A stretch of 41,654 bases of DNA from Chromatiaceae bacterium. Lineage in GTDB: Bacteria > Pseudomonadota > Gammaproteobacteria > Chromatiales > Chromatiaceae. Of this stretch, positions 1 to 41,654 are shown piece by piece. Position numbers and translations under genes: made by a program. Every line of letters begins with the position of its first letter. The first letter of the stretch is position 1. The notes beneath the pieces were generated by a model. That model ran no database searches. It was not told the DNA's origin and saw nothing but the letters and a program-made list of their open reading frames with translations. The stretch covers positions 1-41,654 of the forward strand of contig JANQGF010000190.1 of the NCBI GenBank assembly GCA_028277465.1, given 5' to 3'.

Positions 1-87
1 ATTCAGAAACAAGTGGTGCAACTTGAGCCGCCCTTGTTGGGCACGCTCCGCTTTGCCCAACCTACGGTGTGTAGGTTGTTTCTGAAT
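1..87. repeat. Palindromic repeat element (REP-like)
   Basis: The first 12 bases (attcagaaacaa) are a perfect inverted copy of 76-87 (ttgtttctgaat). Inside lie a GTTGGGC/GCCCAAC hairpin (36-42 with 55-61) and an AACCTAC/GTAGGTT hairpin (59-65 with 71-77). The inner GTTGGGC...GCCCAAC core recurs at 13020-13047, so it is a dispersed element rather than a private terminator. Such intergenic palindromes resemble proteobacterial REP/BIME repeats. The left end coincides with the window edge, so the element may be longer. Confidence 0.6.
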
Positions 88-98
88 CATTACTAAGC

Positions 99-686
99 AT
101 GCAAAATAAGGTGAAACGGGGTACTAGACTCTCGCCGTTCCAATGGCTTGCGCTGGCGGTCTTTCTCTTCTTCTACGGCTTCACCGTCTTCGCCCTGACG
201 CGAGACTATTATCTGCGTCATCCGCCTCAGCCCCCGGCGGCCGAGACCCCGCCAACACCCCACGGGGCCCCGCAGTCGGGCGGAACCTTGGACGCCAGCG
301 CCATACCCGAAGCGATCCTTGAGCAGGATCCAAATCTCTTGCACCAACGCGCGGACGAACGCTTCATACGAGGGCAGTACGCGGAGGCGGTGCCACTCTA
401 CGAACGCATCTTGGAGCTTGGCCCAGAGGATGCGGAAGTCCTGAACGATCTTGGCCTGGCCTTGCATTACATGGGTGATACCGCCGGCGCGATCTCTCGT
501 CTCCAAGCCGCCGTTGGCATGAGCCCCGAGCTTCAACGGCCCTGGTTGACGCTCGGATTCGTCAATCTTCAGGCCGGCAAGGCATCCGCAGCGAAGGAGG
601 CACTAGAGCACGCCCGCGACCTCGATCCCGACAGCGACATCGGACAGGAGGCAGAGCGACTGTTGGGATTGGTTGGTGAGCCCTGA
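99..686 (+). CDS. Membrane-anchored TPR protein
   Basis: The 195-residue product has one N-terminal membrane segment (about residues 12-34, after a basic RLSPFQW stretch), a Pro-rich linker (about 40-65) and then three tetratricopeptide repeats from about residue 83 to 190, recognisable by motifs such as GQYAEAVPLYERILELGP and LNDLGLALHYMGDTAGAI. It should expose the TPR domain to the periplasm as a protein-protein scaffold. No enzymatic domain is visible. It stands alone, facing the downstream methyltransferase tail to tail with 36 bp between them. No good Shine-Dalgarno precedes the ATG, but the membrane anchor begins immediately, so the start is reasonable. The partner and pathway are unknown. 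Confidence 0.8.
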   Translation: MQNKVKRGTRLSPFQWLALAVFLFFYGFTVFALTRDYYLRHPPQPPAAETPPTPHGAPQSGGTLDASAIPEAILEQDPNLLHQRADERFIRGQYAEAVPLYERILELGPEDAEVLNDLGLALHYMGDTAGAISRLQAAVGMSPELQRPWLTLGFVNLQAGKASAAKEALEHARDLDPDSDIGQEAERLLGLVGEP

Positions 687-722
687 TACGAAGCAACCAG
701 AAGCCTGCTTGGGACAGACGAA

Positions 723-1325
723 TCAATCGGCGTGTCCATCGCGCCGGGCGAGCGCAACCGTGTAATGGGCGCCCTGCTTGAGCTTATCGTAGTTGCCGAA
801 GACGTCGTTCAGGTTACGCTTCATGTACTGTCTGAGGCCATTGATCGTGACAAGATAAAGTCGACCGCCCGGACGCAGGTGCTCGCGGGCGTCGTGGAGC
901 AGCAGCGCCAAGAGCTCCTTGCCCACCTTGGCGGGGACATTGCACGCGATCAGATCGAAGCGTCGTTCAGGCTCGATCTGATCGAATCCATTGCTGAGCC
1001 TGGCCGCCGCATTGTTCAGACCATTGAGTCGAGCGTTGCGGCTGGCATACTCGACAGCGACGAAGTCCTTGTCGACCATCAGGGTTTGGCCCTGCGGTGC
1101 CATGGCCGCCAGCGCCAACCCGATGGCACCGTAGCCACAACCGAGATCCAGGCAGTCGTCGCTGGGCTCGACGCGCACATGGTCGAGCAGGAGCCGTGTC
1201 CCACCATCGATCTCGCGCGGCGAAAAGAGCCCCCAGGTGCTCCGCAGGGTCAGGGTGTGTCCACCGATCTCGGCGGTGAAGAGGATATCGCGGCGAAGGC
1301 CGGCGAGTTGCTGGGGCGTGAGCAT
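723..1325 (-). CDS. Class I SAM-dependent methyltransferase (RsmC/RlmG-like fold)
   Basis: The 200-residue protein is a Rossmann-fold methyltransferase. The AdoMet-binding motif I is DLGCGYGAIGLALAA near residue 60, followed by an acidic motif II (MVDKD) and a motif IV reading ACNVPAKVG. The region before motif I (STWGLFSPREIDGGTRLLLDHV) matches the RsmC/RlmG group, which methylate guanines in rRNA. However, those enzymes carry an NPPF motif IV, while here it is NVPA, so the substrate may not be a base amino group. It is about the size of the isolated catalytic domain, without the N-terminal domain of E. coli RsmC. I call the fold confidently and leave the substrate open. Confidence 0.8.
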   Translation of the reverse strand: MLTPQQLAGLRRDILFTAEIGGHTLTLRSTWGLFSPREIDGGTRLLLDHVRVEPSDDCLDLGCGYGAIGLALAAMAPQGQTLMVDKDFVAVEYASRNARLNGLNNAAARLSNGFDQIEPERRFDLIACNVPAKVGKELLALLLHDAREHLRPGGRLYLVTINGLRQYMKRNLNDVFGNYDKLKQGAHYTVALARRDGHAD

Positions 1326-1503
1326 GATCGCGCGATGGGGCAGTCCGCCTCGGGGCTTGTGAGCGTCCGTCGCATTAGACCACCTCGGGTCGCAGCGTCA
1401 ACGGCTTTCTGGACCCGGCCCCAGGGGACAGCCTCGCCGGCTTCCTCACCGAGTTTCCGAGCATCTTCATCTCTGATGCATCGTCCCGGTCGCTGCGAAC
1501 AGA

Positions 1504-2136
1504 CTACTGGTTCCCGATCCTTTCTCGCTGGTGCTCGGACTGCGCCCGAGCGAATTCCTCACGGTCGACCAGCCCATCGTCATCGCGATCGACCTCGGCG
1601 AAGGTCGGCGCCTTGGGCAGGTTGCGCATCAGGTAGCCTTGCTGTGACCGCTCGGCGATGCGGTTGGCCCGGGCCTCGCCAAACTCTTGCTCTGTGATGG
1701 ATCCGTCACCATTCAGGTCGAATTCGCCGAAGGCCGGCATCTTCATCCCCATGCCTCGACCCATCCCACCACCTCCGCCTCGGCCATAGCCCGGCCCCAT
1801 ACCCATCCCGGGACCGCCCTGCCTGCGGGATTGCTGCACGCTGGCGAACTCCTCCGGCGCGAGTCGACCGTCGCCGTTGAGGTCGAAGTCGTTGAAGGAA
1901 GGCGCATTCGCAGCGCCCCGCATGGGTGCACCGGCGGCCGCACGCGACGCCCGGCGCTCAGCGCGCACCTGGTCGAACTCCTCCTCGGTGACGATACCGT
2001 CGCCGTCCCGGTCGAAGCCGGAGAAGGTCATGGGACCGTGGGGGGGCACTGTGCTCCCCTGGCCGAAGGCGCTGAAGGCACTGCCAGCGGCGATGATCGC
2101 CACTGCCGCCAGTCTCGTTGGGTTCTTACTGTTCAT
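1504..2136 (-). CDS. Periplasmic EF-hand calcium-binding protein
   Basis: The product (210 aa) starts with a Sec signal peptide (about residues 1-26, ending SAFSAFGQ). Four EF-hand loops follow: DRDGDGIVTEEE, DLNGDGRLAPEE, DLNGDGSITEQE and DRDDDGLVDREE. Loops two and three are separated by a Gly/Met-rich linker (about 113-132). The first three loops keep acidic residues at positions 1, 3, 5 and 12 and the central Gly; the fourth is close. It is therefore a likely Ca2+-binding exported protein acting as buffer or Ca-dependent binding protein. The start is supported by AGGAGA just upstream on the minus strand. No partner is evident. Confidence 0.88.
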   Translation of the reverse strand: MNSKNPTRLAAVAIIAAGSAFSAFGQGSTVPPHGPMTFSGFDRDGDGIVTEEEFDQVRAERRASRAAAGAPMRGAANAPSFNDFDLNGDGRLAPEEFASVQQSRRQGGPGMGMGPGYGRGGGGGMGRGMGMKMPAFGEFDLNGDGSITEQEFGEARANRIAERSQQGYLMRNLPKAPTFAEVDRDDDGLVDREEFARAQSEHQRERIGNQ

Positions 2137-2326
2137 CTCGATCTCCTAGAAGTCAGTCTCCTGTATTCAGTATCGGCCAGGATGCAGCAGCCAAAGTGGA
2201 ACAATCGTGAAATCGGCATCACCTCATGCGGACCATGGTCTCGTGCATCCCCCGGTTGAGTCCGATTCAGGCACCCTCTTCGAGCCCTCTCGCGCTGCTC
2301 ATCCGGCCTCTCCCTTCCGTATCGAC

Positions 2327-2941
2327 TCAATCCTCCCAAGCGCCGAAACCCGGGATCCGGACCTGATGCTCGTTGTAGACGCCCCGGTCCGCGCCAAGAT
2401 GGCAGCTGTCACACTGGCTGAAGCTGCCGACCTCAGGATTGTCCGTCACCATCCGAGCCGGAATCTCGTCGTGCTCGCGCCTGAAATAGACCGAGGCCGT
2501 GATGCGTGGCAGATCACGACCCACGCCGGCGGCAGTGTCCGCCGTCCGGACACCGAAGGCCCGCGCCCGCGAACGGTGCGCCTGGTCGGAGGCGTTTGCG
2601 GTCAGGTAGGTGCTGATCTCGCGGCCCAGCGCATCCGAGAGCGAGGCGTCGTCGCCATAGTGCTCGCCGAGCGCGGCCGGTTGCATGATCTCGACCCAGG
2701 AGCCTGCCGGAAGCAAACCTGGTTGATAGGCCATATGGCAGGCGCCGCACTCCTCGCGATAGGTGGCGTTCGTCACCGGTGCCACGTCGGGCCGGGAACG
2801 TACCCAGCCACCACTGGGTCGTCGATGTTCTTCGCGCTCGTGCGAGTCATCGTCGTCCGCATCGCTCATGGCCAGGCCGACGCCGCCCAGTGAGAGCAGT
2901 CCGGCGACAAGCATGGCGGGGATTCGCTTGGATCGAGTCAT
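2327..2941 (-). CDS. Dihaem cytochrome c (DHC family)
   Basis: This 204-residue exported cytochrome has a signal peptide (about residues 1-25) and two CxxCH haem sites, ECGACHMAY in the N-terminal half and QCDSCHLGA near the C-terminus. The spacing and the ending NEHQVRIPGF fit the DHC family, whose members pass electrons to the oxygen-binding protein SHP encoded next door. I chose the internal ATG because AGGAGA lies 9 nt upstream on the minus strand; the frame stays open 19 codons further 5' but that extension has no signal-peptide character. It is the last gene of the cytochrome b - SHP - DHC operon, with 16 bp to SHP. Confidence 0.9.
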   Translation of the reverse strand: MTRSKRIPAMLVAGLLSLGGVGLAMSDADDDDSHEREEHRRPSGGWVRSRPDVAPVTNATYREECGACHMAYQPGLLPAGSWVEIMQPAALGEHYGDDASLSDALGREISTYLTANASDQAHRSRARAFGVRTADTAAGVGRDLPRITASVYFRREHDEIPARMVTDNPEVGSFSQCDSCHLGADRGVYNEHQVRIPGFGAWED

Positions 2942-2957
2942 GGAACTGGTCTCCTGA

Positions 2958-3314
2958 TCACTGGGTCTTGATGAAGCCGATGAAGTCGGCCTTCTCACTC
3001 GCCGTGCATTCGCGCCCTATGGTCCAGCGACAGTTGCGCAGAAGCCATTTCTCGATCTTCTTCGGATCGGTCAACCGCCGCGGATTGACCGAGGGCGCCA
3101 GCGGCTCGATGACCTTGCCGGTCTTCACATGCCGGCCTGGCCGGGTCAGGTCGCGTCCGTGACAGCTGGTGCAGCTGCGCGCCTGGGAGGCATCGGGCTG
3201 CGGGTGTTCCTGGATCCAGGCCGCGGCACCCGCCGCAGGATTGACCGCGAAGGAGGTGCCCGGCAACACCAGCGCGCCCGCGCTCATCAAGACCAACACC
3301 GTGGTGGGTTTCAT
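2958..3314 (-). CDS. SHP-type oxygen-binding monohaem cytochrome c (DUF1924)
   Basis: The precursor is 118 aa with a signal peptide (1-23) and a single CTSCH haem site (Cys48, Cys51, His52). Near the C-terminus lies RNCRWTIGREC: Asn94 followed by Cys95 and Cys104. In sphaeroides haem protein (SHP) an Asn in such a disulphide-bridged loop is the displaceable sixth haem ligand, which lets the protein bind O2 and other small ligands. The length, the loop and the neighbours (cytochrome b and DHC) match the SHP operon described in Rhodobacter and Shewanella. Its first codons overlap the cytochrome b stop (ATGA), indicating translational coupling. The Asn ligand is inferred by position; no alignment was run. 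Confidence 0.85.
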   Translation of the reverse strand: MKPTTVLVLMSAGALVLPGTSFAVNPAAGAAAWIQEHPQPDASQARSCTSCHGRDLTRPGRHVKTGKVIEPLAPSVNPRRLTDPKKIEKWLLRNCRWTIGRECTASEKADFIGFIKTQ

Positions 3315-3940
3315 GCGTCTTTGCCCCGCTTGAATCCGGTGATCATGGCGCCGATCAGGTTCTCGCGATGCGACAGGCTGGAGAAGAGGACGCCGGCCAC
3401 ATGGATGAAGACCAAGGCCAGGGTGAGGTTGGCGAGCACCTCGTGGAACTCTTCCAGCAGGTGGGCCTCGGCGCTCGACAACCCGCTCATCAGCGGGGCC
3501 AGCGGTCCCGAAAGCTCTTGCCCGCCGTACAGCGCCAAGCCGCTCACCCCGGTCGCCGTCACCGCGAGCAGCAGCGCAATCACCATGGCCCCGCCGGCCG
3601 GGTTGTGGCCTAGATAACGCGGCGCCCGAAGGCGCAGGGCATCCTCGAGATAGGAGAGGACCTGGCGCGGGCCACGCACGAAGTCACCGAAGCGCGCGTG
3701 CCGGGTCCCGACCAGGCCCCAGACCAACCGGACGGCGACCAGGCTCAGAACCAGATAACCCGCCCACACATGAAGGCCGAGCAGGTCGTCTTCGACGATG
3801 TAGGCAGTCGCGAATCCGGCCACCAAAGACCAGTGGAAGATCCGCACCAGCGGATCCCAAACACGGATCCGGGCGGCCGAGTCCAGCCCGGAGACTTCAA
3901 CGGATACGGTCCCGGATGGGACCCTCGCGAGTATGTTCAT
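3311..3940 (-). CDS. Cytochrome b561-type membrane haem protein
   Basis: The 209-residue protein carries four or five hydrophobic helices and the signature of the hydrogenase-type cytochrome b561 family: VWDPLVRIFHWSLVAGF with a haem-ligand His, GLHVWAGYLVLSLVAVRLVWG with a second His, and LHEVLANLTLALVFIHVAGV-like residues near the C-terminus (HEVLAN and FIHVAG). It probably takes electrons from the quinone pool and hands them to the periplasmic DHC and SHP. It is the first gene of this three-gene operon, and its stop overlaps the SHP start by 4 bp. A short acidic or polar N-terminus (residues 1-25) precedes the first helix. Confidence 0.88.
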   Translation of the reverse strand: MNILARVPSGTVSVEVSGLDSAARIRVWDPLVRIFHWSLVAGFATAYIVEDDLLGLHVWAGYLVLSLVAVRLVWGLVGTRHARFGDFVRGPRQVLSYLEDALRLRAPRYLGHNPAGGAMVIALLLAVTATGVSGLALYGGQELSGPLAPLMSGLSSAEAHLLEEFHEVLANLTLALVFIHVAGVLFSSLSHRENLIGAMITGFKRGKDA

Positions 3941-3979
3941 CTGCGCTTTCCTCTATGGGTATCTTGGGAGGAGTCGATT

Positions 3980-4000
3980 GGTCGCGAGCGGGTCGCGACC
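3980..4000. promoter_or_regulatory. Inverted repeat upstream of the cytochrome b operon
   Basis: GGTCGCGA (3980-3987) and TCGCGACC (3993-4000) form a perfect 8-bp inverted repeat around 5 nt, 40 bp upstream of the cytochrome b start and between it and the chemoreceptor gene. There is no T-run on either side, so a terminator is unlikely; a regulator-binding site is possible. No regulator can be named. Confidence 0.3.
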
Positions 4001-4118
4001 ATGGGCGCAGATTAACCAAGTGAGGCTGACCGAACGCTGTGCGTCCCTGTCAGCGAACGGTCAGGATAGGCATCGTGCCGACCTCAAGGACACGGGCCCG
4101 GACCCGGCCAGCATGGAC

Positions 4119-5690
4119 TCAGACCCTGTATTGGTGGACGAGCGATGTCAGGCGGCCGGCAAGATCTTCCAGATGTCCGGTGGCCGTGACCACGCCATCG
4201 GTACTCCCGAGGGTCTGGGTCGAGAGACCCCGGATACTCTCCACGTTTCGATTCATCTCCTCCACCACGGCACTCTGCTCTTCCGCGGCCGTGGCGATCT
4301 GGGCGTTCATGTCATTGATCCGATCGACCGACTGGGTGATGGAATCCAGCGACTGGTCGGTCTCGGTCGCGGAAGCCACGCTCTGCTCGGCCTGCCCGCG
4401 TCCCCGTTTCATCACGGAGACGGCGCTCCGCGCACCCTCCTGCAAGCGCTCGATCATGGCTTGGATCTCCCGGGTGGACTCCTGGGTACGTTGCGCAAGT
4501 GCCCGTACCTCGTCCGCCACCACCGCGAATCCGCGCCCCTGCTCGCCGGCCCGGGCCGCCTCGATGGCCGCATTCAAGGCCAGAAGATTGGTTTGACCTG
4601 CAATGCCACGGATGACATCCAGAATCTTGCCGATGTTCTCCGATTCCTCGCCCAGCCGACCGATGGCCTCGGCGGCCTCGGAGACGCCGTCGGCCAGTTG
4701 CTGGATCCCGGCCACGCTCTCCCGCACGATCGCCCTGCCCCCCTGGGCCTCGGCACTCGCCTGATGCGCCGCGTCGGCGGCGGCCGTGGTGTTGGTGGCA
4801 ACCTCGGACACGGTCGCCGACATCTCGTTCATGGCCGTGGCAACCATGTCCGTTTCCTGGTGCTGCTGTTCCATCAGGCGGTGGGTGGCGTTGCTCGCGG
4901 CCGCGAGCTGGCCTCCAGCCTCGGCAACCCCGGATGCCGACTCCTGGATGTGACCCATGACGGTCGCCAAACGGGATTGAAGCATCTTGATGGACTGCAG
5001 GATCTCGGCCGTCTCGTTGTTGCCTGCGACCTGGATCGGGAACTTCAGATCCCCGCCCGCGATCTTCTTGGCGGCGGTCACGCCCTCTTTGATGTGTGCG
5101 AAGATGGTCCAAGCGCTAACCTGTGCCAGCACGACCCCGACCGCCAGCGCGGCCAGTCCGACCCAGGGGCTCGCCAACCAGCCCGCGGCCACCGCCCCCA
5201 GGCCAACCAGGGCGAAGGCGGCAGTCAGCCAGGCTCGGTGGTCGAATTCGGGGATGAGGCGCTGAGGCAGATCCTCGAGCTTCCGCTCCCGGACCCGAGC
5301 GTAGAGACGACCGGCCTTCTCGATCTGATCGCGCGTGGGTTTGGTCCTCACCGATTGATACCCGACCAGTGTCTCGCCCTCATAGACAGGCGTGACATAG
5401 GCGTCCACCCAGTAATGATCGCCGTTCTTGCACCGATTCTTCACGATCCCCCGCCAGGGCTTGCCCTTCTTCACGGTCGACCAGAGATCCTTGAAAGCCG
5501 CCGGCGGCATGTCCGGGTGCCTGACGATATTGTGATTCGTGCCCATCAACTCATGCTCATCGAACCCACTGATGTCGATGAAGGGTCGGTTGCAGTAGGT
5601 GATGATCCCCTTGGTGTCGGTGGTCGAAACGATGACCAGGGAAGCGTCGTAGTCGTTTTCCCGGTTAGTGATCGGTAGGTTTATCTTCAT
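4119..5690 (-). CDS. Aer-like PAS-domain methyl-accepting chemotaxis protein
   Basis: The 523-residue chemoreceptor begins with a PAS domain (about 15-120) of the Aer type, containing [20 protein letters not shown] and [20 protein letters not shown]. Two closely spaced membrane helices follow (about 150-195), then a HAMP-like segment with [14 protein letters not shown] and a long cytoplasmic signalling domain. The hairpin tip is recognisable as [21 protein letters not shown] followed by [16 protein letters not shown]. There is no periplasmic sensor domain, so it probably senses redox or energy state in the cytoplasm, as Aer does through FAD; flavin binding is inferred. It should signal through CheW/CheA, which are not in the window. 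It is a single gene reading towards the cytochrome operon. Confidence 0.93.
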
Positions 5691-5839
5691 TGTGACAGCC
5701 TATCGCCGATGGTGATTGCCCCGAGGTGATACCGGACAAGCTCGATCCAGCCCCTCCGAATCTATAGCGGCATGGTAACGCAAGACATGACTGCCTCCCG
5801 CGGCCTGAACCCGGCCCTGAACAAGCCGTACTTGTCTTG

Positions 5840-5855
5840 TCAGCGCTCCGTCAGC
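5840..5855 (+). promoter_or_regulatory. Direct repeat, candidate response-regulator operator
   Basis: TCAGC occurs at 5840-5844 and again at 5851-5855, an 11-bp period (TCAGC-N6-TCAGC), 23 bp before the PepSY start codon. OmpR/PhoB-family regulators commonly bind two half-sites one helical turn apart, and the operon just downstream encodes one, so autoregulation is plausible. Binding itself is inferred. Confidence 0.4.
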
Positions 5856-5877
5856 AAGGATCGGTCATGATGAAGAC

Positions 5878-6240
5878 ATGCGATTCCAACCCATCCACCG
5901 CCGGCACCTCGTGAGCGGGTTCGTGCTCGCCGGGCTCCTGATCTGGACGACCGTACAAGCAGATCACGACGATCACGAGCCTGCCGACGACGAGGAATAC
6001 GACCATGAACGAGCGCGCGACGCGCTGGATCGCGGCGAGGTGCGACCCATTGCCGAGATCCTCGCCAGGGTCGCCGCACATGTGCAGGGTGAAGTGATCA
6101 AGGTGGAGTTCGAGCACGAGGGGCATCATGAAACGAGCACCTGGATCTATGAGCTCAAGGTCATCGACCGTCGCGGCCGTCTGCTCGAGGTGACAGTCGA
6201 CGCCGCGACGGGCCGCATCCTGGAGCTGGAGGAGGACTGA
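5878..6240 (+). CDS. Periplasmic PepSY-domain protein
   Basis: This 120-residue exported protein has a signal peptide (about 1-28) and an Asp/His-rich stretch (DHDDHEPADDEEYDHE, about 30-45) that could bind metal. A PepSY domain follows (about 46-118), seen in RPIAEILARVAAHVQGEVIKV and the closing VTVDAATGRILELEED. PepSY proteins are often encoded with OmpR-type two-component systems and may modulate the sensor kinase or a peptidase. It is the first gene of a five-ORF operon; its stop overlaps the next start (TGATG). The direct repeat just upstream may be its operator. Confidence 0.85.
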   Translation: MRFQPIHRRHLVSGFVLAGLLIWTTVQADHDDHEPADDEEYDHERARDALDRGEVRPIAEILARVAAHVQGEVIKVEFEHEGHHETSTWIYELKVIDRRGRLLEVTVDAATGRILELEED

Positions 6241-6905
6241 TGCGCGTCCTGCTAGTCGAAGACGACGACCGGACCGCGGCCGGTGTGACGGCCGCGCTGC
6301 AGGCCGCCGGTTTCCTCGTCGTCCGCGCACGCGAGGGCGAAGACGCCTGGTTCAAGGGCGACACCGAGGGCTATGCGGCCGCCATCCTCGACCTGGGGTT
6401 GCCCGGGATGGACGGGCTCTCGGTCCTGCGCAAGTGGCGGGCGGGCGGCCAGCGGCTCCCAGTGCTGATCCTGAGCGCGCGGGGCGATTGGAGCGAGCGG
6501 GTCGAGGGGATCGATGCCGGCGCCGACGACTATCTGCCCAAACCCTTTCGCATGGAGGAACTGCTGGCGCGATTACGTGCACTGGTGCGACGTGCCGCCG
6601 GCCAGGCAACTGCCGTGATGGCGAGCGGACGGGTGACGCTCGACACCCGGCACATGTCGGCCAGTCTGGACGGCATGCCGGTACATCTCTCGCCCCAAGA
6701 GTATCGGCTGGTCAGCTATCTGATGCAGCATGCCGGGCGGGTCGTCTCCCAGCTCGAGCTGACCGAACAGCTCTATGCCCAGGACTTCGAACGCGAATCC
6801 AATGCCATCGAGGTGCTCGTGGGGCGGGTGCGACGCAAGCTCGGGACCGATCTGATCAAGACCAGGCGCGGGTTCGGTTATCTAGTCGAACGGAGCGACC
6901 CATGA
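6240..6905 (+). CDS. OmpR-family response regulator (PhoP/QseB type)
   Basis: The 221-residue regulator has a receiver domain (about 1-115) with the acidic pocket EDDD at 7-10, the phospho-acceptor Asp51 in LDLGLPGMDG, the Ser of LILSARG and the Lys of LPKPFR. A winged-helix DNA-binding domain follows (about 125-218), ending LIKTRRGFGYLVE, the usual wing of OmpR-type regulators. It should be phosphorylated by the PhoQ/QseC-like kinase encoded downstream and control transcription, probably including its own operon through the TCAGC direct repeat. Its start overlaps the PepSY stop by one base. Confidence 0.95.
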   Translation: MRVLLVEDDDRTAAGVTAALQAAGFLVVRAREGEDAWFKGDTEGYAAAILDLGLPGMDGLSVLRKWRAGGQRLPVLILSARGDWSERVEGIDAGADDYLPKPFRMEELLARLRALVRRAAGQATAVMASGRVTLDTRHMSASLDGMPVHLSPQEYRLVSYLMQHAGRVVSQLELTEQLYAQDFERESNAIEVLVGRVRRKLGTDLIKTRRGFGYLVERSDP

Positions 6906-6984
6906 ACGGGGCGCGCCGCTCACCGCATCTTGTCTCGACCCCGGAGCGGATCGCGGTCGAACGCAGGCGATTCATGCAGGCATG
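6902..6984 (+). CDS. 27-codon mini-ORF bridging regulator and kinase
   Basis: A 27-codon frame starts with an ATGA overlap on the response-regulator stop and ends with a stop that overlaps the histidine-kinase ATG (ATGA again). The peptide (MNGARRSPHLVSTPERIAVE and on) is basic and matches nothing I recognise. The two exact overlaps would let ribosomes pass from regulator to kinase by translational coupling across an otherwise untranslated 76-bp gap. The kinase frame itself has no start codon upstream of 6982. It may be a coupling device or chance; I favour neither strongly. Confidence 0.35.
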
Positions 6985-8361
6985 ACCCGCCGCTCGCTGC
7001 GCGTCAGGCTTTGGATCCGGGCCGCGGCCTCGATCGCGGTTGCCCTGATCGTCGCCGGCGCGGGGCTCCTGACCCTGTTCGAGCGCCATGTGGAGCGACG
7101 GATCGGTTCAGAGCTGCGGGTCCAACTCAATCAGCTCGCCGCCGCGATCCGGGTCGCCCCCGATGGCGAGCTCGATCTCACCCGCGAGCCGCTCGACCCA
7201 CGCTTCGGCCAGCCCCTGAGTGGATTCTACTGGCAGATCGATGACCCCAACCGGCCAGGGCTTCTGCGCTCACGCTCGCTGTGGGACGGCCTGATCGCGC
7301 TCCCCGAGGACCAACTCGACCCCGGCGCTGTCCATGCCCATGAGTTGGCAGGCCCCGGCGGCCAGACACTACTGGTGCGCGAGCGCCTCATCCTGCTGCG
7401 GTCTTCAGGGAATCTGGTCCCGCTCCGCTTGGCCGTCGGTCTCGATCGCGCCGAGCTCACCGCGGCGCGCGACGCCTTCGCGGCGGACATGCTGCCTTAT
7501 CTCGCATTGATCGTCCTGGTGCTGGCGCTCGCGACCCTGGTCCAGATCCAGACCGGGCTGGCACCATTGGAGAAGGTACGGCGCGGCGTGGGTGCCATCC
7601 GGTCCGGCCAGGCACCTCGGCTCACCCATGACTATCCAGACGAGCTCATGCCCTTGGTCAACGAGGTCAACGCACTGCTCTCCGCCCGCGCCCAGGCGGT
7701 CGAGCGCGCGCGCGCCTGGACCGCCGATCTGGCCCACGGCCTCAAGACCCCGCTCAACGCCCTGACCGCCGACGCGCAACGTCTGCGTGAGCAGGGTCAC
7801 CCGACCCTCGCGGACGACCTCGAGCAGCTCGCCCAAGCAATGCGCCGAAGGGTCGACCGCGAGCTGATCCGTGCCCGCGTGCGCTCCGGCGCCAAGGCCG
7901 ACAAGGCCAGGGTCGATGTCGCAGAGGCCGCCCGCCGCCTGTTGCGCACACTGAAACGGACACCCGAGGGTGGACGGCTCGACTGGCGGTTGGAGTTACC
8001 CTCCGAGGCCCACGCCGCACTCATGCCGGACGATCTGATGGATCTGCTCGGCAACCTGCTGGAGAATGCCGCCAAATGGGCTCGTACACGCGTTTGGCTG
8101 AACGTCACCGTCGGCGAGCGGATCGAGGTCCGGGTCGGTGACGACGGCCCGGGAGTGCGGAGCGAGCTGTTGTCGACCCTCGGCGAGCGCGGGCTGCGCC
8201 TGGACCAGCGCAAGGAAGGGACCGGACTGGGGCTCGCGATTGTCCGCGATATCCTCGACGCCTATGGTGGTGAGCTCGCCTTCGGATATACTGAAATAGG
8301 CGGGCTGATGGTCTCTGTGCGACTGCCAATGTCAGGAAGTCATTCGGAATACATGCAATGA
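6982..8361 (+). CDS. PhoQ/QseC-type sensor histidine kinase
   Basis: The 459-residue kinase has two membrane helices (about 10-32 and 170-188) enclosing a periplasmic sensor region of about 135 residues, then a HAMP-like segment. The dimerisation helix carries the phospho-acceptor His252 in WTADLAHGLKTPLNAL, a motif (AHGLKTPL) characteristic of the PhoQ branch. The ATPase domain shows the N box LLGNLLENAAKWA, the G1 box VGDDGPGV and the G2 box EGTGLGLAIVRDIL. It is the cognate kinase of the OmpR-type regulator upstream. The periplasmic ligand cannot be read from the sequence. Its stop overlaps the next start by four bases. Confidence 0.95.
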   Translation: MTRRSLRVRLWIRAAASIAVALIVAGAGLLTLFERHVERRIGSELRVQLNQLAAAIRVAPDGELDLTREPLDPRFGQPLSGFYWQIDDPNRPGLLRSRSLWDGLIALPEDQLDPGAVHAHELAGPGGQTLLVRERLILLRSSGNLVPLRLAVGLDRAELTAARDAFAADMLPYLALIVLVLALATLVQIQTGLAPLEKVRRGVGAIRSGQAPRLTHDYPDELMPLVNEVNALLSARAQAVERARAWTADLAHGLKTPLNALTADAQRLREQGHPTLADDLEQLAQAMRRRVDRELIRARVRSGAKADKARVDVAEAARRLLRTLKRTPEGGRLDWRLELPSEAHAALMPDDLMDLLGNLLENAAKWARTRVWLNVTVGERIEVRVGDDGPGVRSELLSTLGERGLRLDQRKEGTGLGLAIVRDILDAYGGELAFGYTEIGGLMVSVRLPMSGSHSEYMQ

Positions 8362-11300
8362 GACTCGCGATCCCTGCTTCCCTTGCTCGGCGGATGGCCA
8401 TGGCGTTGGCGCTCGGGCTCACCGTACCGGTCCTGCCCGCGCCCGCTGGCGACTTCGACGGAGACGGCCTCGCCGATGTCGTCTGGCGCCATCGCGAGCA
8501 TGGCAGGAATCAGATCTGGTGGGGTAACGCGGAGGGACTCGGGTCCGCCGACAAGACGGTGCTGGTACGGGAAGCGGATCGCGACTGGTCGATCGCCGCA
8601 ATGGGTGATTTCGACGGGGATGGACGGGACGATCTGCTCTGGCGCCACGGCGTCACAGGCGAGAATCGGATCTGGCGGAGCGGTGACCAAGCAACCCCGC
8701 TTCCGATCGACGACCGCGCCGATACCGCATGGCAGGCGGCCGGCACGGGAGATTTCAACGGCGACCGTCGAACGGACATCCTCTGGCACCATCGGCACAG
8801 GGGCCGGAACCAGCTTTGGCTCGGTCGAGCGAAGGGTCTCGGTCCTGCCGCCCGGCGCACGCTCGCGAGAGAACCTGATGCCGACTGGCGAATCGCCGCC
8901 GTCGGTGACTACGACGGCGACGGCTCGGCCGATATCCTCTGGCGGCATTCCGCTCTCGGGCACAATCGGATCTGGCGCGGCGGAGAGGCCACCAAAGATC
9001 TGCCGATCAAAGACCGTGTAGACAGGGGTTGGCAAGTCGCAGGCAGCGGCGATTTCAGTCGCGATGGCCGGACCGACATCCTTTGGCGTCACCTAGGCGA
9101 CGGTCGCACCCAGGTCTGGCTCGGCAGCCCGGAGAGGCTTGGGCCCGGCAACCAGAGGCGCCTGGCCCGACAGGCCGACCTCGAATGGCAGGTCGTCGGG
9201 CTCGGCGACTTCGACGGCGACACCCGTGCGGATATCCTCTGGCGTCATGCCAAGAGCGGCGATAACCAGATCTGGCTGGGCGGCGACCGGACGCAGTCGC
9301 TCCCCATCGCAGACCGTCGCGATCTTGACTGGAAGGTTGCCCCCTTCGTTCCCGAGGCTTCGTCGTCACCCGGTTCGGGTGCCCTCCTCTATCCGGACGA
9401 CCTCCAATACCGAGGTGCATTCCGCTTGCCAGAAGACACCATCCGGAGCACCTGGGGTTTCGGTGGCCATGGGATGAGCTTCTATCCTGACGGCGACCCC
9501 GGCAACGAGGACGCCTATCCCGGCTCGCTTTTCGGTGTGGGGAACCCGCTCGATGGCATGGTATCCGAGTTGGCCATTCCCGAGCCGCTGATCTCACCAT
9601 CCAAGAACATCGGCGACCTACCCGTCGCCAACACCCTGCAACCCTTCGCGGACATCAGTGGCGGTCGTCATGACGGGACCCTGGAGGGATTGATCTTGCG
9701 CGATGTCCAGTACTATCCGGCCCAGGGTCGCCAGAGACAGGACAAGCTCCATTGGGTCCTCTATGAGTATTACTTCCCGTCTGACGAGCTGGGGTTCGGT
9801 TGGAGCGGGCTCGATCTCTCCCATCCTCGCCCGCGCGGTGCCTGGAGGTTGGGCAAGCACTCCACCGCCGCCACCAATGGCTATCTCTTCACGATCCCGC
9901 GCGCCTGGGCCGACGACCAGACGCCGAATCAATACCTGGCCGCCGGCCGCAGCCGCATCGTCAACCAGGGTTCCTGGGGACCCGCGCTCTTCGCCTACGG
10001 CCCCTGGATCGACGGCAACCCACCAGCCGACGGTCGTCGTCTGACCGCGACCAGGCTGCTCTATTACCCCTGGGGTGACTGGGACACCGCCATCGACGAT
10101 CACACGGTCCGCGATTACTCGCAGTACGACATCTGGAGCGATGGCGCCTGGCTCACGCACCAGGGTCGCGCGGCGGTCATCTTCGCGGGAACCAAGGGTC
10201 TGCGCCTCTGGCAAGGCATCGAGTACTACGGTCACGCCAATGTCGACGGCTGTGGTGGCAAGGGCTACCATGCCGAGCCCTATGTGGGTCTCGTCATGTT
10301 CTACGACCCCGCGATGTTGGCTCGGGTTGCTGGGGGCCAACTCGAGCCCCATCAGGTCCAGCCCTACGCCATCCTGAATCTGGAGGACCGTCTCTTCGCC
10401 CAGGGCTGTCGACGCCACATTCTCGGCGGAGTCGGCTATGACCGTCAGAACGGCTTGCTCTATGTCCTCGAACAGGAGGTCGACCGGGTCGATGGAGCCC
10501 CACTCGTGCATGTCTTCGCCATCAGTCCGCAGGGCGCCAGCGCCGACGACACGCCACCCACGGCTCCGCGCCGGCTAAGGGTGCGGGCGGCGAGTGCCAC
10601 CCAGGTGGATCTGGCTTGGGATGCGGCGCACGACGACCGCCATCTCGTCGGTTATGTCCTCTCTCGCTATGACGAGCCGATCGCAACGACCACCAAGACC
10701 CGCTTTCGTGATACCAAGGTGAATCCCGACTCCACCTACTCCTACTCGGTCGCTGCCTGGGACGCCTCTTACAACCTTGGCTCGGCGGCCAGGATCATCG
10801 CCACAACGCCTGGGTCGACGAGCGACGCTCGCGTACCCATCATCGCCAATATCCAATACAGTGACCTCCACCGGCGAGGGATTCGGATCCGCTGGCTTAC
10901 CGACGAGCCAGCCACCACCGAGTTCACCTATGGCATCCAGTACTCGGGCGAGGAGAAGACCTATTCGGACCTCAGACTCACCCGCCGACATGAAGCCGTG
11001 CTGACCGGCCTCACCCCCTGCTCGACCTATTTCATACCCGATTTCGTCAGCAGGGATGCCGCGGGCAATACCAACGAGTTCGCAGTGGAACAGTGGCAGT
11101 TCACGACCTCCTGCGGGAGCGAGAACGACCGACCAGCACTCAATGGCATCGGCTCGCGCCGAGTCGTACGGGGCGCTCGCGTGACCTTCAGACTCGATGC
11201 CTTCGACCGCGACGCCGACGATACACTGACCTTTGGCGCCAGCGGTCTTCCCCCTGGCGCAAGCCTCGACGCGAAGACCGGCGAGTTCTCCTGGATACCC

Positions 11301-11396
11301 GCCACGAATGGCCGCCATGTGATCACCTTCAGCGTCAGCGATGGCGACCAGACCGACAGCGAGGAGGTCGTCTTCTTCGTAGTGACCGGGCCATGA
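8358..11396 (+). CDS. Secreted FG-GAP/VCBS repeat protein with FN3 and Ig-like domains
   Basis: The 1012-residue protein has a signal peptide (about 1-30) followed by six FG-GAP/VCBS repeats (about 31-330), each with a loop such as GDFDGDGLADVVWRH, probably calcium-binding blades of a beta-propeller. The middle (about 345-720) is an unrecognised domain rich in Trp, Tyr and Gly. It is followed by a fibronectin type III-like segment (PTAPRRLRVRAASATQVDLA), a second FN3-like segment and a C-terminal putative-Ig domain (FSWIPATNGRHVITFSV). It is likely exported and binds or processes an extracellular ligand; no catalytic motif is obvious. The ATGA overlap with the kinase gene places it in the two-component operon, suggesting it is an output or sensor partner. 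Confidence 0.85.
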   Translation: MRLAIPASLARRMAMALALGLTVPVLPAPAGDFDGDGLADVVWRHREHGRNQIWWGNAEGLGSADKTVLVREADRDWSIAAMGDFDGDGRDDLLWRHGVTGENRIWRSGDQATPLPIDDRADTAWQAAGTGDFNGDRRTDILWHHRHRGRNQLWLGRAKGLGPAARRTLAREPDADWRIAAVGDYDGDGSADILWRHSALGHNRIWRGGEATKDLPIKDRVDRGWQVAGSGDFSRDGRTDILWRHLGDGRTQVWLGSPERLGPGNQRRLARQADLEWQVVGLGDFDGDTRADILWRHAKSGDNQIWLGGDRTQSLPIADRRDLDWKVAPFVPEASSSPGSGALLYPDDLQYRGAFRLPEDTIRSTWGFGGHGMSFYPDGDPGNEDAYPGSLFGVGNPLDGMVSELAIPEPLISPSKNIGDLPVANTLQPFADISGGRHDGTLEGLILRDVQYYPAQGRQRQDKLHWVLYEYYFPSDELGFGWSGLDLSHPRPRGAWRLGKHSTAATNGYLFTIPRAWADDQTPNQYLAAGRSRIVNQGSWGPALFAYGPWIDGNPPADGRRLTATRLLYYPWGDWDTAIDDHTVRDYSQYDIWSDGAWLTHQGRAAVIFAGTKGLRLWQGIEYYGHANVDGCGGKGYHAEPYVGLVMFYDPAMLARVAGGQLEPHQVQPYAILNLEDRLFAQGCRRHILGGVGYDRQNGLLYVLEQEVDRVDGAPLVHVFAISPQGASADDTPPTAPRRLRVRAASATQVDLAWDAAHDDRHLVGYVLSRYDEPIATTTKTRFRDTKVNPDSTYSYSVAAWDASYNLGSAARIIATTPGSTSDARVPIIANIQYSDLHRRGIRIRWLTDEPATTEFTYGIQYSGEEKTYSDLRLTRRHEAVLTGLTPCSTYFIPDFVSRDAAGNTNEFAVEQWQFTTSCGSENDRPALNGIGSRRVVRGARVTFRLDAFDRDADDTLTFGASGLPPGASLDAKTGEFSWIPATNGRHVITFSVSDGDQTDSEEVVFFVVTGP

Positions 11397-11517
11397 CACC
11401 AGTCTCAGGTCGACTGACACCAGCGCGCGCCACAGTCTGAGCCGACCCCTCCAGGCGGGAAGGCTGGTGACCGCCTGCACCTTCATCCTCCTCACCGCCG
11501 AGCAGAGACCACACCCG

Positions 11518-12951
11518 ATGCAGCATCAGGCAAGACGCTTATTGTCCCTTTCATTGCCTTCGGTTCCGATTCTCCTTTTTCCGGACCCGGTCCTCGCCTC
11601 CCAAGGCCTGGCGCATCTGGATCTGACGAGCGCCTGGGTCGGGTATGCGGCCCTTATCATCTTCGTGGTGGCCTACGGGCTGGTGATGGCGGAGGAATTC
11701 ACCCAGCTGCGCAAGTCGAAGCCGGTCGTGCTGGCCGCGGGCTTGATCTGGATCCTGGTTGCCTACTATTACTCGACGCATCAGGGCGATTCGGAGCAGG
11801 TGGGCGAGGCGCTGCGGCACAACATCATGGAGTACGCCGAGCTCTTCCTCTTCCTCCTGGTGGCGATGACCTATATCAACACGATGGAGGAACGGGGCGT
11901 CTTCGAAGCGCTGCGTGCCTGGCTCGTGCGGAGCGGCTTCAGCTATCGGAAACTCTTCTGGACCACTGGATTTCTCGCCTTCTTCATCTCACCGGTCGCA
12001 GACAACCTGACCACGGCCTTATTGATGTGTGCCGTCGTGATGGCGGTCGGAGCCGACAATCCGCGTTTCGTGGCACTTGGCTGCATCAATATCGTCGTTG
12101 CCGCCAACGCCGGCGGCGCCTTCAGCCCTTTCGGGGACATCACGACACTCATGGTGTGGCAGAAGGGGGTCATCGCGTTTCAGACCTTCCTGCTGCTGTT
12201 CATCCCTTCACTGGTCAACTTTCTGGTCCCGGCCTATTTCATCCAGCGCGCGATACCGGACCTGGGGCCAGCGCCGAGCGACGAGCAGGTCCGCATGAAA
12301 CGCGGGGCGAAGCGGGTCGTGCTGCTGTTCCTGCTGACGATCGCGACCGCCGTCAGCGTTCACAGTTTTCTGCACCTTCCGCCCGTACTGGGAATGATGA
12401 CCGGCCTCGCCTATCTGAAGATCTTTGGGTTCTACCTAAGGCGCACCAGCGAGCTCTCGACGGTCCGCGCCGGCACGGTGGAGGACAGCATGCCCTTCGA
12501 CATCTTCAACAAGATCGCACGCGCTGAGTGGGACACACTGCTGTTCTTCTATGGCGTGGTCCTCTGTGTGGGCGGGCTCGGCTTCATCGGCTATCTGGAG
12601 CTGCTGTCGCATGCCGCCTACATCGACCTCGGCGCCACGGTCGCGAATACCCTGGTCGGTATCCTGTCGGCCATCGTCGACAACATCCCGGTCATGTTCG
12701 CGGTACTGACGATGAATCCGGACATGTCTCAGGGTCAGTGGCTGTTGGTGACACTCACCGCCGGCGTCGGCGGCAGCCTGCTCTCCATCGGGTCGGCGGC
12801 GGGGGTGGCCTTGATGGGTCAGACGAAGGGTATCTATACCTTCTTCGAGCACCTCCGCTGGACCCACGTCATCGCGCTGGGTTATTTCGCCAGCATCCTT
12901 GCGCACTTCATCGTCAACGGTTGGACCTTCTCGATCCCCGTCGGCAGCTGA
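11518..12951 (+). CDS. nhaD: NhaD-type Na+/H+ antiporter
   Basis: This polytopic protein (477 aa from this start) has about eleven membrane helices and the features of the NhaD family in the ion transporter superfamily: NIMEYAELFLFLLVAMTYIN, FFISPVADNLTTALLM, VVAANAGGAFSPFGDITTLM and, near the end, IVDNIPVMFAVL. The paired SP..DNLTTAL and SAIVDNIPVM stretches form the two substrate-binding re-entrant halves. It exports Na+ or Li+ in exchange for protons. I chose this ATG because it leads directly into a hydrophobic signal-like helix; a GTG 17 codons upstream is possible. It is a single gene, and a palindrome at 13020-13047 lies shortly after its stop. Confidence 0.92.
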   Translation: MQHQARRLLSLSLPSVPILLFPDPVLASQGLAHLDLTSAWVGYAALIIFVVAYGLVMAEEFTQLRKSKPVVLAAGLIWILVAYYYSTHQGDSEQVGEALRHNIMEYAELFLFLLVAMTYINTMEERGVFEALRAWLVRSGFSYRKLFWTTGFLAFFISPVADNLTTALLMCAVVMAVGADNPRFVALGCINIVVAANAGGAFSPFGDITTLMVWQKGVIAFQTFLLLFIPSLVNFLVPAYFIQRAIPDLGPAPSDEQVRMKRGAKRVVLLFLLTIATAVSVHSFLHLPPVLGMMTGLAYLKIFGFYLRRTSELSTVRAGTVEDSMPFDIFNKIARAEWDTLLFFYGVVLCVGGLGFIGYLELLSHAAYIDLGATVANTLVGILSAIVDNIPVMFAVLTMNPDMSQGQWLLVTLTAGVGGSLLSIGSAAGVALMGQTKGIYTFFEHLRWTHVIALGYFASILAHFIVNGWTFSIPVGS

Positions 12952-13019
12952 GATGGGCGGTATCATCCTAGAAGCGGCCTCCATCCAGGCAGTGAGGTCG
13001 CATGAAGCGAGCGGCGCTT

Positions 13020-13047
13020 GTTGGGCTTCGCTCTCGCTCAGCCCAAC
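13020..13047. repeat. GTTGGGC palindrome, second copy of the dispersed element
   Basis: GTTGGGCT (13020-13027) and AGCCCAAC (13040-13047) form an 8-bp hairpin with a TCGCTCTCGCTC loop, 68 bp after the nhaD stop. It matches the inner hairpin of the element at 1-87. It may attenuate transcription between the convergent nhaD and coiled-coil genes, but no T-run follows. Confidence 0.55.
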
Positions 13048-13091
13048 CTCAGCCGGTCGATCTCTTGGGTAAATTCTTTCCAGGAAATCGC

Positions 13092-13586
13092 CTAAGGCCA
13101 CAGCTTCAAAGCACCCACGACCAAGGCGCCGACGGACAGCGTCGTGGCAAAAGACCAGATCATGAAGCGATCGATCCGCCGCGTGAGCTCCTCGAAGCGT
13201 TTATCCATCGATTCGAAGCGTTTATCCATCGATTCGAAGCGCCTATCCATCGACTCGAATCGCTTATTGACGTCTTCGAAACGTCTGTCCATGGCCTCAA
13301 AACGCTTGTCGACAGCCTCGAAACGCTTGTCCACGGCCTCGAAACGCTTGTCAACAGCCTCGAAGCCTTTTTGCATCTCTTGCTGCATGGCGTCGAAGCG
13401 TCGATCCATCTGCTCCAGGATGGTCTTGATCAGCTCACGTTGGTGTTTGAGCTCTTCCTCGACACGTACCATCCGCTCGCGCAGCTCGATCTCATAGACG
13501 GCGGGCGGCTTGCCCAGGGATTGTTCGGCAAGCCAGTCGCCCAGGTGGTCTTTGATGAACTGAATGTCTTCGTTGGCCAGGGTCAT
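13092..13586 (-). CDS. Heptad-repeat coiled-coil protein with C-terminal membrane anchor
   Basis: The 164-residue protein starts with a helical N-terminus (MTLANEDIQFIKDHLGDWLA). It then has a long coiled coil (about 35-135) made of near-identical seven-residue repeats of the type KRFEAVD / RRFESMD, and a single C-terminal membrane helix (FATTLSVGALVVGALKLW). It probably forms a parallel helical bundle anchored to the membrane; the function is unknown. The frame is open 11 codons upstream only from a TTG, so I took the first ATG. The protein repeats are mirrored in a 21-bp DNA tandem repeat, so copy number can change by slippage without breaking the frame. Confidence 0.75.
   Translation of the reverse strand: MTLANEDIQFIKDHLGDWLAEQSLGKPPAVYEIELRERMVRVEEELKHQRELIKTILEQMDRRFDAMQQEMQKGFEAVDKRFEAVDKRFEAVDKRFEAMDRRFEDVNKRFESMDRRFESMDKRFESMDKRFEELTRRIDRFMIWSFATTLSVGALVVGALKLWP
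13192..13380 (-). repeat. 21-bp tandem repeat inside the coiled-coil gene
   Basis: Units beginning TCGAAGCG or TCGAAACG start exactly every 21 bp at 13192, 13213, 13234, 13255, 13276, 13297, 13318, 13339 and 13360. Each unit encodes one heptad. The first three units are almost identical in DNA, indicating recent duplication. This is a coding minisatellite, not a CRISPR array, since there are no spacers. Confidence 0.9.
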
Positions 13587-13784
13587 GATCAAATGGATGA
13601 CAACAAGCTGAGGAATCAAGTATAGCCCCGCAGGCCCAGACCCAGACCGCGAATCCGAAGCGCTATCGCCGCGCGCCTTACCGCTGATGGAATCGCGCCG
13701 GCGCCATGCCTCGATTGCGGTCCGCGGTGCAAATCGACACCGCTCGGGCAGCAGGATCCCGGTCAGCCGCAGGCCCGCCGCTGC

Positions 13785-15005
13785 TCAATCCAGCATCTCG
13801 AGATCGCGATCGCGCATCCCGAGCAGATAGAGGATGCCGTCGAGTCCGACCGTGGCGATGGAGTGACGGGCCTGTTGGGTGACGATGGGCTTGGCATGAA
13901 AGGCGATGCCGAGACCGGCGATCGAGAGCATCGGCAGGTCGTTGGCTCCGTCGCCCACGGCAATGACCTGCTCCAAGCGGATCCCTTCGAGTGCGGCGAT
14001 CTCACGTAGCAGCGCGGCCTTGCGGGCACCGTCGATGATCTCGCCGCTGACCTCACCGGTCAATCGGCCATCGCGAAGCCCCAGCCGATTGGCGTAGACA
14101 TAGTCGATACCGAAGCGCCGCTGCAAGTGCTCGGCGAAGTAAGTGAAGCCACCGGACAGAATGGCGATCTTGTAACCCAACCGCTTGAGGCTGGCGATCA
14201 GGCGGTCGGCCCCTTCGGTGATGGGGAGGGTCTGGGCGATCTCGGCCAGCACCGACTCTTCCAACCCTTCGAGCAATGCCATGCGGCGGCGAAAACTCGC
14301 CTGGAAATCCAGTTCGCCGCGCATGGCCGCCTCGGTGATCGCGGCCACCTCGGGGCCGACGCCGGCCGCCACCGCGAGCTCGTCGATCACCTCGGTCTGG
14401 ATCAGGGTCGAATCCATGTCGAAACAGACGAGACGCCGGTTGCGACGGAAGACATCATCCTCCTGGACCGCGATGTCGACCCCGATCACCTGTCCCAGCG
14501 CCAGGAGCGCGGCGTGCAGGGCGCAGAGATCCTCGACCGTGCCGCGTACCGAGAGCTCGACGGAGGCCAGGGGATGCGGACCCGGATCGCGGCGCGAGAT
14601 ACGCCCGGTCAAGCGCACGATGCGGTCCACATTGAGGCCTTGCTCGGCCACCACGGCGGTGACGCGTGCGATCTGCTCGGCCTCGATCTCGCGGCCCAGC
14701 AGGGTCAAGATATGCCGCGGCCGCCCCTGCTCCAACACCCAGCCTTCATAGTCATCCGCATCGATGGGGGTGAAGCGGATGTCGAGCCCCATGCCATGCG
14801 CACGGAACAAGAGCTCCTTGAACACGGGGCAGTCGGGACCCTCGCTGGACAGCTCGACCAAGAGGCCCAGTGTCAGGGCGTTATGAATGGTCGACTGGCC
14901 GATATCCAAGATGGGGACCTGATAACGGGCGAGGACCTGGGTCAGCGCCGCCGCAATGCCGGGCCGATCTCCGCCTGTCACATTGATGAGAAGGATCTCG
15001 CCCAT
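13785..15005 (-). CDS. serB: Phosphoserine phosphatase with tandem ACT domains
   Basis: SerB dephosphorylates phosphoserine, the last step of serine synthesis. The 406-residue protein has two N-terminal ACT regulatory domains (about 1-85 and 95-180; the first begins LLINVTGGDRPGIAAALTQV) and a C-terminal HAD phosphatase domain. HAD motif I is CFDMDSTLIQTEVIDELA, motif II is AILSGGFTYF and motif IV is VIAVGDGANDLPML. The double-ACT form, longer than the E. coli enzyme, is known in pseudomonads and mycobacteria, where ACT domains can bind serine for feedback control. It appears to be a single transcription unit, with 56 bp between it and the lipid gene upstream. Confidence 0.95.
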   Translation of the reverse strand: MGEILLINVTGGDRPGIAAALTQVLARYQVPILDIGQSTIHNALTLGLLVELSSEGPDCPVFKELLFRAHGMGLDIRFTPIDADDYEGWVLEQGRPRHILTLLGREIEAEQIARVTAVVAEQGLNVDRIVRLTGRISRRDPGPHPLASVELSVRGTVEDLCALHAALLALGQVIGVDIAVQEDDVFRRNRRLVCFDMDSTLIQTEVIDELAVAAGVGPEVAAITEAAMRGELDFQASFRRRMALLEGLEESVLAEIAQTLPITEGADRLIASLKRLGYKIAILSGGFTYFAEHLQRRFGIDYVYANRLGLRDGRLTGEVSGEIIDGARKAALLREIAALEGIRLEQVIAVGDGANDLPMLSIAGLGIAFHAKPIVTQQARHSIATVGLDGILYLLGMRDRDLEMLD

Positions 15006-15061
15006 GTCAGCTCCGATCGCTTGGATCCCGACCAGACCCGATCCGTGGCCAACCGGCGGAC

Positions 15062-16288
15062 TCAGGCCTCACCCGGAACCTCGAGCAGCGTCTGGACCAG
15101 ATCGATACTACCCGCCCGGAAGCCCGCCTCGCAGTAGGCGAGATAATACTCCCACATGCGACGGAAGGTCTCGCCATAGCCGAGTGCACCGATCTCCTTG
15201 GCCGCGGCCCGGAAGCGTGTCCGCCAGCGCTCGAGTGTCTCGGCATAATCACGACCATGCCAGCGCGTCTCCAGGGTCCGCAAACCGCAATCCCGTGCCA
15301 GCCCCTCCATGCTTGCGGGCGACGGGAGCATACCACCCGGGAAGATATAGAGTTGAACGAAATCGGGGCGGCCTCGATAGATCGGGAAGATGTCATCACC
15401 GATGGTGATGACCTGAAGCGCGACCCGGCCTCCTGGTCGCACCAGCCGCCGCAGCGCCCCATAGTAAGCCGGCCAGTAGGTCTCGCCGACTGCCTCCATC
15501 ATCTCGATCGAGACGGCGTGATCGAACTGTCCCTGGATATCCCGATAGTCCTGGAGCCTGAGTTCGACTTGATCCGACAAGCCCGCGGCAGCTATCCGCC
15601 GACGCCCGTACTCGAGCTGTTCGCGCGACAGGGTCACCCCGGTGACCCTGAGACCGCGGCTCGCCGCCACCTCTGCCAAACCGCCCCAGCCGCAGCCGAT
15701 CTCCAGGAGATGCTCCCCGGGTCTGGCACCCAGACCGTCGAGCAGCCGCTCGTACTTGCGGCGCTGAGCCATCTCCAGCGAGTCCGCGTCGCCATCTTCG
15801 AACAGGGCGGAGGAATAGGTCATGCTGTCATCGAGCCAGCACCGATAGAAGTCGTTGCCCAGATCATAGTGACGAGCGATGTTGCGCCGGCTGTTGAGAC
15901 GATGGTTATGGCGCAGCAAATGGACCAGCCGATCCCAAAGCCGTGACCAACGCATCCCTTGAAAGCCGCGTTCGAGGTGTTCCTCATTGTCGAGCAACAC
16001 CTCCAAGAGCGCGGCGAGATCCGGCGTGTCCCAATGACCCTCGACATAGGACTCCCCGAAACCGACCTCGCCGCGCGTCAGGAGGCGCAATGCCAGCATG
16101 AAGGATCGCCTGATCTCGAGGACTCCTGAATCACCCTCGAAACGCCCGCGATAATGCGCCCGGCTTCCGTCCGGGAAATGCACGCTGAGTTGCCCGAAGG
16201 CGAGGTTGCGGCAGAAACCACCGATCAGCCGAGCGGGCCAGCTTGGCCCGCTCGGCGCATCACCATCCAATAATTCCTCCGCGGACAT
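15062..16288 (-). CDS. Cyclopropane-fatty-acyl-phospholipid synthase family methyltransferase
   Basis: The 408-residue enzyme uses AdoMet to methylate or cyclopropanate unsaturated acyl chains of membrane phospholipids. Visible features are NIARHYDLGNDFYRCWLDD before the core, the AdoMet motif LEIGCGWGGLAEVAA, VSIEMMEAVGETYW and the C-terminal YCEAGFRAGSIDLVQ. I used the ATG whose A overlaps the last base of the DUF1365 stop (TAATG); the frame is open a further 109 codons but that overlaps DUF1365 and shows no homology. It is the last gene of the FAD oxidase - DUF1365 - CFA trio, a cluster known from sigmaE/ChrR regulons of proteobacteria. Related methyltransferases act in furan fatty acid synthesis, so the product need not be a cyclopropane. 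Confidence 0.88.
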   Translation of the reverse strand: MSAEELLDGDAPSGPSWPARLIGGFCRNLAFGQLSVHFPDGSRAHYRGRFEGDSGVLEIRRSFMLALRLLTRGEVGFGESYVEGHWDTPDLAALLEVLLDNEEHLERGFQGMRWSRLWDRLVHLLRHNHRLNSRRNIARHYDLGNDFYRCWLDDSMTYSSALFEDGDADSLEMAQRRKYERLLDGLGARPGEHLLEIGCGWGGLAEVAASRGLRVTGVTLSREQLEYGRRRIAAAGLSDQVELRLQDYRDIQGQFDHAVSIEMMEAVGETYWPAYYGALRRLVRPGGRVALQVITIGDDIFPIYRGRPDFVQLYIFPGGMLPSPASMEGLARDCGLRTLETRWHGRDYAETLERWRTRFRAAAKEIGALGYGETFRRMWEYYLAYCEAGFRAGSIDLVQTLLEVPGEA

Positions 16289-17055
16289 TAGGAAATCTCC
16301 TCTGTCGGTGGCGCCGGTTTGGGGTGATAGCGCCCGCCCCGAAGCCAGATCTTCAATGCCTGCCAATGAATCATCACGACGACCTTGAGGGTCAGCAAAG
16401 GATAGCCGACCGCCGCTCTCAAGAGGTTCCGGTCGGAGAGCTCGCGGATCGATCCACGCTGGACGGCGACCAGCATCAACCGATCCCCCTGGTACTCGCG
16501 GATGACGGTGCTGTGGTTGCCTTGCTGACGACCGAAACGGAAATGGTAAGCGGCGTTCATGTCGATGAAGGGCGAGACATGAAACTCCTTCGCATGGGTC
16601 TCGCGGATCGGCCAAGACATCCCGGCGCCCTTGTGATGCAAGAGATAGCTATGGCTCTCGCCGAAGGTGTTGCTGACCTCGCACAGGACGGCGACCGGAT
16701 CCCCCGCCGGACCATAGCAGGTCCAAATACTGAGTGGATTGAAGACGAAACCCAGCACCCTGGGAAAGCACTGCAGCTCGATCCGCTCGATCTCGAAGCG
16801 GTGCCCGAGCCGCTGGAGACGCTCGCACAGCCAGCCTTTCAATGGGGCACCAGTCCGGGGGCCGTGATCGGCATCATAGAATGACAACAGATTGAAACGA
16901 TTGTACGAGAACCAGCGACAGCGAGCCGCGATCTCGCCGACTCGATCCACATCGATCAACAGACTGAAGACCCGATAGACGAACCGGTAGCGGACCGGAT
17001 ACAGACGGCGATGCATGACATCGCCGAAGATGAGCTGCCCGGCGGACTGGCTCAC
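16288..17055 (-). CDS. DUF1365 protein of the CFA-type lipid cluster
   Basis: This 255-residue protein matches the DUF1365 family by YPVRYRFVYRVFSLLIDVD, FNLLSFYDADHGPR, LGFVFNPLSIWTCYG, EVSNTFGESHSYLL and KEFHVSPFIDMNAAYHFRF. The biochemical role is not established. The family is nearly always found between an FAD amine-oxidase-like gene and a CFA-type methyltransferase, as here, so it probably acts on the same modified fatty acid. It overlaps the oxidase gene by 4 bp (ATGA) and the CFA gene by one base, so all three are translationally coupled. Confidence 0.9.
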   Translation of the reverse strand: MSQSAGQLIFGDVMHRRLYPVRYRFVYRVFSLLIDVDRVGEIAARCRWFSYNRFNLLSFYDADHGPRTGAPLKGWLCERLQRLGHRFEIERIELQCFPRVLGFVFNPLSIWTCYGPAGDPVAVLCEVSNTFGESHSYLLHHKGAGMSWPIRETHAKEFHVSPFIDMNAAYHFRFGRQQGNHSTVIREYQGDRLMLVAVQRGSIRELSDRNLLRAAVGYPLLTLKVVVMIHWQALKIWLRGGRYHPKPAPPTEEIS

Positions 17056-18401
17056 GAGACCGCTGTCCGAGCAATCGCAGCTGGCTCGGCTACCGGCTCG
17101 GGTGGAGGAACGGCGCGGATGCCCACCGCGCGCGGCCAGGGCGGCTCGACGCCGAGTCCCGAGGCCACCTCGAGCGCCGCCCTTAGCCCGTCCTCATGGA
17201 AGCCATAGCCCATCCAGGCACCACTGAACCAGAGTCGGTCACGCCCCTGGATCTCCGACATCCGCCGCTGAGCCGTCATCGCACGCGTGTCGAGCACCGG
17301 GTGATCATAGTCGAACTCCGCGATCACGCTCTCCGCGCGCGGCGGCTGCTGCGGATTCAGGCTGACGAAGAGATCCCGCTCCGGCGTTAGGTCCTGGAGG
17401 CTGTTCATCCAATAGGTGACGGTGACGGGGCCGGTGGGATCCGCGCCCGACTGGCGTAGATAGTTCCAAGACGACCAGACCCGTCGACGTCGCGGCATCA
17501 GCTGCAAGTCCGAATGCAGGAAAACGTGGTTCTTGCGGTAGTAGAAGCTGCCCAGCAACTCGCGTTCCAGACCGGAGGGCGACTCGATCAATGAGAGCGC
17601 CTGGTCGGCATGACAACCCAGGACGACCGCATCGAAGACCGACCGCTCGCCCTCGGCCGTCTCCACCTCGACCCCTTGCCCGATGCGTCGAACCCGCTTG
17701 ACCTGGACCCTCGTGCGGTATCGACCCCGGAACTGAGCCAGCATGCGCTCGACATAGGTCCGGCTACCATCACGTACGGTCTCCCATTCCGGACGACCGA
17801 CCAGATCCAAGAGGCCGTGGTTGGCGAAGAAACGTGCGAAGGAGAGAAAGGGGAAGGCCAACATGTCCTGGGGCGGACAAGACCAGATGGCGGCAGCCAT
17901 GGGCAAGAGATAATGGCTCGCGAAGCGCCCGGAATAGCCCCCTCGCGCCAAGAAATCGCCCAGGGTCAAGGTCATGCCCGGGTTGGAGGTGATATGCCTC
18001 TTGGCCGCCCGATTGAAGCGCAAGATCTCGGCGAGCATACGCAGAAACCGCCAGTCCAGAAGATGGCGCCGCTGGCCGAAGAGGGTATTCAGATTCGATC
18101 CCGCATATTCGAAGCGACCGCCATCCAAGCTCGCCGCAAAGGACATGCTGGTGGGATAGGACTCGACCCCGAGATGTGCGAACAGCGCGCACAGAAGTGG
18201 ATAATTGCGTCGGTTGAACACCATGAAGCCGGTGTCCACCGGGCAGGGTCCGCCCGGTCCATCCACTAGCACCGTGTTCGTATGTCCGCCGATGTAGTCA
18301 TTCTGTTCCAGCAGCGTGACCTGATAGCGTTGGTCCAACAGCCAAGCCGCGCCGAGCCCGCCGATCCCGCCACCGATCACGCCGATTCTCTCTACCGACA
18401 T
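17052..18401 (-). CDS. FAD-dependent amine oxidase-like protein of the lipid cluster
   Basis: The 449-residue flavoprotein opens with a dinucleotide-binding motif (RIGVIGGGIGGLGAAWLL, then the acidic LLEQNDYIGGH). It carries the NAD(P)-binding amine-oxidase signature VDTGFMVFNRRNYPLL and the C-terminal FAD motif LWFSGAWMGYGFHEDGLRAA. It may desaturate or oxidise an acyl chain for the CFA-type methyltransferase in the same operon; the exact reaction is unknown. I chose the internal ATG because AAGGGG stands immediately upstream and the Rossmann motif begins four residues in; the frame continues 15 codons further upstream. It is the first gene of the trio. Confidence 0.88.
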   Translation of the reverse strand: MSVERIGVIGGGIGGLGAAWLLDQRYQVTLLEQNDYIGGHTNTVLVDGPGGPCPVDTGFMVFNRRNYPLLCALFAHLGVESYPTSMSFAASLDGGRFEYAGSNLNTLFGQRRHLLDWRFLRMLAEILRFNRAAKRHITSNPGMTLTLGDFLARGGYSGRFASHYLLPMAAAIWSCPPQDMLAFPFLSFARFFANHGLLDLVGRPEWETVRDGSRTYVERMLAQFRGRYRTRVQVKRVRRIGQGVEVETAEGERSVFDAVVLGCHADQALSLIESPSGLERELLGSFYYRKNHVFLHSDLQLMPRRRRVWSSWNYLRQSGADPTGPVTVTYWMNSLQDLTPERDLFVSLNPQQPPRAESVIAEFDYDHPVLDTRAMTAQRRMSEIQGRDRLWFSGAWMGYGFHEDGLRAALEVASGLGVEPPWPRAVGIRAVPPPEPVAEPAAIARTAVS

Positions 18402-18724
18402 CCCCTTGATCCTCGCGTTCGACCCAGCAAACACCCGCCGCCCCATCCGCGGGTGCTGTGGTCATCTTGTATCCAAGTTCCAAATCAGACTGCATCCGGC
18501 CCGATCCACGTCACGTCGCGCATGGGCTCCAAGGCGATTGCCGGAGAACCGTCAGCGTCGCTCTTGACGCGGTTCAAAATGGAGTACAGCAAGGGGCCGT
18601 CGACAGTTGGACCACTGAACCGACCCGGCGGACCCGGCCGATCATCTTTCGAACGGACGTCCAATCCGCCATCGGCGACGCCCCCCTGGGCCTGGCTAAC
18701 GCGGCCCAGTCGCCGCCAGCAGGG
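18402..18724. other. 323-bp intergenic stretch with an unassigned short frame
   Basis: Between the pmbA stop and the oxidase start I see no recognisable gene. On the minus strand the frame of pmbA reopens after its stop and continues to a stop at 18485-18487. From a TTG at 18662-18664 this would give 59 residues (LDVRSKDDRPGPPG... ending MRDVTWIGPDAV) with ordinary GC-rich codons. It could be a small gene, a decayed gene end or chance. An ACCCGC...GCGGGT inverted repeat lies near 18433-18455, in the likely promoter region of the lipid operon. Confidence 0.3.
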
Positions 18725-20074
18725 TCACTCCCCGGCGATGGTCATGCGCTCGATGAGCCAGGACCCCGTGCGGGTGCTGCCCGGGAAGTCACAGTCATTT
18801 CCCACCGCAGCCAAGCCAGCGAACATCTCCTTGAGATTCCCCGCGATGGTGATCTCCTCCACCGGGTACTGGATCTCACCCTTCTCGACCCAGAAACCGG
18901 CCGCACCACGGGAGTAATCGCCCGTGACCAGATTGACCCCGTGACCCATGAGCTCGGTCACCATCAAGCCGGTCCCCAGCTCGCGCAGCATCGCGGCGCG
19001 GTCCTGCTCACCCATCTCGACGCGCAGATTGCGCACACCGCCGGCGTTGCCGGTGGTCGACATACCGAGCCGGCAGCCCGAGTAGGTATCGAGCAAGTAA
19101 GTCTGGAGCACGCCCTCTGCGACCAGATCCTTGGCGCTGGTCGCAACGCCATCGCCATCGAAGGGCGCACTCGCCAGACCACGTGGTAGCAGCGGCTCCT
19201 CATGGATGCGCACGAAGGCGGGGAAGATAGGCTCGCCCAGATGATCGAGCAGGAAGCTGGAACGGCGATAGAGACTGCCGCCTAGGATGGCCGACACCAG
19301 GCTGCGCACCAGACCGGTCGCCACCTCCGCCCGGAAGAGAACGGGCGCCTCGCAGGTACCCAGACGCCGCGCCCCGAGACGCGAGACGGTCCGCTCGGCC
19401 GCCCGCTCGCCCACCCGCGCCGCCGGATCCAGATCCGCCGCGCAGCGAGCGCTGGTCCACCAGTAGTCACGCTGCATGGCATCGCCGTCCTGGGCGATCA
19501 GGGCGCAGTTCAGACTGTGCCGGGTCGTCGGATAGCCGCCGATGAAGCCATGGGTATTGCCTGCGACCTGGATCCCGGAATGGGTTGAGAGGCTGGCGCC
19601 CTCTGAATTGACGATGCGACCGTCATAGGCGCGACCCGCCTCTTCACAGTCGACCGCCAGCGCGATCGCCTCCTCGACCCCGATCGCCCAGGGGTGATAG
19701 AGATCCAGGTCGGGAATTCGCTCGACCATGAGCCCGGCAGCGGCGAGATGGGCACAGGGGTCTTCCTGGGTGTGCTCGGCGATGGCGCAGGCCGCCCCGA
19801 CGGCGTCGCGCACGGCCCCCAGGCTCAGATCCGTGGTGCTGGCCGACCCCTTGCGGTGACCGAAATAGACGGTCACGGTAAGCCCGTTGTCACGGGTATG
19901 CTCCACGGTCTCCACCTCACCGAGACGCACCGAGACATCGAGACCCGCGCTACTCCCGACCGAGGCCTCGGCGTCGCTCGCGCCCCGACGCCTGGCCTCC
20001 TTCAGCAGATCCTCGATGATCTCTTGCAAGTGCGCCAGACGCTCGGCGGTGTCCTCGGTGGTCAGGATAGGCAT
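18725..20074 (-). CDS. pmbA: PmbA/TldE metalloprotease subunit
   Basis: The 449-residue protein is TldE/PmbA, partner of TldD in a heteromeric zinc protease that trims unfolded peptides and matures microcins and other RiPPs. Family features are VSVRLGEVETVEHTRDNGLT, VYFGHRKGSASTTDLS, the central LLPRGLASAPFDGDGVAT and YLLDTYSGCRLGMSTTGNAGG, and the ending GVNLVTGDYSRGAAGFWVEKGE. As expected for TldE it lacks the HExxxH zinc motif found in TldD. The tldD gene lies 102 bp upstream on the same strand, with the two probably co-transcribed. Upstream spacing gives no strong Shine-Dalgarno. Confidence 0.95.
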   Translation of the reverse strand: MPILTTEDTAERLAHLQEIIEDLLKEARRRGASDAEASVGSSAGLDVSVRLGEVETVEHTRDNGLTVTVYFGHRKGSASTTDLSLGAVRDAVGAACAIAEHTQEDPCAHLAAAGLMVERIPDLDLYHPWAIGVEEAIALAVDCEEAGRAYDGRIVNSEGASLSTHSGIQVAGNTHGFIGGYPTTRHSLNCALIAQDGDAMQRDYWWTSARCAADLDPAARVGERAAERTVSRLGARRLGTCEAPVLFRAEVATGLVRSLVSAILGGSLYRRSSFLLDHLGEPIFPAFVRIHEEPLLPRGLASAPFDGDGVATSAKDLVAEGVLQTYLLDTYSGCRLGMSTTGNAGGVRNLRVEMGEQDRAAMLRELGTGLMVTELMGHGVNLVTGDYSRGAAGFWVEKGEIQYPVEEITIAGNLKEMFAGLAAVGNDCDFPGSTRTGSWLIERMTIAGE

Positions 20075-20176
20075 GGCTGGTGGTCAAGATCCAAAATCAA
20101 ATGAAGTCCCGCTCGCGCCCGCTGGGCTCACCGAGACTGTCGCGAAAGAGAGAATCCCCAGAACCGCCGCGAGGCG

Positions 20177-21619
20177 CTACTGACTGGTCCCGCCGACCGT
20201 CAGGGAATCGACCCGCAAGGTCGGCTGACCGACCCCGACCGGTACGCTCTGACCTTCCTTGCCACAGGTACCCACCCCCTCGTCGAGTCGCAGATCGCTG
20301 CCGATCATGCTCACCCGCTTGAGAACGTCCGGACCGTTGCCGATCAGGGTCGCACCCTTGACGGGGCGACCAATCTTGCCCCTCTCGATCAGGTAGGCCT
20401 CACTGGCGGAGAAGACGAACTTGCCGGACGTGATGTCGACCTGACCGCCGCCGAAGTTGACCGCATAGAGCCCCCGCTCGACCGAGGCGATGATCTCGGC
20501 CGGATCATGCCTGCCGGCCAGCATATAGGTATTGGTCATGCGGGGCATGGGCAGATGGGCGTAGGATTCGCGCCGCCCGTTGCCGGTCGGCGCCGCGCCG
20601 GTCAGTCGCGCATTGAGCTTGTCTTGCATATAGCCGCGCAGGACCCCGTCCTCGATCAAGACCGTGTTCTGGGTGATGGTGCCCTCGTCGTCCATGTTGA
20701 GCGAGCCCCGCCGGCCCGGCAGGGTGCCGTCGTCCACGACGGTGACGCCCGGGGCGGCGACCCGCTCGCCGAGACGACCCGAGAAGGCAGAGCTCCCCTT
20801 GCGGTTGAAATCGCCCTCGAGTCCATGACCCACGGCCTCATGCAGCAGCACCCCCGGCCAGCCGGGGCCCAAGACCACCGGCATGGTCCCGGCTGGGGCC
20901 TCGCCGGCCTCCAGATTCGTCAGCGCCAAACGCACCGCCTCGCGGGCAAAGGACAAGGCGCGGTCCTCGACCAGAAAGTAACCCAGGTCGGCCCGGGCGC
21001 CGCCACCGCTGGAGCCCTGCTCGCGACGCCCGTTCTCCTCGGCGATCACACTGACGTTGAGCCGCACCAGCGGGCGAACATCGGCGGCCAAGGTCCCGTC
21101 ATCGGCGATCACCAATACCGTATCCTGGACCGCGATCAGACTGGCGATCACCTCGCACACGCGCGCATCCGCACCTCGTGCCTCGGCATCAACCCGGTGC
21201 AAGAGCGCGACCTTCTCTTCGTCGGCCAGACTCCGGATCGGATTCGAAGGCTCGTACAGCGTCCGCTCGGACAGGGCATGGCCGACCTTGGCCCGCGCCT
21301 CCTGTCCCCCGCGCGCGATCGCCCGGGCGGCCTCGGCGGCCTGCTCCAGGGCTGGCAGTTGTAGCTCGTCCGAGTAGGCGAAGCCGGTCTTCTCGCCACT
21401 GATCGCCCGCAGACCGGCGCCCTGCTCGATGCTGAAGCTACCGTCCTTGAGGATCCCGTCCTCCAGCATCCAGGACTGGAGCCGGCTGGACTGAAAGTAG
21501 ATATCCGCCGCATCGACGGCGGCGCTGGCCAGGCGGCCCAGAAGGCGGTCGAGATCCTGCTCGACGAGACCCGCCGGCGCAAGGATGCGGTCGCGGGCAA
21601 TGGCAAGGGGGTCATTCAT
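20177..21619 (-). CDS. tldD: TldD zinc metalloprotease subunit
   Basis: TldD is the catalytic subunit of the TldD/TldE protease. The 480-residue protein contains the HExxxH zinc-binding motif in [20 protein letters not shown], plus conserved blocks [19 protein letters not shown] and [15 protein letters not shown]. Its C-terminus reads [20 protein letters not shown] and ends [13 protein letters not shown], which is typical of the family. It sits between a Nit-family amidase and pmbA, and the YhdP gene lies further upstream. The YhdP - Nit - TldD - PmbA order is common in pseudomonads and other gammaproteobacteria, which supports the calls. Confidence 0.96.
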
Positions 21620-21703
21620 AGTCGGGGCAGAGGTCTCGGGATGGGTGACAGACAGAGCCAGACGCCAACCTGACGAGCTGCTCTCAGCAGGAAAATTGCG
21701 GAC

Positions 21704-22546
21704 TCAGACGCTACATTTCAAACGGCGATGGTCGAGCGCCGGAAAACTGCGACGCACCGAGTCCTGGAACTCACGATCGACGGCGCAGCAGATGCACCCC
21801 GGCCCACGGGGAACCTGCGCCAAGACGGTCCCCCAAGGGTCCACGATCATGCTGTGCCCATGGGTCTCACGACCGTTGATGTGAAAACCACCCTGGGCCG
21901 CGGCGACCACATAGGCCAGATTCTCGACGGCGCGGGCACGCACCAGGGTCTCCCAGTGCGCTTTGCCGGTGATGGCGGTAAAGGCGGCCGGCAGCACCAG
22001 CAACTCCATGCCACTGTCGAGCATCTGGCGAAACATCTCGGGAAAACGCAGGTCGTAGCAGACCGCAACGCCCAAACGACCAAAGGGGCTGTCGACCACG
22101 ACCACATCATCACCGGACTCGATGGTCGCCGACTCCTGATAGTGCTCGTCGACGCCCGGCAAGTCGACGTCGAAGAGATGAATCTTGTCGTAGCGGGCGA
22201 TGCGCTGGCCCTCATCGTTGTAGATCAGGCAGGCCGAGCGCACCTTGCGCTCATCCTCGGCGACCATCGGGATGGTTCCACCCACCACCCAGATGCCGTG
22301 CTCCTTTGCGATCCGCGCTAGGAACGTCTGGAGTGGCCCGTCGCCATCCGTCTCACACATCGCCACCTGGTCCCCGTCGCGCCGGCCCATGAAGGCGAAA
22401 TTCTCGGGCAGCACCAGGAGGCGGGCGCCATTGTCGGTCGCCTCCTGGATCAGACGCTCCACCTCGAACAGGTTGGCATTCACATTGGGACCGGTCGCCA
22501 TCTGCACCGCCCCAACCTTCTGCTTTGTCTTCACGGGATTCACCAT
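21704..22546 (-). CDS. Nit-family carbon-nitrogen hydrolase (probable deaminated-glutathione amidase)
   Basis: The 280-residue enzyme has the nitrilase-superfamily Glu-Lys-Cys triad: Glu in LLVLPENFAFMG, Lys in YDKIHLFDVD and Cys in GVAVCYDLRFPEMFRQM. The Cys block and DLPGVDEHYQES place it with Nit1/YafV-type enzymes, which hydrolyse deaminated glutathione, a metabolite-repair reaction. That substrate is inferred. I used the ATG giving MVNPVKTKQKVGAVQMATG, which matches the usual family start. The frame continues 60 codons upstream, but that extension is low-quality and unlike the family. Confidence 0.88.
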   Translation of the reverse strand: MVNPVKTKQKVGAVQMATGPNVNANLFEVERLIQEATDNGARLLVLPENFAFMGRRDGDQVAMCETDGDGPLQTFLARIAKEHGIWVVGGTIPMVAEDERKVRSACLIYNDEGQRIARYDKIHLFDVDLPGVDEHYQESATIESGDDVVVVDSPFGRLGVAVCYDLRFPEMFRQMLDSGMELLVLPAAFTAITGKAHWETLVRARAVENLAYVVAAAQGGFHINGRETHGHSMIVDPWGTVLAQVPRGPGCICCAVDREFQDSVRRSFPALDHRRLKCSV

Positions 22547-22835
22547 CCAGTCCAGACCAGTCGCTCGGGTCGAGCCGACCGGCCACCGAACCGGTTCCAG
22601 CACGCAAGCAGACCAGCCTCTGGCCTCCGCCGCCTGCCGCCCCGGGATCGCTGGCCGAACAGCCGCGTCCTCGCAAGGGTCGACCGAATGATTGGTCGAT
22701 GAAATGACAGCTTCATGATTCTTCAATCCTGAACAATCCTGTCCCTTCTGTCTATTCTTTCTCCGCTATTCGCGAAGCCCTTCCCTGGATGCACGGAAGA
22801 TTCGACGACGAATCAGCCGCCCTGGAACCGCCAGC

Positions 22836-25800
22836 TCATTCCACGTCCAGAAAGAGATTCTCTTCGCGTGCAGCGCGATCGGTCTTGGTCTTTGCCCGAC
22901 CGGCCGTGCTCCTATCCTCCCCATCCCCGACGATGAGAGGCTCCCAGCCAATGCGACGCAGCTCCGGCGTCCTCCAGGGTCCGGTCACATGGTAGCGATA
23001 GCGTCCGAGCCGATCGATGGGATTGCCTGCGACACGGTCGACCAGATAGACGGCTGCGCCCACCACGGGTCCGCCAGCGACCGCACTCGCCAGGGCGACG
23101 CTCGAACCAAGCTTGGGTTCGACGGTCACCCTCTGATCGAATCGTTGGGCGGCGAGATCCGACACGCCGCCGACGATCAAGGTGCCCGCTGGACCCTCGA
23201 CCGTGAAGTCGTCGAAGGCCGCCTTCCCCCCGCCGAGCGCGATCCGACCGAACATCCGCTCGAAGGCAAACCCTTGCCCATAGAGGTCCGAGAAATCGAG
23301 GGCCAGGCGCCGGCTCAGGGCGCCGACATTCAGGAACCCGAGGATCCGCCCCACCCCTGGCTCGACCTTCAAGAAGCGGCCGTTCTCCACCTCCAGATCG
23401 ATCGCACCCACGGCCCTGCGCAGGGCGAAATCGTCCAACCCACCCGGCCAATCGAGCCGTAGCCTCGCCTCGAGCTGCGCCGCCTCCAGGGCACTGGTCT
23501 CGTTCAATTCATCGAGCAGATGCCCCAGATCGGAGACATCGAGCATGAGGTCGATGCGACTCTGCCCCCCGGTAGCGGATCTCAGCCACTCACCCTCACC
23601 CTTCAGGGCGAGCGAATCCCCGCCGGCCAGGGTCAGACGCGGCAAACGGATACCCTCCGGGCCGGTGCGCAGACCCAGATCGAGCCGGCCGAGTCGGGCC
23701 CGACCCCAGCGCAGCTGGGTCACTCGCAGATCGAGCGAGGGGAGCCCGCCGAGCGGATCCGAGCCGGGCTCGATCGGCCACGCGCCGGACGCATCCGAGC
23801 CACCGGCCGGCCAGAGCATGGCCAAATCGAGACGATCGAATGCGAGGTCCAGCCGACCTTCGTCCACGCCCGCTGGAATGCGCACTCGGCCTGCCAGCTC
23901 ATTGGACTGGACCTCGGCGAGCCATCCATCGGCCAATGGGTCCAGAGCGAGCGCGACCCCGGTCAGACGGAGATCGCCCAGACGCAGTCGCCCGATCTCG
24001 AGCTTCGCACCCGCCAGCACTGCATCCTGGCTCCCAAGCGTCTCGGCCGAAGAGCCCCGCCCAGCACCGGCGCGCCGGCGCATAGAATCGGACATGGAAT
24101 CGGACATGGAATCGGACCAGGCCAGCCAGAGGGGCAGGTCCAGCTCCTCGACCCTGCCATCCAGGAACAGCCCAGGGCGCTCCGGCGGCGGTGCCGTCGC
24201 GGCCCCGAGACGCAGATGCCCGGCCACCAAGGCTGGCGAGACCGCCCCGAACTCGAGCTTCAGATTCGCCCCCAGAGATCCGAGATGACCGCGCACATCC
24301 ATCGACCGGCCCGGCACCAGCCGGCCCTCCAGCGCCAGGTCGCGCGCAACGCCAGCCGGCTTCCCCAGGGGTGGCGGCAACTGGATCGACACCTCCTGCA
24401 GGCGGGAGGAGAGTTGGTAGTCGAGCGGCAGCCGTTCCTGACTGACATCGCGATTACGCAGGTTGACGGCCAGTTGCCAATCCAGATCACCACTCACAAG
24501 CCCCCAAAGGGATGTCGGAAGGCGCTGCGCCAGCTCGGCGACCGGCGTGCGCGCCTCGGCCTCGATCCTCGTCACCCGGTTCCCCGCGTTACCGTCGCCA
24601 CGGGTCGCGATCGAAAGCCTCAGCGGATGCCCCCAGAGCCGCGCGCCGATCGAACTGGCCTCGACCCCGCGCTCGGTGAAATTCAGCTCCCCGCTCAATC
24701 CCGACAGACTGAGTGGGGTCCCCTTGATCCCCAGGGTCGCGTCGGTAGGCCAAGAGAGACGGCCCACGACCCCGAGACGGCCCTGCTTGACCAAAGGCAG
24801 ATCCATGTCGAGCGCGAGCCAGGACTCACCCGTCACCGTCAGGGCCTCCGCCAGGCGTCCCAGATTCTTCACCAGCGGGGTCTGCGACAAGGCGCGCAGA
24901 CCGTCCGCAAAGGGCCCCCTGGCCTCCCCGTAAATCCGCAGCCGCTCCGGACCCCAGAGGTCCGGGATCCGTAACCTGCCGCCGGCGAAATCGCTCTCGT
25001 AGATACGGCCTCGATCGACCTGGATCGCAAGCCCCTGGTTGAGAAAGCGCAGGTGCCCGGAGGCCGACGCGACTGGCGGCCAGCCTGGACGATAGTCGAG
25101 CAGCAGATCCTCGAACCCCAGGAGCAGTTCGAAACGTCCCTCATTGTGCCGAAAAGGGTAATCGGCCAGGGAGCCGCGAAAGACCAGATCACCCCGGGAC
25201 AGGCGCCCCGAGACGATCGACCGCTCGAGCCAGTCGACCAGCACCGGCGCCATGACCCCCACCGGCAGATAGGGCCGGATGTTGGCGCTATTGCCCTCAT
25301 GCAGGCTGGCACGAAGGTCGAGAAAGGGGTCGCCGCCGTCCACCGGCAATTCCAAATCGAAGCGCACCCGGCCGGCAAGATCGGCGTTCTCCAGCCAGAG
25401 GTTGCGTCCGGACAGCCGCCAGGCACTGGAGTGCTCACGCCGCCAGCTCAGCCGAGCGCTGAGCGCATCGAGCGTCAGCCGCTCGCTGAAGAGCGGATTC
25501 AGGTCCAGCACCAGCCCCTCGGAGCCGAGACGCAGCTCGCCCCCATCCTGATCGGCCGCCAACCGCGCGCTGAGGCCCTGGATCCCAGGTGTTGCCGGCG
25601 TCCGGTCGAAGCCGACCTGAGAGAACACGGCCCTTGTCTTCCAGCGCCAGGGTGCCTGGGCTGGTCGCGAGGGAGAACGACTCAACCAGAGTTCCAGGTC
25701 ACGGACGACCCCTTGGGGGTTGGCGGCGAGCAGGGATTCGGGCAGCCCGGCCAGTTCCCAGGGGAGGGCCGTCGAGATCCGCGCCGCGTCGGCAAGATCG

Positions 25801-26933
25801 AGTCGGCCGGCGGCGAGACCCAATCGGGCGAGCCGCAGGCCCTCGCCGAGCCTGAGATCGAGACGCAACCCCGAGAGATCGGCATCCCCCAGACTGATAT
25901 TCAGGTCGGCGATCTCCAACCGCCAACCGGGCATCAGGGGTCGAGCCCGCGCCAGGGCGTTCAGGCGTTCCAAGAAGAGTGTGGGAGGTGTCTCGGCCCT
26001 CTTCTCCGCTCCGGCGGAACCAGGGTCCGGTTTCAGGGTCAGTCCGACCAGATCGACCCGCAGGAGTGACTCCTCCAGCCGACCGGCGCGCACCCGGTTC
26101 CAGCTCTCCAAGAGGAGGCTCCCGCCGTTGGAGACCGGCCAGCCCAGCAAGCTCGCGGGCAGCAAGTCGCCCAGATGACTCCCGCCGAGACTGGCATAGA
26201 CACGGCCATCCCAGGAGCGGGGACGACCCGGCGGTCCTTCGAGCGTCGCGATCAAACGCAGCCCCTCGAAGACGGGACCCGGCTCCCGCGCGAGGAGGTC
26301 GGCATCGAGTGGATCGACGGCAGCAGAAGCCGGAGAGAGCGGGCGTCCCGAGAGGTCCAGGCGATGACTCCATCCATGGTTGGTCAGACGCAGACAGACG
26401 TCCGTCAAACGGAGCATTTCCTGATCGCGCCCTTCATCGACGAAGCGGATCTCGGCATCGACCAGGTTGAGTTGGCCTCGACCCAGGAAGGCCTCGAGCG
26501 CCTTCGGGTCGTCGCTCGCCAGGTCCTCCAAACCCAGGATACCGACCCCGCCATCACCGAAATGCTGCACGACCAAGCGGGCACCCACCAAGGTGAGAGC
26601 GTTGAATCGAGGCGACTTGCTCCACCATGAGTGAAGGAGGTCGACGTCCAGCTCGAGGGCCCTCAGGGTCAGGGCCTCGGCGCCCGTGCGGGGATCGGAC
26701 AGACGCACCTGTTCGAGTGTCAGCCTGGGTCGCCACCCGGAAAGCCGCAGCCTCAGGGTCTCGACCGAGACCTCATAGCCCAAATGCTCGGCCAGCGTGC
26801 GCATGAGCGGGTCCCGATACGAATCGACAATGGGCAGCGCGAGTCGGATCGCCGACAGCAGCAGAGCCGTGCCGACGATCACCGCAACACAAAGCCTCAT
26901 GGCGAACTTGGACAAGCCTCTCAGCGCCGTCAT
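22836..26933 (-). CDS. yhdP: YhdP, giant AsmA-like phospholipid transport protein
   Basis: The product (1365 aa) is one of the AsmA-like bridge proteins that, with TamB and YdbH, carry phospholipids from inner to outer membrane. It has a single N-terminal membrane helix (about 12-35), an early AsmA-like region with DSYRDPLMRTLAEHLGYEVS, and a very long beta-rich groove (DUF3971). The C-terminal AsmA-like part contains FLKVEPGVGRILGFLNVGAL and GPAGTLIVGGVSDLAAQRFD. The ATG used has GAGGA 7 nt upstream; another ATG lies 7 codons earlier. It is about 100 residues longer than E. coli YhdP. A three-fold SDSM repeat (DNA repeat at 24084) sits in a poorly conserved region. Confidence 0.93.
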   Translation of the reverse strand: MTALRGLSKFAMRLCVAVIVGTALLLSAIRLALPIVDSYRDPLMRTLAEHLGYEVSVETLRLRLSGWRPRLTLEQVRLSDPRTGAEALTLRALELDVDLLHSWWSKSPRFNALTLVGARLVVQHFGDGGVGILGLEDLASDDPKALEAFLGRGQLNLVDAEIRFVDEGRDQEMLRLTDVCLRLTNHGWSHRLDLSGRPLSPASAAVDPLDADLLAREPGPVFEGLRLIATLEGPPGRPRSWDGRVYASLGGSHLGDLLPASLLGWPVSNGGSLLLESWNRVRAGRLEESLLRVDLVGLTLKPDPGSAGAEKRAETPPTLFLERLNALARARPLMPGWRLEIADLNISLGDADLSGLRLDLRLGEGLRLARLGLAAGRLDLADAARISTALPWELAGLPESLLAANPQGVVRDLELWLSRSPSRPAQAPWRWKTRAVFSQVGFDRTPATPGIQGLSARLAADQDGGELRLGSEGLVLDLNPLFSERLTLDALSARLSWRREHSSAWRLSGRNLWLENADLAGRVRFDLELPVDGGDPFLDLRASLHEGNSANIRPYLPVGVMAPVLVDWLERSIVSGRLSRGDLVFRGSLADYPFRHNEGRFELLLGFEDLLLDYRPGWPPVASASGHLRFLNQGLAIQVDRGRIYESDFAGGRLRIPDLWGPERLRIYGEARGPFADGLRALSQTPLVKNLGRLAEALTVTGESWLALDMDLPLVKQGRLGVVGRLSWPTDATLGIKGTPLSLSGLSGELNFTERGVEASSIGARLWGHPLRLSIATRGDGNAGNRVTRIEAEARTPVAELAQRLPTSLWGLVSGDLDWQLAVNLRNRDVSQERLPLDYQLSSRLQEVSIQLPPPLGKPAGVARDLALEGRLVPGRSMDVRGHLGSLGANLKLEFGAVSPALVAGHLRLGAATAPPPERPGLFLDGRVEELDLPLWLAWSDSMSDSMSDSMRRRAGAGRGSSAETLGSQDAVLAGAKLEIGRLRLGDLRLTGVALALDPLADGWLAEVQSNELAGRVRIPAGVDEGRLDLAFDRLDLAMLWPAGGSDASGAWPIEPGSDPLGGLPSLDLRVTQLRWGRARLGRLDLGLRTGPEGIRLPRLTLAGGDSLALKGEGEWLRSATGGQSRIDLMLDVSDLGHLLDELNETSALEAAQLEARLRLDWPGGLDDFALRRAVGAIDLEVENGRFLKVEPGVGRILGFLNVGALSRRLALDFSDLYGQGFAFERMFGRIALGGGKAAFDDFTVEGPAGTLIVGGVSDLAAQRFDQRVTVEPKLGSSVALASAVAGGPVVGAAVYLVDRVAGNPIDRLGRYRYHVTGPWRTPELRRIGWEPLIVGDGEDRSTAGRAKTKTDRAAREENLFLDVE
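24084..24119 (-). repeat. 12-bp tandem repeat inside yhdP
   Basis: GAATCGGACATG occurs twice exactly (24084-24095 and 24096-24107), followed by a third copy diverging after ten bases. On the coding strand it gives SDSMSDSMSDSM in a linker-like part of YhdP. It is in frame and probably a slippage product with no functional meaning. Confidence 0.85.
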
Positions 26934-27531
26934 TGGGGTCCTCGTATTCAACAATCAACGAGTTACGAGTTAATGGCGGGATTCTCGACGACCCGAGGAT
27001 CACCAGGTTGGAAGTCTCGCCCAGATGAATCTCAGTATGGTCTCAATCGGCGCCTTCCACCCAGTTTCTTCCCTGCATTCAATCAATGGTTGCACCTGGT
27101 GTCCGGGCACCATGGCCGGCCTCACCTAAGGCGATTTCTGTCAATTCTCATTCCACCTGGCTTGTCTTGACGCCCGCCTTCAGCGTCGCGCCAGCCGTCA
27201 CATCGCGCGGCGATGCGCCTGCCGGCGCTCTTTTAGAGGGCAGACGCCAATCCGGCGCCATCTGGCATGAGCATTTCTGGCAATCTTAAGTATCGAACTT
27301 GCAGCCGAATCCGTAATATCAATAAGGGATCGACACTCCATGTCGACGCGCTACGGAAGGCAATGATCTAATTAGATGTCCGAGAAACGACAATACCCCT
27401 AAGGGAAGCCCTGATCGACCCTCGAATATGGCCTTGCCTCGATCGAGGAGGCGATATCTGGGCAAAGCGCCTTGTCGCCAGCGCTGACCATCACCATCGG
27501 AGCAAATCCAACCTTTGGGAGGAGGACCCTC
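26934..27531. other. 598-bp intergenic region, divergent promoters
   Basis: No coding region is convincing here. The region lies between the divergent starts of yhdP and the diguanylate cyclase gene and is less GC-rich than its flanks around 27270-27410. It contains two perfect 12-bp palindromes, ATCTAATTAGAT (27366-27377) and CCTCGATCGAGG (27437-27448), which could be regulator sites for the cyclase gene. No repeat array, tRNA or recognisable riboswitch was seen. Confidence 0.5.

Positions 27532-27534
<3 letters not shown>
27517..27534 (+). promoter_or_regulatory. Strong ribosome binding site fixing a TTG start
   Basis: GGGAGGAGG at 27517-27525 is followed by six bases and then TTG at 27532. 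This is the best Shine-Dalgarno in the neighbourhood and decides the start of the diguanylate cyclase, against the upstream TTG at 27472 and the ATG at 27568, neither of which has such a site. Confidence 0.65.
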
Positions 27535-29016
<1,482 letters not shown>

Positions 29017-29019
29017 ACC

Positions 29020-29040
29020 GCGTCCAGAGTGAGAGGACGC
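29020..29040 (+). terminator. Weak hairpin after the diguanylate cyclase gene
   Basis: GCGTCC (29020-29025) pairs with GGACGC (29035-29040), starting 4 bp after the cyclase stop. A short CCTTTT follows 11 bases later. It is a possible weak terminator; the stem is only six pairs and the T-run is displaced. Confidence 0.3.
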
Positions 29041-29055
29041 GACCGGCCCTGCCTT

Positions 29056-29084
29056 TTGACTGGCGTGATGACATGCCCTAGGCT
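29056..29084 (+). promoter_or_regulatory. Sigma70-like promoter for the ClpV gene, with leader hairpin
   Basis: TTGACT (29056-29061), a 17-bp spacer and TAGGCT (29079-29084) resemble a sigma70 promoter, 111 bp before the ClpV/TssH start. A perfect 7-bp hairpin (GCGCGGC 29142-29148 with GCCGCGC 29154-29160) lies in the predicted leader. This suggests the ATPase gene has its own promoter. Confidence 0.4.
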
Positions 29085-29195
29085 CGAATGCGAGCGAAGG
29101 GACGAGCTGCCAAAGGACGGCGCGGTCGGCAGACGCTTGTCGCGCGGCCTCTCGCCGCGCCCCGTCCCCGAATCCGACCCCAGGAGAGATCCGTC

Positions 29196-31955
29196 ATGCC
29201 CGACATCAGTCGTGTCGCCCTCTTCGGCAAGCTCAATCGGCTCGGTTACAAGGCCATCGAGAGCGCCACCCTCTTCTGCAAGCTGCGCGGCAACCCCTAC
29301 GTGGAGCTGGTGCACTGGATCCACCAGATCCTGCAACTGCCGGACTCCGATCTTCACCGTCTCACCAAGGCCTTCGGTCTGGAGCCGGCACGGCTCGCCA
29401 AAGACGTCACCGAATCGCTGGATCGGCTGCCGGCCGGTGCGACCTCCATTTCCGACCTCTCGGCCCATGTCGAAGAGGCGGTCGAGCGCGGCTGGGTCTA
29501 TGGGACGCTCATGTTCAAGGAATCCCAGGTGCGTACCGGTCACCTGGTCGTCGGCATCCTCAAGACCCCGGGGCTGCGCAATGCCCTGCCCGCCATCTCG
29601 AAGGAGTTCGACAAGATCAGGCTCGAGACGCTCTGTGAACGCTTCGGCGAGATCCTGAAGGGCTCGCCGGAGGAATCGATGGGCGCTCGGGACGGCTCCC
29701 AAGTCGGGACCGCCGCGCCGGGCGAGTCGAGCGATGCCATCGCGCCCGCCGTGATGGGCAGGCAGGAGGCGCTCGAGCGGTTCACCCTGGACCTCACCGA
29801 GCAAGCGCGCAACGGCAAGCTGGACCCCATCGTGGGACGCGACGCCGAGATCCGCCAGATCCTGGACATTCTGATGCGCCGGCGCCAGAACAACCCCATC
29901 CTGACCGGCGAGGCGGGGGTGGGCAAGACCGCCGTGGTCGAAGGCCTCGCCCTCAAGATCGTGGCCGGAGAGGTCCCGCCGCCCCTCGAGGACGTCAGTT
30001 TGCACGCCCTCGACCTGGGCTTGCTCCAGGCGGGGGCCAGCATGAAAGGCGAGTTCGAACAGCGTTTGCGCTCGGTCATCGAGGAGGTGCAGGCCTCGCA
30101 GCGGCCCATCATCCTCTTCATCGACGAGGCCCACACCCTGGTCGGCGCAGGGGGTGCCGCCGGCACAGGCGATGCGGCCAACCTGCTCAAGCCGGCGCTG
30201 GCGCGCGGGACGCTACGCGCCGTTGCCGCCACCACCTGGGGCGAGTACAAGAAGCACATCGAGAAAGACCCCGCCTTGACCCGCCGCTTCCAGGTGGTGC
30301 AGATCAGCGAGCCCAGCGAGGAGAAGGCCATCCTCATGATGCGCGGTGCCGCCTCGACCATGGAACAGCACCACCAGGTCCAGATTCTGGACGAGGCACT
30401 GGAGGCCGCGGTGCGGCTCTCGCACCGTTATATCCCGGCGCGCCAGCTTCCGGACAAGTCGGTTAGTCTGCTGGACACGGCCTGCGCCCGGGTCGCCATC
30501 AGCCAGCACGCGGTCCCACCCGAGCTCGACGACTGCCGCAAGCGCATCCAGGCGCTGGAGCGAGAGCTCGCCATCATCCGACGCGAGGCCCTGGTCGGGG
30601 TCGAGACGGCCGAGCGCGAGCAGGTCGCGGCGGACAAGCTTGCCGAGGAGCGAACCCGACTGACCGAGCTCGAGACCCGGTGGGAGCAGGAAAAGGGGCT
30701 CGTCGAGCAGATCCTCTCGCTCCGTCGCCGCTTACGTGGCCAGGCCGACACGGTCGAGGGCACGAAGAGCGAGCCAGAGCGGGCCGCCGACGAGGCGGCG
30801 ACGGGGGCCCCGAGCACCGGTGCAGCGGCACCCGTCTCCACCCCCGATGCGGCAGACGATGCCGAGCGGGCCGAGCTCCTCGCCCGGCTCCAAGGGCTTC
30901 AGGCCCGGCTCCACAGCTTACAGGGCGAGCGTCCACTCATCCTGCCCACCGTTGACCACCAGGCCGTGGCGGCCGTGGTGGAGGGCTGGACCGGCATCCC
31001 GGTCGGTCGCATGGTCAGAAACGAGCTGGAGTCGATCCTCGAACTCGCCGACAGGCTCGAAGCGCGCATCGTCGGCCAGCGCCATGCCCTGGACATGATC
31101 GCGCGGCGGATTCAGACCTCGCGCGCCAGGCTCGACCACCCCAACAAGCCGATCGGGGTCTTCCTGCTCGCCGGCAGCTCCGGGGTCGGCAAGACCGAGA
31201 CCGCGCTCGCCCTCGCGGAGACGCTCTACGGCGGCGAACAAAACCTCATCACCATCAACATGAGCGAGTACCAGGAGGCCCACACCGTCTCCACGCTCAA
31301 GGGCGCCCCGCCCGGCTATGTCGGCTATGGCGAGGGCGGCGTGCTCACCGAGGCCGTGCGGCGTCGCCCCTACTCCGTGGTGCTGCTCGACGAGGTCGAG
31401 AAGGCACACCCGGACGTGCACGAGATCTTCTTTCAGGTCTTCGACAAGGGGTGGATGGAGGACGGCGAGGGCCGGGTGATCGACTTCAAGAACACCCTCA
31501 TCCTGCTCACCACCAACGTGGGAACCGAGCTGCTCACCAAGCTCTGCGCCGATCCCGAACTGATGCCCGAACCAGAGGGCATCGCCAAGGCGTTGCGCGA
31601 ACCCTTGTTGAAGGTCTTCCCGCCGGCCCTGCTCGGTCGACTGGTGGTCATTCCCTACTATCCACTCGACGACCAGATGATCGGCGCCATCGCCCGGCTG
31701 CAGCTGGGCCGCATCGAGCGGCGGATCCAGGAGCACTACAGGATCCCCTTCAGCTATGACGACGCCGTCGTCGCCCTGATCGCCTCGCGCTGCACCGAGC
31801 TGGAGAGCGGCGGGCGCATGATCGACACCATCCTCACCAACAGCGTCCTGCCCAGGATCAGCGAGGCATTCCTGACCCGAATGATGGAGGGCCGCCCGAT
31901 CGGGCGCGTGCAGCTGACCGTGAAGGAGGGTGACTTCGATTACGGGTTTGACTGA
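29196..31955 (+). CDS. tssH: ClpV/TssH-type AAA+ ATPase
   Basis: The 919-residue AAA+ unfoldase resembles ClpV (TssH), which recycles the contracted TssB/TssC sheath of type VI secretion. It has a Clp-N domain (about 1-160) and two ATPase modules. The first has Walker A GEAGVGKTAVVEG and Walker B IILFIDEAHTLVGAGG; the second has GSSGVGKTETALALAE and VVLLDEVEKAHPDV. The middle coiled coil is shorter than in ClpB, and an Ala/Pro-rich insert follows it (about 525-560). Start is set by AGGAGAG before the ATG. No other tss gene lies in the window, so it is an orphan here; ClpB-like function cannot be excluded, but the N-terminus favours ClpV. Confidence 0.85.
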   Translation: MPDISRVALFGKLNRLGYKAIESATLFCKLRGNPYVELVHWIHQILQLPDSDLHRLTKAFGLEPARLAKDVTESLDRLPAGATSISDLSAHVEEAVERGWVYGTLMFKESQVRTGHLVVGILKTPGLRNALPAISKEFDKIRLETLCERFGEILKGSPEESMGARDGSQVGTAAPGESSDAIAPAVMGRQEALERFTLDLTEQARNGKLDPIVGRDAEIRQILDILMRRRQNNPILTGEAGVGKTAVVEGLALKIVAGEVPPPLEDVSLHALDLGLLQAGASMKGEFEQRLRSVIEEVQASQRPIILFIDEAHTLVGAGGAAGTGDAANLLKPALARGTLRAVAATTWGEYKKHIEKDPALTRRFQVVQISEPSEEKAILMMRGAASTMEQHHQVQILDEALEAAVRLSHRYIPARQLPDKSVSLLDTACARVAISQHAVPPELDDCRKRIQALERELAIIRREALVGVETAEREQVAADKLAEERTRLTELETRWEQEKGLVEQILSLRRRLRGQADTVEGTKSEPERAADEAATGAPSTGAAAPVSTPDAADDAERAELLARLQGLQARLHSLQGERPLILPTVDHQAVAAVVEGWTGIPVGRMVRNELESILELADRLEARIVGQRHALDMIARRIQTSRARLDHPNKPIGVFLLAGSSGVGKTETALALAETLYGGEQNLITINMSEYQEAHTVSTLKGAPPGYVGYGEGGVLTEAVRRRPYSVVLLDEVEKAHPDVHEIFFQVFDKGWMEDGEGRVIDFKNTLILLTTNVGTELLTKLCADPELMPEPEGIAKALREPLLKVFPPALLGRLVVIPYYPLDDQMIGAIARLQLGRIERRIQEHYRIPFSYDDAVVALIASRCTELESGGRMIDTILTNSVLPRISEAFLTRMMEGRPIGRVQLTVKEGDFDYGFD

Positions 31956-32555
31956 CTTCTCCAGGAGGCACGCCGGGCAACTTGGCCTTGCGACACCGGC
32001 GAAGTCTCTCGCGGGCACCTCCATCGCGCGGTAGGAACACCTCCCCACCTGAGAAATCGCTCGAGTACGCGCCTTTGAGTGCGCGCCTTTGCGATTGATG
32101 CGGTTGTTGAAAGAAGGACCCACGAAACCAACAAGCGACATCCCGCGAGATCGGGCTTCTCAGTCGGTGGAAAGGGAACTAGTATTCAAACACGCCACGA
32201 CAATCACGACCGAGTGATCGTCACCCTTGACTAAGCCAATCCGCCCTCAAGCAACGCAGGCCGCGTACGCGAATCGAGCATTGCGAGCCATCCGCGACGA
32301 TAACCGGGCGCATCGAACCGTGCACTCCTCTGATCCGAGAGCGCGCGAGACCTCCCACCAGCGCGAACCCTGCCTGCCATCCTCCCTCAATCGGCAAGCT
32401 TGTCAAACGACTGCATGTGCGGGCTTTGCCGCATCCTTGCGTCCGAACTGGCGGCACCCCGGCGCTAGCCCGTCAGAAGGACGCAGGATACCCTTGCTCC
32501 AGTGACCCTAAGCCGCTGACAACACTCTTCGTCCAAGCAGAGAGACAGCCGATCC
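31956..32555. other. 600-bp intergenic region upstream of the CRISPR operon
   Basis: I see no gene or CRISPR array here. A 14-bp tandem duplication with one mismatch, GAGTACGCGCCTTT and GAGTGCGCGCCTTT, lies at 32063-32090. TTGACT at 32227-32232 could be a -35 element, but no good -10 follows at the proper distance. Frames open on either strand are short and look like chance. The segment presumably carries the promoter for the cas operon and may mark the edge of the acquired CRISPR island. Confidence 0.5.
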
Positions 32556-34277
32556 ATGACCATCCGTCAAACGAGCACGAAGCTGCCACACCACTACCAG
32601 CGCCGTATCCTGCTGATGGTGACGGGGCGGACACCTAAAGTGGTCACCGAGACGCTCTACGCAATCGCCGTCAGCCCACGGCCCGATGCAGAGCCCTTCG
32701 TGCCCACCGAGATCCATCTCGTCACCACCGCCGAGGGGGCTCAAGACGCACGACTCGCCTTGCTCGATCCGAACGGCGGCTGGTTCCATCGGCTGTGCGC
32801 CGACTACCGCCTCGACGGCATCACCTTCGGGATGGAGCAGATCCATGTCATCACCGCCGATGAAGGTACGCCGGTCGACGACATCCGCACCGAGTCCGAG
32901 CACGTCGCTTGCGCGGACCTGATTACCGAGCTGGTCCGCACCTTCACGGCGGTACCAGACACCGCACTACACGTCTCTCTGGCCGGCGGACGCAAGACCA
33001 TGACCTATTATCTTGGCAACGCGCTGACCCTGTTCGGTCGCCCGCAGGATCGCCTGTCGCATGTGCTGGTGCCGCCGCCCTTCGAGTCGAATCGCGAGTT
33101 CTTCTATCCCACCCCGGACAGTCGTCCGCTCTATGTCAACGCGCTAGAGCGCTATTTCGACGCCCACGACGCCGAGGTCACGCTCGCCGAGATCCCCTTC
33201 GTGCGCCTACGAGAGAATCTGCCGCCTCACTTCAAGGGGCTTGCGACCGGTATCTATGACTCCTTCCGCCACTATCGGATGGACGACGAGCAGGCCCTAA
33301 GGCGCCACCTGTCGGCCGAGGTGCATTCGTTGGCGCGCATGGGTCTTGGCACCAGCGACAGCGTCATCCTCTATAGCTCAGAGACTGCTGATGGTCATGC
33401 TTGCGCCCAGGCTGTCGCCACCTATCTGCGCGCACAGCGACCCGGCCTCGTTTGCAACATTGAGGTCATTCAGGGTCTGCAGGTCAACGACGCAGCGCGC
33501 TTCCGCAGCGAAGGCGTGATCAACTTCACCAAGGCCGTGCTGAGGGCAATTGAGGCCAATGGTCCGCGCCAATGTGTTCTCAATCCCACTGGCGGATTCA
33601 AGAGCCTGGTTCCCTATACCGTCCTGATCGGCATGATCAAGGGCGTGACGGCCAAATACATCTTCGAGCAATCGAGCGCTCTGATTCCACTGCCGGCCGT
33701 GCCGATCGAGCTCCCCCGCGAGCGTCTCGAGCCGTTGCGCCCGCTGATCGAGCGGATCCAGCTCGAAACCGCCGTGTCCCGCTCAGCGCTCGAGGATGCC
33801 CTGCCCTATCACGAGCGGCAGGCATTGGAGCCGCTGTTCGAAGAGGTCGGCGACGGTCAGGTGACCCTTTCACCTTTTGGCTTCCTGGTGCGAGAGGCGC
33901 TTGAGCGTCCGAGCGCGCTTGTGCCCTATCTGTCCCGACGGGCCATTGAGGATTTGGTCCGGATGCGGCGAATCCAGGACACCAAACCCGAGAGCTACCT
34001 CCGTCGAGTGGCCGCGAGCGAGCAGCAGCTCCAGGTCGGTAGCCACATTAAATGGCCTGGCGATCTGTACTGGCTCAAGCCCGGCGAGCACACTCGTGAT
34101 CGCTACCTGGTCTCCCGGGAGGGCTGGCGGCTGCTGGTCTGGCGCATCGCCGAGAAGCCGGAGTACGAGGAACTGCTGCAACGCCAGCAGACGGGCGATG
34201 TCGCCAAGCGGATCCTGGAGGATCGCCGCGACAGGTACGAGCCCTTCGTGCGCTTCGACCTCTACGAGCGTGCCTGA
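32556..34277 (+). CDS. Type III CRISPR effector: NE0113 ring-nuclease-like + CARF + RelE-like C-terminus
   Basis: The 573-residue protein has three parts. Residues about 15-255 match the NE0113/Csm6-type ring nuclease family, with RRILLMVTGRTPKVVTETLY at the start and VSLAGGRKTMTYYLGNALTL in the ligand site. Residues about 265-395 are an APE2256-type CARF domain, with VILYSSETADGHACAQA and the cyclic-oligoadenylate-site motif LNPTGGFKSLVPY. The C-terminus (about 500-573), with PGDLYWLKPGEHTRDRYLV, WRLLVWRIAEK and PEYEELL, has the beta-strand pattern of a RelE-type mRNA interferase, as in CARF-RelE (Cami1) effectors. That last assignment is inference. It would be a cA-activated toxin with a built-in ring-nuclease-like module that may degrade the signal. 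It leads the cas operon. Confidence 0.75.
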   Translation: MTIRQTSTKLPHHYQRRILLMVTGRTPKVVTETLYAIAVSPRPDAEPFVPTEIHLVTTAEGAQDARLALLDPNGGWFHRLCADYRLDGITFGMEQIHVITADEGTPVDDIRTESEHVACADLITELVRTFTAVPDTALHVSLAGGRKTMTYYLGNALTLFGRPQDRLSHVLVPPPFESNREFFYPTPDSRPLYVNALERYFDAHDAEVTLAEIPFVRLRENLPPHFKGLATGIYDSFRHYRMDDEQALRRHLSAEVHSLARMGLGTSDSVILYSSETADGHACAQAVATYLRAQRPGLVCNIEVIQGLQVNDAARFRSEGVINFTKAVLRAIEANGPRQCVLNPTGGFKSLVPYTVLIGMIKGVTAKYIFEQSSALIPLPAVPIELPRERLEPLRPLIERIQLETAVSRSALEDALPYHERQALEPLFEEVGDGQVTLSPFGFLVREALERPSALVPYLSRRAIEDLVRMRRIQDTKPESYLRRVAASEQQLQVGSHIKWPGDLYWLKPGEHTRDRYLVSREGWRLLVWRIAEKPEYEELLQRQQTGDVAKRILEDRRDRYEPFVRFDLYERA

Positions 34278-34314
34278 GCACGCGGCGGACGAGACAGACC
34301 GAGAGGAGAACGAC

Positions 34315-36007
34315 GTGGCAGCCGAGGACAACGAGAACTCAGGGTTCCTGGTCTTTCTCGAGACATCGGGCAACCAGGCCTACCTGTTCGCGACGAACAA
34401 GCTCAAGGAGAACGTCGGCGCCTCCCAGCTCACCTACCTGGCGGGCGCCGAATGGGCCAAGCAGGCGGCGGAGCAGTGCGGAGCCAAATGCATCATCAAG
34501 ACCTCCGGCAAGGCGTTGCTCGTGGCGCCGACCCGTGAGGTGGGGATGGAGATCGTCGCGCAGGTGACCCGAACCGCCTTGCGCGAGGCGCCGGGCCTTC
34601 AGGTCTCGGGTGCCGTCGTGGACCTCTCGTGTGGCCAATCCTCGGCGCTCGCGCTCGCCCACGAGCAATTCGCCCGCAATCACGAGGCGATGGGGGCGCA
34701 GCGATTTCCCGTCTTGCCCTGGAGTGAGCCCTGCGCGACCTTGGGCCGGCCGGCCGCGGGCCGGGCCAAGGAGGGGGGTGACGAGCAGCCCTGCTTCTCG
34801 GCCGAGGCGCTCGCCAAGCGTGCCGCGGCCCCGGCGTGGTCGACGCGGATCAGGGAGTTGTTCAAGGAAAAGGGCGGGAAGGCGGGCGCGGACAGGCTTT
34901 TCCCCGAGACCGATATCGACACGCTGCAGCGCCGTTTCGAGGGCAGCCAGTGGCTCGGCGTCGTCTTCTCCGACGGCAACGGGCTCGGTCAGATCTTCAT
35001 CGACCTGGAGCGTCATCTGAAGACGCTGCGCGAGCGCGGCGAATCGATGGGCGATCTGCGGAAGACGACGAGCGACTTCTCCAAGGAGCTCGAGTGCGCC
35101 ACCGAGGAGGCCTTCTACGCCGCCTGCGATCACATCCACCGCATCGGTGCCTCGGTCGAACGGCGACGCCACGGGCGCGCGGCGGGCAACGACTATCGGA
35201 TCCCGGTGATCCCGCTGGTCCTCGGGGGCGACGATATGACCGTGTTGGTGCAGGGCGAGTATGCCCTGCCATTCGCCCGCCGCTTCCTGGAGGCCTTCGA
35301 GCGCGCGACGGCGGACGCCGGCCGCTGCCCGACGCTCACCCGGGTAGCCGAGGTGGCGCTTGGCGCCCCCTGGCTGTCGGCCTGCGCCGGGGTGGCCCTG
35401 GTGAAGCACCATTTCCCCTTCCATCTCGCCCACGCCTTGGCGGAGTCGCTATTGCGCTCGGCCAAGCTGGTCAAGCAGAAGGTGCGACCGGCGGGCGGTC
35501 AGCAGGCGCCATTCCCCGTGTCGGCGCTCGACTTCCACCTGATGCTCGATCCATCCCACACGGATCTGGGCACCATCCGCGCCGAGCGCCTGACTCTACG
35601 CCGGCCCCTATGTCGTCACGCCGCTCGGGAAGCTCGACGCGGCCGAGCCCGCCGGCCGACGCTGGACCGATGAGCACGCGCTCGAACGGCTTCTGGGGTG
35701 CGTCGCCGCCCTGAAGGCAGCCGATCCCGAGACGGATCGGCTCAAGCTTCCGCGCGGCCAGATGCACGGGCTCCGCCAGGCCGCTGCGCTGGGCAAGTCG
35801 CACGCCGACGAGCGGCTCGAGGCGCTGCGTTGGTTGGATGACGAGGGGCTTCGGATCCTGACCGATGGGAGGACATCCCTGTTCATGGAGCGCGACGGGG
35901 AGAGCGTCACCCGTTTCGTCGACGCCCTGGCCACGGTCGGCTTTTGGCCCTGCCTCGATGAGCAAGGGAAGAACGAGGGTCAATGGACCGCGGAGGATCG
36001 GCCATGA
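34315..36007 (+). pseudogene. cas10: Cas10 of type III-Dv, frameshifted near the C-terminus
   Basis: Cas10 is the large subunit that makes cyclic oligoadenylates when the complex binds target RNA. The protein begins FLVFLETSGNQAYLFATNKL a few residues in, has a palm-like VVFSDGNGLGQIF and carries the intact cyclase motif LGGDDMTVLV. There is no N-terminal HD nuclease domain. The reading frame fails around 35593-35600: frame one runs to a stop at 35671-35673, whereas homology-like sequence (YAGPYVVTPLGKLDAAEP and on) continues in the +1 frame to the stop at 36005-36007. Two bases (a CT) appear to be missing in ACTCTACG. Start GTG at 34315 is preceded by AGAGGAGA; a GTG at 34270 is possible. 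The final ATGA overlaps the next gene. Confidence 0.85.
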
Positions 36008-38355
36008 CCGAGCGACTGCGTCTTCACGTCACCTTCGAGTCCGACTGGCACGTTGGCGAAGGGGCCGGCAGCCGAGGGTACATCGATGCGATCGTGCGTC
36101 GGCATCCCGAGGGCGGACTTCCCTATCTGCCTGCCAAGACGCTCACCGGCATCCTGCGCGACGGCTGCGAGCGCATCGTCTACGGGCTGGACAGCGCCAG
36201 GAGCGACGGACCCTGGCATGCGCTGCTGCGAGCCATCTTCGGCGCCGATTCCGAGGATCCGGATCCACGCGCGCGGGATGCCGCCCTGTCGGTGATGCCG
36301 GCGCGATTCGATGCCGATCTGCGCCGCGCCTTGTGCGAGAGGCCCGAGATCGCCGAGGCGCTGGTCTTTCTCAAGCCGGGGATCCAGCTCGACGAGGAGG
36401 GCGTCGCGAAGACCGACATGCTGCGCTTCGAGGAGGTCGTGCTCGCCGGCGCGCAACTGTCGGCCGATCTCGAGCTGGCGCTCGACGGCGAGCGTCGCCG
36501 GTCAGCGCTCGCGCTGATCGCCGCGGGGGCCAAGGTGGTCGAGCGGCTCGGTGCCGGCCGCCGCCGCGGCAGCGGTCGCTGTCGTCTGACCCTGGCCGGG
36601 GGGCCGGAGCAGACGCAGCTGCCCGCGCTCCTGCGCGCCGCGCCACCTGAGTCGGGTCCCGAGGGCACCTCCGAGCCCTCCTTGATCCTGTCCGCCCCCG
36701 AGTCCAACGATTCGGGGGATTGGAACCGACTCGCCATCGAGCTAGATCTCGAGACGCCGGTCCTGGTGCCGGCCGAGACGCTTGGCAACGTCGTCACGAC
36801 GCGCGATCACATCCCCGGCTCGCTGCTCCTGCCCGCGCTCGATCGTTGGCTGCGAGCGCTGTTGGGCGGACGCACCACCTCCGCGCTCGCAGCGGGTGCG
36901 ATCCAGGTACGCAATGCCTATCCGGCCATCGATCGGCAGCGCCTGCTCCCGGTCCCCGCGGCCTTGTTCAAGCTCAAGGACGGGGACGTCTACACCAACC
37001 ACCTGCCGAACGATCCCGAGGGGAAGGCGCAGCGCAAACAGCAGCGCCTGGGCTATGTCGGTGCCGCAGGGCTTCCATGGCTCGGCGCTGACGGTTCCGC
37101 GACGCCCGGCGTGCTCACCGTGGATACCCTCACGGTCACACACGCGGCCATCGAGGACGGGCCTCAGCGTCCCACCTCCAGAGTTGGCGGCGTCTTCACC
37201 TACCAGGCGCTCCATCCCCGACAGAGGCACTTCGAGTGCTTCATCGCCGAGCTCTGGATCTCGACCTCGCTCGTGCCTGAGCTGCCGAACGGCTGGGTCG
37301 AGGCCTGTCCCGCGCATATCCGCATCGGACGCGCGAAGAAGGACGACTACGGGCGCGTCCGCGTGTCTTGTCGCGTCGAGACAGCGCCGAGTGGCACGCG
37401 GGCCGCGCACCGACTGACGCTTTGGCTCACCTCACCCCTGCTGCTGCGCGATTCCGCGCTACGTCCGGTCTTGAGCGTTCAAGGCGTACTGGATGGCCTG
37501 ACGCAGGCGCTCAACGCGGGCGTGACCCAGTCGGACCACATCCGATTGAGCGTGCCGGCCCCGGAATCCGCCCGCAATCCCAGCTTCGTCCGACCCTGGC
37601 GCGACGATGGCTGGATCAACGCCTGGCAGATGCAGCGTCCGACCCGTTTCGGCCTCGCCGCCGGGTCCTGTGTGCTGATCGAGGCCGATCGGGAGATCCC
37701 GGCGGGGCGTCTGGCCCGTGTCCAGGCGCGCGGGCTGGGCGAGCGGCGCGCCGAGGGGTATGGCGAGATCCTGATCGACGCGGAGATCCTGGGCGAACCG
37801 ACGGTGCCCGCGCTCGGGGCGAAAGCCCGAGGCACGCCGGCCAAGAAGGCGAGTGTCCCGGGTCTCGTACCGCTGGAACCGTCGGGCTTCACCCGCGCCT
37901 TGCAGCGGCGCGCCGCGCGTCTCGCGGTCGAGCGTCGCGTCCTGCAGCGGGATCGGGCGCTCCGTCGCAAGATCGGGTGGGAGAGCGGCGATCGGCCGCA
38001 ACCGCCGAATACCCAACTCGGTGCACTGCGCGCGCTGATGGAGACGCTCCGCGATCCGTCCGGACTCCAGCGCGTGGCGGGTTGGATCGACGCCATCGAG
38101 GGCAACGACGACCGCAGGGCGAAATGGCCGCAGCGGACCCTGCAGAAGCTGCGCACGCACATCGCCGATGTCGAGGCGATCTGGTGCGATCTCGGTCTGC
38201 CGGACGGCCCACAGGCCCTGGCCGGCCACGATCGCGAGGCATTGGCGCGGGAGCTGCGCTGCGAGGCGATCCGCGCGCTCTGGCTCGTGGCCGTGTCGCG
38301 TCAGCTGAACGAGAACAACCGTCGCGTGTGCAAGGACTCGGCGCGGGAGACCTGA
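36004..38355 (+). CDS. cas7-cas5-cas11: Cas7-Cas5-Cas11 fusion subunit of the type III-Dv complex
   Basis: This 783-residue backbone protein joins three subunits. Residues about 1-220 are a Csm3-like Cas7 RAMP domain: HVGEGAGSRGYIDAIV, with Asp28 placed like the catalytic Asp of Csm3, then GLPYLPAKTLTGILRDG and the Gly-rich loop LGAGRRRGSGRCRLTL. Residues about 235-600 are Csx10/Cas5-like, with TTRDHIPGSLLLPALDRWL and the hallmark IGRAKKDDYGRVRVSC. Residues about 630-783 are helical and match a Cas11-like small subunit (RALQRRAARLAVERRVLQRD). Such a fusion is characteristic of the Synechocystis III-Dv complex. Its start overlaps the cas10 stop (ATGA) and 4 bp separate it from the next gene. 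Confidence 0.87.
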   Translation: MTERLRLHVTFESDWHVGEGAGSRGYIDAIVRRHPEGGLPYLPAKTLTGILRDGCERIVYGLDSARSDGPWHALLRAIFGADSEDPDPRARDAALSVMPARFDADLRRALCERPEIAEALVFLKPGIQLDEEGVAKTDMLRFEEVVLAGAQLSADLELALDGERRRSALALIAAGAKVVERLGAGRRRGSGRCRLTLAGGPEQTQLPALLRAAPPESGPEGTSEPSLILSAPESNDSGDWNRLAIELDLETPVLVPAETLGNVVTTRDHIPGSLLLPALDRWLRALLGGRTTSALAAGAIQVRNAYPAIDRQRLLPVPAALFKLKDGDVYTNHLPNDPEGKAQRKQQRLGYVGAAGLPWLGADGSATPGVLTVDTLTVTHAAIEDGPQRPTSRVGGVFTYQALHPRQRHFECFIAELWISTSLVPELPNGWVEACPAHIRIGRAKKDDYGRVRVSCRVETAPSGTRAAHRLTLWLTSPLLLRDSALRPVLSVQGVLDGLTQALNAGVTQSDHIRLSVPAPESARNPSFVRPWRDDGWINAWQMQRPTRFGLAAGSCVLIEADREIPAGRLARVQARGLGERRAEGYGEILIDAEILGEPTVPALGAKARGTPAKKASVPGLVPLEPSGFTRALQRRAARLAVERRVLQRDRALRRKIGWESGDRPQPPNTQLGALRALMETLRDPSGLQRVAGWIDAIEGNDDRRAKWPQRTLQKLRTHIADVEAIWCDLGLPDGPQALAGHDREALARELRCEAIRALWLVAVSRQLNENNRRVCKDSARET

Positions 38356-38359
38356 CCAG

Positions 38360-39856
38360 ATGGCGCGTAAGATCACCCATACCCTCATGGTCGAGGGCGA
38401 CCTGCTCGCCCTCACGCCCTTTCACGTCGGCGGCGCCGAGGAGCGCGCGGCGAGCGACATGCCGCTCGCGCTCGACGGGCTGGGACGCCACTATCTGCCG
38501 GGGACCTCCATCGGCGGCGCGCTGCGGGCCTTCTGCCGCCATGTCCCGGATCACGCCGCGCTCTGGGGCTACGCCGAGGGCGCGGACGATGGCGCCGCCT
38601 CGCGGCTGCTGATCGATGATGCGCACGTGGTCGGTACGCCCATGCCGGAGCTGTGGCATGGCAACGGCATCGACCGCCGCTGGGGCGTTGCCGCCGAGCG
38701 TATCAAGTACGACCGCGAGGTCCTGCCACGCGGCACGCGGTTCCGCTTTCGACTGGCCCTGGAGGTGCTTGAGGGCGATGACATCGACACGCGTCGCGCC
38801 TTTCTCGCCTGGCTGATCGGGGCGCTCGAGGATGGACGGATCGCCTTGGGTGCCGGTTCGACCCGAGGGCTGGGTCGCATCAAGCTGGTCGACGCCCGCT
38901 GTCTGGAGCACCTCTGGAGCACGCCCGAAGGGATACTCGATTGGCTCGCCTCGGGGAGCCCGAAGGACCAACGGGTGGCCTGGCGGGAAAAGGCGGCAGC
39001 CTTCTTCGCTCCCGGCCCCGAGGACCGGATCCGCATCGAGATCGACTGGTCGCCCCGGGGGCCGCTGATGAGCAAGTCCGCCCGCGATGGGATCGTCGTC
39101 GACGCCCTGCCGTTCCTAAGTCGTCTGGAGGGCGGCGCCCTGGCACTGGCCCTGCCCGGCGCCGGTATCAAAGGGGCCCTGCGCACGCATGCCGAGCGCA
39201 TCGTGCGCACCGTGACCGGCCGCTGCTTCGCGCTCGACGACGATCACCGTCAGGTCGATGTCCCGCTGGCCGCGGATCTGTTCGGACGCGCGCGGCCGGC
39301 AGAGACCCCATCCGCGAAGACGGCGAGACGCCGCCGCAAGGGCCGGCTGGCGGTCGAGACCTGTTACGCCAAGCTCGCGCTGCCCCAAGATACGTGGGAT
39401 CGGCTGGAGCGCGAGGAGGAACCCTGGCGCGTCCCCCCCAGCCAAGATCGGCCGATGAGCCTGGCGATGCACGTCGCCATCGACCGCTGGACCGGCGGCG
39501 CGGCCAAGAATCTGCTCTTCGGCGCCCTCGAGCCGGGGCGTGTCGAGTGGGCTCCCATCGTGATGCACCTCGACGCCTCCTGCGAGCCGCTCGCCGAGCT
39601 GGCGCTGCTGTGGCTGGCGCTGCGCGATCTCTGCGCCGGGCGGATCCCGGTCGGCTTCGGCGCCAACCGTGGTTATGGAGATCTCGCCGTTCGGCGGATC
39701 GCGCTGTCGGGCCTGAATGCGATCTGGGATGGTCCCGACTCGGTCGCGCTCCCGGTCGCCGACGGGGTCATCGATGCAACGGAGATCGCGGACCTGATCG
39801 CCCAGGCCGAGATCGCCTGGCGCCATTGGCTGGGACGGGAGGGCGAGGAGACATGA
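38360..39856 (+). CDS. cas7-2x: Cas7-2x, tandem RAMP subunit
   Basis: The 498-residue protein contains two Cas7/RAMP modules. The first (about 1-220) has LLALTPFHVGGAEERAASDM, with Asp33 as candidate catalytic residue, YLPGTSIGGALRAF and the glycine loop GAGSTRGLGRIKLV. The second (about 225-490) has IEIDWSPRGPLMSKSARDGI, with Asp243 and Asp248 as candidates, LALPGAGIKGALRTHAERI and PVGFGANRGYGDLAVRRIAL. A double Cas7 is part of the III-Dv backbone, adding two RNA-cleaving positions along the crRNA. The last codons overlap csx19 by 4 bp. The catalytic residues are inferred by motif position. Confidence 0.87.
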   Translation: MARKITHTLMVEGDLLALTPFHVGGAEERAASDMPLALDGLGRHYLPGTSIGGALRAFCRHVPDHAALWGYAEGADDGAASRLLIDDAHVVGTPMPELWHGNGIDRRWGVAAERIKYDREVLPRGTRFRFRLALEVLEGDDIDTRRAFLAWLIGALEDGRIALGAGSTRGLGRIKLVDARCLEHLWSTPEGILDWLASGSPKDQRVAWREKAAAFFAPGPEDRIRIEIDWSPRGPLMSKSARDGIVVDALPFLSRLEGGALALALPGAGIKGALRTHAERIVRTVTGRCFALDDDHRQVDVPLAADLFGRARPAETPSAKTARRRRKGRLAVETCYAKLALPQDTWDRLEREEEPWRVPPSQDRPMSLAMHVAIDRWTGGAAKNLLFGALEPGRVEWAPIVMHLDASCEPLAELALLWLALRDLCAGRIPVGFGANRGYGDLAVRRIALSGLNAIWDGPDSVALPVADGVIDATEIADLIAQAEIAWRHWLGREGEET

Positions 39857-40443
39857 GCACGCAGAGACTGACCCTCTACCGCTGGCGGCGAGACCGCATC
39901 GGCTTGGCCGCCTGTCTCCGCGACTGCTTCTCGGGTCAGCGGCTGATGGGCTGGTGCCAGACCCCGCGGCATCTCTTCTTGCTCGGCTGGGACGGTGCCG
40001 CCGTTCTGGATTGGACGGGGAAGGCGCTGGAGGGACCCGACCCGCTCGGTCAGGTCTACGAGGCCCGCTTCTTCCACTCCGGCGGCGATCCCGACGGCGA
40101 GCTGCGCTGGCTGAGGGATCCCGAGACGGACGGGTTCGGTCGAGCCGCCTGGGTCAGCGAGACCGACCGCTGGGCGCCGCGCGGCTTCGAGACGGCGGAT
40201 GTGCTGTCCGATCTCGAGCCGCTGGACGCATTGGCGACGCCGGGCGGCACCATCCCCAACCGCATCCTGATCCAGGCCCGCGCCGAGCTGCCCGGGATCC
40301 CGCCGGGCGAGCCGGCGGTCTATCGCATTCGCGAATACATGGGGCCGGCACCCGAGCCCGCCGGCGATCACGGCAACTGGATCGTCGTCGAGCAGCGCAT
40401 CCTGGGAATCCGACCGCTGAATGGAGGGGGCGCGAATGAGTGA
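39853..40443 (+). CDS. csx19: Csx19 (TIGR03984-type) accessory subunit
   Basis: The 196-residue protein matches the Csx19 type of small CRISPR proteins by position and content: LTLYRWRRDRIGLAACLRDC at the N-terminus, ARFFHSGGDPDGELRWLRD in the middle and VYRIREYMGPAPEPAGDHG near the end. Csx19 is found in III-D systems and is a subunit of the III-Dv effector complex; it has no known catalytic activity. Its start overlaps the Cas7-2x stop (ATGA), and its last eight bases overlap the next RAMP gene. I recognise the family mainly through the operon context. Confidence 0.7.
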   Translation: MSTQRLTLYRWRRDRIGLAACLRDCFSGQRLMGWCQTPRHLFLLGWDGAAVLDWTGKALEGPDPLGQVYEARFFHSGGDPDGELRWLRDPETDGFGRAAWVSETDRWAPRGFETADVLSDLEPLDALATPGGTIPNRILIQARAELPGIPPGEPAVYRIREYMGPAPEPAGDHGNWIVVEQRILGIRPLNGGGANE

Positions 40444-41314
40444 GCAGACGCTGAAGGCAACCATCCAGGTCCGTACCGTCAAGAGCGGTCCGCAGGCCTT
40501 CATCGAGGTGCCGACCAGGAAGGGCTCGCGGGAAGCCGCGCTCGCCAAACAGCTGCTCAGCAAGTCGTTGGCGGCCCTATTTGCGGTGGCACCAGAAAAC
40601 CTGAAGGGGCGCGAGGTGGAATACCGCCTGCGCGCCGGACAGCTCGACAGGGTGTGGGAGGCGGGCGCTACCTGGGACGGTGGCGACCCGGCACCTCGGC
40701 CGCCCGGGCATGGCGGCAGATCGGGCGGCCACCCTGACTTGAGGGGCCACACCGGCGGCGCTCGACCGCCATCGCTCCATACCGACCAGTGGTTCGAGAA
40801 TCCCTACAACTTCGTCCCGGCATCGCCACGCGACACCAACCACCCGACCCTCGGCGATGCCGAGCCCGCCGGCCACCATCGCTACCACCCCGAGCTGTGG
40901 AGCGGACGCATCGGCGTCGAGCTCACCACCTGCACCCCGCTGCTCGTCCCCGATCTCGGCCGCGACAGCGTAGACGGGCACAGGGTCTACGGTCTGCGCC
41001 TGGACGAGGACGGCGTCCCCTACCTGCCCCCCACCAGCATCAAGGGGGCCCTGCGCTCGGCCTACGAGGCGATGACCAATAGTCGGATGGGGATCTTCCA
41101 AGGTCTCTCCGAGCCACTCGCCATGCGCCATGTGGCCCAAAGCGGCGCCGATGTAGTTCCGGTCCGTGTCTCGGACGACGGTACCTCGTTGGAACTGCTC
41201 ACTGGGACGAGTTCGTTGACCAGTAACGGGCCGCCATCGGCCGGTCAGCCTCAGTGCGCGGCATGGGTGCCCTACTATTCCACGCAAAGACTCCTACGAC
41301 GAGGTAGAAGCCTG
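40436..41314 (+). CDS. Cas7-insertion RAMP protein (TIGR03986-type), interrupted
   Basis: The protein starts at an ATG overlapping the csx19 stop by 8 bases. After an N-terminal beta domain (about 1-75) comes a Gly/Pro-rich linker (about 80-115). A RAMP domain follows with NPYNFVPASPRDTNHPTL, VELTTCTPLLVPDLGRDS and YLPPTSIKGALRSAYEAMTN, matching the TIGR03986 family. The frame is good to about 41270. It then continues to a stop at 41500 only with unusual codons (AGA, CTA, AGA), while the +1 frame reads PRKDSYDEVEAW with normal codons. A frameshift near 41265-41280 is likely. I end the exon at 41314, just before a candidate group II intron. The full family is much longer, so the rest lies outside the window. 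Confidence 0.7.
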
Positions 41315-41654
41315 GTGCGACATGGCAATCGCGTATGGGCAAGGATACAGGAGTGGCAGCACTATCGGCGCAAACGAAATCGTCAACTGAACCGCGACGA
41401 GTGGAGGCCCGATTTCCGGTTTTGGCGAAGTCTGGAACTCGCACCGGACGGGCCTTCCGCGCCGCAGAATTCACCAGACCCGAGACGCCCCCGCCACTGA
41501 GCCACAACGGGTTGGCTGCGCGCCATCGGTGCGTAAGCCAGAGATCTGTGAACGTACGGCCCGCTTCCATGCATGGCTGTGCAGCACTTGGACGTTGGCG
41601 GGGCACCGACGATTTTCTGGGGCTCGAACGAGCCACGGGCCGGGTGCCTTCTCC
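41315..41654 (+). mobile_element. Candidate group II intron, 5' end, inside the Cas7-insertion gene
   Basis: From 41315 the sequence starts GTGCGAC, a group II intron 5' consensus (GTGYG), and becomes structured and non-coding. Stops break every forward frame by 41500, and hairpins appear, such as GGCTC-GAAC-GAGCC (41621-41634) inside GGCACC...GGTGCC (41602-41607 with 41643-41648). The six bases before it, AGCCTG (41309-41314), can pair with CGGGTT (41508-41513), with two G-U pairs, as IBS1-EBS1, 193 bases downstream. Domain V, the reverse transcriptase and the 3' boundary would be outside the window. This is an inference from pattern, not a covariance search. Confidence 0.5.

What the first reader, a model, noticed from the sequence alone, without database searches (positions are those of the whole stretch)
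35593..35600. Frameshift in cas10 after an intact GGDD motif
The frame with the palm domains and GGDD ends at 35673, while the natural-looking continuation (AGPYVVTPLGK and on to 36007) is in the +1 frame. A missing CT in ACTCTACG explains it. The cyclase core would survive but about 135 C-terminal residues, expected to contact the Cas11 and backbone subunits, would be lost.
Basis: seen in the sequence. Interest (0 to 1): 0.7.

Follow-up and report, generated by a model that had tools for sequence, protein, structure and literature searches.

The report
Broken Cas10 in decaying CRISPR locus
In this purple-sulphur-bacterium-type genome, the signalling gene (cas10) of a rare type III-Dv CRISPR defence system is cut in two by a reading-frame shift and a second gene of the same complex is cut by a mobile-element end, so the system is most likely dead or dying; this is an ordinary way for bacteria to lose CRISPR systems.

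Summary
The frameshift is real in the assembly. The lost 137 residues are the helical, small-subunit-like C-terminal domain of Cas10.

The operon is type III-Dv. Cas10, Cas7-Cas5-Cas11, Cas7-2x and Cas7-insertion each match a different chain of the Synechocystis III-Dv complex (PDB 8s9t). Published work says this Cas10 C-terminus lines the Cas7 filament and supplies two residues of RNA-cleavage site 3; both are conserved in the shifted frame here.

Two other type III loci in the genome have long open Cas10 frames.

Best reading: recent loss of function by an indel and, separately, a mobile element (order unknown).

One oddity remains: a distant relative has an amber codon at the same Cas10 junction in an otherwise intact operon.

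The parts
32556..34277 (+). CARF effector gene: Cas_NE0113 (CARF5, ring-nuclease type) fused to CARF7-RelE-like protein, 573 aa, intact
   Evidence: NCBIfam TIGR02584 E 2.4e-65; Pfam PF09623 and PF09651; PADLOC CARF7--CARF_RelE_like E 1.3e-144 over residues 230-571
34315..35673 (+). cas10, upstream frame (GTG start, 452 codons): palm domains, GGDD at 35224-35235; ends in about 25 out-of-frame codons and TGA
   Evidence: PADLOC Cas10 E 1.2e-88; Pfam Cas10-Cmr2_palm2
35591..35600 (+). frame switch: head homology ends at 35595, tail homology begins at 35594; lies in the variable palm2/C-terminal-domain linker
   Evidence: tblastn of orthologues; linker comparison
35594..36007 (+). cas10, downstream frame (+1): helical small-subunit-like C-terminal domain, 137 codons; contains QMHGLR with the equivalents of site-3 residues H and R at 35765-35776; its stop overlaps the next gene's start (ATGA)
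   Evidence: 50% identity to L014; E 2.9e-10 to 8s9t_C residues 450-573; H504/R507 named as Cas10 residues of cleavage site 3
36004..38355 (+). cas7-cas5-cas11 fusion, intact
   Evidence: E 8.2e-103 to 8s9t_A Cas7-Cas5-Cas11; 53% identity to L014 over 763 residues
38360..39856 (+). cas7-2x, intact
   Evidence: E 7e-82 to 8s9t_D Cas7-2x; 59% identity to L014
39843..40443 (+). csx19, intact
   Evidence: 43% identity to the L014 gene, which matches 8s9t_B (TIGR03984) weakly, E 0.0012; the window protein itself has no library or PDB hit
40436..41479 (+). cas7-insertion, truncated: about 347 of about 840 codons remain, in frame up to the element junction
   Evidence: E 1.1e-53 to 8s9t_E; alignment with L014, L015, G069; missing part absent from the assembly
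41480..41654 (+). end of a repeated (mobile-element-like) sequence; 174 of 175 bases identical to the end of contig C192; assembly break

Best explanation
The window holds the remains of a type III-Dv CRISPR effector operon that has lost function. An indel (net +1 shift, most simply a deletion of 3k+2 bases) in the variable linker between the second palm domain and the C-terminal domain of cas10 ends the protein about 25 residues later. SHOWN: the frame switch, the conserved tail in the other frame, the intact GGDD, the subtype, and the clean cut of cas7-insertion by a repeat-element end. INFERRED: the truncated Cas10 cannot dock along the Cas7-Cas5-Cas11 backbone and cannot complete RNA-cleavage site 3; translation coupling to the next gene (ATGA overlap) is lost, so the downstream subunits are probably under-produced; with cas7-insertion also cut, the complex cannot assemble normally. 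The lesions are probably recent, because the tail still looks like a coding domain under constraint. Their fixation is plausible because the genome carries at least two other type III loci.
For: Two-frame tblastn with intact orthologues. Four distinct intact relatives: L014, L015, Synechocystis pSYSA and Nostoc pNe_2. III-Dv identity of four subunits by PDB chains 8s9t A, C, D and E. Cas10 C-terminus along the Cas7 filament and site-3 residues in it (PMC11026444). Second lesion: cas7-insertion is in frame up to 41479 and then enters a repeat shared with C192's end, and its C-terminal half is absent from the 99.94%-complete assembly. Tail/head identity ratios for the window (0.87, 0.85) lie among those of intact pairs (0.93, 0.84), so there is no sign of long relaxation. 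Second type III-D locus on C26 (RT, cas1, 24-repeat array, unbroken cas10) and a Csm-like locus on C117. Precedent: escape mutants of the S. epidermidis type III-A system carried cas10 frameshifts and nonsense codons, IS256 insertions in csm5/csm6/cas6, and large IS-bounded deletions (PMC3784566). The site is not a homopolymer, which makes a simple sequencing error less likely.
Against: No reads or second assembly of the same strain could be examined, so an assembly error is not excluded. The tail is still perfectly open over 137 codons, which would also fit an error or occasional suppression of the shift. The missing part of cas7-insertion could lie in an unassembled gap beyond the repeat. 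No expression data.
Confidence: 0.78

Rival explanations
1. Sequencing or assembly error: the gene is intact in the organism and bases are missing in a draft of 418 contigs.
For: Draft assembly with many contigs; the tail frame is undamaged over 137 codons; no reads available.
Against: The switch is not in a homopolymer or long repeat (GCGCCTGACTCTACGCC). A two-base error would imply a true linker of about 5 residues against 10-23 in relatives. The same operon carries an independent structural lesion at 41480. The other cas genes of the operon up to 40443 are unbroken.
Confidence: 0.14
2. Tolerated split: Cas10 works as a palm core without, or separate from, its C-terminal domain, and interruption at this junction is recurrent. 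In G069 an in-frame TAG sits immediately before RLFAGPYVV in an otherwise intact III-Dv operon.
For: G069:C10 cas10 has one TAG exactly at the junction, while cas7-cas5-cas11, cas7-2x, csx19 and cas7-insertion are open. The other Cas10-type matches in the surveys show no internal stop. In type I-D a separately made Cas11d small subunit goes with the Cas10d gene (from general knowledge; related papers listed).
Against: The two interruptions differ in kind (frameshift, amber). Neither has a start codon near the tail's first residue: the first ATG/GTG/TTG here is 35762, 56 codons into the domain, without a clear ribosome-binding site. Four of six distinct III-Dv Cas10s are unbroken; leaving out the window, which was chosen for its break, it is 1 of 5 broken. 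In Synechocystis the domain is part of one Cas10 chain.
Confidence: 0.06
3. Programmed +1 frameshifting, for example slippage on CCC-C at 35605-35608, makes two Cas10 forms.
For: CCC followed by C occurs in the zero frame 4 codons after the switch and would lead into ...RRP-YVVTPLGK.
Against: Slip-prone codons of that kind occur in 35% of 26-codon stretches of this gene. No orthologue has a shift there. No stop codon or other stimulator adjoins the site.
Confidence: 0.02

Closest known systems
Synechocystis sp. PCC 6803 type III-Dv effector (pSYSA; PDB 8s9t/8s9u/8s9v/8s9x; PMC11026444)
   Same: Same gene order and fusions: cas10, cas7-cas5-cas11, cas7-2x, csx19, cas7-insertion; four of the five products match its chains; GGDD Cas10 with a helical C-terminus
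   Different: Here cas10 is split by a frameshift and cas7-insertion is truncated; no cas6, cas1 or array seen on this contig; upstream effector is a CARF5/CARF7-RelE fusion rather than separate Csm6 and Csx1
III-Dv loci of Chromatiaceae MAGs (L014 JACDZG010000026.1; L015 NZ_CAJXYK010000085.1)
   Same: Closest intact orthologues found (51-55% in the Cas10 head), same operon
   Different: cas10 is one frame with a 23- or 11-residue linker; cas7-insertion full length (844 and 835 aa)
Loss-of-function lesions of type III systems, e.g. S. epidermidis escape mutants (PMC3784566) and element-truncated Cas10 in Mycobacterium sp. SM1 (PMC10333696)
   Same: cas10 frameshift/nonsense and mobile-element lesions in cas genes
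   Different: The S. epidermidis system is III-A; here both kinds of lesion lie in one III-Dv operon

Membership tests
Type III-Dv CRISPR effector | Cas10 of the III-Dv type without HD domain | tested here: met
   Orthologue L014 matches 8s9t_C at E 3.8e-86; window tail matches 8s9t_C 450-573 at E 2.9e-10; the protein begins at the ETSGNQ region as in Synechocystis
Type III-Dv CRISPR effector | Cas7-Cas5-Cas11 fusion | tested here: met
   8s9t_A E 8.2e-103 over residues 5-759
Type III-Dv CRISPR effector | Cas7-2x fusion | tested here: met
   8s9t_D E 7e-82
Type III-Dv CRISPR effector | Csx19 | tested here: inconclusive
   Position and 43% identity to the L014 gene; L014 product matches 8s9t_B only at E 0.0012; window product has no hit of its own
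Type III-Dv CRISPR effector | Complete Cas7-insertion subunit | tested here: not met
   N-terminal part matches 8s9t_E at E 1.1e-53; the gene is cut at 41480 and the rest is absent from the assembly. Filed as a degraded locus derived from III-Dv, not as a working member
Type III-Dv CRISPR effector | Single-chain Cas10 with C-terminal domain | tested here: not met
   Frame switch at 35594/35595
Type III-Dv CRISPR effector | Cyclic oligoadenylate synthesis and target RNA cleavage at three sites | not testable with these tools
   Needs protein; GGDD is present
Programmed +1 frameshift gene | Conserved shift site in relatives | tested here: not met
   Four distinct relatives are read in one frame; the fifth, G069, has a stop and no shift

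The most novel reading that the evidence does not exclude
Interruption at the palm2/C-terminal-domain junction of III-Dv Cas10 is selected or regulated rather than accidental: the cell makes a palm-only Cas10 plus a little full-length protein by recoding (frameshift here, amber readthrough in G069), so cOA signalling is uncoupled from docking on the backbone.
Probability: 0.05. Interest if true: 0.7.

Novelty: new member of a known kind. Interest (0 to 1): 0.3.

Why it matters
It shows a rare CRISPR subtype caught while decaying, with the lesion mapped onto a solved complex: the lost part is the helical domain that lines the Cas7 filament and helps RNA-cleavage site 3, while the cyclase motif is left. 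If truncated Cas10 were made, it would be a natural test of whether cOA synthesis needs that domain. The coincidence with the amber codon in G069 at the same junction is the only point that could lift it above an ordinary pseudogene.

Tried and rejected
Restart of translation for the tail: no ATG/GTG/TTG before 35762 in that frame; the overlapping ATG at 35670 is in the third frame; no clear ribosome-binding site at 35762. Internal small-subunit start at the QM codon: the methionine is not conserved (S in Synechocystis, L in G069). Slippage on CCC-C: common by chance. TAG reassignment in G069: the other genes of its operon end in TGA or TAA, so the locus gives no evidence either way. AlphaFold model of L014 Cas10 from 3 sequences: mean pLDDT 41.5, too poor to search with, so not used. 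Wider survey for breaks at the junction: viral contigs and phages gave none; plasmids gave Synechocystis and Nostoc; repeated class searches returned the same sample; Cyanobacteria could not be used as a centre. RNA families: no match in the window.

Full report
OBSERVATION. The zero frame of cas10 (GTG 34315, preceded by GAGAGGAGAAC) carries the palm domains and GGDD (35224-35235) and ends at TGA 35671-35673. The +1 frame opens after TGA 35591-35593 and runs LYAGPYVVTPLGK... to TGA 36005-36007. Tblastn with the intact orthologue L014 gives 34348-35610 in one frame (425 bits; the last residues are chance) and 35594-35998 in the other (130 bits). With L015 the head ends at 35595 and the tail begins at 35594.

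WHAT THE LOCUS IS. NCBIfam and Pfam alone place the genes only loosely in type III. PADLOC gives Cas10d, Cas5_IIId and Cas7_IIId. The best assignment comes from solved structures. The L014 Cas10, and the window's Cas7-Cas5-Cas11, Cas7-2x and truncated Cas7-insertion, match chains C, A, D and E of PDB 8s9t (E 3.8e-86, 8.2e-103, 7e-82, 1.1e-53). The window's Cas10 tail alone matches chain C residues 450-573. Csx19 is assigned by position and by its L014 homologue. [quoted passage not shown] Upstream lies an intact fused CARF5 / CARF7-RelE-like effector gene.

WHAT IS LOST. PMC11026444 states that the C-terminus of Cas10 runs along the Cas7 filament with the Cas11 domain and resembles canonical small subunits. 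It also states that two Cas10 residues (H487 and R490; 504 and 507 in the numbering used for the simulations) belong to RNA-cleavage site 3, where their mutation partly reduces cleavage. Counting in the alignment puts chain residues 504 and 507 in the motif SHALR. The window has QMHGLR at the same place in the shifted frame, so both residues are conserved but untranslated unless the shift is suppressed. The cyclase motif stays in the translated part. Whether the truncated protein is stable or active is not known.

NATURE OF THE LESION. Between ...IR and LY/LF the relatives have 10 (Synechocystis), 11 (L015), 13 (Nostoc), about 17 (G069) and 23 (L014) residues; the window has about 5. A deletion of more bases in the same frame class is at least as likely, but the exact event cannot be read from one sequence. 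The site is not a homopolymer. The tail is still coding-like in composition and its identity to relatives is in the usual proportion to the head's, so the event is recent, an error, or suppressed.

SECOND LESION. The cas7-insertion gene aligns in frame with L014, L015 and G069 up to about 41478, then enters sequence of which 174 of 175 bases are identical to the end of contig C192. Both contigs stop at the same base, the usual sign of a repeat that the assembler could not cross (inference). A search with the full L015 protein found no other part of this gene in G000. The remaining residues, roughly 490 of 840, are therefore missing from the assembly.

CONTEXT. G000 has further type III loci. 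C26 carries a III-D set with reverse transcriptase, cas1, a 24-repeat array and an open cas10. C117 carries an HD-type Cas10 with Csm-like genes (the subtype is my reading of the gene order, not a library result). Loss of the III-Dv operon may therefore cost little. The lesion types match those of S. epidermidis type III-A escape mutants: cas10 frameshifts and nonsense codons, IS256 insertions, IS-bounded deletions (PMC3784566).

AN UNEXPLAINED COINCIDENCE. In G069 the whole III-Dv operon is open except for one TAG placed directly before RLFAGPYVV, the same junction. If breaks fell evenly over about 580 codons, a second break in a 17-codon linker would be expected about 3% of the time; this estimate was made after seeing the data. 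Only six distinct III-Dv Cas10s could be found, four of them unbroken. The two breaks differ in kind, neither has a nearby restart codon, and the window was chosen because it is broken. I treat this as a lead, not as evidence for recoding.

VERDICT. A real frameshift in a decaying III-Dv operon, most likely a pseudogene. Assembly error is the main rival. Programmed shifting is unlikely.

Noticed in passing
L023 (G069:C10:42001-58000), TAG at position 6930 of its reverse complement: In-frame amber codon at the same palm2/C-terminal-domain junction of a III-Dv cas10 whose operon is otherwise open.
   Followed up: partly
window 32556-34277: One 573-aa protein joins a Cas_NE0113 (CARF5) domain to a complete CARF7-RelE-like effector; the other loci tested (L009, L075, L014) match only the NE0113 part.
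   Followed up: partly
L014 7041-7679: The NE0113-type CARF gene upstream of the intact L014 cas10 loses its homology after GGRKT within the frame, which looks like a frameshift (in a metagenome assembly).
   Followed up: partly
L022 (G000:C26) 83-1732 and 2010-18918: Second type III-D locus in the same genome: 24 repeats (GTTTCATCGCCTCTAATTCGGCTCAGTTCGTCGGAC), reverse transcriptase, cas1, cas10, several RAMP genes, with a transposase-like gene (14960-16483) lying inside one TIGR03986-type gene.
   Followed up: partly
L075 (G000:C117) 813-13246: Third type III locus with HD-type 906-aa Cas10, Csm-like RAMP genes and CARF genes.
   Followed up: no
window 41480-41654 and L021 8311-8485: Repeat end (CCGAGACGCCCCCGCCACTGAG...) at two contig ends; the element itself was not identified.
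   Followed up: partly
window 13171-13380: Nine 21-base tandem units in a gene on the minus strand (13092-13619), coding heptad-like KRFEAVD repeats.
   Followed up: no
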